A DNA stretch of 64,000 nt from a virus, in the IMG/VR virus record IMGVR_UViG_3300040801_003393, positions 46,539 through 110,538 of that record, one strand, 5' to 3'. Positions 1-64,000 of the stretch are shown one piece after another. Each line of letters starts with the position of its first letter. Position 1 is the stretch's first letter. Under the pieces are notes generated by a model. That model saw only the letters and a program-made list of their open reading frames with translations, searched no databases and had not been told where the DNA came from. A program made the position numbers and the translations under genes.

Positions 1-2496
1 CCAACAGTTGAGATGGATCGATCAAAGGAAGGAATTGAAGATAGCAAGTTTGTAGAAAGACCAAAGCCAGTGCATTCGGTGGTGGCAGCTCAGATGTGGC
101 AGGCCGGAACAATTACAGATAATACTCGCGGCCCAATAACATCGTCTGCTCAAAGAGAATCACCTAGTTATACATACGGAATATCTACTCCTGGAAGACC
201 AATATTACAATCAGGATTAACTGAAGCAACTATTAAATCTGCATTAGGCAATATTTCAACAAAAGACTTAGTTGTTCAAGGTCGACGTGGTGGCCATTCG
301 TTTATAATGGATGATGGCACCCTCGAAGGCAAAGATGTATTAATGCGGTTAAGAACATCAACTGGTCATCAAATTTTGCTAAGTGATGACGGTGCAGTAA
401 TACACATAATGCACGCCAATGGTCAGACCTGGATAGAGTTAGGTAATGAAGGAACAGTTGATGTTTATGCAGCAAACTCTATCAATTTACGTTCTCAAGG
501 CGAAGTAAACATTCATGCTGACAAAAATATTAATATGCACTCTGAGCAAGATATTAGATTCTATGCTAAGCGTGATATTAAAATGGAAAGCGATAGTGAA
601 TTTAGTATTATTGGAAAGCAAAAACTAACATCATATAGTGAAAAAGCAATTGAGGTAAAGAGTGACGGAACATTAAAGACACAGTCCGCGGCAAAAACTT
701 CAATTAAAGCTGGAGAAAATATTGTTCAAGAAGGTAAAGAAATAAGATTAAATTGCGAAGCAGCGGATGTTACCAAGAAGCCGGCGCTAATAGAAAAAAA
801 TAATTTCTTTGATACCGTTTTTGAATTGCCGACTGGATGGGTAGCAAAGCCTGTTATGTTAAAAACAATAACTAGTAGAGCCCCATCCCACGAGCCATAT
901 GCATATCATAATCAGGGTGTACCTGTTAAGGTAAAACTTGAAGGACCAACACCTCCCCCACCGGCCCCGCCAAAGACCGCGGCAAAAGTTGAAGCAGCGG
1001 CAGAAAAACCAGTGGTTAATCCAGTGACCACCGCAGAAGTGGTTAAACAAGGACAGGCATTAGGCGAGGTTAAAGAAATTGCCGGCATGGGGAAACAAGA
1101 AGTAGTGTCAATGATTGCTCAGCAAGCTAAGAATGTTAGTCAGCCTCTTGATGCAATAACTGATAAAGGTATAGGAAAGTTTGGCATTAAGGCCGAGACA
1201 TTAGAGTCGCTGGGGCTAATTAAACCCGGGTTAGCAGACTTGAAACAATTATCTGCGGCACAATTACAGTCATTTTTAGATGATGCGTCGGTGTTTACTG
1301 GCAAAGATGGAATTAATTCATTACAAGATATTTTAACAAGCGAAAAGTTACAAGGCACAATTGTACAAAATGGAATGGAATTTGCATTTAACGAATTAAA
1401 AGCAACCGGCATATTAACCGGCCTCGAAAAAGTACAAGACATGGCAGGTATATTAAATGGAGCAATGAATGCTAGCCCAGGCGATTTAGTGGATTGGGTT
1501 AAAGGTAAGGCCAGTGGTGCGATCAATGAAGTATTAGATGTTGCTGCAAATGCTGGTCAGTTTGCAGCAAACTTAGCAGAAAAAGCCGGAGACTTAATTA
1601 ACAATTCACTGTCGGGTGTACAGGCTATTGCGGCGTCGGCTTCTAAGTCAATACATGATCTAGTAGGAACCGTAGAGAGAGCAAACGTAGATGCGGCTGT
1701 TGACAACCTAATAAGCAATGCCAAGATTCCTTCCTTTGCAACAGTGTCTAAGACTATACAAAGTCAAATTAAGTTAGCATCGGGAGAAGTTATAGGTGCA
1801 ATTGACGCCGCAGGCAATTTAGTAGACGCGGCTGGTAATATTGCTGTATCTGCGCAAAATATAACAAACAACCTGACAGGAACATTAGAAAATCTAACAG
1901 GGAACTTAGCAGGTAGTCTTGATAATCTAACAGGGAACTTAATTGGAAATGTCACTGGCAACTTAACCGATATAACGAATAGTTTAACTGGGAGTCTAAC
2001 AGATTTAACTGGTAATCTAGGTAATATAACAGACCTAACCAGCAGTTTGTCTGGCGGCTTAACAGGTATTACTGGCAGTTTGTCTGGCGGCTTAACAGGT
2101 ATTACTGGATCTGCTGGGAATGTATTTGGTTCCTCTGAGGTGGGCAATTTACCAGTCGATTCGTCAAAGTTGCTTGGAACGACGGTTAGCGTGTCTGACG
2201 TCTATAGTCCAGGCGGCGAGTCCATCACACAATCGGAGCCTGCGGTGGCCTGGGCCGACCGATCAGCCCCTGCAGATGGTTGCTATTGCTCTAATAGAAA
2301 ATATTCAAATAAAGCCGAATGCAATGCCAACGGTCATACCTGGATATGCAATAATGGGCAAGATAAATATTACTATGATGGACAAACCTGGTTGGCTAGT
2401 CAAGGTTATAATAATACAACATTTAGAGACCCAAGCAAAAAACCATTAACTAAACCAAAGAATAGTAAAACATTTAGTTGGGCTTCAGAATTATGA
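1..2496 (+). CDS. Baseplate central spike/hub protein, gp5-like (5' end outside window)
   Basis: The reading frame is open from base 1; the first visible ATG is at 13, so the true N-terminus lies upstream. Counting from that Met, residues about 85-250 form a run of short polar beta-strand repeats (pattern such as NIHADKNINMHSEQDIR) typical of the triple-stranded beta-helix needle of T4 gp5 and VgrG proteins. A Pro/Ala linker follows near residue 315, then a helical Ala-rich region, an L-T-G repeat tract (about 615-705) and a small Cys-rich end (YCSNRKY, WICNN). The role is to puncture the outer membrane at the tail tip. It lies directly before gp25- and gp6-like genes, as expected for a baseplate cluster, and overlaps the next start by ATGA. 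Whether a lysozyme domain is present cannot be seen here. Confidence 0.8.
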   Translation, partial: PTVEMDRSKEGIEDSKFVERPKPVHSVVAAQMWQAGTITDNTRGPITSSAQRESPSYTYGISTPGRPILQSGLTEATIKSALGNISTKDLVVQGRRGGHSFIMDDGTLEGKDVLMRLRTSTGHQILLSDDGAVIHIMHANGQTWIELGNEGTVDVYAANSINLRSQGEVNIHADKNINMHSEQDIRFYAKRDIKMESDSEFSIIGKQKLTSYSEKAIEVKSDGTLKTQSAAKTSIKAGENIVQEGKEIRLNCEAADVTKKPALIEKNNFFDTVFELPTGWVAKPVMLKTITSRAPSHEPYAYHNQGVPVKVKLEGPTPPPPAPPKTAAKVEAAAEKPVVNPVTTAEVVKQGQALGEVKEIAGMGKQEVVSMIAQQAKNVSQPLDAITDKGIGKFGIKAETLESLGLIKPGLADLKQLSAAQLQSFLDDASVFTGKDGINSLQDILTSEKLQGTIVQNGMEFAFNELKATGILTGLEKVQDMAGILNGAMNASPGDLVDWVKGKASGAINEVLDVAANAGQFAANLAEKAGDLINNSLSGVQAIAASASKSIHDLVGTVERANVDAAVDNLISNAKIPSFATVSKTIQSQIKLASGEVIGAIDAAGNLVDAAGNIAVSAQNITNNLTGTLENLTGNLAGSLDNLTGNLIGNVTGNLTDITNSLTGSLTDLTGNLGNITDLTSSLSGGLTGITGSLSGGLTGITGSAGNVFGSSEVGNLPVDSSKLLGTTVSVSDVYSPGGESITQSEPAVAWADRSAPADGCYCSNRKYSNKAECNANGHTWICNNGQDKYYYDGQTWLASQGYNNTTFRDPSKKPLTKPKNSKTFSWASEL
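1863..2110 (+). repeat. L-T-G coding repeat with exact 33-bp tandem duplication
   Basis: Inside the spike gene the protein repeats the pattern (N/S)LTG(N/S)L about ten times. The last two units are an exact 33-base tandem duplication, 2042-2074 and 2075-2107, coding for SLSGGLTGIT-type units. The perfect identity of these two copies suggests recent slippage. It is probably a structural solenoid or stalk segment. Confidence 0.85.
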
Positions 2497-2870
2497 CAAC
2501 ATTTAAAGGATTTAATACCATTGGTCAATTTAAAAAGTTTGGGTTAACTGACTTTGATCTAATTAAGCGTGATTTATTAAATGCATTCTTAATTCGTGAG
2601 GGCGAGGTTCCAGGACGGCCCGACCTTGGATCTAAAATTTGGAACTTTGTTTTTGAACCGCTTAATAGAGAAATACGCGATCAAATTGATAACGAAGTAA
2701 GACGTATCGTCGGGTCGGACCCACGTCTAGGTATTGATCGCTTAGATATATCAACTAACCATAATACAGTCGTTGTAGAAGTAGCCGTAACTGTCCGACC
2801 GGAAATGAGTGCAGAACGACTCATTTTAGTTTTTGATCAAAATGTAGAGTCATTAAATATCTACTCATAA
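2493..2870 (+). CDS. Baseplate wedge protein, gp25-like
   Basis: A 125-residue protein of the gp25/GpW family (T4 gp25 is 132 residues). It is a small wedge subunit that joins the baseplate to the sheath-tube initiation site and has relatives in type VI secretion (TssE). The sequence has the family pattern of an N-terminal DFDLIKRDLLNAF helix, an early EVPGRPDLGSKIW loop and the helix EPLNREIRDQIDNEV, followed by beta-strands. The start at 2493 is chosen because ATG overlaps the TGA of the spike gene (ATGA); an in-frame TTG at 2478 would be longer but lacks this coupling. Confidence 0.9.
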   Translation: MTTFKGFNTIGQFKKFGLTDFDLIKRDLLNAFLIREGEVPGRPDLGSKIWNFVFEPLNREIRDQIDNEVRRIVGSDPRLGIDRLDISTNHNTVVVEVAVTVRPEMSAERLILVFDQNVESLNIYS

Positions 2871-2891
2871 ACTACCCAGTTAATTTATCTC

Positions 2892-2899
2892 CATAAATA
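2892..2899 (+). promoter_or_regulatory. T4-type late promoter octamer (CATAAATA)
   Basis: CATAAATA matches the T4 late consensus TATAAATA at 7 of 8 positions and lies 18 bases before the gp6-like ATG. Transcription from about 2906 would give a short leader containing the AGAGG ribosome site. Inferred by motif only. Confidence 0.5.
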
Positions 2900-2917
2900 A
2901 TGCAACAGAGGTAAATT

Positions 2918-5900
2918 ATGGCTACTACGTCGAGGCAGACCAGTTTATTTGGTGTAGAAGATTGGAAAAGAATTTATAAGACCTATAAAGAAGCAGATTT
3001 CCAATCGTATAATTTTGAAACATTACGCAAAACATTCATTGATTATTTGCGTCAGCACCACCCAGAAAGTTTTAACGACTATACTGAGAGCTCAGAATTT
3101 ATTGCAATCTTAGATTTGATTGCATTTATGGGACAGTCGTTAAGTTTCCGTAATGATTTAAATACCAGGGAAAACTTCTTAGATACAGCAGAACGCCGTG
3201 ATTCTGTAACTCGTTTAGCGAAACTGGTAGGCTATACACCAAAACGCAATGAAGCAGCAAATGGCTTTTTGAAAGTCGCAGCCATTTCTACGACCGAAAA
3301 TATCGTAGACTATAACAGAAACCAGCTCGCAAATTCTGTCATACGTTGGAACGACAAGACCAACGAAGATTGGCAGGAACAGTTTGCCACAGTATTAAAC
3401 GCAGTATTAGTTAATAGCCAACGCATCGGTCAACCAGGCCGGTCGGCTACTATTGTTGGTGTCAAAACCGACGAATATCAGATAAGAATGGCCGAGGGCT
3501 TTTTACCAGTAATACCATTTAGCGCCACAGTTGATGGGGTTAGAATGGACTTTGAGGTAGTTAATGCTACATCAACTGGTAAAACATATTTGTATGAACC
3601 AGCACCGCGCACAAATGGTCCGTTGAACATTTTGTATCGAGACGACAAATTAGGTTTCAGTAGCCCCGACACAGGATTTTTCTTTCATTTTAAACAAGGA
3701 CTATTGCAACGTCAAGATTTTACTTTATCGGATCGAATTGCTAATAGATCAGTTGACGTTAACATTCCTGGTACAAACAACGAGGATGTTTGGCTGTATG
3801 AAATTGGTTCCGGCAGTAATACATTATGGACAGAAGTTGAAAGCATCTATTCGTCGCAGTCCTCTCAGACTGAAATTGATGATCGTAGATTTTATTCCAT
3901 TACCAGTCGAACAGATGATCAAATTACATTAAACTTTGGAGATGGTGTATTTTCAACCATACCGATCGGCACATTTAGATGTTATGCTAGATCATCCAAT
4001 GGTTTAGAATATATTATTAACACCAGCGAAATACAGAATGTAGATATCGAAGTTCGATACATTAGTAAACTTGGGAGAGCAGAAACCGCGACCTTTACTT
4101 TAGCATTAACCAACCCTGTCAGCAACGCGAAAAATAGAGAAAATTTAACCGATATTAAACGCCGAGCTCCTGCTAGATTCTATACACAGAATCGTATGGT
4201 AAATGGTGAGGATTATAACAATTTCCCATTCACAAACTATGGTAGTATTATTAAAAGCAAAGCAATTAACCGTGCAACCATTGGCACCAGCCGTTATCTT
4301 GACTTAATTGATCCAACTGGAAAATATTCAAGCATTAATACATTTGGTGCAGACGGTATGCTTTATCAGGACTTATCTGAATCGTCCTTTACATTTACCT
4401 TCAATGATCGTAATGATATACAGTCAGTAATTGTAAATCAGGTTGAGCCATTAATTAGTAAAAGAGGAACAATTCATTTTTACTATGATCAGTTCTCCCG
4501 GGTACCATTGGATACGTTAAGTATTTTCTGGAACCAGAGCACTACGTTTACAAACGAGACGACCGGATATTTTAAAAATTCAGTAGGCACGCCATTGCCG
4601 ATTGCTTCATTTGTCAACGATAACCGAAAGTATATTGTTAGTGGCGCGTTGGTTAAATTTGTACCGCCAACTGGTTCTCACTTTAATGTCAATAATCGAA
4701 TTGAACCCGGATTACCAGTGAAAGCAACGGATAAGTTGGAAATATGGGCAAGTGTTCTTGACATATATCTCGACGGAACAAACTTCGGTGTTGGTAACTT
4801 TGATGATGGGTCCGGCCCAATTAAACTTAATAACTTCGTACCGTCGGGTGCGGTTCCAATGGAAATTATTTTGCCTTATAAGACCGATTTACCAGCTTCG
4901 TTAGAACAAGATATGTTGGTAGAAATTGAGCTATATCGTAATTTGGGACTGGGGTACGATCATATTAATAATGAATGGTACTTGATCACTCACGATAATA
5001 TTGACCTTGATGGTGAGTTTAGTATAGTCAATGCTCGTGCAACAAACAATTTAAATAACGATGCAAGTTGGCTAATTAAGTTTGAGTCAACCATTACAGG
5101 ATATGTAGTAACTTCTAGAACACTTAACTACTATTTTGCTAGTGTATTAGAAACTAGATTTTTCTTCGAGGGTAATCGTAAAATTTACGATCCCAAGACA
5201 GGAAAAATAGTTAATGATTTTATTAAAATACTAAAAACAAATGCTGCGCCAGACGATAACCGATCATTGAGTTCTGACATTGTATTAGATATAATTGATC
5301 AGAGTGTCGAGTCAGATGGATATATCAATGACTTCAACGTTGAGGTAAGTTTTACTGATAATGATAGTGACGGCTTAGCAGATGATCCAGATTTCTTTAA
5401 GAAATTTGTAAACCCCGACGTTAATATAAATGACAAAAAAGTATTCTTCCAGTCAACAGTTGACTTTGATAATCTCGAACGTTGGTTACCGGTGGCTCCA
5501 GGATCTATTAATTCAGAATACCCAACCGGCACAATTATAGGACAAGTAAAGACAGAGTATCCAGCTGGAACAGTGTTCTATGCATTTGAAGAAGATAAGT
5601 TTTATAGTTTAGATGTCAATGGAATTGCGCGAGAGGTTAACGAACGCTCGGACTATATTGCTCGGGTTGGCCGAGGGGACATACAGTTCCAGTATAGGCA
5701 CAATGCGCCAGACTCAAGACGTATAAACCCTGGGGTTTCAAACATCATCGATGTATATGTTGTAACTTCCGCATATTATGAGGCTTATAGAAGATATATT
5801 CAGGATACAACAAATAGAGTTCAACAACCGGCAGCCCCAACAACTGATCAGCTAACAGTCGAGTTTGATGGGTTACAAGATTATCGTATGATCAGTGATA

Positions 5901-6298
5901 ATATGATCTTAAATAGTGTTAAGTTTAAACCATTGTTTGGTGATAAGGCAGAACCTGCATTGCAGGCATTCATTAAAGTGGTAAAGTTACCTAACACGGT
6001 AATAAGCAACTCTGAGATAAAGAGTCAAATAATTTCGCATATGAATGACTATTTTGATATTAATATTTGGGACTTTGGCGATACGTTTTATTTCTCCGAA
6101 TTGTCAGCATACCTTCATAGCAAAATGGGTGACGCAATTGGGTCTGTTGTAATCATACCAAAAGATAGAACTCAACGATTTGGTAATTTATATGAAATAA
6201 AATCAGCACCCTATGAGATTTTTACTAATGCAGCAACAGTCAATGATGTTGAAATTATTGATGCATTAACCGCAAGCAAACTACAAATTGGTAATTAA
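2918..6298 (+). CDS. Baseplate wedge protein, gp6-like (baseplate J family)
   Basis: A 1126-residue homologue of T4 gp6, the wedge subunit that forms the inner baseplate ring and links wedges to each other; the family is also called baseplate J. The N-terminus (WKRIYKTYKEADFQSYNF, then DLIAFMGQSLSFRNDLN and a VTRLAKLVGYTP segment) is characteristic of marine T4-like gp6 proteins. It is much longer than T4 gp6 (about 660 residues) because of an inserted beta-rich middle region. AGAGG lies 7 bases before the ATG. Only five bases separate it from the giant gene downstream, so the two are probably co-transcribed from the late promoter at 2892. Confidence 0.88.
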   Translation: MATTSRQTSLFGVEDWKRIYKTYKEADFQSYNFETLRKTFIDYLRQHHPESFNDYTESSEFIAILDLIAFMGQSLSFRNDLNTRENFLDTAERRDSVTRLAKLVGYTPKRNEAANGFLKVAAISTTENIVDYNRNQLANSVIRWNDKTNEDWQEQFATVLNAVLVNSQRIGQPGRSATIVGVKTDEYQIRMAEGFLPVIPFSATVDGVRMDFEVVNATSTGKTYLYEPAPRTNGPLNILYRDDKLGFSSPDTGFFFHFKQGLLQRQDFTLSDRIANRSVDVNIPGTNNEDVWLYEIGSGSNTLWTEVESIYSSQSSQTEIDDRRFYSITSRTDDQITLNFGDGVFSTIPIGTFRCYARSSNGLEYIINTSEIQNVDIEVRYISKLGRAETATFTLALTNPVSNAKNRENLTDIKRRAPARFYTQNRMVNGEDYNNFPFTNYGSIIKSKAINRATIGTSRYLDLIDPTGKYSSINTFGADGMLYQDLSESSFTFTFNDRNDIQSVIVNQVEPLISKRGTIHFYYDQFSRVPLDTLSIFWNQSTTFTNETTGYFKNSVGTPLPIASFVNDNRKYIVSGALVKFVPPTGSHFNVNNRIEPGLPVKATDKLEIWASVLDIYLDGTNFGVGNFDDGSGPIKLNNFVPSGAVPMEIILPYKTDLPASLEQDMLVEIELYRNLGLGYDHINNEWYLITHDNIDLDGEFSIVNARATNNLNNDASWLIKFESTITGYVVTSRTLNYYFASVLETRFFFEGNRKIYDPKTGKIVNDFIKILKTNAAPDDNRSLSSDIVLDIIDQSVESDGYINDFNVEVSFTDNDSDGLADDPDFFKKFVNPDVNINDKKVFFQSTVDFDNLERWLPVAPGSINSEYPTGTIIGQVKTEYPAGTVFYAFEEDKFYSLDVNGIAREVNERSDYIARVGRGDIQFQYRHNAPDSRRINPGVSNIIDVYVVTSAYYEAYRRYIQDTTNRVQQPAAPTTDQLTVEFDGLQDYRMISDNMILNSVKFKPLFGDKAEPALQAFIKVVKLPNTVISNSEIKSQIISHMNDYFDINIWDFGDTFYFSELSAYLHSKMGDAIGSVVIIPKDRTQRFGNLYEIKSAPYEIFTNAATVNDVEIIDALTASKLQIGN

Positions 6299-6303
6299 CG
6301 ACT

Positions 6304-9300
6304 ATGGCAAGAATTCGAAGTGTAGATTTTCTACCAGAGATTTTTAAAACTACAACTAACAAAAAGTTTTTAGGTTCTACTCTTGATCAGTTAATACAAG
6401 AACCAAAACTAAAGGTAACACAAGGTTATATTGGCCGCAGGTCAGGCGCTGGGGTAGGGGTCAATGACACATATCTCATTGAGCCTACAGTCAGTCGGGA
6501 AAATTATCAGTTAGAGCCAGGTATTATTTTTAATGATAAGAATGGTGTTGCAGTTGATGCATTAACTTATCCTGGGTTAGTTGACGGGTTGAACGTGCGT
6601 GGAGCATTAGTTAATAACCACAATAGATTATTCGAAGCAGAGACCTATTCGTGGGACCCGCTGTTTAACTTTGATAAATTTGTAAATTATAGTCAATATT
6701 ATTGGCTACCGGAAGGTCCGTCGTCGGTTAACGTTCAAGCTGAAGAAGTATTGCTTGAAGATGAGTTCGATGTCTCTCGGAATGATGGTGATAGTTCATA
6801 CACCTTTTCCGGTAAAGCTGGTCAAAACCCAATTTTAACTTTAGTTCGTGGTGGAACGTATACATTTAATGTAGGACAAACTGGCCATCCATTCTGGATA
6901 CAAACTGAACCCGGATTGACGGGACATGTAAGTTGGGCGGAAAATATTTCTAGTAGAGAAATACTCGGGGTAGTAAACAACGGTGATGATAATGGTACTA
7001 TAACATTTAATGTTCCATTGAGCAACGGACAAGATTTCTACGACACACTACTTGACCTAGGTCCTGTCGACTTAGCAACAATGGTTAAATTTAATGAAAT
7101 TAACCGTAAGCCACTGGACGAAATCGTTTCAATTAACGAGATCGAAAACCTCGAAAATAAAACTATTGTATTTGTTAACCCAACGGTCGGCGATGCAACT
7201 ACCTTGGGTTGGGTAATCGAGGCATTACCAAATTATGCCGACTATAGTAATAGCGGAGATTTCAGCACCACAACCGTATTGACGTCGTTGTCAGAAAGAT
7301 ATCAGATTTTTAAAATTTTTATTGTATATGACAACTGGGGCGAAAACCCAATTATTAATTTGGTCCCTATTCAAACTGTAAATCAGTTTGAGAAGTTTAC
7401 TATTCAATATGGACCAGTGTATAGTAATATCGGCTTTTATAAAAATTCCTCCGGTGTATTTGAACAAATTCCGAGAATAACTGCACCACTTGACCAACTA
7501 TTCTACCAAGACGGCAACAATGAAGATATCTTTGGTGTTATTAACTTAGTTGACGCAAACGAATCAGCTACTTTGTTTATTTCAGATATCATTGGAAATG
7601 ATTCTTATACTAGCCCAAATGGCGTCGAGTTTACTAACGGTCTTAAAGTAAAATTTAGAGGCGATGTAGTTCCAGCAGAATATACCAACGAAGAGTATTA
7701 TGTAGAAGGTGTAGGCACATCTATTAAGCTATTACCGGTAAGAGATTTTATTACGCCTGAGCCATATACTAAAAATGCATCAGATCCATTTGACTCGTTG
7801 CCATACGATTCCATTGCATATGATGGTAGTTTAAACTCACCGCTTGAAGAAGATTACTTAACGATTAATAGAGCCAGTCAGGATCTGAACGCTTGGACTA
7901 GATCAAATCGTTGGTTCCATATTGATGTATTGCAAAAGTCGGCAGACTATAACAATGTAACATTGGTTGTAGATCAGACTAGTAGAGCAAAGCGACCAAT
8001 AATTGAATTCGAATCAAACTTGCAACTTTTTAACTTCGGCGCGGTTGCAAAAACACCCGTTAATGTAATAGATACAAAAGAAGTAGATGCATTAAGTAAC
8101 GTTCATGGTAGTCTGGGTTATGCAGTCGACGGATTTATTTTGTCCGAGGGCTCACGTATAATCTTTGCAGCCGATACTGACCCGAATGTAAAAAATAAAA
8201 TTTTTAATGTATCGTTTGAGGACCTGGACAATAGCGGAACAGAAACGTTAGTTTTAACGTTGGCCGAAGATGGCAACGTAGTTGAAGACGACGTAGTATT
8301 GGTTACCAGTGGATTAACGCAGCAAGGAAAAACATACCACTTTAGTAACAATCAGTGGGTATTAGCACAGCAAAAGAATAGTGTAAACCAGCCACCGTTA
8401 TTTGATATTTTTGACAACGACAATATTAGTTTCTCTGATATTTCAAAATACCAAGCATCAACATTTAAAGGAAGCAAACTTTTTAGTTATGCAATTGGTA
8501 ACGGTTCAAACGATATTGTATTAGGGTTCCCACTACAGTATCTAAACATTGGCAACCTTGGCGATATTGTTTTTGAAAATAACTTGTATATAGATACATT
8601 TTTGTATGTTGAAAATTCAGTCAGCCAGGAACTTCCAATTAGCAGTGGATTTGTTAAGCAGTTCTCATCAGCAACAGAGTACAATTGGCGCATTGGTTGG
8701 ACTAGATCTGCAGAAAGAATGTATGTCCCTCAAGTGTTTAACTTTACATATACCGGAGCACCATTACAATTAGATGTAACACCAAGAACAGATTTAGAAG
8801 TCCCGTCTATTAAAATATTTGTTAACAACTCTTTTGTTCCGTCAACAGATTATGCAGTAACGACGCATGACAGGGGAACGACGATTGCATTTAATGAAAT
8901 TGTTGCTACAGATTCAAAAGTAGAGGTGCTAATTTACTCTGACGAGGTTAGCGACATCGGTTACTATGAAGTGCCACGAAACCTGTCACAGAATATTTTT
9001 AATGAAAATACAGATAGGTTGACATTAGGAACAATTAGAAATCACTATAATAGCCTAGCACAAAATATTTTAAACCTAGTAGGAAATATCAACGGTGCTA
9101 ATAACATTAGAGACCTAGGCAATGTTTCGAGTTACGGCGATATTATAATACAGCATGCCGCACCGTTAGCATTGGCTGCTAAGTTTATTCGCACACGAGA
9201 GTACGACCTGTTTGAGGCAATTAAATTCAATGGTCGGTATTACGAAAAGTACAAGAATCAATTATTAGATTGGGTGCAAAAAAACGATATTGCAGATCTT

Positions 9301-12300
9301 TCAATTGACGAAATTTTAGAACATGCAGTAGCAAATATTACGGCTGGTAAAACCCTCGACCATGCATTTTATAATTCAGATATGTTACCAGCCGGCAATG
9401 ATTACGACGTTGTAACCCATCAAATTACAGCGATCAGTACAGATACATTCGATATCATTAATGTATATGATTTTACAAAGGCCAACTCGAAAGCCATATT
9501 AGTATATCTTAACGATACGCTGTTGGTTAAAGATCATGACTATATTGTAGCTGACGACGGCCCAAGGATAACACTATTAATCGACTCAAACATTGACGAT
9601 ATTTTGACAATAAAAGAGTACAGGGACACAGCTGGGTCAATGTTGCCTGCCACCCCAACCAAGTTGGGTTTGTATCCAAAGTATCTGCCAGAAAAGTTTG
9701 TAGACAATACATTCATTACACCAACTGAAGTTATTAGGGGTCACGACGGATCTATAACCGTTGCATTCGGTGACCTTAGAGATGACGTTTTGTTAGAATT
9801 TGAACGTCGCATATACAATAACATCAAGGTCAATGATAATATTCCGTTGTTATCTGATGATGTTATACCAGGACAGTATCGTAATACTGGTTATTCAGAT
9901 ATTGAAATAACAGAAATTCTGTCACCGTCATTCTTATCTTGGGTTGGTTGGAACCGACTTGATTATAGGGAGCAAGACTATAGAGCAAATGATAGTCGCA
10001 CCTGGAACTATAGCTCTTCGAGTAGCGTAATAGATGATTCTCTCTTAAAAGGTCATTGGCGTGGAGTATTCAAATATTTCTATGATACAGACGCTCCACA
10101 TACACGACCATGGGAAATGTTAGGTTTAACTGAAGAGCCATCCTGGTGGGAAAATCAGTACGGTCCTGCACCATATACATCAGGCAACTTAGTTCTATGG
10201 GATGATCTAGAAGCTGGTATAATCCGGGACCCAAATGGAGAGTATATTGACGAAAGATATATTCGTCCAGGACTAACAGATATAATTCCTGTCGACGGCG
10301 AAGGTAATTTACTAACGCCAATGGAAACGGTTGTTAAGACCTATTCGTCATACAACTTTAAAAAATCCTGGAGAATCGGCGATTTGGCACCAGTTGAGGC
10401 TGCCTGGAGACGTTCTTCATTATGGCCGTTCGCAGTACAACGATTGTTGGCCCTAACTAAGCCAGCACAATATTTTGCACTAATGGCTGACAGAGATCGT
10501 TACACATATAACGAGGAACTTCAGCAGTACCTATTAGATGGAAGATACCGTCTTGATTCTCGAGCAATCGAAGTATTAACATCGGATACTCCAAAACACA
10601 GTTACATTAACTGGATTATTGAATACAATAAACATTATGGTTATAACTCGGCTGACGAATTAGTTGAGAGTTTAAGTAACCTTGATGTTAACCTTTGCTA
10701 TAGAATGGGCTCATTCACTGATAAGAATAGACTGAAGATTTTTACAGATAAGAGCTCGCCAGATTCTACTAACAATAGTTTACTCCTACCAGATGAAAGC
10801 TATAACTTGTTACTGTATAGAAACCAACCATTTGACGAAATTATATATTCATCGGTTATTGTACAAAGAGTTGAAGACGGATATTCAGTATTTGGTAACT
10901 CAACAACTGACCCGTATTTTAAAATAATGCAGAGCATTCCAAATGGAAACTTTAAAACTTTCCAAATTGGTCGAACAACAAAGTCAGCAACAACTATTAG
11001 AGTTCCGCAGGACTTTAGAGATTCTGTAGTTTACATTCCATACGGATACGTCTTCTCCAATAAGCACCAGGTAGTAGATTTCTTAGTAAGTTACGGTGAA
11101 TACTTGTCTCGTGTTGGTGTCAAATTTAACAACAGTCAAGATACAGTAGATCTCGATTGGACACAAATGGCCAAGGAGTTTATATACTGGGTTGATCAGG
11201 GTTGGAGTATTGGAAGTGTTATTAACCTAAACCCAACAGCAGAATCATTGGAGTTTGAGCGAGAGTTAGCAATTGTTGATAGTTTACTTAATTTAGCAGT
11301 TAATGAGCAACCTCTCGATCAAAACAATATACCATTGGCGCCTGCTGATTATGTAATCGATCGACTTGAGAATAACTTTAAGTTGACGACACTCAATGAT
11401 CGCATTTTAAGTTACCTAAATCTCCAGTTAACCAGCTTCGAACACTTGTTAATATTAGATAACACAAGTATTTTCAATGATGTAATTTATTCGCCAGTGA
11501 CCGGAGTCAGGCAGAACCGAGTTAAACTTGTTGGCTATACAGTTAACGAGTGGAACGGTCAACTTGATGCGCAAGGATTTTTATTTAGTGACAATAAAAT
11601 TGATGAATGGGTCTACACAAAATCCTATAGTAAAGGAAGCATTGTTAAGTTTAAGAATTCATATTGGACTGCAATAAAACCAATAAACCCATCGGAGATG
11701 TTTGATTACGACGCATGGGTTAAGATCGAGCCTAGCGATATATCAACTGGATTGTTATCTAACCTAGCTACAAAGTCTGATCAAATGTTGCAATTCTATA
11801 ACAATAAAACTGCAAACCTTGAATCAGATGCAGATTTGTTGGCATTAGGTTTAACTGGTTTTAGACCTCGTGAGTATATGTCATCATTGGATCTAGACGA
11901 CATCTCGCAGGTAAACATCTATAGTGACTTAATAAAACAAAAAGGAACTTTAGACAGTTTAGGAATGTTTAAGAACATAACACTAAACGGAAACAAAACT
12001 GAATATAAGATTTTCGAAAACTGGGCAATACGTCGGGCACAATATGGTGCAACTGCGTCGCGAGCTTATTTTGAATTGCAACTAGACGAAGCGCAGCATA
12101 ACGCAAATCCAACGTCAATTGCTATAGTAAATGGCCCAACTGAAGTAACAGATGCTGACCAGAAAGTTACTCTGAATCAGATTTACAAACAAAGTGTAAA
12201 GCATACCTCAAAAGATATTTTACCTTTGTTAACTGAAAAAGTTACAGACGTAAGTCTACCATATGCTGGATTTGTTGACTTTGAAGATGTAGATTTCTAT

Positions 12301-15300
12301 ACCTTCTCGTTAGATACGTTTGAAACCATTGACGCAAATTTAAGTGATATAATTGATAGTACACTAATTTGGGTCGCTAAAGATACAGATTATGACTGGA
12401 ACGTATATCGTGTTACCGCTATAAGTCCGCCTGTTGTTCGAGTGCAAGATAACTTAAATGGAACTTTAACAATTGAGTTTGCAGCACCACACCAGCTAAC
12501 AGCAAATACAGTTATTATTATCAAGTATTTTGATAGTCAGATAGATGGAACATATCGAGTTAATGGAATTGTTAACGAAAAGAAGGTACAAGTCAATGGA
12601 TCATTGTTAGAAGATCAAACAGTAATTGAAGATGAAGTTGGCTCGGCGTTTAAGTTAGTGTCAGTTAGGGTTGATTACCCATCATCAATTGTAGACTCGC
12701 CATTTGACAAGCAATTATTTGCTGATGATCGTATTTGGGTTAACAATGACGGTGGATTAGCGAGAGTATATGAGAAAGAACGTGCGTTTACTTCAGTTGG
12801 ATCACTCGAGTCAACTGTATCTTCGAGCGAGTCTGATTTTGGATCAGCAATTGCGCAAGGAAGAAACAATACCGGGGCAATAGTTGGCGACGTGCTTAAT
12901 AATGGTAGCAAAGGTATACTTTATTGCTATAATAAGGCTACAGCATCAGAATATATTTTACATAGCTTATTAGACTTATCGCATTTACCAGTTAACCATT
13001 TAGGAAAAACGCTAGCAATGGCAACCAATGTTGCTGCGGTAGCGGCTGATGGCATGGTAGCAATTATTAATCGTAATGTTGCTAAGGACGTATTTGAGTT
13101 TACACAAATATTACCAGAATACCCAAGTGGGTTTGGTCAGGCAATTACAATAAGTGCCGATGAACGTTGGTTGTTTATTACCGAGTACGAGCAATTTTCC
13201 GATGACCCATATCTGACTCTTGATACGCAACGGTTGCACATTTACCAGCAAATTAAATATCAGGACCAGGAAGTCACCTATACTGCCACCGGAACACAAA
13301 CACAGTTTGAATTAGAAGGATATGTTGTAATAGGTACAACAGCGTCGGCAAATAATCAGGTAACTGTTACAGTTAATGGAAATAAAGTAACAAATTATGT
13401 TGTAAATGGGCCAACTATACAATTTACATCTGCACCACCAGCTGGCGCCATTGTAAATATTCGTCGTAACGATATACAAACATTTGAAAGTGACGGTTCA
13501 ACTACTACATTTACAGTTAATGGACTGCATGCTATTAACGGCATTGAGTCTATTTCTGTATATGTTGAGAATAAGATTTTACGTCCGAACGAGGACTATA
13601 CCTTTAGTGGCATAGATTTAGAATTGTTAGTTGCACCACCAGCAGGAGATGCAATAACCGTAAGAACGGGCAACTATTATGTCGAAGTGTCGGAGATAGA
13701 TTTTAACGTTGATGATGCACAATATGGTTTATCCATTGATGTTGGCGAAGATGCCCAACAAATAGTTGTTGGCGCACCTGGACTTTCTGAACATGGGCCA
13801 AGTAGTACAACCGTTAATAATGTTGGGCGAGTTATACTTTACAATAGAGCAGTTGAACGGTTTGTTGCTACAATAGATGGGCAAGCCGGCGTTACAACTT
13901 TACGCACACCTAAGGCAACATCTCAAGTTTGGGTGAATGGTGTACCTCTAGAGCCTGCACAGTTTAATAAAAACCCACAGTATACAATAAGTGGAAATAT
14001 TATAACCTTAACTGGTGTTGAAATTAAGGCAGGTGATTTTATTGATGTTGACATTAATGATTTCATAGACTATCAAACATTAGATATAAACGTCCCACGT
14101 GAAGATGCTCTTTTTGGTAGCGCAGTTAGCCTATGTCGTTCGGAGTGTGCATTGTATGTAGGTGCACCTGGCGACATAATCTCAGGGAAGAAAGATGCAG
14201 GTTCAGTGACACGATTTGTTAATATGTCAAGAATGACTGGGGTACTAGTTGGTACAAATCAAAATCCAACAGTCACAGTTGGCGATTCAATTAGAGTTAA
14301 CAACGTTGAGGTTATTTTTACCAACACGAATGTTGAACAAGTAGCTACCGACATTAATAATACGTTAATACCTAACGTACGAGCATATGTAAGTGATGGA
14401 TACTTGGTTATTGAACTTAAAAATAAAGAAGTAGCATCTTTAGCTAATAGGTTGAAAGTTACACCTGGGCGGTCAGCAATCAATAACGACATTGAGGCGT
14501 TTAATAACTTAGGTTTAGCTCCATATCAGTATACTCAAACAATTACCGCTCCAGATCCAGAGAGTTTTGGTCGATTCGGAAATGCTGTACAAATTGATTA
14601 TAACATGAATCAGTTGTATGTTGCAGCCGAGAACATGAGTGCGAAAAAGATTGCTATATTTGATAATAGAGAGACAACGTTTGACGGAAGAACTTTACGA
14701 TTTGTTGATATATACGATCGATCTGGTGTAGTTTATACATATGATGTTCTACGTGACGAGACTAGATTTACTCCAGGTAAACTAGCATATGGTGAACAAG
14801 TATACGACTTTAAATTGCAAAATTCAAATGGATTTGGCCAACGCATTAGTGTAGTTGATGGACTAATGATGGTGGGTTCACCAGGATATGACGAGCCAAC
14901 TGTTGATGCTGGTAGGGTTGCATTGTTCTATAACTTCAAGCGTAAGCTGACCTGGACTGACATTAAAGTTGAACAGCCTAGAACAGACGTAACGTTAATT
15001 AATAGCGCATTTATCTACGACTACACAACAAGTCAAGTAAAACAATACCTTGACTATATCGATCCATTGAATGGAAAAATACTAGGCCCAGCAGCACAAA
15101 ACCTAGATTACATTCGCGGCGACGATCCAGCACAATACATGGCCTCTACCGAAGGCCCATTATGGGGCGAAGCACAAGTTGGCCAAATGTGGTGGGATAC
15201 ATCTACGGTACGATTCCTAGACTATTTCCAGGATGATATTAAGCGCGGTTTGAAACGATGGGGTAAAACTTTCCCAGGTAGTTCCATTGATGTTTACGAA

Positions 15301-18300
15301 TGGGTAGAGTCAAGTCTTCCACCAGCACGTTATACTGGCGAAGGCGAAGTGTATGACTTAAACAAATATGTTTCTGTAACATTAGTCAATGAGCAACGTA
15401 TCATTGAGAGCAAACATTACTTCTGGGTTAAGGGTATATCGCAGGTAAACAAAAATGCATATAAGACACTCGGCGCCGAAGCAGTTGCTACATACATCGA
15501 AACACCAAGTGCGTCGGGTCTGCCGTATCTGGCATTAATAAATGCAAGTACAATCGGAATGTTTAATATGACATCCGAGATTGATGTTAAAAATGTTATC
15601 TTGCATGTTGAATATGATAAGGTACGCAATGATAGCAAAGTATTTGTAGAGTTTGATCTATTGCGTGAAGGAGACGAAAGAGATACACTATCTCCTAGCG
15701 TATATAAAAAGATGCTAGATAGTTTCTGCGGAGTTGACTCGTTAGGAAACGCGGTTCCAGATATTAATCTAACCATTACTGATAGATACGGAATTGACTT
15801 TAGACCACGCAAGTCTATGTTTGTAGATAGGTTTGCAGCATTGTCAATGTATATACAAAAAGTCAATGGCATAATTGCACAGTATCCGGTTGCTGAATCT
15901 AAGGTATATCCTTTACTGAATAGTAAAGAAGAACCGCCTGCTGCTAACACAGGAGCATGGGATCTTCGCGTTGCAGACAATGCAGAATTATCGTATCAGA
16001 ACTTTAATATTGTTCCTGCAGGATACAAGTATTTGGTAGAAATTGATAGCAACAACAATGGCCTGTGGTCAATATATGAAGTTCAAGCAAATAAAACGTT
16101 ACAGTTGATTGTAGTACAAAGTTATGATACAAGACAGTTTTGGAACTATATTAACTGGTACGCAGATGACTTTAATCCATTGACTAAACCAGATATTGTT
16201 GTTGACACTTATGCGCAACTATTGACTATCGTTAAAGAAGAAGGTCGTGTTGCTAGAGTAAACTTGAACGCAAATGGTAACTGGGAAATATATCGTTGCC
16301 AAAACAATATTTGGGAACGTGTAGGTCTACAAAACGGAACCATTGCCTTCTCGACGCAGTTGTACGATTATTCTCTCGGTAGGTTTGGCTTTGATAACGA
16401 AGTTTTTGATGCGCAATATTTTGATCAGGAACCAGTAATCGAACTGCGTAATATTTTACGTTCAATCAATGAGGAAATATTAGTAGGCGACTTAGCTCTT
16501 GAACGCAACAATGTTCTAATAGCGGTGTTCAAGTATATTCTGTCAGAACAACAAAACGTAGATTGGTTATATAAAACATCATTGATTGATGTTTCGCATA
16601 AAGTTAGAACATTAGATTCATTTTCAGTCTATCAGAAAGAAAATCAGAATTATGTTATCGACTATATCAACGAAGCTAAACCATATCATACAAAAATTAA
16701 AGAATTCCGACTCGGCTACGACGGGTTTGACCAGTATAACGGTTTGGTAACTGACTTTGATTGTCCATCATACTATGATTCAGAGTTCGATCAATTTATT
16801 AGTCCAATTCTTGACGATGGTGCAATTTTAGTAACAGACCCAAGTAATAAAGCACCAACTGATCCAATTTGGGGAGAATTCCCATGGAGTTCCTGGTACT
16901 CAAATTATAAATTGCAAATCAGTGTAATCGAGGTACTAGACGGTGGCGCTGGATACACTATTCCACCACAGGTTAAGATTGTTGGTGATTGCGAAGAACC
17001 TGCTATTTTAGAAGCCCGTGTTAGTGGTAGCGGACAAATTACAGAGGTTCGTGTAATAACGCCAGGGTGTGGTTATTTGGATACTCCAGTTATAACATTC
17101 ATAGGTGGTAACGGCAGTGGCGCTTCAGCAAAAGCAGTTATGCGTAATGATCTAGTTAGATCATTTACTTTAACCATAAAATATGACCGTTACGAATATA
17201 CATCCTCGGTCTTAAACTGGGAAGATACAGTTACACGAAATATTGATGATTTAATAAGATTCAACAATACCGTATACCGGGTCAAAGAATCAAATAACGA
17301 TTTAACTTTTGTGTCGAGCAAATACGAAGAAGTTAATATCGAAGAATTGTCGGGTATTGATCGTACTGTCGGGTATTATGTACCGGATGTTAATAAACCA
17401 GGATTAGATTTATCGTTACTTGTTGACGGTATTGTGTTCCCGGGAGTACAGGTTGATGGCCCTGGATTTAATTTAAGTTCTGGATTTGATGTTCAGTTTT
17501 GGGATACAGATCTGTTTGATAGTATTGTATATGGTCCAGAAGGATACCCAACGTATCCTGCAAGTGCAATAGATACAATATACGAAAGTTCATTCCTAGA
17601 CGGATATCTAGGAACACGGGCAACAGATATAAATGTAGACGGTGGAGAATTTATTGATGTTTATCATTCCCACGCCCCAGAGGAGCTAGTTCCTGGCTCA
17701 ATGTTTGATACATTAAGCATTAGTGTTTACTCTCGCCCAGGTGCTGATTGGTTAAATGATGGTCATAGTTATGCATATCTAGCAGAAACATTTAATGTAA
17801 CTACAGTTCCGGCAATGGTGAGTTTTGCAAATATTGCAGAATACCCAATTACTGTATTTGTAGTAAACGCAACAACAAAACGTACCCTATACGAAACTAT
17901 AGATTTTACCGTTGATTGGATTAATCAGACAGTGTTAATAACTGATGATATAGCAATTAACGATAACGTTAAGGTTTTTATTAGTGAAATTGGCGGTGGT
18001 GATCAACTTCACCGAGAAATTATATTTGGTAACGAAGTAGTCAATGATCGTTACGAAATTCCAGTTAATGCGTCTGAAATTAAAGAAGTTATTGTTTTTG
18101 CTAACGGAGTAAGATTGCAGAACATAACAGTTGAGGCGATTGATAGCTATAGTTCAAATGTGGTGTTCTCAGACACATTAACAGCGAATGAGTTTGTAAC
18201 AATAACAGTATTTGGTATTAGCTCCCCATACGATGAGAATTATTTGCAGACATTTACGTTTGTTGCTGGGGCCGAGAACATTTCAGTTTATAATAATGCA

Positions 18301-19854
18301 TTCTTCAACGAAGACTTCTTCTCGGGCGGTAGTACACAATTACTCAACGACTATATTCTCCCACCAGGACAGTTATCTGGGATGAATAAAATGAATGCTG
18401 TAGTTGAGCTCAATGGATTCCGTTTACGTCCGCCAGAGGCATTACGACACTATGCAGCGAGCACACAGACAGTCTTTACATTGCCAGTTACTGGTGATAT
18501 ACCTCAGATGTCTATAGCTAACAATGAAGTGCATGTTTTTGTTAATGATGAGTTGCAGACCGAAGGGATAGATTATACCTTGTCTGCAACTACAGATTTA
18601 GCGGTGTATAATAGTGCGTTCTTTAACAATGCATTCTTCTCGTCGCCTGACTCAACACCGGCCAGGTTTGTAACATTCTTTGTACCACCAGGCGCTGATA
18701 CAAAAGTTGATGTATATGTAACTACGGCCGCCGAATATTCCTGGCTCGGAGACGAAGTAATAATTCATGTACCTACGGCAATTGATGATATAGTTGGCGT
18801 TACAGTTTATGGTGATACTAGAGAACTAGATCTACTAACTGAAGTGTTTGTTGGCCCGACGGTGCTTGAAGAAGAAGAAATTGATTTGTTTGGTGATCGT
18901 TTTGACTATGTACCGTTCGATTATGAGACCGGTATTAATATTGCCTACAACGTATTTAATTTAAGCAAACAAGGGGTCACAAACCCAGAGAGACTCTGGG
19001 TTACATTAAATGGACAACGGCTAGCAGCAAACGATGATTATATCATTGATGTTAGCGGAAACTTAATTTTAACAATGCCACTATTAGCAGATACAGACGT
19101 ATTGGCAATTACATCAATGACTGACAGCGTTGTAACAAATGGAGTTGCATTCCGAATCTTTAAAGATATGCGTGATAATTACGCTGCATATAGTTTAAGT
19201 GAATCACATGTTACATATTTGACGCAGCCACTGGCAGTAGATGATGATGTTATATATGTACACGATGCAAGTGTTATTGCAGCGCCAAACCTAACACAGA
19301 ACAGATTTGGTATTGTAATAATTGATGGCGAACGTATTACGTTTAGAGTAAGAGATTTAGGTACTAATACGCTTAGTGGGTTGCGTCGTGGAACCGCCGG
19401 CACTGGTGCAGCCGCGCACGACATTGGCGCAGATGTTAGTGATGCTTCATCAAAAGCAATCATTCCAGGTACATTTAGTTCCGGCCGAGCATATACATAT
19501 CTAACACAAGATTGGAATACCAGTGATGACGTTATATATGTCCACGACGCAACTGAAGCAGGATTGAATGTATATGATGTTGTAGGGTTTGGCACAGTTA
19601 CAATTGATGGACTTGATGGATATCATGTACGCTTTACAAGCCGCGATCCAATTACTAACACAATTAGTGGCTTAACAATTGTTGCAAATGATGCCGGGAT
19701 CACACCAGCAATTCCAGCAACTATTGGTAAGAGCGCCAAAGTTTATGACGTGGGCCGCGAAAAAGTATGGTACGCACAGGGAGCGGTAACTGCAAGTAAT
19801 GGGATTCCGTTGCAGGAGCAAAATACTCCGGCCGCACAATTTATTAGAAATTAA
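6304..19854 (+). CDS. Giant virion protein (4516 aa) at the gp7 position
   Basis: A single uninterrupted frame of 13.5 kb. The N-terminus (MARIRSVDFLPEIF, then TLDQLIQEP, YQLEPG, SQYYWLPEGP) resembles large structural proteins that follow gp6 in marine T4-like phages; the T4 gene here is gp7 (1032 residues). Residues about 180-240 look like a cupredoxin/YHYH-type module (GGTYTFNV..TGHPFWI). Residues about 2175-2880 carry FG-GAP-like blades (FGSAIA, FGQAIT, VVGAPG, FGSAVS, VGAPGD, FGNAV, VGSPGY) interspersed with Ig-like modules of the type VTVNGN..TNY. The C-terminal third has many beta-sandwich modules and two pairs of internal duplicates. It is probably a baseplate-wedge scaffold fused to host-contact modules. 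Structural assignment is good; the exact gp7 equivalence is inferred from position. Confidence 0.75.
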   Translation: MARIRSVDFLPEIFKTTTNKKFLGSTLDQLIQEPKLKVTQGYIGRRSGAGVGVNDTYLIEPTVSRENYQLEPGIIFNDKNGVAVDALTYPGLVDGLNVRGALVNNHNRLFEAETYSWDPLFNFDKFVNYSQYYWLPEGPSSVNVQAEEVLLEDEFDVSRNDGDSSYTFSGKAGQNPILTLVRGGTYTFNVGQTGHPFWIQTEPGLTGHVSWAENISSREILGVVNNGDDNGTITFNVPLSNGQDFYDTLLDLGPVDLATMVKFNEINRKPLDEIVSINEIENLENKTIVFVNPTVGDATTLGWVIEALPNYADYSNSGDFSTTTVLTSLSERYQIFKIFIVYDNWGENPIINLVPIQTVNQFEKFTIQYGPVYSNIGFYKNSSGVFEQIPRITAPLDQLFYQDGNNEDIFGVINLVDANESATLFISDIIGNDSYTSPNGVEFTNGLKVKFRGDVVPAEYTNEEYYVEGVGTSIKLLPVRDFITPEPYTKNASDPFDSLPYDSIAYDGSLNSPLEEDYLTINRASQDLNAWTRSNRWFHIDVLQKSADYNNVTLVVDQTSRAKRPIIEFESNLQLFNFGAVAKTPVNVIDTKEVDALSNVHGSLGYAVDGFILSEGSRIIFAADTDPNVKNKIFNVSFEDLDNSGTETLVLTLAEDGNVVEDDVVLVTSGLTQQGKTYHFSNNQWVLAQQKNSVNQPPLFDIFDNDNISFSDISKYQASTFKGSKLFSYAIGNGSNDIVLGFPLQYLNIGNLGDIVFENNLYIDTFLYVENSVSQELPISSGFVKQFSSATEYNWRIGWTRSAERMYVPQVFNFTYTGAPLQLDVTPRTDLEVPSIKIFVNNSFVPSTDYAVTTHDRGTTIAFNEIVATDSKVEVLIYSDEVSDIGYYEVPRNLSQNIFNENTDRLTLGTIRNHYNSLAQNILNLVGNINGANNIRDLGNVSSYGDIIIQHAAPLALAAKFIRTREYDLFEAIKFNGRYYEKYKNQLLDWVQKNDIADLSIDEILEHAVANITAGKTLDHAFYNSDMLPAGNDYDVVTHQITAISTDTFDIINVYDFTKANSKAILVYLNDTLLVKDHDYIVADDGPRITLLIDSNIDDILTIKEYRDTAGSMLPATPTKLGLYPKYLPEKFVDNTFITPTEVIRGHDGSITVAFGDLRDDVLLEFERRIYNNIKVNDNIPLLSDDVIPGQYRNTGYSDIEITEILSPSFLSWVGWNRLDYREQDYRANDSRTWNYSSSSSVIDDSLLKGHWRGVFKYFYDTDAPHTRPWEMLGLTEEPSWWENQYGPAPYTSGNLVLWDDLEAGIIRDPNGEYIDERYIRPGLTDIIPVDGEGNLLTPMETVVKTYSSYNFKKSWRIGDLAPVEAAWRRSSLWPFAVQRLLALTKPAQYFALMADRDRYTYNEELQQYLLDGRYRLDSRAIEVLTSDTPKHSYINWIIEYNKHYGYNSADELVESLSNLDVNLCYRMGSFTDKNRLKIFTDKSSPDSTNNSLLLPDESYNLLLYRNQPFDEIIYSSVIVQRVEDGYSVFGNSTTDPYFKIMQSIPNGNFKTFQIGRTTKSATTIRVPQDFRDSVVYIPYGYVFSNKHQVVDFLVSYGEYLSRVGVKFNNSQDTVDLDWTQMAKEFIYWVDQGWSIGSVINLNPTAESLEFERELAIVDSLLNLAVNEQPLDQNNIPLAPADYVIDRLENNFKLTTLNDRILSYLNLQLTSFEHLLILDNTSIFNDVIYSPVTGVRQNRVKLVGYTVNEWNGQLDAQGFLFSDNKIDEWVYTKSYSKGSIVKFKNSYWTAIKPINPSEMFDYDAWVKIEPSDISTGLLSNLATKSDQMLQFYNNKTANLESDADLLALGLTGFRPREYMSSLDLDDISQVNIYSDLIKQKGTLDSLGMFKNITLNGNKTEYKIFENWAIRRAQYGATASRAYFELQLDEAQHNANPTSIAIVNGPTEVTDADQKVTLNQIYKQSVKHTSKDILPLLTEKVTDVSLPYAGFVDFEDVDFYTFSLDTFETIDANLSDIIDSTLIWVAKDTDYDWNVYRVTAISPPVVRVQDNLNGTLTIEFAAPHQLTANTVIIIKYFDSQIDGTYRVNGIVNEKKVQVNGSLLEDQTVIEDEVGSAFKLVSVRVDYPSSIVDSPFDKQLFADDRIWVNNDGGLARVYEKERAFTSVGSLESTVSSSESDFGSAIAQGRNNTGAIVGDVLNNGSKGILYCYNKATASEYILHSLLDLSHLPVNHLGKTLAMATNVAAVAADGMVAIINRNVAKDVFEFTQILPEYPSGFGQAITISADERWLFITEYEQFSDDPYLTLDTQRLHIYQQIKYQDQEVTYTATGTQTQFELEGYVVIGTTASANNQVTVTVNGNKVTNYVVNGPTIQFTSAPPAGAIVNIRRNDIQTFESDGSTTTFTVNGLHAINGIESISVYVENKILRPNEDYTFSGIDLELLVAPPAGDAITVRTGNYYVEVSEIDFNVDDAQYGLSIDVGEDAQQIVVGAPGLSEHGPSSTTVNNVGRVILYNRAVERFVATIDGQAGVTTLRTPKATSQVWVNGVPLEPAQFNKNPQYTISGNIITLTGVEIKAGDFIDVDINDFIDYQTLDINVPREDALFGSAVSLCRSECALYVGAPGDIISGKKDAGSVTRFVNMSRMTGVLVGTNQNPTVTVGDSIRVNNVEVIFTNTNVEQVATDINNTLIPNVRAYVSDGYLVIELKNKEVASLANRLKVTPGRSAINNDIEAFNNLGLAPYQYTQTITAPDPESFGRFGNAVQIDYNMNQLYVAAENMSAKKIAIFDNRETTFDGRTLRFVDIYDRSGVVYTYDVLRDETRFTPGKLAYGEQVYDFKLQNSNGFGQRISVVDGLMMVGSPGYDEPTVDAGRVALFYNFKRKLTWTDIKVEQPRTDVTLINSAFIYDYTTSQVKQYLDYIDPLNGKILGPAAQNLDYIRGDDPAQYMASTEGPLWGEAQVGQMWWDTSTVRFLDYFQDDIKRGLKRWGKTFPGSSIDVYEWVESSLPPARYTGEGEVYDLNKYVSVTLVNEQRIIESKHYFWVKGISQVNKNAYKTLGAEAVATYIETPSASGLPYLALINASTIGMFNMTSEIDVKNVILHVEYDKVRNDSKVFVEFDLLREGDERDTLSPSVYKKMLDSFCGVDSLGNAVPDINLTITDRYGIDFRPRKSMFVDRFAALSMYIQKVNGIIAQYPVAESKVYPLLNSKEEPPAANTGAWDLRVADNAELSYQNFNIVPAGYKYLVEIDSNNNGLWSIYEVQANKTLQLIVVQSYDTRQFWNYINWYADDFNPLTKPDIVVDTYAQLLTIVKEEGRVARVNLNANGNWEIYRCQNNIWERVGLQNGTIAFSTQLYDYSLGRFGFDNEVFDAQYFDQEPVIELRNILRSINEEILVGDLALERNNVLIAVFKYILSEQQNVDWLYKTSLIDVSHKVRTLDSFSVYQKENQNYVIDYINEAKPYHTKIKEFRLGYDGFDQYNGLVTDFDCPSYYDSEFDQFISPILDDGAILVTDPSNKAPTDPIWGEFPWSSWYSNYKLQISVIEVLDGGAGYTIPPQVKIVGDCEEPAILEARVSGSGQITEVRVITPGCGYLDTPVITFIGGNGSGASAKAVMRNDLVRSFTLTIKYDRYEYTSSVLNWEDTVTRNIDDLIRFNNTVYRVKESNNDLTFVSSKYEEVNIEELSGIDRTVGYYVPDVNKPGLDLSLLVDGIVFPGVQVDGPGFNLSSGFDVQFWDTDLFDSIVYGPEGYPTYPASAIDTIYESSFLDGYLGTRATDINVDGGEFIDVYHSHAPEELVPGSMFDTLSISVYSRPGADWLNDGHSYAYLAETFNVTTVPAMVSFANIAEYPITVFVVNATTKRTLYETIDFTVDWINQTVLITDDIAINDNVKVFISEIGGGDQLHREIIFGNEVVNDRYEIPVNASEIKEVIVFANGVRLQNITVEAIDSYSSNVVFSDTLTANEFVTITVFGISSPYDENYLQTFTFVAGAENISVYNNAFFNEDFFSGGSTQLLNDYILPPGQLSGMNKMNAVVELNGFRLRPPEALRHYAASTQTVFTLPVTGDIPQMSIANNEVHVFVNDELQTEGIDYTLSATTDLAVYNSAFFNNAFFSSPDSTPARFVTFFVPPGADTKVDVYVTTAAEYSWLGDEVIIHVPTAIDDIVGVTVYGDTRELDLLTEVFVGPTVLEEEEIDLFGDRFDYVPFDYETGINIAYNVFNLSKQGVTNPERLWVTLNGQRLAANDDYIIDVSGNLILTMPLLADTDVLAITSMTDSVVTNGVAFRIFKDMRDNYAAYSLSESHVTYLTQPLAVDDDVIYVHDASVIAAPNLTQNRFGIVIIDGERITFRVRDLGTNTLSGLRRGTAGTGAAAHDIGADVSDASSKAIIPGTFSSGRAYTYLTQDWNTSDDVIYVHDATEAGLNVYDVVGFGTVTIDGLDGYHVRFTSRDPITNTISGLTIVANDAGITPAIPATIGKSAKVYDVGREKVWYAQGAVTASNGIPLQEQNTPAAQFIRN
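18286..19560 (+). repeat. Internal duplicated modules in giant virion protein
   Basis: Two pairs of diverged protein repeats are visible. VYNNAFFNEDFFSGGST (near 18290) pairs with VYNSAFFNNAFFSSPDST (near 18605). TYLTQPLAVDDDVIYVHDA (near 19215) pairs with TYLTQDWNTSDDVIYVHDA (near 19497). They indicate module duplication in the C-terminal, probably outward-facing, part of the protein. Confidence 0.8.
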
Positions 19855-19867
19855 CGATATTTTAGAG

Positions 19868-19875
19868 GATAAATA
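19868..19875 (+). promoter_or_regulatory. Late-promoter-like octamer (GATAAATA)
   Basis: GATAAATA matches the T4 late consensus at 7 of 8 positions. It ends only 6 bases before the ATG at 19882, so a transcript from it would be almost leaderless for the 49-residue ORF but would serve the following genes. Confidence 0.35.
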
Positions 19876-19881
19876 ACGTAC

Positions 19882-20031
19882 ATGGATAATAAAGATAACA
19901 AAAGCCAAGTCCCTCAGCAGGAACCAAAAAAGAAACCTGATGAGCTTAGCGGTATACAAGTTGACGAGTTTGTTAAGATTTTTGACCCAAACTCAAGTGA
20001 GGTTTTTGTTGCTAAACGAGGTGAATCTTAA
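19882..20031 (+). CDS. 49-aa protein related to N-terminus of its neighbour
   Basis: A small ORF: a Lys/Gln/Pro-rich head (MDNKDNKSQVPQQEP) followed by a segment VDEFVKIFDPNSSEVFVAK. That segment aligns without gaps to the start of the next gene product (IDGFLKIYDPNNNEIFVDQ). It overlaps the next start as TAATG. AGAGG lies 13 bases upstream, rather far for a ribosome site. It may be a small virion part sharing a binding motif with the 202-residue protein, or the remnant of a duplication. Function unknown. Confidence 0.6.
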   Translation: MDNKDNKSQVPQQEPKKKPDELSGIQVDEFVKIFDPNSSEVFVAKRGES

Positions 20032-20639
20032 TGTTCGACCGTAGTGTATTAAAGATAGATGGGTTTTTGAAAATATACGACCCAAATAATAACGAAATTT
20101 TTGTAGACCAGCATAATGCTATTCATTATGAAAACTTCTCTGAATCGTTAGCATACTCTTTAGCAAACAAGAATTTAGGGTATATCTATCAAATGAGTTT
20201 TGGTAACGGCGGCACTAGTGTTGACCCCACTGGGTTAATAACTTACCTTCCGCCAAATGTTACAGGACAGAATGCAGATTTATATAACCAAACCTACTCA
20301 AAAGTAGTAGATGATAATTCAACTGCTAATACCGATACTTCTCGAAATAATTTAACGGTGCTGCATACACCTGGAAAGGTATACACTGACATTTTGGTAA
20401 GTTGTTTGTTAGATTATGGTGAACCAATTGGGCAGCAGGCATTTGATAATAGCACGCAACTCGACGGTCAATTTGTATTTGATGAATTGGGATTGAAAAG
20501 TTGGTACGGGTCAGCATCAGATTTGCGATTAATTACTCATGTAGTTTTTCACCCGGTTCAAAAGGCCTTGAATAGACAGATCCAAATCGACTACACAGTT
20601 CGTATACAAACACTAACGAACTTAACAACGGCTGCATAA
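20031..20639 (+). CDS. Putative virion structural protein (202 aa)
   Basis: A 202-residue protein beginning MFDRSVLKIDGFLKIYDPNN. It contains a glycine-rich loop (MSFGNGGTSVDPTG) and ends in beta-strands (IQIDYTVRIQTL). It lies between the giant baseplate protein and a fibre protein and is translationally coupled to the 49-residue ORF, so a small baseplate or fibre-attachment role is likely. I recognise it only as the kind of protein found at this place in marine T4-like phages; no enzymatic motif is visible. Confidence 0.6.
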   Translation: MFDRSVLKIDGFLKIYDPNNNEIFVDQHNAIHYENFSESLAYSLANKNLGYIYQMSFGNGGTSVDPTGLITYLPPNVTGQNADLYNQTYSKVVDDNSTANTDTSRNNLTVLHTPGKVYTDILVSCLLDYGEPIGQQAFDNSTQLDGQFVFDELGLKSWYGSASDLRLITHVVFHPVQKALNRQIQIDYTVRIQTLTNLTTAA

Positions 20640-20659
20640 TAACGGAATATTATAATGCA

Positions 20660-20667
20660 GATAAATA
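20660..20667 (+). promoter_or_regulatory. Late-promoter-like octamer (GATAAATA)
   Basis: GATAAATA lies 25 bases before the ATG of the fibre gene at 20693. A start near 20674 would leave a leader with the GGAG ribosome site at 20679. It is the second intergenic copy of this octamer in the structural block. Confidence 0.45.
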
Positions 20668-20692
20668 AAGGTAATTACGGAGTTTATTAAAA

Positions 20693-22189
20693 ATGGCGTA
20701 TACGATTAACTTAACAGATGGTACAATCCTAACCACAGTGGCAGATGGTACTATTAATACCGATACTAGTATGGTTATTATCGGAAAAAACTATGCTGGT
20801 TACGGAGAATTTTTGGGCGAAAACTTTGTACGTTTGCTCGAAAATAGCGCAAATGCAACAGCACCTGCAAACCCATTGCGCGGTCAACTTTGGTTTGACA
20901 CTAGTGATGGCGTTTTAAAGGTGTACAATGGATCTACTTTTAAGAATTTAGGTTCAGCAGCAACATCTGCAACAGCACCGGCTACAGGCGTAGTTGGTGA
21001 TTTATGGTTTGATCCGGTTAATTCCCAGTTAAACGTATATGATGGTGCGAACTGGATTTTAGTAGGACCAAGTTTTACAGCAGGAACAGGGACTACAGGA
21101 GCAATACCTGATATTATTGCTGATACTATTGCTGTTGATCATATCGTTGTAAAGTTTTATGTCGAAGACGATATTGTTGGGATTTTGAGCAAAGATGCTG
21201 CATTTACTCCAGGTACGCCAATTCCAGGATTTACTCAAATTTTCCCAGGATTTAACTTAGCAACTAGCATTGGTGGCGAAACATTAGAATTTGTTGGCAC
21301 AGCCACCGATTCTAATGCATTAGGCGGCCTAGCTAGCTCGCAGTATTTGCGCTCAGATGCAAATGATACCACATCCGGTACGCTTAAGATTTTAAATGAT
21401 GTTGGTTTATATGTTGGTGCTGATGACGACGGTCGACTTTATGTTGATACCGTCGATTTGTATTTGCAAAACCAGACTAACAACGGAGACATCCATTTCC
21501 GTGTCAATGACGGTGGCGTCAATAAGACAGTATTGACCATTGACGGACCGTCAGGCAAGGCGTTATTATATGGTGATCCTACTGTAAACTTAGGCGTTGC
21601 AACAAAACAGTATGTTGATAACTCAATTACAACAGCAATTGGCGGTGGCATTACCGGTGTATTAAAAGCAGACGGATCAGTTGATATTGCTGGTATTTTG
21701 CGTCCAGATGCAAATAACACAAGAGATTTAGGAACATCGGTGCGTAAGTTTGCAACGGTATATGCAACTACGTTTAACGGAACCTCAACAACCGCACAAT
21801 ACGCTGACTTAGCAGAACGTTTTGCGTCAGACGAAGCATACGCACCCGGAACAGTAGTTGAATTGGGTGGCGAAGCAGAAATCACAAAAGCGGTCAATGA
21901 ATTAAGTGATCGTGTTTTCGGTGTTATTAGTTCTCAGGCAGCATATTTAATGAACGCCGCCGCTGGCGACGATGTGACGCACCCGGCAGTAGCAATGAAC
22001 GGACGTGTTCCGGTTAGAGTGATCGGCAAAGTTCGAAAAGGTGATAGATTGGTATCTGCTGGTGCAGGGCTAGCTCGTGCTGTGAAGGAAGATGAAGCAG
22101 TTACTTCGTTTCACGTAATTGGTCGTTCGCTAGAAGATAAAACGACATCCGGCGAAGGCGTGGTCGAAGCGGTAGTTCGAATTAACTAA
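20693..22189 (+). CDS. Tail fibre-like protein with self-association C-terminal domain
   Basis: A 498-residue protein. The N-terminus (GENFVRLLENSAN) is followed by two repeated LWFD modules, RGQLWFDTSDGVLKVYNG and VGDLWFDPVNSQLNVYDG, common in phage fibres. A middle region contains NALGGLASSQYLRSD and a KQYVDNSI helix. The C-terminus (TTAQYADLAERFASD, PGTVVELGG, DRVFGVIS) resembles C-terminal fibre domains seen in marine phages and, loosely, the intramolecular chaperone/autoprotease class. Likely a trimeric fibre or collar fibre. GGAG lies 10 bases before the ATG. The receptor is not predictable from the sequence. Confidence 0.7.
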   Translation: MAYTINLTDGTILTTVADGTINTDTSMVIIGKNYAGYGEFLGENFVRLLENSANATAPANPLRGQLWFDTSDGVLKVYNGSTFKNLGSAATSATAPATGVVGDLWFDPVNSQLNVYDGANWILVGPSFTAGTGTTGAIPDIIADTIAVDHIVVKFYVEDDIVGILSKDAAFTPGTPIPGFTQIFPGFNLATSIGGETLEFVGTATDSNALGGLASSQYLRSDANDTTSGTLKILNDVGLYVGADDDGRLYVDTVDLYLQNQTNNGDIHFRVNDGGVNKTVLTIDGPSGKALLYGDPTVNLGVATKQYVDNSITTAIGGGITGVLKADGSVDIAGILRPDANNTRDLGTSVRKFATVYATTFNGTSTTAQYADLAERFASDEAYAPGTVVELGGEAEITKAVNELSDRVFGVISSQAAYLMNAAAGDDVTHPAVAMNGRVPVRVIGKVRKGDRLVSAGAGLARAVKEDEAVTSFHVIGRSLEDKTTSGEGVVEAVVRIN

Positions 22190-22283
22190 TGACATATATA
22201 AACGGCAACAGAACTAGATTAATAAAATTATCTGCGTTGCTGTATGAACGATATATATTAAAAAATAGCAGGAAATATAAAAT

Positions 22284-23897
22284 ATGACTTACGTGACTGG
22301 TGGAACCATCGACGATGGCGACTATAATTTATTTATTTCAGGGACAACCACTGGAGCAGCAAACCATTCGGTCCAGAACCTTAATTCACTTTGGTCCGCT
22401 GGCACAGGTGATAGGGGTTATGGTCAAGGTGGTTCGATAGCAGCGGTTTCTGCAGGTACAACCATTACTGCAACACAGTGGGCGAATTTGTTTAACAGGA
22501 TTAACACAATTGCGTCACATCAAGGGTCAACAGTTACAAGTCACCCTGCCCCATCTACCGGCGATGATATTGTTGCATACAATACATTGAACGGAGCAAT
22601 TACTACAATTTGGAATAACCGATTAAATTGTGCAGCGTCAGGTACTACAATTACAGCGGGCGGATCGGTTAATAGAACAACAGCGTGGGCATCGACACTA
22701 ACGTTTGTTATGTCGGTACAATTTGCTAGCGTATCGCAACGTCGCTATTTCTTTAACACTGGTGGAAGGGTTAATATTTCACTATCCCGATCTGGTGGTG
22801 ATGCAACTACTAAAAATTCGTCCTGGACAAGTTTATTGAGTGCATGCGGAACATTAGTGTTAACTGCTGCCTCTGGTGCAAACCAAGCTAACATTGCTGG
22901 TACAAACTATTTTGGTTTTAACAAGATTGGTGGGTCAGGCACAGAAGTTACATTAGCAACCAATATTGGCTTTCACAACTTAACTTCCACTTATCAAACA
23001 GTATTTTTAAAAAGCAGCACAACCGCACTCTATACAGAAAACCAAGTGCGTGTTCGCGCTCGCACAAATGGCAACAATGTTGAATTTGAAGTTCAATTAA
23101 CAGATAACGACGATGACCAAGGCCCAGATGATGTTGTAAATGGAACAACAAATTGTACGTTAACTGCTATACCAGCAGCAACAACTCACATTGGTAACAG
23201 TTGGGGCACCGTTACTTTATCTGGGACTCAGTCTGGACCTGACATTCCGGTATTTACCGACCCGGGGATTTTTTATGTTGGCGAAGAATTTACCAGCACA
23301 GGTGCATCTGCAATTAACTTACCACCAGACATCGAAGAAGGCGATGTTGTGTTATTCTTGCAGGTAGAGAATGACGGTGCTATTGCGCCACCAACCGGTT
23401 CAACGGCATTAGTTAGCAACAGCTTTATTATGATGTCGAGAGTCTCTCGGTATGTTGTTCCGGCGTCACCACCTGCCACATTACCAGGTTTCACCTCATC
23501 AGGCGGAGGTGTGATAGCTATTGCTTTTAGAGGAGTTGATCCTACTAACCCGATTGATGTAGTATCTACGGCATTAGGTGGACAGCCATTTGGCGCATCT
23601 TGGAGCTCACCGGATGTTACTACAACTGTGGCAGATGCAATGGTAGTTCGATTTGTGGCTACCATGCACCAGCTCCCAACTTTTATGCAATACGTAACTA
23701 GTATATCAATACCGGGTCAAGAGGGCCAGGCCTGGGTTGAGCTTAAGAATGACCCGCTTGTAAATATGGTTCGTGCTGATGCGGCATGGTACAAGCAAGC
23801 ATCTGCAGGCCCAACTGGCACAGCATTGTGGACAGAAACGCCGAACCAAAATAGATACTGGTTCTCATATACGGTTGCTTTAAAACCTGCACCATAA
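22284..23897 (+). CDS. Putative minor virion/fibre protein (537 aa)
   Basis: A 537-residue, Thr/Ser/Gly-rich, beta-predicted protein. The N-terminal third (LWSAGTGDRGYGQGG, TITATQWANLFNRIN) resembles fibre or whisker attachment regions. A Pro-rich linker near residue 325 separates a C-terminal domain starting FTDPGIFYVGEEF that looks like a lectin-type sandwich and ends ALKPAP. AGGA lies 11 bases upstream of the ATG. It is the last gene before the strong terminator at 23915 and so closes the structural block. Confidence 0.6.
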   Translation: MTYVTGGTIDDGDYNLFISGTTTGAANHSVQNLNSLWSAGTGDRGYGQGGSIAAVSAGTTITATQWANLFNRINTIASHQGSTVTSHPAPSTGDDIVAYNTLNGAITTIWNNRLNCAASGTTITAGGSVNRTTAWASTLTFVMSVQFASVSQRRYFFNTGGRVNISLSRSGGDATTKNSSWTSLLSACGTLVLTAASGANQANIAGTNYFGFNKIGGSGTEVTLATNIGFHNLTSTYQTVFLKSSTTALYTENQVRVRARTNGNNVEFEVQLTDNDDDQGPDDVVNGTTNCTLTAIPAATTHIGNSWGTVTLSGTQSGPDIPVFTDPGIFYVGEEFTSTGASAINLPPDIEEGDVVLFLQVENDGAIAPPTGSTALVSNSFIMMSRVSRYVVPASPPATLPGFTSSGGGVIAIAFRGVDPTNPIDVVSTALGGQPFGASWSSPDVTTTVADAMVVRFVATMHQLPTFMQYVTSISIPGQEGQAWVELKNDPLVNMVRADAAWYKQASAGPTGTALWTETPNQNRYWFSYTVALKPAP

Positions 23898-23914
23898 TTT
23901 TTTACCAAATTGAA

Positions 23915-23953
23915 TAATGTAAAGGGTAATTTGCCCTTTACATTATCTTTTTA
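23915..23953 (+). terminator. Rho-independent terminator closing the virion gene block
   Basis: A perfect 12-bp stem (TAATGTAAAGGG with CCCTTTACATTA), a 7-base loop and a TCTTTTT tail. It lies 18 bases after the 537-residue fibre gene. Confidence 0.9.
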
Positions 23954-23965
23954 ATATGTTATACT
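23937..23965 (+). promoter_or_regulatory. Sigma70-type promoter overlapping the terminator
   Basis: A -35 box TTTACA (23937-23942), a 17-base spacer and an extended -10, TGTTATACT, with TATACT at 23960-23965. The -35 box is part of the terminator's descending arm. Predicted start near 23972, 14 bases before the ATG at 23986. It would launch the glycosyltransferase/radical SAM unit. Confidence 0.65.
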
Positions 23966-23985
23966 TTAATGTAACGAGGTATAAC

Positions 23986-24303
23986 ATGTCTAACCAAGAT
24001 TCCTTAGTTGCTCAAATCAAATATCGGTTTGATCACGAAGCAGCCAAAAAAACACTTAAAGAAAAATATGAAGCCAAAATGCTTTTTGCAGCGTTTGGCG
24101 GAATGTGGCGAGCCGGCCCAAATCTACTGTCAACACTGAACTTATTACACAGTGGCGTATCCGATGAAGCCGTGTTAGTCGACGAATATGGAAATCCCTG
24201 TAAAGTAAATGTTTTGTTGCTTAAAACTGAAGCAATGTCCCGTTGGCAGGAACAAATGAATGCCTGGTTGATAGAATTTGAAGAATTGCAAAGGCAACGA
24301 TGA
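23986..24303 (+). CDS. Conserved phage protein of unknown function (105 aa)
   Basis: A Lys/Glu-rich helical N-terminus (MSNQDSLVAQIKYRFDHEAAKKTLKEKY) leads to a compact FGGMWRAGPNLL segment, then DEYGNPCKVNVLLL and a C-terminal helix. The start at 23986 is preferred over the ATG at 23956 because the earlier codon overlaps the -10 box and because GAGG lies 7 bases before 23986. First gene of the unit; its end overlaps the next start by ATGA. Function not recognised. Confidence 0.65.
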   Translation: MSNQDSLVAQIKYRFDHEAAKKTLKEKYEAKMLFAAFGGMWRAGPNLLSTLNLLHSGVSDEAVLVDEYGNPCKVNVLLLKTEAMSRWQEQMNAWLIEFEELQRQR

Positions 24304-25127
24304 GCCAGGGATTCTTAATATTTGCGTTCAATAATGGAACATTTGATTATGTGAAGCAAGCATTTTGGCTTGCTGATCGTATATCACATTTCCTAAACAA
24401 ACCAGTAACTATAGTATCTGACGAAGAAAGCATCAAAGGTAAACATACCAATCATAATATAATACTAACCGTTACGGATTCGTATAGTAATAGAAGTTTT
24501 CAACAAGCAGATAATAAGAATGTATCCCGTTGGTTCAATGGTAATCGATATCAAGCCTATGAGTTAAGTCCATACGATGAGACAATAATCGTCGATAGTG
24601 ATTATGTAATTTGTTCCGATCAGTTAAATCTGTTATTTGATCAGGGCAATGATTTTTTAACACATAGATTTGTATTAGACGCTGCTTTTAAAAAAAGTTT
24701 TGATGCATTTGAAACATTCGGGCAATTACAAATGCCACACTATTGGGCAACAGTTTTGTTCTTTAGGAAATCTCAATATGCAAAAAATATTTTTGATTTA
24801 GTTTCAATGATTCGAAACAATTACAAATACTATAGTGAATTGTATAAATTCCCATCTACACCTTATCGCAATGATCATGCAGTTAGTATTGCACAAATTA
24901 TTGCAAATGGGCATAGAATAGAGTCGGTGCCAACAATAGCCTGGAGTCTTTTGACATTACCGTATGATGCAACAGTAACCCCCATAAATGATGTAACATT
25001 TGATATTTCGTATGAAAAATGGAACAGAAACAGAATGATGCCGTTGCGCAATAGAATTTCTGGAGTTGATTTTCATTGTATGAATAAGTTCGTTCTTGAG
25101 GAAATTATTGATGCCGATAAAAGATGA
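24300..25127 (+). CDS. Glycosyltransferase-like protein (GT-A type)
   Basis: A 275-residue protein with the features of a small GT-A nucleotide-sugar transferase: an N-terminal strand GFLIFAFNNGTFDYV, a helix for nucleotide binding, and a DxD-like metal site in TIIVDSDYVIC (near residue 100). The second half has a conserved NDHAVSIAQII segment. It is a diverged paralogue of the next gene, whose product begins GYLIVAYNTGSVDYV. The start overlaps the previous stop (ATGA). Donor and acceptor are unknown; placement with carbamoyltransferase and sugar genes suggests glycan or cofactor decoration. Confidence 0.6.
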   Translation: MSQGFLIFAFNNGTFDYVKQAFWLADRISHFLNKPVTIVSDEESIKGKHTNHNIILTVTDSYSNRSFQQADNKNVSRWFNGNRYQAYELSPYDETIIVDSDYVICSDQLNLLFDQGNDFLTHRFVLDAAFKKSFDAFETFGQLQMPHYWATVLFFRKSQYAKNIFDLVSMIRNNYKYYSELYKFPSTPYRNDHAVSIAQIIANGHRIESVPTIAWSLLTLPYDATVTPINDVTFDISYEKWNRNRMMPLRNRISGVDFHCMNKFVLEEIIDADKR

Positions 25128-25926
25128 GCGAGGATACCTAATTGTCGCCTATAATACAGGGTCGGTAGACTATGTTTCATGTGCAGAAGCTTGTGCAAAA
25201 AGTATTCGACTACATACGCCAAATGCAAAAATAGCGATACTTGGAAACGATAACATTATAACAGAAGCATCTGATGTGTTTGATTTTAAAATACCAGCCC
25301 CATATCCAGTAGGAGAAAATGGTTTCGAAGTAGATTGGCAAATTGCATGGGCAAGTCCGTTCCGCCAAACAATTAAAATCGAAGCAGATATGATAATACC
25401 TCATAGTATAGATCATTGGTGGACAATGTTAGAAAAAAAAGATGTTGTATTAACCATTGGTGCTAGAGACGTTTACGGCAACGCTTCTGATGTTAGATAT
25501 TATAGAAAAGTATTTGATGAAAACAACTTGCCTGATGTTTATAACGCAATTACATATTGGAGGTATAGTAAAACGGCAATTGACTTTTTTACATTAGTTA
25601 GAAATATTTTCCAAAATTGGAAAGAGATTCAACCAAGCATTAAGTTGGGTTTAAGTGATGTAGGCACGACTGACCTGGTATATGCAATTGCTGCTAAAAT
25701 GTTTGGAGTAGAAGAAGTTACATTGCCAAATACGTCATATCCAACACTGGTTCATATGCGTGGAAAGATTAATAATTTGATACAAGAAGATTGGACAAAA
25801 GAGTTAACATGGGAACTGGATAAATCACATATAAGAATTAACACAATCGACCAAATATATCCATTCCATTATATAGTTAAGGGGTTTAGTAAAGAATTAA
25901 ATGAGCACTACAAACAATTTTTTTGA
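25111..25926 (+). CDS. Glycosyltransferase-like protein, paralogue of upstream gene
   Basis: A 271-residue protein. The N-terminal strand GYLIVAYNTGSVDYVSCAE parallels the preceding gene; the putative metal site is IKIEADMIIP, an EAD variant of DxD. The central GARDVYGNASDVRYYRK and the C-terminal TTDLVYAIAAK support a GT-A fold. The start at 25111 is chosen because GAGG lies 9 bases upstream; an in-frame TTG at 25096 is the alternative. It overlaps the previous gene by 17 bases, so translation is coupled. Confidence 0.6.
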   Translation: MPIKDERGYLIVAYNTGSVDYVSCAEACAKSIRLHTPNAKIAILGNDNIITEASDVFDFKIPAPYPVGENGFEVDWQIAWASPFRQTIKIEADMIIPHSIDHWWTMLEKKDVVLTIGARDVYGNASDVRYYRKVFDENNLPDVYNAITYWRYSKTAIDFFTLVRNIFQNWKEIQPSIKLGLSDVGTTDLVYAIAAKMFGVEEVTLPNTSYPTLVHMRGKINNLIQEDWTKELTWELDKSHIRINTIDQIYPFHYIVKGFSKELNEHYKQFF

Positions 25927-26245
25927 GGCGTTAAAGTTAATAGAACAACCAAAAAAGGTTGATATATTCTTTCGTTTATATTATAATGAAATTACCGGAC
26001 TTCCACTTTATTATTCAATGGAAGATCTTGAAGGACCTTACATAGAAATTTCTAAAGAAGAGTTTGCGTTAGCAGACTTCAACGTGTTTATTAAAGATGG
26101 AAAGATTAAGAAAAAGAAAATGCTTTCTATAGGGAAGTTGGTTCCAAGTAATGTGGGATATCAAGTCCATAAAGATGATATATCTATAATAGACAATACT
26201 TCAAATAGATTTTGGAATAATAAGACCTATGACGCAGACGATTGA
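25901..26245 (+). CDS. Hypothetical protein (114 aa)
   Basis: An acidic/basic mixed protein, MSTTNNFFEALKLIEQP followed by VDIFFRLYYNEITGLPLYYSMEDL, with a lysine cluster (KDGKIKKKKM). Its start lies 26 bases inside the previous gene and its end overlaps the next gene by 17 bases, so it is embedded in the glycosyltransferase run. No family recognised. Confidence 0.6.
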   Translation: MSTTNNFFEALKLIEQPKKVDIFFRLYYNEITGLPLYYSMEDLEGPYIEISKEEFALADFNVFIKDGKIKKKKMLSIGKLVPSNVGYQVHKDDISIIDNTSNRFWNNKTYDADD

Positions 26246-27170
26246 TATTGCAGACCTAGATGTTGTATTTCTGACCTATGATGAACCATTAAAGGAAGAG
26301 TTCTGGGTTAAAATTAAAAACATGGTGCCGTGGGCAGTTCGAGTCGATGGTGTTAAGGGAAGTGATGCTGCCCACAAAGCAGCGGCAGATGCAGCACAAA
26401 CAGATCGATTTATACTAATTGATGGAGATAATTTACCAGATCCAGAATTCTTTAATTTGGTATTAGAATTCCCAAATAATGAGTATAATAATGCGGTATT
26501 TCGATGGCGAGCACGGAATCATATTAACGGACTAATGTACGGCAACGGTGGAATTTCGTGCTGGACAAAAGAGTTCGTATATAATATGAAAACACACGAA
26601 GCATCTGTGGGTAACGATGAAACTGATATTGAGTTTTGCTTTGACCCGTTATATTGGCCGATGCATGATTGCTATTCCACCACCCACCCAAATCAATCTG
26701 CAATGCATGCATGGCGCGCAGGGTTTCGCGAAGGAGTAAAGATGTGCCTTAATAAAGGAGCATTGCCTACCATTGGTGAGTTTAAAGATGCAGTTCACAA
26801 GCGCAATATGGACCATTTAAGTATTTGGCATAATGTTGGCCTTGACGTTGATAATGGCGCCTGGGCAATTCTTGGAGCAAGGCAAGGTACTCGGTTAACT
26901 ATGTTTAAAGAATGGAATTATAAACAAGTACACGACTTTGATCACTTAAATACTTTGTTCATTGAGTTAACCAGTGCATTTGAACCCAATTGTGTTTTGG
27001 ATGAAATCGAACGACTAGGTGAAGAATTAGCATCGCAGTTAGATTTACCAATGTGCGTATTAACACCCAATCAAAGCAAATTCTTCAAACATCATTATCG
27101 GAGTAACTGGCGCAATCGTGGTCCAATGGTTAGAGAGATTGATGTTATTCGCGAGGAAGAAGGCTGGTGA
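26229..27170 (+). CDS. Glycosyltransferase family 2-like protein
   Basis: A 313-residue protein with the strand DLDVVFLTYDEPL, a VDGVKGSDAAHKAAADAA nucleotide-binding stretch and a clear DxD-containing segment DRFILIDGDNLPDP (residues about 60-73), as in GT2/GT-A enzymes. The C-terminal half (WRAGFREGVKM, then WAILGARQGTRL) matches the last domain of the 542-residue protein at 37412, so the unit contains two related transferases at its ends. The next gene starts by a GTGA overlap. Acceptor unknown. Confidence 0.65.
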   Translation: MTQTIDIADLDVVFLTYDEPLKEEFWVKIKNMVPWAVRVDGVKGSDAAHKAAADAAQTDRFILIDGDNLPDPEFFNLVLEFPNNEYNNAVFRWRARNHINGLMYGNGGISCWTKEFVYNMKTHEASVGNDETDIEFCFDPLYWPMHDCYSTTHPNQSAMHAWRAGFREGVKMCLNKGALPTIGEFKDAVHKRNMDHLSIWHNVGLDVDNGAWAILGARQGTRLTMFKEWNYKQVHDFDHLNTLFIELTSAFEPNCVLDEIERLGEELASQLDLPMCVLTPNQSKFFKHHYRSNWRNRGPMVREIDVIREEEGW

Positions 27171-28540
27171 ATAAATCAAAATTTTTAACTGACGCTGAGT
27201 CGATGAGGAAGAAGTTAGATAATATAAGCCCTTCTCTATGCTTAGCGAAATGGAAGCAAGTAAGTTTACATTTACCAACCGGTCTGAATAACTCGTGCTA
27301 CCACCCACCATTGCATAAAATTCCAGTAGATGAAATTCGACGCAATCCAGCTGCATTACATAACACGCCACACAAAAAAGAAATGCGCAGGCAAATGATG
27401 AATGGAGAAAGACCTGCTGAATGTTCCTATTGCTGGAATATGGAAGACAATAGAAAGTTAAGTGATCGGCATTATCGTTCAGGCGAACCGTGGGCAGCTA
27501 AGGACTTTGACGCGATTGTTGCAAACCCAGACGCAGATGTCGTTCCTTCGTATGTAGAAGTGAACTTTAACCATGCGTGCAACTTGGCGTGTTCTTACTG
27601 CTCACCTCAATTTTCATCAACTTGGATGCAACAAGCAAAATCTTTAGGAGCTTATCCAACAACTACACCTCATAATGATCCTCAGTATTTCACTGGTGAT
27701 CGTCGGCCTATTCCAAATCGTGAGGATAATCCGTATGTGGAAGCGTTTTGGAAATGGTGGCCAGATCTCTACAAAGATTTAATACATTTCCGTATGACCG
27801 GTGGTGAGCCACTTATGGATAAAAACACTTACAAGGTGTTTGACTATGTATTGGAGAACCCAAAAAAAGATTTACATTTAAATGTAACTTCTAACTTTTC
27901 TGTTGATCATGAACTGTGGTGCAAGTATTATGACTACGTCAAACACTTGTGCAACGGACAGATTGAACATTTTATGCAATATGTTTCTTTGGATTGCTTT
28001 GGCAAGCAAGCAGAGTATTTACGTGCCGGAATGGATTTTGGAACAGTTTGGCAACGAGTGCATCAATTTTTAGCAGGCATACCCGAATATAGTAGCATCA
28101 CATTTATTATTACGATGAATAATTTGTCTATCCACTCGTTTAGACAGTTGCTCGAAGGGATTTTGCAATTACGGCAATCATATAGCAGAACGTATCAACG
28201 TGTATGGTTTGACACACCTGTATTACGAACTCCCGCTTGGCAGAGTTTACAAGTATTGCCCGATCATTATGCTGATCAGTTGCAAGAAATACACGATTGG
28301 ATGTTAGAGAATCTCGAAACACCAGATAACCCTTTTAAAGGATTTAAGGATTACGAGGCACATAGACTAGACCGAGACATTGCCTGGATGCGTAATGGCA
28401 CAGATAACTTAGTGCAAAAGAAAGCAGATTTTTATCGATTTTTCTCCGAATACGATAAGCGCCATAACTATAACTTTGAAAAAACTTTTCCAGAACTTCA
28501 ACCCTTTTGGGAAGAATGTAAGTATTACGCTACCGTTTAG
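27167..28540 (+). CDS. Radical SAM protein 1, N-terminal twitch/SPASM-like cysteines
   Basis: A 457-residue enzyme. The radical SAM cluster is CNLACSYC (C138, C142, C145) and the SAM-binding motif is MTGGEP (about 210-215). In front of the barrel, C25, C44, C86 and C89, in the framework SLCLAKW..CYHPP..CSYCW, form a half-SPASM (twitch-like) motif that usually sits after the barrel. It should generate a 5'-deoxyadenosyl radical for an unknown substrate. GTG start overlapping the previous stop (GTGA), with a purine-rich GAGGAAGAAGG just before it. It is followed after 37 bases by an 86-residue ORF and a close paralogue. Confidence 0.85.
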   Translation: MNKSKFLTDAESMRKKLDNISPSLCLAKWKQVSLHLPTGLNNSCYHPPLHKIPVDEIRRNPAALHNTPHKKEMRRQMMNGERPAECSYCWNMEDNRKLSDRHYRSGEPWAAKDFDAIVANPDADVVPSYVEVNFNHACNLACSYCSPQFSSTWMQQAKSLGAYPTTTPHNDPQYFTGDRRPIPNREDNPYVEAFWKWWPDLYKDLIHFRMTGGEPLMDKNTYKVFDYVLENPKKDLHLNVTSNFSVDHELWCKYYDYVKHLCNGQIEHFMQYVSLDCFGKQAEYLRAGMDFGTVWQRVHQFLAGIPEYSSITFIITMNNLSIHSFRQLLEGILQLRQSYSRTYQRVWFDTPVLRTPAWQSLQVLPDHYADQLQEIHDWMLENLETPDNPFKGFKDYEAHRLDRDIAWMRNGTDNLVQKKADFYRFFSEYDKRHNYNFEKTFPELQPFWEECKYYATV

Positions 28541-28577
28541 TAAATACAAAAACCACATAAAATAAAGGGAGAAAACA

Positions 28578-28838
28578 ATGGTAGATGTAGTGACGTCCGC
28601 GAACGAAGAATTGTACCGCCGAGCATTTGCAATTATGCAAAATCACACAATGGAATGTATTGAAGAAACAGTTACAGATATGGCACAATTACTGGCAAAA
28701 GTTTGCTGTGCATTTGGTGTACCGCAAGACGAAATACTAAATCAAATTACTATAGAACAATTCGACTATCATTTAAGAAAAATACTTGACAGCAAGGATT
28801 GTATGTGCAATAATAATTCGCATGACTCTAAGAAATAA
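28578..28838 (+). CDS. Small protein (86 aa) between two radical SAM genes
   Basis: A helical N-terminus (ANEELYRRAFAIMQNHTMECIEE), a paired-cysteine AKVCCAFGVP segment, then a short Cys-containing tail DCMCNNNSHDSKK. GGGAG lies 8 bases before the ATG, and its end overlaps the start of radical SAM protein 2. Placement and the Cys/Asn-rich tail make it a possible substrate peptide (leader plus core) or a small partner subunit; this is inference, as no RiPP leader family is recognised. Confidence 0.6.
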   Translation: MVDVVTSANEELYRRAFAIMQNHTMECIEETVTDMAQLLAKVCCAFGVPQDEILNQITIEQFDYHLRKILDSKDCMCNNNSHDSKK

Positions 28839-30180
28839 AACTCGAGAAACTGATTTACAAATAAAACAACACCTGGATAGTTTTAGCCCGTCACTGTGCC
28901 TGGCAAAATGGTATAACGCCACTATATGGCTCGGTAGCGGACAAACCACTTCATGCCATCACCCACCCGCACACCAAATTAGTGTTAGCGACATTGGGCG
29001 CAATCCAAAAGCAATACATAATACCAAAGAGAAGAAAGAGCAGCGGTCCCAAATGTTGCGTGGTGAAAGGCCAGCCGGATGTGATTATTGTTGGAAGATA
29101 GAAGACATCGACTCGGAAAAGATTTCAGACCGTGTTTATAAGTCAGTCATTTATAACGACGATGATTTAGAATTTGCGGTGGGACAGAATCCAAACAATG
29201 ACTTTGACCTTAAAACCCTAGAAATTGCCTTTGACCGAACTTGTAATTTTGCATGTTCATATTGTAATCCTGCTTTTTCGTCTGAATGGGTTAAAGATAT
29301 AAAGAATAATGGGCCCTATTCCAATTTGAAATCCGATGGGAGAAATCACTTTACTCACGCACATGATTCGGCCCAGCCGTTTAAATTAGATGAAGAGAAT
29401 CCTTATGTTGAGGCATTCTTTAAATGGTGGGAAAGTGATTTGCATAAAACTCTATTTGAGTTAAGATTAACTGGTGGCGAGCCTTTGATGTCTCCATATA
29501 CATGGAGATTATTTGATTGGTTTATACAACATAAGTCAAAAATGCGGTTTGCAATCAATAGCAACCTAGGAGCAAAAGATTCCTTAATTGATAAGTTGAT
29601 AGAAACATCACACGCTATTGAGGACTTCCATCTTTATACTTCAAACGAGAGTATGTATGAACATGCAGAGTATATTCGTGACGGGTTAATTTGGGATCAA
29701 TGGGATAAAAACGTTAATAGGATAATAGAAGAAGGCAACATTAAAGGGTTCCATATGATGTGTACCATTAACGCATTATGTTTAGAATCGTTGCCAGACT
29801 TCCTAGATTATCTATTAGACCTTAAACGAAAGTATGGAAAAGATTTCCCAACGTTTACGTTAAATATTTTACGATTCCCTAGTTTCCAGAGTCCATTGGT
29901 ACTTCCGTTGGAGTTGCGTGGGTTTTTTCGTAAAAGATTGTACGATTGGTTAGTGGCTAATCAAAATAATGATCTACTTCATCAAATGGAAATTAATCAA
30001 GTTAATAGACTAATAGACTATTTAGATGTTGTAAAAACACCGCACAACAATGTATTCGATATAGAATCATTATTGCATAATGACTTTTATCATTTCTATA
30101 AGCAATATGATGAGCGCCGCCGCAAGAATTTTACAGAAACATTCTCTCAAATAGCATCCTGGTACCGGAGTTTAAAATGA
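28822..30180 (+). CDS. Radical SAM protein 2, paralogue of protein 1
   Basis: A 452-residue enzyme, clearly homologous to protein 1 throughout (SLCLAKW, CHHPP, ERPAGCDYCW). Auxiliary cysteines C26, C45, C87 and C90 precede the barrel; the radical SAM motif is CNFACSYC (C141, C145, C148) and LTGGEP follows. The start at 28822 was chosen because it aligns with protein 1; a longer TTG start at 28786 adds residues with no counterpart. It overlaps the 86-residue ORF by 17 bases and the next gene by ATGA. Substrate unknown; the pair could act on two sites of one substrate. Confidence 0.85.
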   Translation: MTLRNKTRETDLQIKQHLDSFSPSLCLAKWYNATIWLGSGQTTSCHHPPAHQISVSDIGRNPKAIHNTKEKKEQRSQMLRGERPAGCDYCWKIEDIDSEKISDRVYKSVIYNDDDLEFAVGQNPNNDFDLKTLEIAFDRTCNFACSYCNPAFSSEWVKDIKNNGPYSNLKSDGRNHFTHAHDSAQPFKLDEENPYVEAFFKWWESDLHKTLFELRLTGGEPLMSPYTWRLFDWFIQHKSKMRFAINSNLGAKDSLIDKLIETSHAIEDFHLYTSNESMYEHAEYIRDGLIWDQWDKNVNRIIEEGNIKGFHMMCTINALCLESLPDFLDYLLDLKRKYGKDFPTFTLNILRFPSFQSPLVLPLELRGFFRKRLYDWLVANQNNDLLHQMEINQVNRLIDYLDVVKTPHNNVFDIESLLHNDFYHFYKQYDERRRKNFTETFSQIASWYRSLK

Positions 30181-31841
30181 ATTTAAAAGAAATTCTATCT
30201 AAGATAGAAACAGAATACGATGTGATTACAATTATTGAACTAAATCAATGGCGCGAGTTGCCTTTTTATAAACGAGAATCCTGGTTAAAGAAAGCGTTAT
30301 ACCAAGCAAGGAAAGATGTTTATCAAAATAAAGAAAGAATTGTGCTGACGTTAACGGTTGATTACCAGGCAGATTTAATTTTAGAAATTGTAGAGCGTCT
30401 TATATTTGAAATTGATATTAGTGATTTTTTTGTTACATTCATTACTAATCTTAATCTATCCAGCGACCGAATTTCAATAATTAGGTGTGATAACCCAGTT
30501 ATAACTGTCGTTGATGGCGATGATGTAGAAATGAAATTGATTAAAAAACTTTCCCCGGGATATATTTCCATCGCACCAGAAAAAAGAGATATATCTACAT
30601 TGACTAATTCACAGGCAAATTTACTTTTAGAAAGTGAGACATTTTGTATGTATCCTTGGATACATTTACATGCATACCCAACAGGCGAAGCCTGGCCATG
30701 TTGTCATGCTGAGAGATCTCCAGGAGAACTTGGTTCCTGTCGGGAACAATCACTTCAGGAATTGTGGAATAGTCCGAAACAAAAGCAGCTAAGAAAAGAC
30801 ATGTTAGCCGGGGTCCCAAATAGTTATTGTATTCGTTGTTATGAACGGGAAAAAAGTGGATTTTTTTCTGGCAGGCAATGTGCCAATAAACACCACGGTC
30901 ACCATATAAATCGAGTTGATCATACAAAAGAGGACGGGCATTTAGATCAATTCGAAATGACATATTGGGATATTCGTTTTTCTAATTTGTGTAATCTTAA
31001 ATGTCGCTCATGCGGACATATATTTTCATCTACTTGGTATCAAGATCAAGTTGCATTGGCCGGACCGGATTGGGGCAAGAAAAATAAACCGTTACAAATT
31101 GCTGGACGTTACGAAGGAGATTTATTCCAGCAACTATTAGAACATGTTGATCGTGTTGAACAAATATATTTTGCAGGTGGTGAACCATTGATGATGGAAG
31201 AGCATTACGCTATATTAGATGAACTTGAAAAGCGTAATATGTTCCATGTTCGGTTAATTTACAATACAAATTTTACAAAAACAAAATTTAAGGATAGAGA
31301 GGTTTTTGATTATTGGCGTAAGTTTAAGTCAGTGTCGGTCGGCGCAAGTTTAGACGCAATGGGTCCGAGAGCAGAGTACATACGATCTGGAACTAAGTGG
31401 GAAACAATAGAATCCAATCGCAAGCGAATGATGGAAATTTGCCCTGAGGTAGACTTCTATGTTAGTGCTACTCTTAGTATCATGAACGCATTGCATTTGC
31501 CCGATTTCCATCGCGAATGGGTAGATAAAGGTTTTATTAGAGGACAAGACTTTAATGTTAATATTCTTCAGGATCCGGCATTTTATCGAATCGATATTGC
31601 GCCTCAAGAAATGAAGAAAGAAATCGAACACCGATATATAGAACACCTACTTTGGCTCAAGGGGCAAGATCACATTGAGCGTGCAACCAATGGATTTGAA
31701 AGTGCTATTAGATATATGAATGCAACAGATAACTCATACCTAATAGGTAAATTTTGGGAGAGAACTCTGCAATTAGATGAACTGCGCAATGAATGTATAT
31801 ATGATTATATTCCTGAGTTGAAGAGGTTACACAATGACTGA
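30177..31841 (+). CDS. Radical SAM protein 3, with extra N-terminal domain
   Basis: A 554-residue protein. Residues 1-150 form an extra domain (YQNKERIVLTL, FEIDISDFFVTFI) shared with protein 4. Residues 157-221 carry the SPASM-like set C157, C175/C176, C218, C221 in the framework CMYPWIHL..PTGEAWPCC..LQELWNS..CIRC, very close to the classical SPASM signature. The radical SAM motif CNLKCRSC (C272, C276, C279) and FAGGEP come after it. This order, auxiliary domain first, is the reverse of most SPASM enzymes. ATGA overlap upstream; 8-base overlap downstream. Confidence 0.85.
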   Translation: MNLKEILSKIETEYDVITIIELNQWRELPFYKRESWLKKALYQARKDVYQNKERIVLTLTVDYQADLILEIVERLIFEIDISDFFVTFITNLNLSSDRISIIRCDNPVITVVDGDDVEMKLIKKLSPGYISIAPEKRDISTLTNSQANLLLESETFCMYPWIHLHAYPTGEAWPCCHAERSPGELGSCREQSLQELWNSPKQKQLRKDMLAGVPNSYCIRCYEREKSGFFSGRQCANKHHGHHINRVDHTKEDGHLDQFEMTYWDIRFSNLCNLKCRSCGHIFSSTWYQDQVALAGPDWGKKNKPLQIAGRYEGDLFQQLLEHVDRVEQIYFAGGEPLMMEEHYAILDELEKRNMFHVRLIYNTNFTKTKFKDREVFDYWRKFKSVSVGASLDAMGPRAEYIRSGTKWETIESNRKRMMEICPEVDFYVSATLSIMNALHLPDFHREWVDKGFIRGQDFNVNILQDPAFYRIDIAPQEMKKEIEHRYIEHLLWLKGQDHIERATNGFESAIRYMNATDNSYLIGKFWERTLQLDELRNECIYDYIPELKRLHND

Positions 31842-33411
31842 GTATCGACGATTAGCCACAATAAATGCCAATGAATTTAGGTCAAAGTTCGAACTTATTA
31901 AAGAACTAAAAAAATATTATAAAGAAGAATATCAAAATGACGAAAGAATAGTTGTTAACATCAATGAAACATTTAATAATAGCATCTACGGTGACCATCT
32001 TTCGATGTTACAACTTGCATTGAATGATATTGATATATCAAACTTTTTTATTCTAGTTAATAGTAATGATAACAATATTAAAGAACATGTTAAGTGGGTT
32101 ACTGATAACCTGAGTTACGATACAGTTTCTGTGCAAATTTCAGAAACCAACAATGATAGATACCAGGCAACAAGATCCCAATTAAAAACCAGATATCCTC
32201 AATTAAATATCCCAACTGAGTCTTTTTGTGTGTTGCCATGGATTAGTCTTGAAGCCGGGCCAATTGGCACGGTTCGTCCTTGTTGCTTAACAGACGACGA
32301 AATAAAAGACGAGTACGACCAACCTTATACGTTAACAGAAAATTCACTGAGCGAAATACATAATTCAGAGTGGATGCAAATTTTACGTTCAGAATTTCTT
32401 CAGGGTAAGAAGCCAACGACTTGTCGAAAGTGCTGGGACACAGAAGCCGCAGGTATTAAAAGCAAGAGACAACATATGCAAGACCGGTTAAAGGAGATCC
32501 TGGCTACGGAAATAAAATGGACAGAAGATGCAAAATCACTAATGTTTCTTGATTTAAAACTTGGAAATATCTGCAACTTAAAGTGCCGTATTTGCGGAAG
32601 TTGGTCTAGTTCAACTTTTGCTACAGAAGAATTAGAACAAGTTAAAAGTAAGAAAGATAGTTGGCATTATGTAATGCTATCGCAAGGACGCTGGCCGCGT
32701 ACATCGCCACACTTTTGGGAAGACCTATATAAGATGAGTTCAGACTTGCGGTATATTGAATTTACCGGTGGTGAACCATTTATGATTAAAGAGCACTTTG
32801 CATATTTGCAATACCTAGTCGACCAGGGTTTTGCACAAAACATCGAAATACATTATAACACAAATGGAACACAGTGGCCAGAAGAGCATATACACTTATG
32901 GAAACATTTTAAGTTAGTTGAAATTGCTTTCTCAATTGACAATATTGGAATTCGATTCGAATACGAAAGAACAAATGCTACGTGGCCGGAGGTTGTTTAT
33001 AACCTAAAACATTTCTTTGAACTGCGTAACAAAAACAAAAATATTCAGTTGCAATTATGTACAACCATTAATATTTATAATGTTTTGTACTTAGAAAGCA
33101 TCTGCCATTGGGAATTTTTTGATAAGTTTGATTTTGTTTATTGGAATATGTTACATAATAGCCCAGAAAATTGCATTCAAGCGTTGCCGCCTTCAGTGAA
33201 GTCCGCTGTGGCTGCAACACTACGTCGCGCGAAGGTTGACGAAAAAACTCGTCAAGAGTTTGATAAAGTCATTGAATTCATGAATAGATCAAACGGTGTG
33301 TTTCCTAAAGCAGTTACAGATCGAATCGACGAATTAGATGAGAGAAGAGACCATAGTTTGCGTTCTACTCATCCCGAATTATATAGGCTCTTATATGAAG
33401 AGGCCAACTAA
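31834..33411 (+). CDS. Radical SAM protein 4, with the shared N-terminal domain
   Basis: A 525-residue paralogue of protein 3. The N-terminal domain (YQNDERIVVNI, LNDIDISNFFILV) matches that of protein 3. Auxiliary cysteines are C132, C150/C151, C197 and C200 in CVLPWISL..GTVRPCC..CRKCW. The radical SAM motif is CNLKCRIC (C247, C251, C254) with FTGGEPFM. Its ATG overlaps the end of protein 3 by 8 bases, so the two are co-translated and could form a heterodimer. Confidence 0.85.
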   Translation: MTEYRRLATINANEFRSKFELIKELKKYYKEEYQNDERIVVNINETFNNSIYGDHLSMLQLALNDIDISNFFILVNSNDNNIKEHVKWVTDNLSYDTVSVQISETNNDRYQATRSQLKTRYPQLNIPTESFCVLPWISLEAGPIGTVRPCCLTDDEIKDEYDQPYTLTENSLSEIHNSEWMQILRSEFLQGKKPTTCRKCWDTEAAGIKSKRQHMQDRLKEILATEIKWTEDAKSLMFLDLKLGNICNLKCRICGSWSSSTFATEELEQVKSKKDSWHYVMLSQGRWPRTSPHFWEDLYKMSSDLRYIEFTGGEPFMIKEHFAYLQYLVDQGFAQNIEIHYNTNGTQWPEEHIHLWKHFKLVEIAFSIDNIGIRFEYERTNATWPEVVYNLKHFFELRNKNKNIQLQLCTTINIYNVLYLESICHWEFFDKFDFVYWNMLHNSPENCIQALPPSVKSAVAATLRRAKVDEKTRQEFDKVIEFMNRSNGVFPKAVTDRIDELDERRDHSLRSTHPELYRLLYEEAN

Positions 33412-34723
33412 TAAACCAGATAATTTGTGTATGGCTCCTTGGACCCATACATATCTTTCTCCGCAAACAGAACGACGAATGTGTTGTGCAAGTAGAGAAC
33501 CAGCACAGAACTTTGAGCAGTACATTGATACTGCCGCAGGGTCTGGCCAGTATGAACCATTAACTCTTGAAGAGCACTGGAATGGTGATCATATGCGTTC
33601 AGTACGTCGACGTATGATGTACGGAGAAATATTGCCAGAGTGTGAGGTATGCAATCATAAGTTATTAAACACTGATGTTTACCGTGATTACTTCTGGCAT
33701 CTATTTAAACACAAGTATGATGACATATGGGACTTAACCGACGAGTCGGGCTATACAGAGATGGAACCGATTAGTTGGGACTATAGATTTTCAAACTTGT
33801 GTAACTTTGCATGTATGCAATGTGGTGATATGCTAAGTTCGCAATGGGAAGCGGAAGAGCGCAAACATGATATGATTAACTGGCACGATTCTAAAAATAA
33901 TTGGATGAAGCCAGAGATACGTTCTCAAATTAAAGACTTTCAAGTAACACAAATCAACGAAGAATTTTCCAAAGCAGTTGAAGAACATCGAGTAGAAGAA
34001 ATATACTGGGTTGGTGGTGAGCCGTTGATGATGGAAGAACACTGGCGGTATATGAAACGTATTGTTGACTTAAATGACGGCGGAAGAGTTTATGCAAGAT
34101 ACAATACAAACTTGTCGAGAGTAGAGTACAAAGGAGTACATTTGTATCGAGATATATTACCATATATTCGTGACTGGCAAATATGTGCAAGCATTGATGG
34201 GTTAGGCGAAATAGGCGAGTATATACGTTACGGGTTAAGCGAATCGGTATTTTTAGACAATTACTATGCAGGACTGGAGATTGCAAAGAACCCTCGCAAC
34301 ATGCGGTTGGATTTTACTTTAACCCTGCCAGGATTATTTTGCATGAAGGATATGTTTAATTTAAGTAAAGAAACAAATACAACCTTATTGTCAAAAGTAA
34401 CATTTGCGTTTAGCCCAGACATTATGATGTCACCACTTATGTTACCACGTACAATACTAGAACGAATAGTTAAAGAGTTCTTAACATGGGCAGATAATGA
34501 GGGCTGGGATAATAATCAACGCCCATTAATTGATGTATTGCAAAACTTATTAAATCGTCCTACGTTTGAGGAACGGTGGCCAGAACAATTTAGAGAAGGC
34601 CAAGTTAAAGGTAAAAATCGTACTAAACGGATCGAGTCGATTAGGTTGCAATCTTGCACCTTAGAAGATATACTTAGAACAGAGGACACGGAAGCATATG
34701 AATGGTACAAAAGTATTGCTTGA
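33395..34723 (+). CDS. Radical SAM protein 5
   Basis: A 442-residue protein without the extra N-terminal domain. The auxiliary motif is at the very start: C12, C30/C31, C83 and C86 in LCMAPWTH..RRMCC..CEVC. The radical SAM motif is CNFACMQC (C136, C140, C143) and VGGEPLMMEEH follows, matching protein 3 (AGGEPLMMEEH). The start at 33395 overlaps protein 4 by 17 bases; upstream in-frame codons give a peptide with no homology to the others. No strong ribosome site, consistent with translational coupling. Confidence 0.82.
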   Translation: MKRPTNKPDNLCMAPWTHTYLSPQTERRMCCASREPAQNFEQYIDTAAGSGQYEPLTLEEHWNGDHMRSVRRRMMYGEILPECEVCNHKLLNTDVYRDYFWHLFKHKYDDIWDLTDESGYTEMEPISWDYRFSNLCNFACMQCGDMLSSQWEAEERKHDMINWHDSKNNWMKPEIRSQIKDFQVTQINEEFSKAVEEHRVEEIYWVGGEPLMMEEHWRYMKRIVDLNDGGRVYARYNTNLSRVEYKGVHLYRDILPYIRDWQICASIDGLGEIGEYIRYGLSESVFLDNYYAGLEIAKNPRNMRLDFTLTLPGLFCMKDMFNLSKETNTTLLSKVTFAFSPDIMMSPLMLPRTILERIVKEFLTWADNEGWDNNQRPLIDVLQNLLNRPTFEERWPEQFREGQVKGKNRTKRIESIRLQSCTLEDILRTEDTEAYEWYKSIA

Positions 34724-35801
34724 TGAGATTGAAATTCAATTAAGAAACATCGATACTGGGCACTTACATACAATTTACATTGATGTATTTGATACCTCGC
34801 TATCGAGAAAATGGTATGCAGCATTAAACGGGTTATTAGAAAATAAGAATCACCTGGAAAAGAATTATTGCTTCATGGGTTTTGCTGATTATGCTCGCAA
34901 TGGCGAGTATATACTAAACAAAGTTAACGAGTCTATTGCTGCTATTAATGAGGCAGACTTAGGATACGTCATAAACGATAACTTTACAATGGACAATTCG
35001 CTTGAAAGCGGAGAAGTCGGGCCTAACCTCCCAGGACGAAAAATTATACACGACAAGTTTAATTGGCTCCATCGATACTTTGAAGACCTTCAAGGAACGT
35101 TTGGCCACGGCGGTAGCGGTTCATCATTTTATAACCGTGCTGATCCCAAAACAAAATGGCATATACGTCAACTTAATTTGCTTTGTCACGAATTTGAAAG
35201 TTGGGCACTATCGTATAGAAAAGTAATTGAAGCGCCCGAGTGGCAACGTCCATCGACATTAATGTGTTGGATAAATGCTCCGCGCTTTGAATTAACAGAA
35301 GAAGATTATGAAAGTTTTGGAATTGAAACATTAAATCGTCCGTATGGTGGTGTACACGTTGGTGTAAATAAAGCAGTCGGAAAGCACCACTGGGAGGTTT
35401 TTGTTGACGAGGGCGATGCATATGATCGATCCAAGGATGAAACCGTAACCTCAGTATTACGACCGCAATCACAAGCCGCTGGAGACTTTGATATTGAGTG
35501 GGGAAAAGGTGTTGCTGAATTTAGTTTCCATAAAGAAAAAATAGAAAAGTTTCAGCAATGGCTTATTAAAAACGGATGGGATCCAGAAGATAAAAGTTTA
35601 ACAATTGGACATCCACAAGTAGGACAAGTTAATTTGATTAAATCGTTTGGTACCAGTGATCCTGCTACCGGCTGGGAAATTTTAAATAATCACCTAGATG
35701 TTTACTCGGTTCATACTAGTGAAGCAAGAGCGGAGTATCCATACCATTGGTCCGATAAGGATTATATGGAGCAACAAGTAAAGGCATTAGGAGGCAGGTA
35801 A
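34698..35801 (+). CDS. Unrecognised protein (367 aa) in the radical SAM unit
   Basis: The frame opens inside the end of radical SAM protein 5 (26-base overlap). Visible segments are FMGFADYARNGEYI, a Gly-rich loop TFGHGGSGSSFYNRAD, WHIRQLNLLCHEFESW and PYGGVHVGVNKAVGKHHWEVF. The several His/Asp pairs could bind a metal, but no family motif is certain. There is no signal peptide or membrane segment. Its fixed place between the radical SAM genes and the carbamoyltransferase suggests a role in the same pathway. Function unknown. Confidence 0.7.
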   Translation: MNGTKVLLDEIEIQLRNIDTGHLHTIYIDVFDTSLSRKWYAALNGLLENKNHLEKNYCFMGFADYARNGEYILNKVNESIAAINEADLGYVINDNFTMDNSLESGEVGPNLPGRKIIHDKFNWLHRYFEDLQGTFGHGGSGSSFYNRADPKTKWHIRQLNLLCHEFESWALSYRKVIEAPEWQRPSTLMCWINAPRFELTEEDYESFGIETLNRPYGGVHVGVNKAVGKHHWEVFVDEGDAYDRSKDETVTSVLRPQSQAAGDFDIEWGKGVAEFSFHKEKIEKFQQWLIKNGWDPEDKSLTIGHPQVGQVNLIKSFGTSDPATGWEILNNHLDVYSVHTSEARAEYPYHWSDKDYMEQQVKALGGR

Positions 35802-35905
35802 TGTTTAATTGGATAAAAAGAATAATTAATAAAATTAAACTAGAAGTTCGTTATCGAAAAAAGATGAAAGAACTAAAAAAGAAAGACCCGTTTATCTATA
35901 AATGA
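35801..35905 (+). CDS. Very small basic protein (34 aa)
   Basis: MFNWIKRIINKIKLEVRYRKKM then a Lys-rich end KDPFIYK. It has a perfect AGGAGG six bases before the ATG and is coupled on both sides (TAATG with the previous stop, ATGA with the carbamoyltransferase start), which argues that it is translated. The N-terminal 14 residues are amphipathic. It could be a membrane-surface peptide, a small subunit or a modification substrate. Confidence 0.6.
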   Translation: MFNWIKRIINKIKLEVRYRKKMKELKKKDPFIYK

Positions 35906-37419
35906 AAAATATATTAGGAATATCGGCTGGATTCCATGACGCAGGGCTTTCAGTAATAAGTCCGGCCGGCGACATTTTGTTTGCAAGTCACGCCGAGAGA
36001 TTTTCAAAGAAAAAACATGACGCTGAAATGTGTACGCATATGGTAAATTATGCAATGCAGTTTGGCGAAGTTGATACGATTGCATATTATGAAAGGCCAT
36101 GGTTAAAAAACTTAAGAATGGTCAGGTCAGGCCAAGGGGCTGATTCGCCATGGCAATTAAAAAATGTATTAAATAAACATTTGTTTTTTCATCCAAAGTT
36201 AGTCAACAATGCAAATTTAAAGGCATTCGGTCATCATCTATCACACGCAGCAGCAGGCTTTCAAACCTCGCCGTTTGATGATGCCACTGTGCTTGTTATT
36301 GATGCAATTGGTGAGTTTGATACAGTTAGTGTTTGGAATGCATGGTACGATAAAAAAGGTAATGCACAATACAAACTGCGGTGGAGGATGAAGTACCCAG
36401 ATTCTATTGGTATGTTTTATTCGGCTATGACTAAGTTCGTGGGATTACGCCCAATGGACGAAGAGTACATTTTAATGGGTATGGCTGCATACGGAAAAAA
36501 TATCGAAGTAGTTGGAAAGATGGCTGATCGCTTTTTAGCAGTACCAGACCCATCACATGAGCCATTCACTTTTAAGGATAATTTACATATCGGAGTTGAC
36601 ACCGACTGGATACAAAAAGAACATATCTCTGATTTTGATATTGCTATGGCCACCCAAGAAATATTAGAATGGCAATTACATCGAATCATGCTGAAGAGTA
36701 TGCAATATCGGAACTCTGGAAATTTAGTTTATATGGGTGGTGTAGCATTAAACTGTTTAGCAAATAGAGCCCTCGGACGATACTATAAAGATGTCTGGAT
36801 TATGCCAAACCCAGGCGATGCTGGTTCAAGTTTAGGTGCAGCAGCCCTAGCCTATAAAAAGAAACTTAACTGGAAAGATGCATATCTCGGTTATAACATC
36901 GAGGGCGAGTATCCAGTTAAACCTATAATTGATGAATTGATAGTTAATAAGATTGTTGGTGTAGCAAATGGTCGAGCCGAGTTTGGGCCAAGAGCATTAG
37001 GCAATAGATCTTTACTGGCAGATCCACGCGGCCACGATATTAAAGACAAAGTTAATGAAATTAAACGCAGGCAACAATTCCGCCCATTTGCTCCAGTCAT
37101 ACTTGAAGAACATGTGCGTGAATATTTCAATATGCCAACCGGGTTTAATACATCACCGTATATGCAAGTCGTTGCCAAGTGTAAGCGCCCAGATGAGTTT
37201 CCAGCGATCATACATGCCGACGGTACTAGTCGAGTACAAACGGTTGCTAATGATGGTTCCGGCATAAGAAAATTATTAGAAGCCTGGAAAGTTTATACCG
37301 GCTGTCCTATGCTACTAAACACATCACTGAACATTCGTGGCGAACCAATGGTTAATGATGTTAGTGACGCAAAACGATTTGAAGATTTGTATAAAGTAAA
37401 GGTTTTTACAAGTGTTTGA
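35902..37419 (+). CDS. Carbamoyltransferase, NodU/CmcH/TobZ family
   Basis: A 505-residue protein that should transfer a carbamoyl group from carbamoyl phosphate, through carbamoyl-AMP, to a hydroxyl of a sugar or natural product. The N-terminal Kae1-like domain begins with GISAGFHDAGLSV and has the metal-binding HHLSHAA (H111, H112, H115) and GGVALNC. The C-terminal YrdC-like domain shows AEFGPRALGNRS, RPFAPVI and LLNTSLNIRGEPMV. All key family motifs are present, so it is probably active. ATGA overlap upstream and GTG overlap downstream. Related genes occur in cyanophages; here the acceptor is probably the glycan or product made by this unit. Confidence 0.9.
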   Translation: MKNILGISAGFHDAGLSVISPAGDILFASHAERFSKKKHDAEMCTHMVNYAMQFGEVDTIAYYERPWLKNLRMVRSGQGADSPWQLKNVLNKHLFFHPKLVNNANLKAFGHHLSHAAAGFQTSPFDDATVLVIDAIGEFDTVSVWNAWYDKKGNAQYKLRWRMKYPDSIGMFYSAMTKFVGLRPMDEEYILMGMAAYGKNIEVVGKMADRFLAVPDPSHEPFTFKDNLHIGVDTDWIQKEHISDFDIAMATQEILEWQLHRIMLKSMQYRNSGNLVYMGGVALNCLANRALGRYYKDVWIMPNPGDAGSSLGAAALAYKKKLNWKDAYLGYNIEGEYPVKPIIDELIVNKIVGVANGRAEFGPRALGNRSLLADPRGHDIKDKVNEIKRRQQFRPFAPVILEEHVREYFNMPTGFNTSPYMQVVAKCKRPDEFPAIIHADGTSRVQTVANDGSGIRKLLEAWKVYTGCPMLLNTSLNIRGEPMVNDVSDAKRFEDLYKVKVFTSV

Positions 37420-39040
37420 CATTTTTTACATCCACAATCCACCACACGGAAGACTTGCTAGCATTGCTAAGCAGGTAGAAACAATAGCAGATGCCCGATC
37501 AGCGGCAAAAACCCGTTACTGTTGGGTTGTGGATGGCTTTAATAATTACGATGATTTTGATTTTCTATGGGAACCAAAACCCTGGGAAGCCAATCGAGAT
37601 CACGTATGGCCGTCACAGCATCAACAGCATGGCGGAACAATGTTGCTAACAAAAGATTGGGGAGGGGATACAAACTATAACCATCCTGTTGTTCCCCGCG
37701 TAACTGCACCCAACATCATTTATTTAGACATAGGCAATTCTGAATCAGACGAACAATACGACATACTTCAAAAGCAGTTTAACATAGTTAAGACGCGGTT
37801 TATAGCAGATTACCACGGTACGCTAAAACGTGTTATTAGTAAGATTGAAGAACCATATGTTTGGGTTATTGGTTCTGTTTGTGACTACGAAGAGTTTGAT
37901 TTTACTTGGCACCCAAGCGAATGGCAAAGAGATATGTTGCATGTATTTCCGTCGAGCGAACAAAAGTTTGGAGATACGTTTTATATCCCAGTACAAAAAT
38001 TCAAAGAAAACCCAGGAGAACTATTAGAATGGTTTGACACAATCTGTTTCCAAGATCAAACCGTACCTCGATTTGCCCCGCCTATTGTTTACAAGTCAAA
38101 GACCGATACAATTGCTGAGTTAGCTAAGTCAGCAAAGTTCAATGGACCAATTGGTGTATTAACAACTGATCCAACTCTGCAAATGTATCCTGAAGTAGTC
38201 CCGGCAATTAATCTTTGGAGGAAAGAAACAAGAACGATCGTTCCAATAACAAAGAGTCATTCTATTGCAGTATTTCCTCGTGATGCTTTAGCAGATGTTA
38301 AACATGAAGTCTATGATTACCCCTACATTGATAAATCGCTAGAAAACAAATACGGTGAGCCACCGCTTGATGTAGTATTTTTAAGCAACGGCGAAACAAA
38401 TGCCGAAGAAAATTTAGCATACCTCAAAGAACATTTGCCAGAGAAAATGACATTACATGAAGTGTCTGGTATCAATGGTCGTGTTGCAGCATATCAAGCA
38501 TGTGCTGAGGCGGCCAACACTGACTGGTTGTTTATTGTTTGGGGTAAGTTAAAGATCAATAAACATTTTGATTGGTCTTGGCAGCCAGATCGGTTCCAGC
38601 AAGCAAAGCATTATATCTTCTATGCTCGCAACCCAGTAACTAATTTAGTTTATGGACACATGGGAATGGCTGCGTACAATAAACGATTAACATTAAAGAA
38701 CGATGGTAGCGGCTTAGATTTTATCATGTCCCAACCGCATGAGGTTGTACCGTTATTGTCTGGTACAGCCGAGTATGCCCATAATCCGTGGATGGCCTGG
38801 CGCACCTCATTTCGAGAGGTGTTGAAGTTAAAAAGTTTTGAGAAAACCGATGCCAAAGCAGCCACTCGACTTAACAGTTGGATGACCGTTGGCGATGGAG
38901 AATTTGGACAGTGGTCTTTGTTGGGCGCTAAAGACGGAATTGATTATTACAAGTCAGTTAATGGTAACTTTGAAAGTCTGAAATTGAGTTATGAGTGGGC
39001 CTGGCTTCGCGAACGATTTGACAAACTTTATCCTGGATAA
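37412..39040 (+). CDS. Triple-repeat glycosyltransferase-like protein
   Basis: A 542-residue protein with a GTG start 8 bases inside the carbamoyltransferase gene. Three diverged copies of one module are visible, each with a VWV/LFI strand, a DFDF or HFDW motif and a WxPxxW/WQPDRF segment: near residues 40-60 (YCWVVDGFNNYDDFDFLWEP), 150-170 (YVWVIGSVCDYEEFDFTWHP) and 370-390 (DWLFIVWGKLKINKHFDWSW). The last module continues into WRTSFREVLKL..WSLLGAKDG, matching the GT2-like protein at 26229. DxD motifs are poorly preserved in the copies, so some may only bind sugar. Its 3' end overlaps the convergent aminotransferase gene by 83 bases. Confidence 0.65.
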   Translation: MFDIFYIHNPPHGRLASIAKQVETIADARSAAKTRYCWVVDGFNNYDDFDFLWEPKPWEANRDHVWPSQHQQHGGTMLLTKDWGGDTNYNHPVVPRVTAPNIIYLDIGNSESDEQYDILQKQFNIVKTRFIADYHGTLKRVISKIEEPYVWVIGSVCDYEEFDFTWHPSEWQRDMLHVFPSSEQKFGDTFYIPVQKFKENPGELLEWFDTICFQDQTVPRFAPPIVYKSKTDTIAELAKSAKFNGPIGVLTTDPTLQMYPEVVPAINLWRKETRTIVPITKSHSIAVFPRDALADVKHEVYDYPYIDKSLENKYGEPPLDVVFLSNGETNAEENLAYLKEHLPEKMTLHEVSGINGRVAAYQACAEAANTDWLFIVWGKLKINKHFDWSWQPDRFQQAKHYIFYARNPVTNLVYGHMGMAAYNKRLTLKNDGSGLDFIMSQPHEVVPLLSGTAEYAHNPWMAWRTSFREVLKLKSFEKTDAKAATRLNSWMTVGDGEFGQWSLLGAKDGIDYYKSVNGNFESLKLSYEWAWLRERFDKLYPG

Positions 39041-40055
39041 ACTCAACTTCCTCGAGCGTAAGTTCAGGATAAAACGGCAATGAGATACTACACTTAGATA
39101 GTCGTGTACTAGTATCGCCGCCATAGTAGGGTAGCGCAGCAAATAACCCAACGGTATGTAACGGATTGGAGTAATGAACTCTGGCTTCAATGCCGTTGCG
39201 ATACAATTCGTTTAATACATAATCACGATTATCAACTTGTATAACAAATTTATGCAATGCATGCTTGTTGATGTTATCTAGAGTAATCATTGTCTTAATG
39301 TTATTTGCATTAAATGCATCTATCCATTTTAATGCAATTTGTTTTCTAGCCGCTTGCCACTGGTCAAGGTATTTTGTTTTTACCATGAGCATAGCACAAT
39401 CCATTTCGTTCATACGCGAGTTTGACCCAGGCATTAAATGCACATATCTCTTCCCGTGCGCTCGGTAATTTAGTGCATACTCGTATAGTTCATCGTCGTT
39501 AGTAACAATAGCACCACCGTTGCCGTAGTTTGGAAGGTTCTTAGTCGGATCAAAACTTATAGCGGTAGTAGTTGACATGCGATGACAGTTGTTGCTAAGC
39601 CAATGCTGAGCACCATCTTCAACCAAACATCCTTGATTTAATCGGTCAGGCAATGCAATACCGTGCAAGCCAACACCAACTATAATGTCAAAAGCATGTT
39701 GCTCGGGAGGTAGAATAACACCATCCTCATCGCAATCGGCCAAACAAATATCCCAACCAGCAGTGACAAAGGCATTGATAGTAGCAGGGAATGTATAAGA
39801 TGGCAATAGAGCATACTTGCCATTCTCTTTATAGTAACGAGCAATAATTTCTAGAGCATTTGTACCGCTGCCGCAAGTAACAGCATACGGCATTTGATTT
39901 TTTATAGCCAACCAATCTTCAAACTGCTCAGTATACGGACCATCAAGCAGTCGTCCAGTTTCGGCTACTGTGGCATACGCAGTCATTAGTTCTTCTTTGT
40001 GTAAAAGAAACTGCCGACTAAGGTTGTTAAATGGAATTTGTTTTGAGCCAGTCAT
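38958..40055 (-). CDS. DegT/DnrJ/EryC1-type aminotransferase
   Basis: A 365-residue PLP enzyme that normally aminates a keto-sugar nucleotide. Family landmarks are IPFNNLSRQF at the start, TCGSGTNALEII, ALLPSYTFPATINAF, VEDGAQ for PLP binding and the lysine of FDPTKNLPNYGNGGAIV. It ends with the family pattern RLSKCSISLPFYPELT. It is coupled to the epimerase gene upstream (29-base overlap). With the epimerase it would make an amino- or deoxy-sugar for the glycosyltransferases of the plus-strand unit. Its 3' end overlaps the convergent gene. Confidence 0.88.
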   Translation of the reverse strand: MTGSKQIPFNNLSRQFLLHKEELMTAYATVAETGRLLDGPYTEQFEDWLAIKNQMPYAVTCGSGTNALEIIARYYKENGKYALLPSYTFPATINAFVTAGWDICLADCDEDGVILPPEQHAFDIIVGVGLHGIALPDRLNQGCLVEDGAQHWLSNNCHRMSTTTAISFDPTKNLPNYGNGGAIVTNDDELYEYALNYRAHGKRYVHLMPGSNSRMNEMDCAMLMVKTKYLDQWQAARKQIALKWIDAFNANNIKTMITLDNINKHALHKFVIQVDNRDYVLNELYRNGIEARVHYSNPLHTVGLFAALPYYGGDTSTRLSKCSISLPFYPELTLEEVEFIQDKVCQIVREARPTHNSISDFQSYH

Positions 40056-40965
40056 AGTATAAAGTTAACCCTTTTTCTAGAGGGGTGCCGTCGGGCAACC
40101 CAAGATGTTCTTTAGCAGAAGCAATATTTAGACCACCACGCTTAGGGTAGGATGCATCGCGAGGATTGATTTTAATATGTCCTGCACCGACCAACTCAAT
40201 AATAGTTTCGGCTGCATGCAATAACGTTTGTGGATGCCCGCTTGTTACATTAAATGTTCCTGGAACTCTTCTGGTTGCAGCCTGAACGATGCCTTGAGTA
40301 ATATCGTCAATATAAGTGAAGTCTAGTGTTTCGCCAGCACCACAAACATTCAATTCTTTGTTTTCTATTGCTGACTTGAAGAAAAGACTTATTACCCGTT
40401 CAGTAACATCCATTGGGCCATACACTGCACTAGGACGAATAACCGTTACTGTACCACCAGAGGTCTCTGCCCAGAGTCTACATAACTGCTCTCCAGCCAG
40501 TTTATAGATACCATATGCGGAGGTAGGGTTGCACGGATCGTTTTCAGTCGGAGGCTCCGCAGGAAAGTCACCATACACCATTGAACTACTGATATAAACA
40601 AAGTGAGAAGCAATACCGCGACAAGCCGATAGTACATTATGCAACCCAACGGTCATTGTACTGATGCCCTGCTCGGGATATTGACTAACCAGTGCCGCTC
40701 TTGGATAGGCAGCTAAATGTATAACAACATCTGGTTTTATTCTTTTAATTGCTGCTGATACTTTGTCTCGATCGCTAATATGAATTGAGTAAACATTTTT
40801 CAAATCGTTGCCAAGTCGTAGCTGCAAAAGTTTTTGATATTTTGACGACGGCATGATATTGTAGCAATCGAAGTTATCAATGATGTTTACTTTATTATTG
40901 TGTTTTAACTGATTAAAAACATGGGAGCCAATAAACCCAGCACCGCCAACTAATAGGTATTTCAT
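40027..40965 (-). CDS. NAD-dependent sugar epimerase/dehydratase (extended SDR)
   Basis: A 312-residue extended short-chain dehydrogenase acting on nucleotide sugars. It has the Rossmann motif GGAGFIGS at residues 7-14, VVIHLAA, the catalytic serine region YISSSMVYG and the YGIYK motif (Tyr-X3-Lys). Substrate-site segments RPSAVYGP and DFTYIDDITQGI are typical of UDP-glucose 4-epimerase and dTDP-glucose dehydratase relatives; which reaction cannot be decided. The start overlaps the stop of the 97-residue gene as TAATG. Confidence 0.88.
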   Translation of the reverse strand: MKYLLVGGAGFIGSHVFNQLKHNNKVNIIDNFDCYNIMPSSKYQKLLQLRLGNDLKNVYSIHISDRDKVSAAIKRIKPDVVIHLAAYPRAALVSQYPEQGISTMTVGLHNVLSACRGIASHFVYISSSMVYGDFPAEPPTENDPCNPTSAYGIYKLAGEQLCRLWAETSGGTVTVIRPSAVYGPMDVTERVISLFFKSAIENKELNVCGAGETLDFTYIDDITQGIVQAATRRVPGTFNVTSGHPQTLLHAAETIIELVGAGHIKINPRDASYPKRGGLNIASAKEHLGLPDGTPLEKGLTLYYDWLKTNSI

Positions 40966-41258
40966 TATAAAAACCTTAATTTAAATTCAACAATTTTTTC
41001 TTCGTCAGTTGGATCGAGAATACCATATAACCGAACTATTTCTACTCCGCTTAGGTCCAGGCCAACTTTGTCACCAAATGGATTTTCAACTTCTTCAATT
41101 TCAAATTTAGCGCAGTTTTCTAATAGCCATTTGTTTCTTGGGTGATTGTTTTGCGCAATAGAAAACATAACGTCTAATAAATCTCGATCTTCTCGTTTGT
41201 ATTCCTCGACCACCCCGGGTAGATTATCTAGGTTTAAGGTAGCTAACAGAACACGCAT
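40965..41258 (-). CDS. Hypothetical protein (97 aa)
   Basis: MRVLLATLNLDNLPGVVEEYKRED, then a helical acidic region and KVGLDLSGVEIVRLYGILDP. It lies between thymidylate synthase (TGATG overlap) and the sugar epimerase (TAATG overlap), so it is co-translated with both. No family recognised. Confidence 0.65.
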   Translation of the reverse strand: MRVLLATLNLDNLPGVVEEYKREDRDLLDVMFSIAQNNHPRNKWLLENCAKFEIEEVENPFGDKVGLDLSGVEIVRLYGILDPTDEEKIVEFKLRFL

Positions 41259-42148
41259 CAGACTGCCATTTTAGCAGAGATCGTTTCGTGATGTTTGTAG
41301 TTTTGTAGAACGATATCATTCATTGTAAACTGATTGATATCTTTGATATCTGGATTTAGCCATAGCGTTGGCAAAGGATATTCTTCCCTTGATAACTGTT
41401 CTTGAACTGCATCGAAATGGTTGTTATAGATATGTGCGTCACCAATCGTATGTATAAACTCACCAGGCTGTAATTCAGTAACCTGTGCTAGCATGTAAGT
41501 TAGAAGCGAATACGACGCGATATTAAACGGAACGCCAAGGAACATATCAGCTGAACGTTGATACATATGACAAGAGAGCTTATTGTCGTTTGATACATAA
41601 AACTGGGCTAGCAAATGACACGGCGGCAAAGCCATCTCAGGTAGCTCGCCTGGGTTCCATGCAGATAAAATATGACGACGGCTATACGGATTTTTCTTTA
41701 AATCGTTTATTAGATTCTGAATTTGATCAACGTGGTTGACTGCACAAACCACTACATCGTTTTCGTTTTCGGCTCTTGCATATGGAGAGAAGTGAGCCCA
41801 GCTTCGCCATTGTACTCCATATACTCGGCCCAAGTCCCCTGAGAACTTGCCCCCTTTCCAATATTCTGCGTTAGCATTATCAGTCCAGATGGTACGCTTG
41901 TTGAGGTCTCGAGTACCATGGAGTATTTCGGCGAGCCGGCGCTCATCCCCCGACCCTTCTAAGAACCAGAGCAGTTCGGAAACAACAGATTTCCATGCAA
42001 GTTTTTTAGTAGTGACTGCTGGAAAAGATTCTGTTAAGTCATAACGCATTTGCATTCCGAATATTCCACGAGTACCAACACCAGTTCGATCAGTGCGGTC
42101 TTCACCATCGTTTAATATACGTTCTAATGCGTCGTGATACTGCTTCAT
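41258..42148 (-). CDS. thyA: Thymidylate synthase (ThyA type)
   Basis: A 296-residue enzyme converting dUMP to dTMP with methylenetetrahydrofolate. Landmarks are DRTGVGTRGIFG, ESFPAVTTKKLAWKSV, LGRVYGVQWRSW, the catalytic cysteine in ALPPCHLLAQFY, RSADMFLGVPFNIASY and HIYNNHFD. The start at 42148 is chosen because its ATG overlaps the TGA of dihydrofolate reductase (ATGA) and the protein then begins MKQYHDAL, the normal ThyA start; an ATG at 42184 would overlap by 40 bases. It supports phage DNA synthesis and is paired with dihydrofolate reductase as in T4. Confidence 0.97.
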   Translation of the reverse strand: MKQYHDALERILNDGEDRTDRTGVGTRGIFGMQMRYDLTESFPAVTTKKLAWKSVVSELLWFLEGSGDERRLAEILHGTRDLNKRTIWTDNANAEYWKGGKFSGDLGRVYGVQWRSWAHFSPYARAENENDVVVCAVNHVDQIQNLINDLKKNPYSRRHILSAWNPGELPEMALPPCHLLAQFYVSNDNKLSCHMYQRSADMFLGVPFNIASYSLLTYMLAQVTELQPGEFIHTIGDAHIYNNHFDAVQEQLSREEYPLPTLWLNPDIKDINQFTMNDIVLQNYKHHETISAKMAV

Positions 42149-42603
42149 TTCCTTTTCCAGATTTGATAATTGTGAGTTAGGCATAGTTGATCTCGCACTA
42201 ACTCAAACTCTTCAGTGATACGGGTTAAGTCAATTCCAGTATCACATACAAATGTATTTCTTATTTTCGATAAATGAATCTCGTCAATTTGATCAAACAA
42301 AGATTCAAATAATCTTGCACCGCCTATACACCAGTCAACGTTATACTGTTCCAAGTCTTTAATTGTTTTACATTGTATAACATTTTCCGGAAGAGGTAAA
42401 TCTGATTGGCTAATAACTATGTTCGTTCGATTTGGTAGCGGCTTTGGAATGCCTTTGCTCTCCCAAGTCCCCCTGCCCATAACAATAGTTTTTCCAGTTG
42501 TTAGTTCTTTAAACCTGAGTAGGTCCGTCTCTTGCTTTGGCCATGGCATTGCGCCATTAAAGCCGATACCACCTAAGCGGTCACATGCTAATATTGCTTT
42601 CAT
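42145..42603 (-). CDS. Dihydrofolate reductase
   Basis: A 152-residue enzyme that regenerates tetrahydrofolate used by the downstream thymidylate synthase. Visible motifs are GGIGFNGAMPWP (substrate loop), DLLRFKELT, KTIVMGRGTWES (NADPH site), CIGGARLFES and EIHLSKI. Length is normal for bacterial and phage enzymes. It is coupled upstream by TAATG and downstream by ATGA. Confidence 0.95.
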   Translation of the reverse strand: MKAILACDRLGGIGFNGAMPWPKQETDLLRFKELTTGKTIVMGRGTWESKGIPKPLPNRTNIVISQSDLPLPENVIQCKTIKDLEQYNVDWCIGGARLFESLFDQIDEIHLSKIRNTFVCDTGIDLTRITEEFELVRDQLCLTHNYQIWKRK

Positions 42604-42911
42604 TATAGTTTATGTAAAATTTTCTCGGTTTCTCGTTGTACTTCAATTGCCACGTTTTCAACGTCAACAAAAAAGTCCATGGCATACACCGAACTGTTAG
42701 ATTCGTGTATAATTTCAGAAAGGATTTCTTCAATTTCATCGTTGCTAAACCCATTCTGTCTAAATTCTAGAACGTTAACAGGCTTCGGATCAACAGACTG
42801 ATCTATAAAATGAATAATGATGCGGTTGATAAAATGCATAGGAATGTTTGTTTTATCAACCGCATCGATTAATTCCTCCCATTGCGCAAGATGTTTATTA
42901 TCTGCAAGCAT
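42603..42911 (-). CDS. Hypothetical protein (102 aa)
   Basis: Helical, acidic; begins MLADNKHLAQWEELIDAVDKTN, contains MHFINRIIIHFIDQS and ends in a charged helix VQRETEKILHKL. First gene of the folate/thymidylate operon, coupled to dihydrofolate reductase by TAATG. A TCTAAATA late-like element lies just upstream, but there is no clear ribosome site. Function unknown. Confidence 0.65.
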   Translation of the reverse strand: MLADNKHLAQWEELIDAVDKTNIPMHFINRIIIHFIDQSVDPKPVNVLEFRQNGFSNDEIEEILSEIIHESNSSVYAMDFFVDVENVAIEVQRETEKILHKL

Positions 42912-42922
42912 GAGAGCAGTTG

Positions 42923-43606
42923 TTATTTAGACGCCTCAACAGAGTCGCTTACTACCACTGGTGCATCAGTTGCTGATGCTTTTTTGGTGGTTGTTTTTTT
43001 GGCAGCTTTGGTACGTGCTGGTTTCTTAGGACGTGGAGAAGAGTCTAATTGATAGGCTTCTTCAAGTAGCCGTTTGCTTTCAGCAATCATTACATTTGCT
43101 TCAGCTTCCATTTGTGAAGCCTGCGCCAATCGTTGCTTAGCTAATGTAGCATCATCAAGTACAGGTTCATTAACTGGTGCTTCAGTTTTCTTCATGGGAT
43201 CAGCAAACCCAGCATTCTGATCGAGGTCGGCCATTTTTTGTGCCGCTTCCGATCCCGCTTCCATACCATTTAAAATGGTATTGAGTTCGTCTAACCTAAC
43301 GTGGCTTGAAACGTTTGGTGTAACAATTACTTGGTTGGTCGGAACCTTTTTAATCATACCTTCACGATGTAAGGTTTGTAAGATTGGACGACCGTCGGGT
43401 AGTAAGTTACGAAACAATGGTTCAGAAAGCTCTTTTGCTTCTTGACCGGGCGCCGATTCAATCACTTTCATGATGGTATCGTGGAATGCTTTTGGAAGTG
43501 TTTCGGGATACACAACCAGGCACATATGGTCTTCGCCCGGTACTTGCCTATAAATAATGGCGACCTTTCGATCGCCATGTTTCCCAATGTGCTTTATGAA
43601 TGCCAT
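42923..43606 (-). CDS. Conserved T4-like phage protein (227 aa)
   Basis: The N-terminal domain MAFIKHIGKHGDRKVAIIYRQVPGEDHMCLVV is of a type widely found in marine T4-like phages without an assigned function. The middle has LDELNTILNGMEAG and a coiled-coil-like EAEANVMIAESKRLLEEAY; the end is Lys/Ala/Thr-rich (AKKTTTKKAS), perhaps nucleic-acid binding. The start at 43606 is preferred since GGAGG lies about 7 bases upstream; the longer frame to 43669 overlaps the preceding gene. Confidence 0.7.
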   Translation of the reverse strand: MAFIKHIGKHGDRKVAIIYRQVPGEDHMCLVVYPETLPKAFHDTIMKVIESAPGQEAKELSEPLFRNLLPDGRPILQTLHREGMIKKVPTNQVIVTPNVSSHVRLDELNTILNGMEAGSEAAQKMADLDQNAGFADPMKKTEAPVNEPVLDDATLAKQRLAQASQMEAEANVMIAESKRLLEEAYQLDSSPRPKKPARTKAAKKTTTKKASATDAPVVVSDSVEASK

Positions 43607-43607
43607 A

Positions 43608-43880
43608 TTAGGCCTCCGTGGTCTCTTCTGTTGTTTCTTCTGCTTCAGTGGCCTGCGGCTGCGGAGCAATCGATTGTAAGAATGAAGTTAGTCGGGTGTA
43701 GGTGTTTCCAACTACTGCCATCTCTTCAGCACGAAATGCACCACGACGTGCAACCACGTCAATGATTTGCTTTAAATTAGCAAGGTCGTTAAGAGTTAAG
43801 GAAACTGGAGCAGCCGCGGAAGTAACGGCCTCTTCGGAAGCGCCAGCATCAGTAACTTCGGTATTGGTATCTTCTAACAT
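43608..43880 (-). CDS. Conserved small T4-like phage protein (90 aa)
   Basis: A core of LTLNDLANLKQIIDVVARRGAF and EEMAVVGNTYTRLTSFLQ flanked by low-complexity Thr/Glu/Ala tails. The core is a form I associate with marine T4-like phages; function unknown. GAGG lies 7 bases before the ATG. It is coupled closely to the following 227-residue gene (1-base gap), so the two probably act together. Confidence 0.7.
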   Translation of the reverse strand: MLEDTNTEVTDAGASEEAVTSAAAPVSLTLNDLANLKQIIDVVARRGAFRAEEMAVVGNTYTRLTSFLQSIAPQPQATEAEETTEETTEA

Positions 43881-43895
43881 AAAAATCCTCTTGTG

Positions 43896-43930
43896 GTTAA
43901 ATTATATGCTATTATTTAACACAATAGCAA
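43896..43930 (-). promoter_or_regulatory. Promoter region with inverted repeat upstream of the 90-aa gene
   Basis: On the minus strand: TTGCTA (43930-43925), an 18-base spacer and TATAAT (43906-43901). Between them lies GTTAAATA (43920-43913), a late-like octamer that is also the left arm of an inverted repeat GTTAAAT/ATTTAAC (43920-43914 with 43902-43896). The right arm lies three bases before the AAGAGG ribosome site. Confidence 0.5.
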
Positions 43931-43952
43931 CCCACGAAAGAATTTTTTGATG

Positions 43953-44231
43953 TTAGAAGAACAGGGAGAAGAGTGTAGCCTCGGCCGGATTTTCGAAACC
44001 AATGAATCGATTTTGGATTATAAATCGGGTCCCGTTATCTTGTTGATCAACTAGTGCGATTCGTCCGTCGGTATTTTTAATGAGCCACTGTAGCAAGTCT
44101 GGGAAGTCAATCTCTGACTTTAACTCCATTTTGATAAAATGGTCTGGCATAACCTTTAGGAAACGAAGCCGATGCCAATCAATCGGCTTCGTTTCCTCAA
44201 GCATTGCTTCAAAGTCGATATCGCTGCTCAT
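43953..44231 (-). CDS. Hypothetical protein (92 aa) downstream of the VWA gene
   Basis: MSSDIDFEAMLEETKPIDWHRLRFLKVMP leads into KSEIDFPDLLQWLIKNTDGRIALV and a C-terminal RFIGFENPAEATLF. The start at 44231 lies one base after the VWA gene stop, so the two are probably co-transcribed; a longer frame upstream is only an antisense-like extension into VWA coding sequence. Function unknown. Confidence 0.65.
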   Translation of the reverse strand: MSSDIDFEAMLEETKPIDWHRLRFLKVMPDHFIKMELKSEIDFPDLLQWLIKNTDGRIALVDQQDNGTRFIIQNRFIGFENPAEATLFSLFF

Positions 44232-44232
44232 G

Positions 44233-45528
44233 TTATGCTGCATTCTTCTGGCGATGATCTTCATAGTAAGTGGTAGTACCAAACGGTGCTTCAATAGTGT
44301 TGCTACCGTGGATGATCCAAAGCGTATCGCAGAAGTCCGGATCACCCCAGCTACCAAACGGGTAACCGTCAGTGAACACAACCAACCGATCGAAGTCAAT
44401 TTCGGCCTCTTTCAGGTGGTTGAAGATTGGCTCAAAGTCGGTGCCACCAAAGCCACCAAGTTCATACTCAGCCATATCACCAATATCGTCGCTAGTGTAG
44501 TCAACCGGGTTATGGACTCGCGTGTCGAAGCAGAACACGTGGATCTTGTACGCAGTGAACGCCTCCATGCAGCCCTGTACTTCGCTTAGGAAGTCAACCA
44601 GCATCTTCTGGCTAATCGAACCGGAAGTATCGATAGCCACTGCGATGTTAACCTCTTCGCCCGGGTTCATACCAGGCATGATAGCGTCCATGTGCCAACC
44701 GCGACGTGACTGACGCATCCAAGTATAGTCGTCCTTGATTGCGCTAGTGAGCGACATGTTGAGCAGCTCACGCCAGTTCATCTGGGGCTCAGTCAGGTCC
44801 TTCAGCATCTTCTTGACGTTGCCAGGAATGTTGCCGGCGTTCGGTTCGTTGTTGGCCGCGTTGATCACAGCCTCCTTGAACTCGTCGCGGATAGCATCAC
44901 GCTCTGCTTTGGAGAGCTTCGGGCGATCGTTACCATCACCCTCGTCACCTTCGCCGTCGCCCTCGCCCTCGCCTTCGCCAAGATGGTCGTCAAGGAGTTT
45001 GTCAAGCAGATCGCTCAGGTTGATCTTTTCAGCTTTGTCGTACAGCTCGTCGTAAATCTCTTCCGACGACTTACCGTTGTACTGAGGATCGTGTAGGATC
45101 TCAATAGTCGTGATCTTGCGACCCACGTTATGTTTGATCAGGTCGGCGTTGACGCAGTAGTCGTTCGCGATGTTCCAAAGACCAGGATCGCGATCATTGC
45201 GGCGACCAAAGTGATCATAAACGCAGTGGAGGACCTCGTGACCAAACCCGAATTCCAGTTCTTTCTGGTCCAGCATGTTCACGAAGCGAGAATTGTAATA
45301 GAAGTGCCGCCCGTCAGTCGCAAGCGTCGGCAGCCACTCATCAGCGTTAACCAGTTTGAGCCGAGTAGCAAGGTTACCGAAGAACGCCTGCTTGAGCAGA
45401 AGTGCAACACGAGCACCAATCAGTTTCTCGCGAGCCTGGTTGTCGACCTTGGGGTCCATTGGACCAATCAGGTCCTTAAACTTGTCCATACGGTTCGAAG
45501 TCGTGCCGTTGTTGGCTTTAGCTGACAT
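44233..45528 (-). CDS. VWA-like metallopeptidase-type protein (COG3864/DUF2201-like)
   Basis: A 431-residue protein with an N-terminal zincin-like region containing HEVLH (residues about 97-101), an acidic low-complexity linker of GE/GD repeats near residues 186-204, and a C-terminal von Willebrand A-like domain with the MIDAS signature DTSGSIS near residue 300 and GGTDFEP. Such proteins pair with MoxR-type AAA+ ATPases, here the gene at 45947. The likely role is substrate recognition or maturation of a protein complex. AGGAG lies six bases before the ATG at 45528; GTG at 45531 is possible. Codons are GC-richer than those of the neighbours. Confidence 0.85.
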   Translation of the reverse strand: MSAKANNGTTSNRMDKFKDLIGPMDPKVDNQAREKLIGARVALLLKQAFFGNLATRLKLVNADEWLPTLATDGRHFYYNSRFVNMLDQKELEFGFGHEVLHCVYDHFGRRNDRDPGLWNIANDYCVNADLIKHNVGRKITTIEILHDPQYNGKSSEEIYDELYDKAEKINLSDLLDKLLDDHLGEGEGEGDGEGDEGDGNDRPKLSKAERDAIRDEFKEAVINAANNEPNAGNIPGNVKKMLKDLTEPQMNWRELLNMSLTSAIKDDYTWMRQSRRGWHMDAIMPGMNPGEEVNIAVAIDTSGSISQKMLVDFLSEVQGCMEAFTAYKIHVFCFDTRVHNPVDYTSDDIGDMAEYELGGFGGTDFEPIFNHLKEAEIDFDRLVVFTDGYPFGSWGDPDFCDTLWIIHGSNTIEAPFGTTTYYEDHRQKNAA

Positions 45529-45552
45529 CACGTTCTCCTATTTAATATGCAT

Positions 45553-45581
45553 ATTATACTGGGTTGCCACCCAAAAGTCAA
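45553..45581 (-). promoter_or_regulatory. Sigma70 promoter for the VWA gene
   Basis: Minus strand TTGACT (45581-45576), 17-base spacer, TATAAT (45558-45553) followed by ATGCA. Predicted start near 45546, with a short leader to the ATG at 45528. Confidence 0.8.
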
Positions 45582-45617
45582 CGATTTTTAGTATTTAAAA
45601 GTATTAAGATGGTTGCG

Positions 45618-45893
45618 CTAAGTTATTGATTTTGCTTGCAGTTTTACCCAGAAAAATTCGCCCAAATCAACCGTTTTGTCCTCACCACTCCCACAGTTCT
45701 TAATGTACTGTACACCGTTATGATCTTCTTTCCAAACCCGCATGCTATATTGAATCAATACCCACTCAATAGAGGCACGGCTTCGATCCTTGTTGAAATT
45801 TCGGATATGGTACCTGTAAATACCAGGTTCAATCCTGTAAGTACCATACTGGGCCGGTACCAAAAGTTCATGGTAGAGCGTAGCCTCAGCCAT
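45618..45893 (-). CDS. Hypothetical protein (91 aa)
   Basis: MAEATLYHELLVPAQYGTYRIEPGIYRYHIRNF continues with SIEWVLIQYSMRVW and CGSGEDKTVDLGEFFWVKL, a beta-rich pattern. GGAGG lies about seven bases upstream of the ATG. It is separated from the MoxR gene by a terminator, so expression would depend on read-through. Function unknown. Confidence 0.65.
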   Translation of the reverse strand: MAEATLYHELLVPAQYGTYRIEPGIYRYHIRNFNKDRSRASIEWVLIQYSMRVWKEDHNGVQYIKNCGSGEDKTVDLGEFFWVKLQAKSIT

Positions 45894-45907
45894 TCATATC
45901 CTCCATC

Positions 45908-45935
45908 AAAAAGGGAGGGGCATTGCACCCCTCCC
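45908..45935 (-). terminator. Rho-independent terminator after the MoxR gene
   Basis: An 8-bp all-G/C-rich stem (GGGAGGGG with CCCCTCCC), a 7-base loop and, on the minus strand, a TTTTT tail. It lies 12 bases after the MoxR stop codon. Confidence 0.88.
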
Positions 45936-45946
45936 AATTCGCCTTC

Positions 45947-47041
45947 TTATTCGGAGGCGTTGATGATGTACTTACCGTACCGCTTGTGGAACTCGTCGAA
46001 GTTCTTCAGCTTGGTCGGAAGGATCGGGAGGTTGTAAGTGGTCAGTGCAACCCGAGCACCCATAACCACGAGTTCAACCTCGAAGTTGTCCATCATGAAG
46101 CGGAAGAAGTTATCCGCCATCTTGTGGAAGTCGGCGTCCTTCATACCGTTCTTCAGTGCATCCTTCAGCTCGTAACACATCGAAACCACCAGCGAGTACA
46201 TCGCGCTGACTTCGTTGACTTCGAGCTTCTTCACCTTGCCCTCAAGGATGTCGACCGGGTTGGGCATCTTGCCAGCAACCTTACGGTGTGCAGCGAACTT
46301 GACAGCAAGCCCTTCGCCAACCGTACCAGCAACCAGGTCAACCATGGTGCGATCGTCCAGGTTGTCGTCTGCGATCAGGTCGGACACGAAGCTCCAGCTA
46401 CGCGGAGTAGCAAACGAGCGGCTCGAGCTCTTCGGATCGAAGTCGTACAGGTCGTTCTTCGCAAAGTTCAGGTAACCGACGACGTCTTTGTGTACGTCGT
46501 GCGTTACAGCCCACTCGAACCAGCTAGCGAAGTCTACGCGCATCTCCAGGTGGATGAAGCGGTTAGCCAGCGGAGTCGGCATACGGAAGGTAACACCCTT
46601 GTCCGACTCGCGGTTGCCAGCAGCAATGATCACGACGTTGTCGGGCAGTTTGTAACGGCCGATACCGCGGTTCAGGATCAGCTGGTAGGCCGCAGCCAAC
46701 ACGCTCGGGGGAGCCGAGTTCATCTCGTCCAGGAACAGGACGACCATCGGATACTGGCTAGCCAGTTCCTCGTCCGGCAGGTCGATCGGGGGAGCCCAAT
46801 CCATTTTGCCGAGGTCCTTGTTGTAGAACGGAATGCCTCGGATGTCAGTCGGTTCCATCTGACCCAGTCGCAGGTCGATCATAAAACCGTCATGGTCTTT
46901 GGCAATGCCTTCAACCAGTTCTGACTTGCCAATGCCCGGAGGACCCCAAAGGAAGATCGGGCGTTTCACCGCGAACGCACGCTCGATAGATTTGCGAGCT
47001 TCAACTGCGGTTACGGTACGGTTCTCGCTTACATGCGACAT
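45947..47041 (-). CDS. MoxR-type AAA+ ATPase
   Basis: A 364-residue ATPase. Walker A is GPPGIGKS (near residues 33-40), Walker B is VVLFLDEMN, sensor 1 is IIAAGNRESD and an arginine-rich PTPLANRFIHLEM segment follows. It has the MoxR hallmark of an AAA+ core plus a C-terminal helical lid and should work with the VWA protein at 44233 as a remodelling chaperone. AGGAG lies 9 bases upstream; it has a consensus promoter directly in front and a terminator directly behind. GC-richer coding than adjacent genes. Confidence 0.9.
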   Translation of the reverse strand: MSHVSENRTVTAVEARKSIERAFAVKRPIFLWGPPGIGKSELVEGIAKDHDGFMIDLRLGQMEPTDIRGIPFYNKDLGKMDWAPPIDLPDEELASQYPMVVLFLDEMNSAPPSVLAAAYQLILNRGIGRYKLPDNVVIIAAGNRESDKGVTFRMPTPLANRFIHLEMRVDFASWFEWAVTHDVHKDVVGYLNFAKNDLYDFDPKSSSRSFATPRSWSFVSDLIADDNLDDRTMVDLVAGTVGEGLAVKFAAHRKVAGKMPNPVDILEGKVKKLEVNEVSAMYSLVVSMCYELKDALKNGMKDADFHKMADNFFRFMMDNFEVELVVMGARVALTTYNLPILPTKLKNFDEFHKRYGKYIINASE

Positions 47042-47075
47042 GGATTGTTGCTCCTGTTTCGTTTAACGTGAGTGT

Positions 47076-47104
47076 ATTATAGTTGACCTGCGTTACAGTG
47101 TCAA
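47076..47104 (-). promoter_or_regulatory. Consensus sigma70 promoter for the MoxR gene
   Basis: Minus strand TTGACA (47104-47099), 17-base spacer, TATAAT (47081-47076): a perfect match to the bacterial housekeeping consensus. It overlaps the end of the 39-residue ORF. Confidence 0.88.
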
Positions 47105-47212
47105 CCAAAGAATGAAAGAAATTTCAGCTACCGCTACCCCAACTACGAGCAGAAAGCCCATGCGACGCGCACTAGCATCAGAAAGATTATCAAACCAAGT
47201 CCAACCAGACAT
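47093..47212 (-). CDS. Small single-pass membrane protein (39 aa)
   Basis: MSGWTWFDNLSDASARRM, then a hydrophobic segment GFLLVVGVAVAEISFILW to the end. AGGAG lies six bases before the ATG, and a perfect sigma70 promoter lies upstream, so translation is likely. Positive residues before the membrane segment suggest N-in orientation. Function unknown; small early membrane peptides of phages often target host envelope processes. Confidence 0.65.
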   Translation of the reverse strand: MSGWTWFDNLSDASARRMGFLLVVGVAVAEISFILWLTL

Positions 47213-47254
47213 TGCTTTCTCCTGTTCTGGGTTGTTTTTGCAGTTCATGTGCAT

Positions 47255-47283
47255 ATTATAGTGGTATTGACTGCAAGTGTCAA
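47255..47283 (-). promoter_or_regulatory. Consensus sigma70 promoter upstream of the 39-aa ORF
   Basis: Minus strand TTGACA (47283-47278), 17-base spacer, TATAAT (47260-47255) followed by ATGCA. Perfect consensus. Confidence 0.88.
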
Positions 47284-47369
47284 TGCCAAAATAGTAATTA
47301 AAAGTACGAATTTTTCTTTAATAAAATCAATGACTTAGCTAAGTTATTGAAAAATAAGAGGTTTTTTGC

Positions 47370-47786
47370 TTACTCTTGCCCTTCAAAAGGGTCATGCCGG
47401 ATGTCTAGGCCCTTATGCTGCCCTTGACTGTACTTGGCCCAGAATGCGTCAGAGTTAACGTTTCGGTTTTTTGGGTTGGATGATAGACCCTTTGCACCAT
47501 GTTGTTTCTTTGCAATATTAAGGGCTTTGGTGTACAGCATTTTCCCTAATCCCTGCCTACGAGCCTCGCGGGCTAAGAATACGTTTTCGATACTTGGATA
47601 TCCTTTTACTTCAAGTCCGATGTCGATAACTCCGATTTGGTTTGGATACTTGAATATGCGTTGATATGTTTCTGGCAAAGAATCGCGATCAATGTCAAGA
47701 TCGCTCAGAACATGAATGCGAAAACCATTCTGTCCGTATTGTTCTGTTTTGTATTCCACATTGTGGGCAAATTCGTATAATCGCAT
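47370..47786 (-). CDS. GNAT-family acetyltransferase
   Basis: A 138-residue protein. The acetyl-CoA binding motif A is LAREARRQGLGKMLYTKAL (near residues 71-89), matching the R/Q-X2-G-X-G rule. The preceding strand IGVIDIGLEVKGYPSIENVF fits the GNAT fold. The MRLYEF start is common among phage GNAT proteins. There is no ribosome site: AAATAAATA, a late-like element, ends four bases before the ATG, and a strong terminator lies just upstream. Target (protein, antibiotic or metabolite) unknown. Confidence 0.75.
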   Translation of the reverse strand: MRLYEFAHNVEYKTEQYGQNGFRIHVLSDLDIDRDSLPETYQRIFKYPNQIGVIDIGLEVKGYPSIENVFLAREARRQGLGKMLYTKALNIAKKQHGAKGLSSNPKNRNVNSDAFWAKYSQGQHKGLDIRHDPFEGQE

Positions 47787-47803
47787 ATTGTATTTATTTG
47801 ATC

Positions 47804-47829
47804 ATAAAAAACCCCGCCGAAGCGGGGTT
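47804..47829 (-). terminator. Rho-independent terminator after the porin gene
   Basis: Minus strand AACCCCGC, loop TTCG, GCGGGGTT and a T run. A stable tetraloop hairpin about 45 bases after the porin stop. Confidence 0.93.
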
Positions 47830-47872
47830 AAGACAGTCCATTGCGAGCCTTTAACTGTGGTTGGCTCAATTA

Positions 47873-48853
47873 TTAGAAGTCGTGACGCATACCAACATTG
47901 AATACGCCGACTTCGGTCCCAGATGCATCGTCCGTAATGTCCTGGTAATTTACATACACTTTGGTACGCTTACTGAAGTGATGCTGACCTTCAACAGTCC
48001 AGGTGGTCTGATCAAGGACGGTGCCCCAATCGTACTGCTGGTAGCCAACTAGTACGGTGTTGTTGCCAAAGTCAGCCGCACCACCAACTGCATACATCTG
48101 CCCGTCGTCCACGCCAGCGACGTTTACGTCAAGGTTTTCGTAACCGGCATTTACACGCCAGTTGTTTGCACCACCAAATTCATAAGCTGCACCAACAGTA
48201 ATAACTTCAACGTCGCGAAGCGCAGGGATGCTGGTGTCCTGTGCCAAGGTAGAACCAGTAACATAACCGATGCCAATGTAAGCATCGTAACCTTCATAAG
48301 TTACGCGATATTCCTGCAAGTCAACATTTTCTTCGTTTGCTACAACAGCATTGTCACCGTCCATAACGACGCTAACAGAACCTTGGAATCCAGCAAAAGT
48401 AGGAGTAACATAATTTACACCATTGCCATATACACCACTAAAGGTGAAATCGTTTGAACGTCCTTCAAACTGGTCGATGGTAGCATCACCAATGCCAGCG
48501 GCAAGTGTGTCGTACCGACCAAGGCGAACAGCACCGAATGTTTCGTTACTCAAGCCCATATACATCTGGTCAACTTCAAGTGCGGATCCGCTGGTATTGT
48601 AACCACGGATCCCAGGACCTTCTTCACCGTTGATGTCAAAGCTGAAGAAACCAAACGCAGTAGTACCGTTGCCCAGGTCTTCGCTTACTTCAATCCCAAC
48701 TTCAGAATCGCCAAATACGACGTCAGATCCTGAAGCATCACCGCTGTACATTTCAACAGCGCCTTCCATAGTACCGAAGAGTGTAACCTCGGCTGTTGCG
48801 GCAACCGGTGCCACTGCGACCGCGACCGCAGCCGCAATATATGATAGTTTCAT
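47873..48853 (-). CDS. Gram-negative outer-membrane porin
   Basis: A 326-residue protein with a classic Sec signal peptide (MKLSYIAAAVAVAVAPVAATA, cleavage before EVTLFG) and porin features: LFGTMEGAVEMY first strand, ALEVDQMYMGLSNETFGAVRLGRYDT (the L3/porin signature region), alternating amphipathic strands and a C-terminal Phe in MRHDF that targets it to the BAM machinery. It should form a beta-barrel channel in the host outer membrane. It follows dCMP deaminase within 6 bases (AGGAG inside the deaminase end) and ends at a UUCG terminator, so it belongs to the phage unit. Porins are rare in phages; host-derived cargo is likely. Confidence 0.9.
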   Translation of the reverse strand: MKLSYIAAAVAVAVAPVAATAEVTLFGTMEGAVEMYSGDASGSDVVFGDSEVGIEVSEDLGNGTTAFGFFSFDINGEEGPGIRGYNTSGSALEVDQMYMGLSNETFGAVRLGRYDTLAAGIGDATIDQFEGRSNDFTFSGVYGNGVNYVTPTFAGFQGSVSVVMDGDNAVVANEENVDLQEYRVTYEGYDAYIGIGYVTGSTLAQDTSIPALRDVEVITVGAAYEFGGANNWRVNAGYENLDVNVAGVDDGQMYAVGGAADFGNNTVLVGYQQYDWGTVLDQTTWTVEGQHHFSKRTKVYVNYQDITDDASGTEVGVFNVGMRHDF

Positions 48854-48859
48854 TATTAA

Positions 48860-49357
48860 TTAATCTCCTAGTTTTTCAATTTTAATGTTAGCTTTTTGAA
48901 GAAACTCAATTCCGGCTGTGTTGCGATATAACTCTTGATAATACACTTCACTGATTCCGGCCTGGTGGATAAGTTTAGCGCATTCAATACAAGGCGAATG
49001 GGTGCAAAACATAACAGCACCCTGCCCCGAAATTGGACTTTTTGCTAACTTGGCAATTGCATTTGATTCGGCATGCAAAACTTCTGGCTTGGTTACAAGT
49101 TTGTAACGTCGACCGTTGTCATCCTGATATGGCCATTTCTCATCAATTGTTTCTGGGTCGAGCCAAGCACCAGCGTCTGGATCCATGTACTCAATATTTT
49201 CGCAAGCATTGTCCCATCCACTGGGAGTACCATTATAGCCAAATACTAAATTGTTGTCATTGACAATAACGGCGCCAACCTTCAGCCTCACTGCATGAGA
49301 GCAGTTAGCAAAAGAGTGAGCGTTTTCCATGTATGCTTTTTTGAGTTTGTCTTTCAT
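48860..49357 (-). CDS. dCMP deaminase
   Basis: A 165-residue zinc enzyme converting dCMP to dUMP, feeding thymidylate synthase. The zinc ligands are in HAESNAI (His with catalytic Glu) and PCIECAKL (two Cys); VGAVIVNDNN and GYNGTPSGWDNACE are typical of the T4 Cd family. The start follows a sigma70-like promoter at 49370. It is co-transcribed with the porin. Confidence 0.95.
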   Translation of the reverse strand: MKDKLKKAYMENAHSFANCSHAVRLKVGAVIVNDNNLVFGYNGTPSGWDNACENIEYMDPDAGAWLDPETIDEKWPYQDDNGRRYKLVTKPEVLHAESNAIAKLAKSPISGQGAVMFCTHSPCIECAKLIHQAGISEVYYQELYRNTAGIEFLQKANIKIEKLGD

Positions 49358-49369
49358 AAGCTAATACTA

Positions 49370-49398
49370 ATTATACTAGTAATAACCAGGCCGTGCAA
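49370..49398 (-). promoter_or_regulatory. Sigma70-type promoter for dCMP deaminase-porin operon
   Basis: Minus strand TTGCAC (49398-49393), 17-base spacer, TATAAT (49375-49370). Confidence 0.65.
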
Positions 49399-49699
49399 TT
49401 TCTTTGGCTATTTTGCTACACGGTGTTACATTTATACAACATGAAAAGGGAAATGGCGCATTAAAAACTTTTTCCTTCCGCGTACCGTTTGCGTCGAGTG
49501 TGTCGACCGTTGCCCTTGTTTCTATTCTTATAAGATGGAGCTGGCGGTCGGACTCGAACCGACTATCTCCTGATTACAAGTCAGGTGCATGACCTGTTAT
49601 GCTTCGCCAGCGTAATAACGACAGCAAGATATTGACCGTCTTGCAGTTTGCGCGCCTCCCCTGCAACCTTTACAGGCATCATAAACTTATTTAGTTGAG
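49399..49699. other. Non-coding stretch around the tRNA gene
   Basis: Apart from the tRNA at 49536-49611 I see no gene here. Small ORFs are antisense to the tRNA or lack ribosome sites. The part between the tRNA and 49699 includes CCCTGCAACCTTTACAGG, a weak inverted repeat, with no clear function. Confidence 0.5.
49536..49611 (-). tRNA. tRNA-Thr (anticodon UGU)
   Basis: A 76-base cloverleaf on the minus strand. Acceptor GCTGGCG pairs with CGCCAGC; D stem GCAT/ATGC; anticodon stem CCTGA/TCAGG around loop CTTGTAA (anticodon TGT); T stem GTCGG/CCGAC around TTCGAGT; discriminator T and an encoded CCA. It reads ACA codons, which are very frequent in the AT-rich phage genes. Confidence 0.95.
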
Positions 49700-50020
49700 C
49701 TATTGTCGTCGGTCAAAAGTTATTACTTTCTCTGGACTCATTACAGTATATGATCCTTGGTGCAAATTGTCTAGTAGGAAGTTAGCCAGATCAATTGCTT
49801 GATCCCAGTCTTCCTCCGGTGTACTTGGATACTTAGGATAATTAATCAGTTCAATTATAGCGCCAGATTGTTCGCCGTGCGTAAAAATATAATTAGTTGG
49901 TGTTACAGTAACGCACAGACCGTCGAGCACAAACTCGCGGCAACATTGTTCAATCAGTGGCACAGGACCAGCAATATAGATACGGACCCAATTGGTTATG
50001 CTGGTGTACGTCTGGGACAT
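49700..50020 (-). CDS. Hypothetical protein (106 aa)
   Basis: MSQTYTSITNWVRIYIAGPVPLIEQCCREF, then LCVTVTPTNYIFTHGEQSG and EEDWDQAIDLANFLLDNLHQGSYTV. The start at 50020 lies one base after the stop of the preceding gene; a TTG at 50053 preceded by AAGG would add 11 residues. The pattern resembles small phage proteins of unknown function with an alpha/beta sandwich. It is the last gene of the operon starting at 50929. Confidence 0.65.
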   Translation of the reverse strand: MSQTYTSITNWVRIYIAGPVPLIEQCCREFVLDGLCVTVTPTNYIFTHGEQSGAIIELINYPKYPSTPEEDWDQAIDLANFLLDNLHQGSYTVMSPEKVITFDRRQ

Positions 50021-50021
50021 G

Positions 50022-50594
50022 TTAGTCCCAAAGTCCTTGGTAATATTTGCCAAATAACCTTAGTCCATTCTGGATACGCTTGCCCTCTTCTCCGCTATAA
50101 TCATTCAAGTCGTCGGCTACCACACGCTCGTGGGCATAAATCATTTCGCCCAGCACCCAATACCAACGATCATGAAAAAACTCGTCAGTTGCAGCTCTAT
50201 TTTTTTCTTCTGGTGTTAACGGTCTTGCGCTAGTAGACTTGAGTTCTTCCGGTACATCTTCGTCCTCGACCCACGGGGAACCGTGTTTGGTTTCTTGCAG
50301 TTGTTTGAGCATTGGAAGAGCAATCATCGATAACGTATGGTCAAGGCTCCAGGTATCGTAACGATCAATGCGGATTTTGATCTTACGCTCTTTGCGATCA
50401 AGGTACTGGTTGATAGTGTAGTTTAGAAAGGTCTGCCACCAATCGCAGAATTTATTGATGATAAAGTCATCAAGTTTGCTGTATCGGTTTTCGTCGACAT
50501 TCCAATAATCGTCTTTAAATCTCTTTTCTAGATACCAACGCTCAAAGCGAATGGTAGTCCAACGATTAATATATGGCCCGATGTAAACCTTCAT
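50022..50594 (-). CDS. Conserved phage protein (190 aa)
   Basis: MKVYIGPYINRWTTIRFERWYLEKRF begins a protein type widespread in tailed phages. Other segments are WSLDHTLSMIALPMLKQLQETKHGSPWVEDEDVPEEL and FFHDRWYWVLGEMIYAHE, rich in Trp and acidic residues. The start at 50594 is fixed by an ATGA overlap with the gene before it, whereas the longer frame to 50717 is only overlap. Role unknown. Confidence 0.75.
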   Translation of the reverse strand: MKVYIGPYINRWTTIRFERWYLEKRFKDDYWNVDENRYSKLDDFIINKFCDWWQTFLNYTINQYLDRKERKIKIRIDRYDTWSLDHTLSMIALPMLKQLQETKHGSPWVEDEDVPEELKSTSARPLTPEEKNRAATDEFFHDRWYWVLGEMIYAHERVVADDLNDYSGEEGKRIQNGLRLFGKYYQGLWD

Positions 50595-50929
50595 TTGCTT
50601 TTCTTTAGCTCGTTGTGATAAAAGTCTTTTGTGTCCTGGTCGACGATAACAGCGGACAAACTTGGAAATCGATTTTGAAAATTCTTTTGTACTTCTTCGA
50701 TGGTCTTTCCTTGACAAAGGAAACGGTTATCCTCTGAGTAGCATAGAATGGTTTCGTGCTCTGGAATTTTTTCGAAAAATACAGCGATAGTACCGGGCGG
50801 CAATTCTTCTAATTTTTCTTCATTCTCAGCTTGGTCTAACTCTCGCAATTCCTTTAAGGCCTTGAGTAGATTATGGAGAGCATAAAACGTAAAACCCCAG
50901 ATTACGAGACCCATTAGTGTTTCCATCAT
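50591..50929 (-). CDS. Membrane-anchored hypothetical protein (112 aa)
   Basis: An N-terminal hydrophobic segment LMGLVIWGFTFYALHNLL, a charged coiled segment ALKELRELDQAENEEKLEEL, then a soluble domain AVFFEKIPEHETILCYS..FLCQGKTIEEVQ. A promoter lies just upstream at 50962 and it is coupled to the next gene by ATGA. No family recognised. Confidence 0.65.
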   Translation of the reverse strand: MMETLMGLVIWGFTFYALHNLLKALKELRELDQAENEEKLEELPPGTIAVFFEKIPEHETILCYSEDNRFLCQGKTIEEVQKNFQNRFPSLSAVIVDQDTKDFYHNELKKSK

Positions 50930-50961
50930 AATATATCCGCCTGGTTGCTATTAGTTAACGT

Positions 50962-50990
50962 ATTCTAACTGATTTTGATCAATTAGTCAA
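50962..50990 (-). promoter_or_regulatory. Sigma70-type promoter for the 50929-49700 operon
   Basis: Minus strand TTGACT (50990-50985), 17-base spacer, TAGAAT (50967-50962). The -35 box overlaps the end of the nuclease gene. Confidence 0.65.
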
Positions 50991-51420
50991 TCGTAATTTG
51001 TCCAGATTCGATTAACCGAATTCGGTTCTGTTGGTGGGCATCAGCAATTTGGTCCTTGTTCTGCCCTTCGTATGGTACAGCATAATGATTTTCGAGAAGG
51101 AATTCGTTTAGATTGAACGCTCCGTTTGCTGTTTCAATGACCACCGTTCCAAGTATTCGACCGAACTTATCGTGATCGGATAAATCTGTTTCGAGAAGTA
51201 TAGTCTTCCCGGCCGGCAAAAATGATTCAACAATTGCTTTTGTTAGCGTTCCAAATTTCTTTTCAATATCGTCGGTGGTTCGAAATTCTGGAGCGTCAAT
51301 GTTTTTAAGTCGAATATTTTGATTTTTCAAATTAATCCAAAACCCAAGATCGATATCAACAACAATCGAGTCACCATCGATTACTCGAACTACTTTTGCG
51401 TTATATTGAAATGGTTTCAT
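50983..51420 (-). CDS. Staphylococcal-nuclease-like (thermonuclease) protein
   Basis: A 145-residue OB-fold nuclease. Visible SNase motifs are AKVVRVIDGDSIVVDIDLGF (metal Asp), IRLKNIDAPEFRT, DKFGRILGTVV and LNEFLLENHYAVPYEGQNKD. There is no signal peptide, so it acts in the cytoplasm. It is coupled upstream by overlap with a multi-pass membrane protein gene. It may help degrade host nucleic acid or process phage DNA. Confidence 0.82.
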   Translation of the reverse strand: MKPFQYNAKVVRVIDGDSIVVDIDLGFWINLKNQNIRLKNIDAPEFRTTDDIEKKFGTLTKAIVESFLPAGKTILLETDLSDHDKFGRILGTVVIETANGAFNLNEFLLENHYAVPYEGQNKDQIADAHQQNRIRLIESGQITID

Positions 51421-51728
51421 AATTTGATTTTTACTCTGCAGTTATAAAAGCTATTCAAAATTGCAACAGTCACAATAGCTAAGTCAACGAGCACAAAGTA
51501 ACAAACTAATGCTATGGTATTTAAATCGAGACTAACTAGGGTTGCTGCATAGAATGCCTGTAATAGAAAATTTACACCCTGGTATAAAGTTAAAATAGCA
51601 CCAATTATGATTGTTTGAATTTTAAATTTATTAAAATGGCTTATCATCCAGGTCAAATTTAAAAAGACAAAAACAAACGAAACAATTCCGCCCAGTTGAA
51701 TTACATTTTCGGCTAACTCGGGACTCAT
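51417..51728 (-). CDS. Multi-pass membrane protein (103 aa), holin candidate
   Basis: About four hydrophobic segments: IVSFVFVFLNLTWMI, IQTIIIGAILTLYQGVNFLL, YAATLVSL..IALVCYFVLV and LAIVTVAILNSFY, with a short basic tail CRVKIKL. Size and topology fit a phage holin but do not prove it. The start overlaps the stop of the preceding coiled-coil membrane gene (4-base overlap), and the nuclease gene overlaps its end. Confidence 0.6.
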   Translation of the reverse strand: MSPELAENVIQLGGIVSFVFVFLNLTWMISHFNKFKIQTIIIGAILTLYQGVNFLLQAFYAATLVSLDLNTIALVCYFVLVDLAIVTVAILNSFYNCRVKIKL

Positions 51729-52144
51729 TGTTTAATAAACTCCTGTACAATGTACAACAATATGGTCGTAACCAGGCCAATCATTGCCCATATAATTTTC
51801 TCATTGGTGTTAACTTTAACAACACTGCGATTTTGCACAGCATGCAAGTTTTGTATGCTTTCTGTTGTTTGAGATACGGCATCATTAATTAATCTCATTG
51901 AAGCTGAGATTTGATCAATGCTGTCGTTAATATCGCGACGTAACGTTTCTACTCGTTCCCGAATCGATTCTTTTTGGTCGTCGCTTTTTAATAAGAGATC
52001 GGATTTTAATTCCGTAACACGCCGGTGAAATTCATCTCGCAAAATTGTAACCTCAGAGCTAACCTTTGCCAATTCGCGATCAGCCTGGTTTAACCGCTCT
52101 TCAACGCGCTCAATTCTTCGTAAAAAATCTGGACTAAAATCCAC
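51725..52144 (-). CDS. Coiled-coil protein with C-terminal membrane anchor (139 aa)
   Basis: A long coiled coil (RIERVEERLNQADRELAKV to VSQTTESIQNLH) ends in a membrane segment EKIIWAMIGLVTTILLYIVQ. The layout resembles XhlA-type holin partners or spanin-like proteins. GTG start with GGAG nine bases upstream. The ribosome site is inside the right arm of a 12-bp hairpin with a late promoter in its loop (52150-52188), so translation is predicted to be confined to the late phase. Together with the next gene it may be a lysis pair. Confidence 0.6.
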   Translation of the reverse strand: MDFSPDFLRRIERVEERLNQADRELAKVSSEVTILRDEFHRRVTELKSDLLLKSDDQKESIRERVETLRRDINDSIDQISASMRLINDAVSQTTESIQNLHAVQNRSVVKVNTNEKIIWAMIGLVTTILLYIVQEFIKQ

Positions 52145-52149
52145 TACTC

Positions 52150-52188
52150 AAATCTCCAATTCTTATATATTTATTAAATTGGAGATTT
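52150..52188 (-). promoter_or_regulatory. Ribosome-site hairpin with late promoter in the loop
   Basis: A perfect 12-bp inverted repeat: AAATCTCCAATT (minus strand 52188-52177) and AATTGGAGATTT (52161-52150). The right arm contains the GGAG of the GTG gene at 52144. The 15-base loop contains AATAAATA (52175-52168); a T4-type late start would fall near 52162, after the left arm. Read-through RNA would hide the ribosome site; late RNA would expose it. Confidence 0.7.
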
Positions 52189-52202
52189 GTTAAGTGTTAG
52201 CA

Positions 52203-52526
52203 TTAAACTCCGAAGGAAGAGCCGCAACCGCACGTTGTTGTTGCGCTAGGATTGTTAATAGCGAACATATCGCCTTCGAGTCCGGTTTTATAATCGAGCG
52301 TGGCCTCGCTAAGATACATGGAACTCATTGGGTCAATTACAGCCTTCACTCCATTGCGTTCAATTATAAGATCATCCTCTGCTGGACCTTCCTCTTCAAA
52401 TTGAAAGCCATATTGGAACCCGGAGCATCCGCCACCGCGGACATAAATCCTTAAACAACGACTCTCAATATTTTCTTCATTGACGAGCCGTTCAATTCTG
52501 TCAAATGCTGCATCAGTAATGTTCAT
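52203..52526 (-). CDS. A-type Fe-S cluster carrier (IscA/ErpA-like)
   Basis: A 107-residue protein. The three conserved cluster ligands are present: C34 in GGGCSGFQYGF and C99 and C101 in TTTCGCGSSFGV. MNITDAAFDRIERL and RIYVRGG match the HesB/IscA fold. It accepts or delivers Fe-S clusters to apoproteins. It sits apart from the phage IscU gene (55362) but the two are in the same strand block. Such A-type genes occur in some marine T4-like phages. Confidence 0.93.
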   Translation of the reverse strand: MNITDAAFDRIERLVNEENIESRCLRIYVRGGGCSGFQYGFQFEEEGPAEDDLIIERNGVKAVIDPMSSMYLSEATLDYKTGLEGDMFAINNPSATTTCGCGSSFGV

Positions 52527-52554
52527 AATAATATTTAGTTCAACGAAATTGCAC

Positions 52555-52562
52555 TATAAATA
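52555..52562 (+). promoter_or_regulatory. Perfect T4 late promoter octamer TATAAATA
   Basis: An exact TATAAATA eight bases before the ATG at 52571. The expected start near 52568 gives an almost leaderless message. Confidence 0.55.
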
Positions 52563-52570
52563 TTCGCGTT

Positions 52571-53182
52571 ATGCTAGACTTATCATTGTTTCGAGAAATG
52601 TACGAAGACGATGGTGTTCATCTATACGGCCTTTATGATATTATTACAAGTAGGTTCGTTTATATTCACTCCAATCCGTTTTTCTTAAAATTACTAGCCG
52701 TGCTATTTTCAAGTAGATATCGTTTGTTTGTCTGCCAAATTGATTGTGCTGCAAACTATTATAAAAATATCATCGACAATACTGTTATGACAAATTGGGG
52801 CATAAAGTTTGATAAGTTTGAAGCAGCAAATATGTTAAGTAGATTTGACTTTTTATCACAAATTTATAAAGTACCAGAATTGATTGAATTGGGCACGTTA
52901 CCAGACAGCGAAATTATTGTAAAAGACATTGAATATTTTAAGTTTGTCGAAAAACTAGTACAAGAACTATTCTTGTTTCTTAACGATTATGTTGACGGAT
53001 ATAGTAACGATGTTGACGGACTTTATAAAGATGTAATCGGAGTACCGTTCCATCATAAAAAATTAGAATTTTTAACTAATTCTGTGTTTAAGGTTATCTA
53101 CCTTGAATTAAACTTAGAAACTGCTAAAAAAGAAATACTCGATGCTTTCGACGAATATAACACTAGATCAAATAATTCCTGA
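52571..53182 (+). CDS. Hypothetical protein (203 aa), plus-strand insert
   Basis: MLDLSLFREMYEDDGVHLYGLYDIITSRFVYIHS, then hydrophobic-rich helices (PFFLKLLAVLFSSRYRLFVCQID) and acidic segments (LFLFLNDYVDGYSNDVDGLY). No ribosome site precedes the ATG; an internal Met at 52598 is an alternative. With the next gene it forms a plus-strand island of AT-rich genes in a minus-strand region. Function unknown. Confidence 0.6.
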   Translation: MLDLSLFREMYEDDGVHLYGLYDIITSRFVYIHSNPFFLKLLAVLFSSRYRLFVCQIDCAANYYKNIIDNTVMTNWGIKFDKFEAANMLSRFDFLSQIYKVPELIELGTLPDSEIIVKDIEYFKFVEKLVQELFLFLNDYVDGYSNDVDGLYKDVIGVPFHHKKLEFLTNSVFKVIYLELNLETAKKEILDAFDEYNTRSNNS

Positions 53183-54266
53183 TACAGTAGACGGTCGCCT
53201 CATATGGATAGACCAAGCAGTCGAACCATTGGATCTAACACCAGAAGTATCTCATTACATGGAAACATGTCGGAGGGTTATTTCCGGACCCGGTTGGTTT
53301 TGCCCAAAATATCCTGATCATTGGCCTAATCCTTTTAATATGAAAGTATGGTACGATAATACATTGACTAACGAACCATTAAATGATTTTACAGACAAAA
53401 CGTTTGACGAAATCACCGATGACAGAGCTGTTGATCTAATGGATTACTTTAAAGAAGATTTGCCAATTGTTATATCGTATTCGGGCGGAATCGATTCGGC
53501 CTTGATACTTTCGTCTTTTATTCGTACCTGGCCCAAAGAAATGATTGATCGTCTTGTTATTAAGATGAATAATTCAAGTTATTTTGAATCCCCCAAAATG
53601 TTTCACGACGTGATTGTTAAAAACAATATTAAGTACACCGACCAACCTATATACGACTGGGAAAATTCTTATTTGCTTGCAGGCGAACCAGGAGATGCTG
53701 TATGGATAACTAGTACATTGATTGAAATGTCGGTAGTATACGACAATCCGCATAAACTATCTGTTTATAAAAATGCTAAGAAGTTACTAGACTGGCTTTC
53801 TTTTTTATCGACTCCTGAAACAGCTCATTGGTTTTATCATACAAACATTGAAAATGCCAAATCACACGGGTTTGATATTTCTACCTATGAAGATTTCTTT
53901 TGGTGGGCAAAAACGAATTTAGCAATGGGTGCAAATCGATTAAATTTAATTAACCATATAGTAAATCCGTGGCATGAGGGAAGTTTTGATTTGTTTTTAA
54001 ACCGAGCTATTCCATTTTATCATACTCGGGAGTATCGAGCTTGGTCGAAAACAAACAGAAATAATGATGTAAAATTCAACGGAAAAGTCGAAAGTTACAA
54101 AATGCCGGCCAAGAAATATATTAATACGGTTTTAAAAGACCCGTACTACGAAAGGTATAAAACTAAGATTAATAGTGCATATAATAAATCAAAGCGCGTC
54201 ATTGCATTGTTCAATGACGGCACTTTGATTCTTGACAAGAATTACTGGACTCGTCAACGGCTTTAA
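53142..54266 (+). CDS. PP-loop ATPase-type enzyme (SGGIDS motif)
   Basis: A 374-residue protein. The pyrophosphate-binding loop ISYSGGIDSALIL is at residues about 109-121, as in asparagine synthetases, GMP synthetases, QueC and tRNA thiolation enzymes; these adenylate a substrate and release pyrophosphate. The rest (GPGWFCPKYPDHWPNPFN, HWFYHTNIENAKSHGF) does not match a family I can name. Its ATG lies 41 bases inside the previous gene. It could be an amide- or thio-forming enzyme for a phage product; substrate unknown. Confidence 0.72.
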   Translation: MLSTNITLDQIIPDTVDGRLIWIDQAVEPLDLTPEVSHYMETCRRVISGPGWFCPKYPDHWPNPFNMKVWYDNTLTNEPLNDFTDKTFDEITDDRAVDLMDYFKEDLPIVISYSGGIDSALILSSFIRTWPKEMIDRLVIKMNNSSYFESPKMFHDVIVKNNIKYTDQPIYDWENSYLLAGEPGDAVWITSTLIEMSVVYDNPHKLSVYKNAKKLLDWLSFLSTPETAHWFYHTNIENAKSHGFDISTYEDFFWWAKTNLAMGANRLNLINHIVNPWHEGSFDLFLNRAIPFYHTREYRAWSKTNRNNDVKFNGKVESYKMPAKKYINTVLKDPYYERYKTKINSAYNKSKRVIALFNDGTLILDKNYWTRQRL

Positions 54267-54309
54267 CGGCCGAAGAATAAATTCCATTCGTCATCAGTAT
54301 AAGGCCACA

Positions 54310-54537
54310 TTATTTTTTCTCTCCCTGACAAACAAACTTTTGATAAAAGTTTTCTGCCTGCGCGAGAAGTTCTTCGGGCGTATAAATGGTCATCATTTTC
54401 TGAATAGTTTCATGATTATAAGGACCAGCATTGATTAGACGTTGTGCGAGGTTATAGTTGGCCTCGTACTGCTTATCCATATAGTCTTTTGCGATTGCAA
54501 GAATCTCCGTTCGGAGTTCGTATGGTGATTTTGACAT
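54310..54537 (-). CDS. Conserved small phage protein (75 aa)
   Basis: MSKSPYELRTEILAIAKDYMDKQYEANYNLAQRL with the end TIYTPEELLAQAENFYQKFV; an all-helical protein of a type frequent in T4-like phages, function unknown. GGAG lies seven bases before the ATG at 54537; the longer frame to 54573 lacks a ribosome site. A GATAAATA element (54601-54594, minus strand) lies upstream. Confidence 0.7.
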   Translation of the reverse strand: MSKSPYELRTEILAIAKDYMDKQYEANYNLAQRLINAGPYNHETIQKMMTIYTPEELLAQAENFYQKFVCQGEKK

Positions 54538-54596
54538 GATATTCTCCTTGTGTGTATGTGTGTCAACATGCATTTAAACTCTGCATGTAAGAGTAT

Positions 54597-54725
54597 TTAT
54601 CGCGGTACGCAACCGCCATTATTAACTATTAAGAATAGTAATAAGAGTCCTGCCAGCAGCATAGGCAGATACAGATTTACGATGCTGCTTAATTTTGGTT
54701 TTTCAATCGGACTCTGTTCGTCCAT
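54597..54725 (-). CDS. Small single-pass membrane protein (42 aa)
   Basis: MDEQSPIEKPKLSSIVNLY leads into a membrane segment PMLLAGLLLLFLIV and a short tail NNGGCVPR with one cysteine. AGGAG lies six bases before the ATG and a sigma70-type promoter (54758-54786) precedes it. Function unknown. Confidence 0.6.
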   Translation of the reverse strand: MDEQSPIEKPKLSSIVNLYLPMLLAGLLLLFLIVNNGGCVPR

Positions 54726-54737
54726 AAGATTCTCCTA

Positions 54738-54786
54738 ACTGCATATCTTATTTATGCAGTATATTAGAAGAATCTTATAAAGTCAA
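54738..54786 (-). promoter_or_regulatory. Sigma70-type plus late-type promoter over an 8-bp palindrome
   Basis: Minus strand TTGACT (54786-54781), 17-base spacer, TATACT (54763-54758), then CATAAATA (54756-54749), a late-like octamer. The inverted repeat ACTGCATA/TATGCAGT (54760-54753 with 54745-54738) spans the -10 and start region and abuts the ribosome site. It may be an operator or a leader hairpin. Confidence 0.6.
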
Positions 54787-55182
54787 TTATTCTGGCTCAC
54801 CTTGCCACAACAATTCGTAGCCAATTTCAAAAGTTTCGTCGCACATTGATTTAAGGGCATCGAACTTTTCTTTAAAGGTATGGTCAGCATGTGATGTTTC
54901 GTGCTGCTCAAAACTCTTCCAATAAGTGACGATTGCAATATGATTCTCGTCGAGGCATCCACCAACATCGCCGTCGCCGACTGTTCCTTCCTCCGAAACA
55001 AACCCAGCAGCTCTAAATACCTGCCCAGCGAGAAAACCGCCATCGTCACGGTAGGTGTTTTTAACGACATTACACATCTCGCCCATTGCAAGCTCGGCGT
55101 CTTCAATGGTGTATTCTGGCTTTAGCTTAACTACATTGAAAAGCATTTTTGCGTCGTATGGTACTTGAATTGGTGAAAACAT
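54787..55182 (-). CDS. Hypothetical protein (131 aa), possible dimeric alpha-beta barrel
   Basis: KMLFNVVKLKPEYTIEDAELAMGEMCNVV, GGFLAGQVFRAAG, CLDENHIAIVTYWKSFEQHETSHAD and FEIGYELLWQGEPE. The pattern of a strand with a long helix, then a VTYWKSFEQHE segment, resembles antibiotic-biosynthesis monooxygenase/EthD-type dimeric barrels, with a histidine-rich site. AGGAG lies seven bases upstream. It follows the 58-residue membrane protein gene by one base, in the IscU operon. Assignment is tentative. Confidence 0.6.
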   Translation of the reverse strand: MFSPIQVPYDAKMLFNVVKLKPEYTIEDAELAMGEMCNVVKNTYRDDGGFLAGQVFRAAGFVSEEGTVGDGDVGGCLDENHIAIVTYWKSFEQHETSHADHTFKEKFDALKSMCDETFEIGYELLWQGEPE

Positions 55183-55183
55183 T

Positions 55184-55360
55184 TTACTTCTCCTCTTTTT
55201 TATTTCGCATTCCGAATTCTTCTTCTAGCCATTGTTCATATTCTTTGTCGGAATGCGGTTCTGTATAGTTTCGTGTTAGTATAACTTTAGCAATAAGATA
55301 CAATGCATATATGCCCAGAGCAATCGATATCAATAGCCAGGCGATCCCCCACCATCCCAT
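55184..55360 (-). CDS. Small membrane protein (58 aa)
   Basis: The N-terminal membrane segment MGWWGIAWLLISIALGIYAL and YLIAKVILTR are followed by a charged tail EQWLEEEFGMRNKKEEK. AAAGGAG lies seven bases before the ATG, at the end of the IscU gene (1-base gap). Too short for a standard ORF cutoff but supported by its ribosome site and tight packing. Function unknown. Confidence 0.65.
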   Translation of the reverse strand: MGWWGIAWLLISIALGIYALYLIAKVILTRNYTEPHSDKEYEQWLEEEFGMRNKKEEK

Positions 55361-55361
55361 C

Positions 55362-55739
55362 TTACTTCTCCTTTGACTTTAGGTCAGCAATAGCTGCCTT
55401 GATTGCATCTTCTGCTAAAACAGAGCAATGTATTTTTACTGGCGGTAAAGCTAACTCTTCGGCTATCTCTGTGTTCTTAATTTGTTGCGCTTCTTCTAAG
55501 GTTCGTCCTTTGACCCACTCTGTAAGTAGGCTCGATGATGCAATAGCAGACCCACAACCATAAGTCTTGAATTTAGCGTCAGTAATAACGCCATCGTCTA
55601 CCTGAATTTGCAATCGCATAACATCGCCACATGCAGGTGCACCAACCATTCCTGTCCCAACGTTAGGCGCGTTCTTGTCTAGAACACCAACGTTGCGCGG
55701 GTTTTCGTAGTGGTCGATAACTTTGTCTGAGTAAGCCAT
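55362..55739 (-). CDS. iscU: Fe-S cluster scaffold IscU
   Basis: A 125-residue, full-length scaffold protein on which IscS sulfur and iron are assembled into Fe-S clusters. Ligands C37 and D39 (GAPACGDVM), C62 (YGCGSAIASSS) and C105 are all present, and LPPVKIHC contains the LPPVK motif that binds the chaperone HscA in bacteria. It therefore looks able to plug into the host Isc system. AGGAG lies six bases before the ATG, with a short inverted repeat AAAATAC/GTATTTT just upstream. No phage IscS, HscA or HscB gene is visible in the window. An intact IscU is unusual in a phage. Confidence 0.96.
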   Translation of the reverse strand: MAYSDKVIDHYENPRNVGVLDKNAPNVGTGMVGAPACGDVMRLQIQVDDGVITDAKFKTYGCGSAIASSSLLTEWVKGRTLEEAQQIKNTEIAEELALPPVKIHCSVLAEDAIKAAIADLKSKEK

Positions 55740-55752
55740 ATTATTCTCCTAT

Positions 55753-55770
55753 AAAATACCTGAGTATTTT
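55753..55770 (-). promoter_or_regulatory. Short leader hairpin upstream of iscU
   Basis: AAAATAC and GTATTTT form a perfect 7-bp stem with a 4-base loop, ending just before the AGGAG of iscU. A weak promoter TTTACA-17-AATACT overlaps it. Functional meaning uncertain. Confidence 0.35.
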
Positions 55771-55788
55771 GCTTGGTTATTTGTGTGT

Positions 55789-55819
55789 AAAAAAGCCGCA
55801 AGTATATTACGGCTTTTTA
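55789..55819 (-). terminator. Terminator before the iscU operon
   Basis: AAAAAGCCG and CGGCTTTTT form a 9-bp stem around an 11-base loop, with U tracts in both directions. On the minus strand it follows the 44-residue gene and ends the metacaspase operon. Confidence 0.8.
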
Positions 55820-55827
55820 ATTAAGAA

Positions 55828-55962
55828 TCAGGAACCAGTTTTGCCAAACAAAGAGCCAAACCACCCAACGATCTTTTCTTGAGCGACTTTAGCCCATGAT
55901 GGTTGTGGGAAGTTCCAACCAATTGCTGCGCCAACAGCGATCCAAAATAGTGCTTCTAACAT
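55828..55962 (-). CDS. Small protein (44 aa) with N-terminal membrane segment
   Basis: MLEALFWIAVGAAIGWNFP, then an amphipathic tail KVAQEKIVGWFGSLFGK. GGAG lies seven bases before the ATG. Last gene before the terminator at 55789. Function unknown. Confidence 0.6.
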   Translation of the reverse strand: MLEALFWIAVGAAIGWNFPQPSWAKVAQEKIVGWFGSLFGKTGS

Positions 55963-55980
55963 AATATTCTCCAATATAAC

Positions 55981-56205
55981 TTATTTATTAGTCTTTTTGC
56001 TATCACTAATATTAACTACATTCGAATATCCGTCTTTATACCAGCCACCGCCTTTAAGCATAAACCTTGAAGGGTGTATTTTATCGACATAAGTCATCAC
56101 GCCACCGCAGTGCTGGCAGATAGCAGCTTCTCGTCTTCTTTCGTGAGATCGTAGTTTCTCTTCTACAATCTCACAATCTTTGCATTCATATTCAAATAAC
56201 GGCAT
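55981..56205 (-). CDS. FmdB-family zinc ribbon protein
   Basis: A 74-residue protein. PLFEYECKDCEIVEE and AAICQHCGGVMTYV give two CxxC pairs for one zinc, and RFMLKGGGWYKDGY is the conserved FmdB C-terminal motif. The family is suggested to be regulatory, possibly binding nucleic acid or ribosomes. Starts 14 bases inside the preceding small gene. Confidence 0.88.
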   Translation of the reverse strand: MPLFEYECKDCEIVEEKLRSHERRREAAICQHCGGVMTYVDKIHPSRFMLKGGGWYKDGYSNVVNISDSKKTNK

Positions 56206-56368
56206 TGTAGTTTAAAATTTTAAGGTACTCTTCTTTAAGGTATTTTTCATTTTCCTTTAAGTATTGACTAAAACTTAAAGGCTTCTCCCCGAAGATCCAA
56301 TGGTCTTCGCATTCTTCTTCCCAACGATCATATGCCCAATTCTCAAAATCTTGATCTTCTCTTTTCAT
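56192..56368 (-). CDS. Small acidic protein (58 aa)
   Basis: MKREDQDFENWAYDRWEEECEDHWIFGEKP followed by a basic helix YLKENEKYLKEEYLKIL. AGGAG lies before the ATG, which overlaps the stop of the 109-residue gene (ATGA). Function unknown. Confidence 0.65.
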   Translation of the reverse strand: MKREDQDFENWAYDRWEEECEDHWIFGEKPLSFSQYLKENEKYLKEEYLKILNYNAVI

Positions 56369-56694
56369 TCTCCTAACACTAAGTGGACGTAATACGCCGC
56401 CTGGATGTTGTGTCCTCCTATTGTAAATGTAATTTTATCACCAGGGCGCTTCACCGGGTTAATTCCTGTTTTCCAATCGTATATTGTTGCTACAATAAGA
56501 TCGGTTTCGTTAGGGTCCTCTTCTGCAGGAACTTCGAATTCAATGCGCCACTCAACATTTCCTTCGTTCTGGTCCATTGGCAATGGCTTACCAAACGTAT
56601 CAACTAAATGGTTATACGTGGTAGTTATCTCGCCGACCTTTTTCGTTCCCCTTACCCGGATATGAGAACCCGTTTCGAAATTAATATCAGACAT
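56365..56694 (-). CDS. Hypothetical protein (109 aa), SH3-like beta fold suspected
   Basis: ETGSHIRVRGTKKVGEITTTYNHLV, EWRIEFEVPAEED and KRPGDKITFTIGGHNIQAAYYVHLVLGE suggest a small all-beta protein. It begins one base after the metacaspase stop and overlaps the next start, so it is co-expressed with the protease and might be its partner or inhibitor (inference). Confidence 0.6.
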   Translation of the reverse strand: MSDINFETGSHIRVRGTKKVGEITTTYNHLVDTFGKPLPMDQNEGNVEWRIEFEVPAEEDPNETDLIVATIYDWKTGINPVKRPGDKITFTIGGHNIQAAYYVHLVLGE

Positions 56695-56695
56695 A

Positions 56696-57730
56696 TCAGC
56701 TCATACCCAAAAACATTGCAATACCTGCAATTATTGCTACCGCACCAAGAACTATCCATGTTGGATTGATCTTTTTAATTTTGTTTATAATAACAGAAAC
56801 TTGCTCGCTTGTCGATGGTTTTGAGTCTTCAATTGCCTCAACTGCTTCTTCGACTAATTCCTCGCCAGGAACAGCCAAAAACGTTTCATTGAAATATCGC
56901 TCCGAGCCATTTAGTTCTGGACGTTGCGCGTATCCATATGCAACCATAAAGTCGTTCATCTTTTTAACTAAGTCACGATAGGTGATTTTATAGTTGTGTT
57001 TCTTGAGGGTATTTATTAAGGCATACGTGGCTGCTCCACAATACATATTGTCAATCCGAGCGTCTGCTGCGGTTTGTTGCGATTGACATCCAGATATCAT
57101 TAGTCCAACATTATCAATATCTCGACTTTGTACTGATCTTTTTGGTACGCCTATATCTAATCCTAAGCCGCGATTTAAAATATCTGCTGGCATCGGTAAT
57201 GCACGAGAACGGGCATGATCATCTTTATCATTGGTTAGTGTATAGTTGTATTCAGATTTTTCAGTTGGTGGCTGCCATTGGTTCATGTGGTCCATTCCAG
57301 AACCACTGTGGCAACAATCGAGTACAACCGTAAGTTGAACACCAGCTGGAACCTTATCGAATATTCTTTTTAAATCGTCATCTCGTATAACTTTTTCGCG
57401 CCAATCTAAATCAACCGGGCAAATGATCTCGTCGAGTTTATCTGGTTCTTTGTTTAAATCGTAATCGGTGTCGATAGTTTGAGATCCATGACCACTATAG
57501 TGGAAATATAAAGTATCGCCAGGTTCTGCGTCTTTAACTAACCACTCAAGACGTTCTAAAATATTTGCTGTAGTTGCGGATTCGTCAGTTAGCATTCTTT
57601 TGTCAGTTGATTTGAATCCGAAATGCGTGGTTAGCATATCACTAACCATCAATACGTCATTGACGCAACCGCGTAATGGGGCTGTTGGATAGGTGTTGAT
57701 TCCAACGAGCAATGCACGTTTCTTTGCCAT
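56696..57730 (-). CDS. Metacaspase (caspase-like C14) with C-terminal membrane anchor
   Basis: A 344-residue protein. The caspase fold is shown by KKRALLVGINTYPTAPLRGCVND, the catalytic His in HYSGHGSQT (H81) and the catalytic Cys in LDCCHSGSG (C140). The specificity-pocket Asp segment DEIICPVD is present. GLMISGCQSQQTAADA and GAATYALINTL are typical of bacterial metacaspases. A linker rich in Glu and a tail anchor WIVLGAVAIIAGIAMFLG end the protein, so the protease domain should face the cytoplasm. Cleavage after Arg or Lys is expected for the family. AGGAG lies seven bases upstream. A metacaspase in a lytic phage is unusual. Confidence 0.93.
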   Translation of the reverse strand: MAKKRALLVGINTYPTAPLRGCVNDVLMVSDMLTTHFGFKSTDKRMLTDESATTANILERLEWLVKDAEPGDTLYFHYSGHGSQTIDTDYDLNKEPDKLDEIICPVDLDWREKVIRDDDLKRIFDKVPAGVQLTVVLDCCHSGSGMDHMNQWQPPTEKSEYNYTLTNDKDDHARSRALPMPADILNRGLGLDIGVPKRSVQSRDIDNVGLMISGCQSQQTAADARIDNMYCGAATYALINTLKKHNYKITYRDLVKKMNDFMVAYGYAQRPELNGSERYFNETFLAVPGEELVEEAVEAIEDSKPSTSEQVSVIINKIKKINPTWIVLGAVAIIAGIAMFLGMS

Positions 57731-57747
57731 GTTCCTCTCCTAATAGG

Positions 57748-57777
57748 GTATTATTATACTATACCCGTATTTATTAA
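57748..57777 (-). promoter_or_regulatory. Late-like promoter and short hairpin upstream of metacaspase
   Basis: AATAAATA (minus strand 57777-57770), then GGGTAT/ATACCC (57768-57763 with 57753-57748) four bases before AGGAG. A late start near 57764 would cut the left arm off. The stem is only 6 bp, so this may be chance. Confidence 0.4.
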
Positions 57778-57780
57778 GAG

Positions 57781-58827
57781 TTATGGCAAAGTGACGTTGG
57801 CCCACCTAATGCTGATAGGAACTAGTGTATCAAGGAATATATGCGCAGTTTTCTCCCACGAATAGTTTTCCTGTACATAATCGTAAACTTTCCTACGATC
57901 TAATGTTAAACAGTTTGCAACGGCTGTATACAGGTCTTCGTCTAAGTAACCATTGACGCCATTGACTACAAAATCTTTTGGCCCAGTTACTGGATACGCT
58001 GCAACAGGACAGCCGCATGCATTGGCCTCGATCATTACAATGCCAAACGTGTCTGTTTTACTCGGAAATACAAAGCAATCAGATTTAGCGATTTCTCGAG
58101 CTAGGTCAGTACCAAACTTGTATCCTAAGAATCGAATGTTAGGATGTTGGTATTCTTCTTTTAAACGAGCTAAGTCTGGGCCATCACCAATCACTTGTTT
58201 AATAAAGCCTTCGTGGGGTAGGTTTAGAAATGCTTCTATGTTTTTTTCAACAGCCACCCGTCCTACATACGTTAATACAGGAATGTCGTTGTTAGGTAGG
58301 GCAGCTACTCTCCAATCAAAGGTATTATAGTCAACACCGCGTGTCCATACTTGCAAATTAGGATGCAATGACCAAGCGTCGAGCTCTTCTTTCATCGAAG
58401 GCGTTGTGACTAGGCAGGCGCGACTCCCTTTGTGGTGCCATCGCATAAAACGATATCCCCAAGACAAAGGAACCCACGGGAATCGTTCTTTAATATATTC
58501 GGGCGTTTTTGTATGGTACGATGTTGTAAACGGAATCTTTTTATGTCTACAAAACGTACCAGCAGCAACACCTAAAGTACCTTCGGTTGCGATATGTATT
58601 GCGTCGGGTTTAATGTTTTTAATAATGCTGCCAACTTTCCATACATTCCAAACGAGCCTGATTTCCTTGTATGTTGGTAGGCTAAATGATTTTAAGCCTG
58701 GCCAATCGTGACTTAAAACAACAACTTCGTGTCCTGCTTGTTTGGCTTGTTCAATAGTGGCTTCAAGAGTTCGAACTACACCGTTGACTTGTGGTCTCCA
58801 TGCATCAGTTACTATTAGTATCTTCAT
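57781..58827 (-). CDS. Family 4 glycosyltransferase, Agt-like glycolipid synthase candidate
   Basis: A 348-residue GT-B enzyme. The N-terminus ILIVTDAWRPQVNGVVRTLEAT and the segment DAIHIATEGTLGVAAG are typical of proteobacterial GT4 enzymes acting on lipids. The nucleotide-sugar site is VGRVAVEKNIEAFL and FPSKTDTFGIVMIEANACGCPVAAY with the E-X7-E pattern. In marine bacteria, genes of this type (agt) lie next to plcP and make glycolipids that replace phospholipids under phosphate limitation; here it overlaps a PlcP-like gene by 23 bases. The glycolipid function is inferred from family and neighbour. Confidence 0.82.
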   Translation of the reverse strand: MKILIVTDAWRPQVNGVVRTLEATIEQAKQAGHEVVVLSHDWPGLKSFSLPTYKEIRLVWNVWKVGSIIKNIKPDAIHIATEGTLGVAAGTFCRHKKIPFTTSYHTKTPEYIKERFPWVPLSWGYRFMRWHHKGSRACLVTTPSMKEELDAWSLHPNLQVWTRGVDYNTFDWRVAALPNNDIPVLTYVGRVAVEKNIEAFLNLPHEGFIKQVIGDGPDLARLKEEYQHPNIRFLGYKFGTDLAREIAKSDCFVFPSKTDTFGIVMIEANACGCPVAAYPVTGPKDFVVNGVNGYLDEDLYTAVANCLTLDRRKVYDYVQENYSWEKTAHIFLDTLVPISIRWANVTLP

Positions 58828-59593
58828 GATCGATTATGTGCCAATGTATAATTTCAATTCGTCCATCGTGGTGCTCTACAAGTGCAGTGCAGCTTTCGAC
58901 CCAATCGCCGTCGTTGTAATACGTGATGCCATTGATGTCTCGTATTTCTGCGTGATGTATATGCCCGCAGACGACGCCGTCGTGTTTGCGTTTTTTACAT
59001 TCGTGAGCAACGGTTGTTTCAAACGATGTAATAAACTCAACGGCACCTTTAACTTTGTGCTTTAGATAGGCACTTAACGACCAATACCCCATTCCAAACT
59101 TTGCTCGTACTTTATTAAATAGGGTGTTAATGGCAATCAGGCTGTTGTATGCAATATCACCAGCATGCGAAATCCATTTATGATATCGCGTAACACCATC
59201 GTATAGGTCACCATGAATGACCCAAAGCTCGCGGCCATCATGTGTGGTATGTACGAACTCGTTTGCAAATTCAATATTGCCAAAATCTCGATCTTCAAAA
59301 AAGTCAAGATATTTTCTTAGAAACTCGTCATGGTTTCCAATGACGTATTTGATTTGAGTTCCTTTTCTGGCTTTGTTTAGAAAGCGACGCAATATATTAA
59401 CGTGCTTCTGCGGAAAGTGGGTCATTCCGCGAGACATATTCCAGCCGTCGATAATATCTCCGACTAAGTAGATTGTTTCTGCTTTATTATTTTGCAAAAA
59501 GTCACTGAGATAGTCTGCCTTACAACCTCTAGTGCCGAGGTGTATGTCAGATATCCATATAGTGCGATATGAATTTTTTTCTTCAGATGCCAT
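58805..59593 (-). CDS. PlcP/LpxH2-like metallophosphoesterase (COG2908)
   Basis: A 262-residue calcineurin-like enzyme with complete metal motifs: WISDIHLGTRG (D16, H18), VGDIIDGW, IGNHDEF, VIHGDLYDG and GHIHHAEI. COG2908 includes UDP-diacylglucosamine pyrophosphatases and PlcP, a phospholipase C-like enzyme that frees phosphate from phospholipids to leave diacylglycerol. The coupled GT4 gene favours PlcP, since plcP-agt is the known pairing. There is no signal peptide; it would act at the inner face of the membrane. Overlaps the 64-residue gene by 11 bases. Confidence 0.8.
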   Translation of the reverse strand: MASEEKNSYRTIWISDIHLGTRGCKADYLSDFLQNNKAETIYLVGDIIDGWNMSRGMTHFPQKHVNILRRFLNKARKGTQIKYVIGNHDEFLRKYLDFFEDRDFGNIEFANEFVHTTHDGRELWVIHGDLYDGVTRYHKWISHAGDIAYNSLIAINTLFNKVRAKFGMGYWSLSAYLKHKVKGAVEFITSFETTVAHECKKRKHDGVVCGHIHHAEIRDINGITYYNDGDWVESCTALVEHHDGRIEIIHWHIIDHEDTNSN

Positions 59594-59777
59594 TATCTGG
59601 GGAGTTAATTTCTTTCTGTATTGCGTCTAAAGTGCGATTGGCATTTTCTCGTGCTTTTTCTGCTAACCATTCGCTTCTTCGTAAGCATCTTTTAATGTCA
59701 GAAACATAAGATTCGAGATCTTTAATGTTTTGATTCGTAGGATCTCGTGGCTTTTGTTTAGTGTTATGCTGCAACAT
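59583..59777 (-). CDS. Small coiled-coil protein (64 aa)
   Basis: A helical, basic sequence (NIKDLESYVSDIKRCLRRSEWLAEKAREN). AAGGA precedes the ATG; a GCTAAATA late-like element (59813-59806) lies 28 bases further upstream. Translationally coupled to the PlcP-like gene. Function unknown. Confidence 0.6.
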   Translation of the reverse strand: MLQHNTKQKPRDPTNQNIKDLESYVSDIKRCLRRSEWLAEKARENANRTLDAIQKEINSPDNGI

Positions 59778-59838
59778 AGGAACGTCCTTTTAGCGTTGTT
59801 GCGAGTATTTAGCCCTACATAATCAAATTATTATAAGA

Positions 59839-60117
59839 TTACTCGTTGTGGTATTCCCATAATATTGCATTGCAACGATTATGAACCGCGCCAATGGTCA
59901 TGCCGGTGTCGTGATCGTGGTGTAGATGCACCGGCCACCTGAAAAACCCAGCCGGGTATAAACTGGGCGTAATTTTTACTTTAGCCGCTTTCATGGCAGG
60001 AGGCCCGTTTAACGGCGCATTGCAGTAATAGCAGTTACCGCCCTGATGCCGTACATACTCTTCCCTGAGTATGCGGCGCTCTTTTGACGAGAGTTCGTTA
60101 TAGTTCTGCGGGGTCAT
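59839..60117 (-). CDS. HNH-type nuclease-like protein (92 aa)
   Basis: A small protein with a zinc-binding CYYC (near residues 29-32), then VHLHHDHDTGMTIGAVHNRCNAILWEY, which follows the HNH/endonuclease VII pattern (His-Asp-His, Gly, Asn-X-Cys-Asn). T4 endonuclease VII itself is larger. It may be a compact DNA-cutting or HNH-homing-type domain. TAATG overlap with the preceding gene. Confidence 0.75.
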   Translation of the reverse strand: MTPQNYNELSSKERRILREEYVRHQGGNCYYCNAPLNGPPAMKAAKVKITPSLYPAGFFRWPVHLHHDHDTGMTIGAVHNRCNAILWEYHNE

Positions 60118-60371
60118 TAGTGTTTAGTTTCTTTAGCAATCGATGATGTTTGCAGGGCCATCAATGCCCCTAGAAGGTCTTCTATTGCTGTAATTTGAGT
60201 TGACATGGCACCCATGTATTCAATAAATTGATCCTGAAAGTCCATCCACATTCCAGTCTCACTCAGACGTTCAGCTAAGTTAACGATTGCGGCGTTTCCT
60301 ACCGCTCCTTGCTGGGAAATAACGTTTACAGCCTTGACCAGAGCCCGATATTGTTCCTCAGAAATTTCCAT
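60117..60371 (-). CDS. Hypothetical helical protein (84 aa)
   Basis: MEISEEQYRALVKAVNVISQQGAVGN and AIVNLAERLSETGMWMDFQDQFIEYMG; all-helical, acidic. Sits between polynucleotide kinase (14-base overlap) and the HNH gene (TAATG). Function unknown. Confidence 0.65.
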   Translation of the reverse strand: MEISEEQYRALVKAVNVISQQGAVGNAAIVNLAERLSETGMWMDFQDQFIEYMGAMSTQITAIEDLLGALMALQTSSIAKETKH

Positions 60372-61227
60372 AGTTAACCTGCATGCAAGTCAGCCCCAGA
60401 TGGCGCCAGAGATGCACTACCTGATCACGATCATCAAACACGCCGCGGACATTGAACCATCCTTCGATGTGATTACGGTAGATCTCTTCCTTGATGACAT
60501 AGTCCTTGCGAGAATCGCCGGCTGTTCGAATGAAGAAATGATCGTACGGCATACCGTGCTCGTCCATCCACTTACGAGTTAGCCGTTCAGCAGAACCATC
60601 GCGCCCGCTGCAAACAATGATCAATGCCCCAGAAGATTTCAGTGCCTTAGCAACATTGATGATATCTGTGTTGGGCAGGTCATCCATAACCTTGCTCCAA
60701 TCAAACGGTGACCGCCCATCCATTTTTGCAATGGTGCCGTCGACGTCGAAAATGTAAGCATTCGGGTGTCCTTCGAGTTCTTCCGGAGCAGGCCACCAAA
60801 CGTCGCGGTAGCGGTTGAACATGCCCTCAATCACCCGCTGGCCAACCGGAAACTCGCGCATGCGATCGCGCTCAATGCAGACACCATACGGAACGTCCGT
60901 AAAGTTCTTCTCGTAATAGGTGACACCGCAACTCTGCGCCAGCTTGAGCCAGTTGACGTTGCGATTCGGATCCAAGTTGGTGTCACTGATGACAACCGAT
61001 TTTCCTGCTTTCAGTGCATCCTCAGCAGCCCGCATCATCATGTCCGTAACCAGGTCTTCACGGAACTTCGTGAACTTTGCGTAACGATCACGCCCTTGCA
61101 GCATGATCCGCAGATCGTCACGGTTCAGGTTAATCAGGTCCGGATCTTTTTTGAGCTGCTCGACCGCCCAGGTTGTTTTTCCCGAAGCCGGAAGCCCAAT
61201 GGTCAAAGTCAGGTGTTGGGTCATCAT
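60358..61227 (-). CDS. pseT: Polynucleotide kinase / 3'-phosphatase, T4 Pnk-like
   Basis: A 289-residue bifunctional repair enzyme. The N-terminal 5'-kinase has the P-loop GLPASGKTTW, NRDDLRIML and SDTNLDPNR; the C-terminal 3'-phosphatase has DVDGTIAK (nucleophile Asp), CSGRDG and FDDRDQVV. Length matches T4 Pnk (301). It heals RNA or DNA ends, for example after host tRNA cleavage. GAGG lies 5 to 8 bases before the double ATG. Its codons are GC-richer than its neighbours and it has its own consensus promoter. No RNA ligase gene is in the window. Confidence 0.95.
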   Translation of the reverse strand: MMTQHLTLTIGLPASGKTTWAVEQLKKDPDLINLNRDDLRIMLQGRDRYAKFTKFREDLVTDMMMRAAEDALKAGKSVVISDTNLDPNRNVNWLKLAQSCGVTYYEKNFTDVPYGVCIERDRMREFPVGQRVIEGMFNRYRDVWWPAPEELEGHPNAYIFDVDGTIAKMDGRSPFDWSKVMDDLPNTDIINVAKALKSSGALIIVCSGRDGSAERLTRKWMDEHGMPYDHFFIRTAGDSRKDYVIKEEIYRNHIEGWFNVRGVFDDRDQVVHLWRHLGLTCMQVNYGNF

Positions 61228-61252
61228 GCGCCCTCTCTGTTAATGTCTGCAT

Positions 61253-61281
61253 ATTATACCTGAATCGGAGTGGGCTGTCAA
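61253..61281 (-). promoter_or_regulatory. Consensus sigma70 promoter for polynucleotide kinase
   Basis: Minus strand TTGACA (61281-61276), 17-base spacer, TATAAT (61258-61253) followed by ATGCA. Perfect consensus. Confidence 0.88.
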
Positions 61282-61306
61282 CCAAATTTTAGTAATTAAA
61301 GTAGTA

Positions 61307-61789
61307 TTATGAGTTATACTGTGGCCAAATTACCTGGTAAACCTGCTTTCCTTCCGTTTCTGCTGCGTTAGATGTTGCTCGAACCAATTTAACCCATGAC
61401 CAAAATGCATTGAGTTCATCTAGCTCGGCTTGTTCTTCCACCGTGTATTCACGATCATTTGCTAGATTGACTAACTCGATAGAACGAGCTAACATGTTTC
61501 TTTGCTTCCAGTCTGGTGCAACAGAATTGATGATTTCGCCGGCTTTAGCTTTAATCGCAGCAATACGACGCTCGTTTAGTGTTATGTCAACGAGATTGCT
61601 ATAATCGAGTCTGAGCTGAATGATGTTAACTGAGCGTCCGTCATCGTCCTCAGACCGGATCATACGTGGCTTTCCGTTAATAATTTCAGTTAAGTAATCT
61701 GAGGTAATTTCCATAACATCGCCCGGTTCGTCACCTTGCCAAGCAGCGTCAATTCCTTGTAGAGATAATGCTTTTTGAATTATGTTCAT
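61307..61789 (-). CDS. Putative tail-fibre assembly chaperone-like protein (160 aa)
   Basis: Contains AAIKAKAGEIINSVAPDWKQRNMLARSIEL and a C-terminal helix FWSWVKLVRATSN, a pattern frequent in small proteins that follow phage fibre genes and act in fibre assembly. AAGGA lies before the ATG; it starts 9 bases after the fibre gene. Chaperone function is inferred from position and pattern. Confidence 0.6.
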   Translation of the reverse strand: MNIIQKALSLQGIDAAWQGDEPGDVMEITSDYLTEIINGKPRMIRSEDDDGRSVNIIQLRLDYSNLVDITLNERRIAAIKAKAGEIINSVAPDWKQRNMLARSIELVNLANDREYTVEEQAELDELNAFWSWVKLVRATSNAAETEGKQVYQVIWPQYNS

Positions 61790-61798
61790 TTTTGTTCC

Positions 61799-62749
61799 TT
61801 AGTAACCCGGCTCCTCGCCTGGAGGTAGCAACGGACCACCACCATCACCTGGGTCAATATACCTTTCTTCAAAAACAATTAACGTTGCAAACCAGGCGAT
61901 ACCGGTGGTTCCTTGTTCTCTTAATCGTATAGAAACTTCGTGTGTTGATTCACCGTCGAGTTGAGGGGTCGAATCATTTAAACTAATAGTTTGGTAGATG
62001 GCAGAGCTAGGCGCAGTTAACGTGCTAACAACATACGATTCGTCGGACGTAGCTGGGTTTAGAATGTTCCCATCTAGATATAGTCTCGCAAATACTGTTC
62101 CGGCAGTTACATCTGCACTAGCAGTAACCGTCGCAAAAATATGCAACCTAGAACTTTCCTCTACTTCAATATCGGTGATGCTTAAATAGTCAGCAAATGC
62201 GCCCGACAGATTTTGACTAGCTCCCATTTGCTGGAATAATACTTGGCGGATTACTCCAGCCGAACCAACGGCTGCATCAACGTATTCTTTAATGCTTCTC
62301 TGGGTTGCTAAAATCGAATCGGAATCGTCGCCTAATGTTCCGTCATCTAAAATAGCTGTAATTGGATACCCGCCCGGCAGCGAAAGTTGATTAATGGTGG
62401 CAGTTTCGACGTGCAAGTCTCGGAACCGCTCGGTGCTGGTTCCTAGGTCAACGGTATTGTTAACCGCCGGCACTAAAATACCATCACGTAGGTACAATTG
62501 TGTTTCGGCTGCTCCAGCAACATCAACCGCAAATTGAATTTCGTTTAAATTGCCGTTAGCAAAAACGAAGTTAAAATTATCCGGAGAGGCAATTCTGGGA
62601 ACTAGCGCCCCGTTGCTAGCAGTGCCATCATGACTGTGCCCAGTTGATGCGCTAAATGCTGCTTCTACGCTATCATATTCATCATTGAAATCCTCGGCAT
62701 CAATTCTGTCTCCGGGGATTTTAGCAAAAACTCGTGTATAACCTGCCAT
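61799..62749 (-). CDS. Tail fibre protein (316 aa)
   Basis: The N-terminal attachment-type segment DRIDAEDFNDEYDSVEAAFSASTGHSHDG is typical of phage fibres. It is followed by DLGTSTERFRDLHVETATI and a KEYVDAAVGSAG helix, then a C-terminal beta-sandwich (RLHIFATVTASAD, GTVFARLYLDG) and a Pro/Gly-rich end PLLPPGEEP. AGGAG lies six bases before the ATG, with a late-like promoter and hairpin upstream. A second fibre locus, apart from the one at 20693, may widen host range. Confidence 0.75.
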   Translation of the reverse strand: MAGYTRVFAKIPGDRIDAEDFNDEYDSVEAAFSASTGHSHDGTASNGALVPRIASPDNFNFVFANGNLNEIQFAVDVAGAAETQLYLRDGILVPAVNNTVDLGTSTERFRDLHVETATINQLSLPGGYPITAILDDGTLGDDSDSILATQRSIKEYVDAAVGSAGVIRQVLFQQMGASQNLSGAFADYLSITDIEVEESSRLHIFATVTASADVTAGTVFARLYLDGNILNPATSDESYVVSTLTAPSSAIYQTISLNDSTPQLDGESTHEVSIRLREQGTTGIAWFATLIVFEERYIDPGDGGGPLLPPGEEPGY

Positions 62750-62758
62750 GCTGGCTCC

Positions 62759-62783
62759 TATATGTGCAATACATATATTTAGC
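62759..62783 (-). promoter_or_regulatory. Late-like promoter with leader hairpin for tail fibre gene
   Basis: GCTAAATA (minus strand 62783-62776) and the inverted repeat TATATGT/ACATATA (62777-62771 with 62765-62759), whose right arm overlaps the first base of AGGAG. A start near 62770 would fall in the loop and remove the left arm. Confidence 0.5.
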
Positions 62784-62795
62784 CAGATTGGCAGG

Positions 62796-63554
62796 TTATA
62801 TTTCTAGGATGAAATCCGAAACGTAGCCGGTATTTTCAAACCAATTTGGCGCACGGCGATAACCGTGTTGATTGCTAGCAACCAACGTGCCATTGAGGTC
62901 TTCCACCACTGAATGGTGAGTGTGTCCAAATAGCCAAAGTTTAACAGAACTGTCCAGAATTTGATTGTCCAGACCGCTATTGTAGAAATAGTACGAGATC
63001 TCATCTACTGAAAATCGAGGATTGGAAATTAAAACTGGTGGAAAATGCGTAACAATTACGTCTGCATCCCAGTTGATTTTGTCACGGGTGCGACGGTTAA
63101 TCTCAACCATTTGGTGAGTGCTAAAATTTCGCACGCCATGCTTGATAGCATGGAAGTCGTTGATGTTGTCCGCTACCCGCTTATTTACGAACCAGTCATT
63201 ACCGCGGAGATCGCTCCAGAGAGTGGAGCCCCAGAACTTAACACCGTCGATCTCGAGGTTATCGGTGCCAATGGCTTCGTCGAGCAGATGTACGCCGCAT
63301 TTCTTTGCAATACGATAGGCCTCGGACAGAGTTTCCTCATACTGCATACCGTAAAATTCATGGTTGCCGAGGACCCAGATTACATGCTCAGCAAGATCCT
63401 TGCGCTCTTCAAAAAACGCTTCAAGTTTGGTTTGCTGGTCAATTGTCTGCAGACTGCCAATATCGCCTGCCAGAACGCAGACGTCAGATGCAACAGTTGA
63501 TTGGTTGGGTATGCCCTTTTCGAGGTGGGCATCGCTTTGTAGATGAATTCTCAT
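62796..63554 (-). CDS. Calcineurin-like metallophosphoesterase
   Basis: A 252-residue protein with QSDAHLEKG, LAGDIGS, VLGNHEFYGMQY, VIVTHFPPV and LFGHTHHSV, a full metallophosphatase set. It differs from the PlcP-like protein and is closer to general phage and bacterial phosphoesterases of unknown substrate (nucleotides, phosphoproteins or nucleic acid ends). ATGA overlap with the upstream gene. Confidence 0.88.
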   Translation of the reverse strand: MRIHLQSDAHLEKGIPNQSTVASDVCVLAGDIGSLQTIDQQTKLEAFFEERKDLAEHVIWVLGNHEFYGMQYEETLSEAYRIAKKCGVHLLDEAIGTDNLEIDGVKFWGSTLWSDLRGNDWFVNKRVADNINDFHAIKHGVRNFSTHQMVEINRRTRDKINWDADVIVTHFPPVLISNPRFSVDEISYYFYNSGLDNQILDSSVKLWLFGHTHHSVVEDLNGTLVASNQHGYRRAPNWFENTGYVSDFILEI

Positions 63555-63919
63555 GTTTTTAACCTAGACCACATTTTTTCTTTAAGGACCTTGTCCCTAA
63601 ATTCAATCCTTTCTTCACTCTCTGGGTCACACCAGGCCCGTATGCGCTCTTTACTTCCCCACGACAATGCCGGAGCGTATTTTAATACCCACCGGGTGAT
63701 TTCCCAAAGTCGCTGACTGTTAACAGAATCCGCGTTTGAAACTGCACGGAACAAATTGTTAGTCAGCACCGCTTCAACAAACCCGCCTGGCGGCAGTCCA
63801 TCGAGCAAGTAATTCTCAAGAGTTTTCTGCGTATGTTCAGGAACACCGCTGTCGTCAAATACAAAGCTACTATCAGACTGAACGTCAATCTGAACGTCAA
63901 ATGGAACGAATTGGCTCAT
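63551..63919 (-). CDS. Hypothetical protein (122 aa)
   Basis: MSQFVPFDVQIDVQSDSSFVFDDSG, GLPPGGFVEAVLTNNLFRAVSNAD and SQRLWEITRWVLKYAPALSWGSKERIRAW. The middle LPPGGFV..NDL-like segment resembles small phage proteins whose role is unknown. Coupled by ATGA on both sides. Confidence 0.65.
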   Translation of the reverse strand: MSQFVPFDVQIDVQSDSSFVFDDSGVPEHTQKTLENYLLDGLPPGGFVEAVLTNNLFRAVSNADSVNSQRLWEITRWVLKYAPALSWGSKERIRAWCDPESEERIEFRDKVLKEKMWSRLKT

Positions 63920-64000
63920 TGCTGTTCGTTTTTAATTTTGCGAAAGTGTTTCTCGACGTAGTCCTGGACCACCTTTCGTGCGCCCTCGTAGTCCCGCGCA
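63916..64000 (-). CDS. C-terminal fragment of a gene continuing beyond the window
   Basis: The last 27 codons of a minus-strand frame (ARDYEGARKVVQDYVEKHF to the stop), ending in an ATGA overlap with the 122-residue gene. Too short to identify. Confidence 0.6.
   Translation of the reverse strand, partial: ARDYEGARKVVQDYVEKHFRKIKNEQQ

Follow-up and report, generated by a model that had tools for sequence, protein, structure and literature searches.

The window, by which we mean the whole analysed stretch of 64,000 nucleotides, corresponds to positions 46539-110538 of a virus record totalling 110,538 bases and carries the following features around the locus of interest:

57781..58827, minus strand: predicted Agt-like GT4 diacylglycerol glycosyltransferase, complete, 348 aa (open reading frame, Pfam, motifs and mapped residues)
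58805..58827, minus strand: 23-bp overlap of the plcP 3' end with the agt 5' end
58805..59593, minus strand: PlcP-like metallophosphoesterase (phospholipase C type), complete, 262 aa (open reading frame, Pfam, LpxH-model score and tree)
59583..59777, minus strand: ORF64, 64 aa, function unassigned, its 3' end overlapping the plcP start by 11 bp
59805..59812, minus strand: CTAAATAC, T4-late-promoter-like motif, 34 nt upstream of the ORF64 start

The original prediction had described a phosphoesterase with all its metal motifs overlapping a GT4 glycosyltransferase, and this description holds: both open reading frames lie there with their 23-bp overlap, the Pfam matches agree (Metallophos_2, 2.4e-9, for the former; Glyco_transf_4, 1.8e-22, and Glycos_transf_1, 9.1e-21, for the latter) and the metal-site motifs of the metallophosphoesterase are complete (D16/H18, G45-D46-x-x-D49, G86-N87-H88, H127 and H211/H213). 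Full-length relatives of both proteins, at 46-60% identity, occur in many genomes, which excludes chance as the origin of the reading frames. The overlap implies that the two genes would be co-translated. ORF64, which is not common to other phage plcP-agt loci, is the likely first gene of an ORF64-plcP-agt transcription unit, given the T4-late-type motif that precedes it and its own overlap with plcP, and the lack of any clear Shine-Dalgarno sequence before either enzyme gene upon inspection by eye fits such a three-gene message with coupled translation.

Genomic context

Gene content, both inside and outside the window, identifies the carrier record as a fragment of a T4-like myovirus: it encodes a T4-type major capsid protein (MCP; phrog_138, 2e-98), a portal protein (phrog_213, 6e-105), a prohead protease (phrog_207, 4e-56), a baseplate wedge protein (1e-284) together with further baseplate proteins, and gp46/gp47-like recombination proteins. 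Its MCP is 65-66% identical to those of the large phages 2.275.O, PA5oct and Phosso, which infect Vibrio, Pseudomonas and Sinorhizobium and have genomes of 284-469 kb, so that the 110-kb record is probably a piece of a larger genome.

Several further genes of the window deserve mention in their own right. Directly downstream of agt lies a metacaspase-like C14 peptidase (56696-57730, minus strand; PF00656, 5.6e-33). It carries a membrane segment at its C terminus, its gene has a late-type motif of its own, and its single relative among phage records (37%) is found in a 485-kb uncultured phage. A second metallophosphoesterase (62796-63554, minus strand; phrog_1649, 6e-35) is encoded 3 kb upstream of the pair; it is a speculative candidate for the phosphatase that phosphorus recycling would require. 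Between the baseplate wedge and tail-fibre-like genes runs an open reading frame of 4516 aa (6304-19854, plus strand), and at least four radical-SAM/SPASM proteins are encoded in a run (27167-33411, plus strand) next to a Nol-like carbamoyltransferase (35902-37419), perhaps forming a peptide or glycan modification cluster; the observation also takes in L014 and L015, the latter with another radical-SAM protein.

Family assignment of the two enzymes

The window phosphoesterase is 60% identical to PlcPs of Nevskia and Thiomicrorhabdus, 47-60% identical to other bacterial PlcPs and 57.9% identical to a P. aeruginosa PlcP adjoining agt. The latter is a plasmid copy whose gene is followed by an Agt gene and then by an adenylate cyclase gene, as in the characterised PA3219-PA3218 pair (PMC8528852); we infer that it represents PA3219. 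RefSeq names such bacterial PlcPs 'UDP-2,3-diacylglucosamine diphosphatase', which is why their relatives are called diacylglucosamine hydrolases in phage annotation. Taken at face value, this name, shared by auxiliary-gene pipelines, would make the phosphoesterase an LpxH-type hydrolase of the lipid A pathway, with the GT4 acting on lipopolysaccharide or another glycan. Such a reading can draw on weak matches to LpxH models, on the calcineurin-like superfamily and fold common to both proteins (the best structural matches of the AlphaFold model, pLDDT 78, are LpxH-type folds) and on other glycan genes in the window, among them an epimerase and the Nol-like carbamoyltransferase. The matches, however, reach only 31.2 bits against a cut-off of 190.35 and 32.4 bits against one of 134, and equal those of PlcPs from bacteria that also possess a true LpxH: among 12 bacterial genomes with plcP searched with the LpxH model, 8 hold a true LpxH at 212-339 bits alongside a separate PlcP-type protein, PlcP-type matches score 30-46 bits, and the reference values are 44.5 bits for P. 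aeruginosa PlcP and 389 bits for E. coli LpxH. The window protein furthermore carries GNHDE where LpxH has GNRD, and in a tree of 91 sequences LpxH branches off as a separate clade with 100% support. The neighbours of the window PlcP in that tree, where the bacterial sample is biased towards the closest relatives of the window proteins, are Thiomicrorhabdus, Nevskia, Endozoicomonas, P. aeruginosa and a Pseudomonadales MAG (SH-aLRT 92; 97 for the larger clade). A grouping with UDP-diacylglucosamine hydrolases had been named beforehand as the refuting outcome, and the window PlcP does not group with them. Score, motif, tree and bacterial controls, together with a GT4 that groups with plcP-linked Agts, make the lipid A reading highly improbable, and we reject LpxH identity: by these comparisons the phosphoesterase is of the PlcP type, and it and LpxH belong to one superfamily and to different families.

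The second enzyme is 46-52% identical to Agts adjoining plcP, with 46% for that of P. aeruginosa, and its predicted model shows a confident GT-B fold (pLDDT 92) matching GT4 structures of the MshA, BshA and PimA type. Signatures of the SAR11 GTcp group (GRVAxEKN, FPSxTDTFG and a catalytic His104/Asp256 pair) and residues whose mutation abolishes GTcp activity have been defined previously (PMC8231724). The window Agt contains GRVAVEKN at 189-196, FPSKTDTFG at 254-262 and H105 and D259 as the catalytic pair. When mapped by the published numbering, donor-site residues G16, G82, G85, R190, K195, T257, F258, G259 and E264 correspond to window positions 16, 83, 86, 190, 195, 260, 261, 262 and 267, and the diacylglycerol-site residues T162, R163 and W320 to 162, 163 and 324 (R163 and W324 at the predicted lipid site), such that all 14 functional residues are kept. 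In the Agt tree the window protein falls inside the bacterial set (95%), among plcP-linked Agts and next to that of the Pseudomonadales MAG (L192) whose PlcP is also near the window PlcP. We therefore assign it a predicted activity as an Agt-like diacylglycerol glycosyltransferase.

An alternative would retain the PlcP-Agt plan while directing it to other lipids or polymers, through a different head group, acceptor (e.g., phosphatidylglycerol) or sugar donor. The top NCBIfam match of the window GT4 is indeed a GlcNAc-phosphatidylglycerol synthase model, at 62.7 bits against a cut-off of 480, and the donor-site motif is divergent in viral Agts, most of which have GRVS or SRVS as the first motif; yet the plcP-linked P. 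aeruginosa Agt scores equally weakly on the same model (59.9 bits), and the window Agt retains the motif of the bacterial enzymes as well as the residues assigned to the diacylglycerol site. We consider this alternative unlikely for the window pair. Among viral relatives at large, the catalytic D is replaced by E in 26 of 119, so viral Agts need not all make one lipid.

Recurrence and origin of the pair

Whether other phages carry the pair had been posed as a check, and the answer is strongly positive. Alignment-based scans of IMG/VR, where single-protein scans had given no match, return at least 591 PlcP loci and at least 134 Agt loci, and both genes lie on one strand at 39 of the 80 best PlcP loci. 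Among the 80 best Agt loci this holds for 72, giving 111/160 overall; in most cases plcP comes first and -16 to 232 bp separate it from agt. The same arrangement is found at 42 of the 80 best bacterial PlcP loci. Among the longer pair-bearing contigs (n = 50), 13 encode a terminase above the Pfam cut-off, 10 a T4-type MCP and 15 either or both, two of these 15 being near copies; the remaining contigs are fragments and only putatively viral. Between related viral copies the median pairwise dN/dS is 0.048 for plcP and 0.092 for agt, values which indicate that both genes are under purifying selection and kept as working enzymes.

Annotated phage records give a sparser picture: across 50,697 of them a PlcP relative is present in 6 and the plcP-agt pair in none. 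The strongest Agt match in that collection, Acinetobacter phage MD-2021a, is surrounded by bacterial housekeeping genes, and we discarded it as contamination. Separately, five contigs of the viral set, putative viruses (L096-L098, L100 and L105), have an Agt relative with no PlcP in the examined flank, that of L096 being 52% identical to the window Agt.

The nearest relatives of both window proteins are gammaproteobacterial and other proteobacterial, and not specifically marine. This could be taken as the signature of a host segment mis-assembled into a viral contig, an explanation to which we give almost no weight and which we reject on base composition: the pair's GC content of 0.41-0.42 and GC3 of 0.35-0.39 match those of the phage genes, unlike the nearest bacterial plcPs (GC 0.53-0.66, GC3 0.68-0.93). 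A phage polynucleotide kinase gene lies 0.8 kb upstream (phrog_505, 4e-98), the late-type motif precedes the unit, and the pair recurs on many other phage contigs. The motif GR[LV]A.EKN, present in the window Agt and in 31 of 42 bacterial Agts, occurs in 0 of 119 viral ones; in conjunction with the trees, it suggests that this phage may have acquired plcP and agt from a proteobacterium independently of the large viral clades. With the bacterial sample biased as above, neither placement of the pair is rejected by AU tests (p 0.36-0.48).

Promoter motif and expression

Throughout the record, roughly one gene in four is preceded by TAAATA at a distance of 10-43 nt, a variant of the T4-type late promoter without a strict TATAAATA. 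It stands upstream of 12 of 47 genes, versus 1.1 expected, and precedes the capsid and portal genes while being absent before gp46/gp47. Similar motifs are found within 45 nt before plcP in 6 of 15 other phage loci, two of the six being near copies. The late-type motif before the unit suggests that both enzymes would be expressed late. Signs of phosphate control were also sought: no Pho box was matched near the pair at up to 3 mismatches of the E. coli-type consensus, from which host-specific boxes could differ, and neither PhoH nor a class-I ribonucleotide reductase (RNR) small subunit was found in the 110-kb record fragment. Of the original reading, the identity of the pair as PlcP-Agt is supported by sequence, motif, tree and synteny. 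With neither a convincing Pho box nor PhoH found, phosphate regulation is not evident in this record.

Proposed function

In bacteria the PlcP-Agt pathway is experimentally established: under phosphate stress PlcP turns phosphatidylglycerol and phosphatidylethanolamine into diacylglycerol, and Agt converts the latter into mono-hexosyl- or glucuronosyl-diacylglycerol (PMC4796936, PMC8231724, PMC8528852). We propose, with a probability of roughly 80%, that the window pair is a phage-borne membrane-lipid remodelling module taken from proteobacteria that exchanges phospholipid for glycolipid during infection; both enzyme activities and their sugar and lipid specificities we infer from sequence. 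The PlcP-like enzyme would cleave host phosphatidylglycerol or phosphatidylethanolamine into diacylglycerol and a phosphorylated head group, and the Agt-like GT4, made from the same message, would transfer glucose (or glucuronate or galactose) from a UDP-sugar onto the diacylglycerol, such that a phosphorus-free glycolipid would replace the phospholipid and diacylglycerol would not build up.

As to the benefit, our first choice, held at slightly less than even odds, is that lipid phosphorus is recycled into phage DNA. Genes recurring near the pair in other phages include RNR, ThyX and PhoH. Of 9 independent contigs, 3 encode PhoH no more than 2 kb from plcP, versus 0.3 expected (P = 0.003, in a test chosen after recurrent neighbours had been noticed), and the closeness of NrdB, the RNR small subunit, is not significant (P = 0.16-0.40). 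The proximity of PhoH and a phosphate-binding gene beside the PlcP gene of phage Mosig point to phosphorus. Counting against recycling, much of the phage DNA synthesis would already be under way by the time enzymes made from a late promoter appear; PlcP yields a phospho-head group from which a further phosphatase would be needed to release phosphate; and the 110-kb fragment shows no convincing Pho box, PhoH or class-I RNR small subunit.

Our second choice, possible and distinctly less probable, is that the pair serves to change the cell envelope late in infection and not DNA supply, by hindering superinfection or adsorption to debris, by masking the cell or by readying the membrane for lysis. 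To our knowledge, Agt-type glycolipids are not known to serve as phage receptors, and the PhoH neighbours and the Mosig gene likewise weigh against it. In its favour are the T4-late-type motif before the unit and a further envelope gene of the same phage:

47873..48853, minus strand: outer-membrane porin of Gram-negative type, complete (PF13609, 4e-39; signal peptide; C-terminal Phe)

This gene, which is followed by a terminator-like hairpin and for which phage and plasmid records gave no match, suggests that the phage may change the envelope. Moreover, phage adsorption is about fourfold lower on Ruegeria without a membrane aminolipid (PMC9938194), and a review cites unpublished data on adsorption changes with phosphorus-driven lipid remodelling (PMC9804370).

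More broadly, we tentatively suggest, at somewhat worse than even odds, that lipid remodelling is a standard tool of many T4-like phages, captured several times from bacteria, which produces glycolipid-rich virocells whose membrane supplies phosphorus for phage DNA. It would have gone unseen with plcP named 'lpxH' in annotation and auxiliary-gene pipelines. Exchanging lipids through PlcP and Agt is one of the main ways in which bacteria cope with phosphorus shortage in the ocean, and phages may routinely rebuild the host membrane, perhaps freeing phosphorus. If so, the virus would direct membrane rebuilding in infected cells, phosphorus flow in infected communities would change, and glycolipids used as phosphate-stress markers would gain a viral source; whether a phage mines the host membrane for DNA phosphorus could then be tested directly. 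Viral auxiliary genes catalogued in two surveys of aquatic viruses include 'lpxH' (PMC9611531, PMC10653327); since RefSeq and phage records name PlcPs UDP-2,3-diacylglucosamine diphosphatase, these genes may be misnamed plcP and would need re-examination.

Comparison with known systems

We found no paper describing a phage plcP-agt pair among 5.39 million open-licence PMC papers, and the main text of a survey of phage phosphorus-acquisition genes mentions neither plcP nor lipids (PMC10987575). The genes pstS, phoH, phoA/phoD and ugpQ resemble the window pair in being host-derived and in possibly easing a lack of phosphorus during infection, but act on uptake or on external or soluble organic phosphorus, whereas the pair would draw on the membrane. 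Among cultured phages, Pelagibacter phage Mosig EXVC030M and Synechococcus phage S-SRM01 encode PlcP relatives (47% and 36% identity) that bear the annotation UDP-2,3-diacylglucosamine hydrolase/diphosphatase; unlike in the window, no Agt relative was found in either record, and the Mosig gene adjoins one for a phosphate-binding protein (PBP_like_2).

The proteobacterial PlcP-Agt pathway, as in P. aeruginosa (PA3219-PA3218), Pelagibacter HTCC7211 (PB7211_983/PB7211_960) and Methylosinus OB3b, employs the same two families as the window pair, with plcP preceding agt on the same strand and with conserved catalytic residues; identities to the P. aeruginosa proteins are 58% (PlcP) and 46% (Agt). 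The window pair differs in being encoded by a T4-like phage, in its overlapping genes, where 30-208 bp separate the matched stretches of the bacterial pairs examined, and in a late-type phage promoter motif in place of a Pho box. The chemistry is known from bacteria; a phage-encoded plcP-agt module that recurs across T4-like phages would, by the literature covered, be new.
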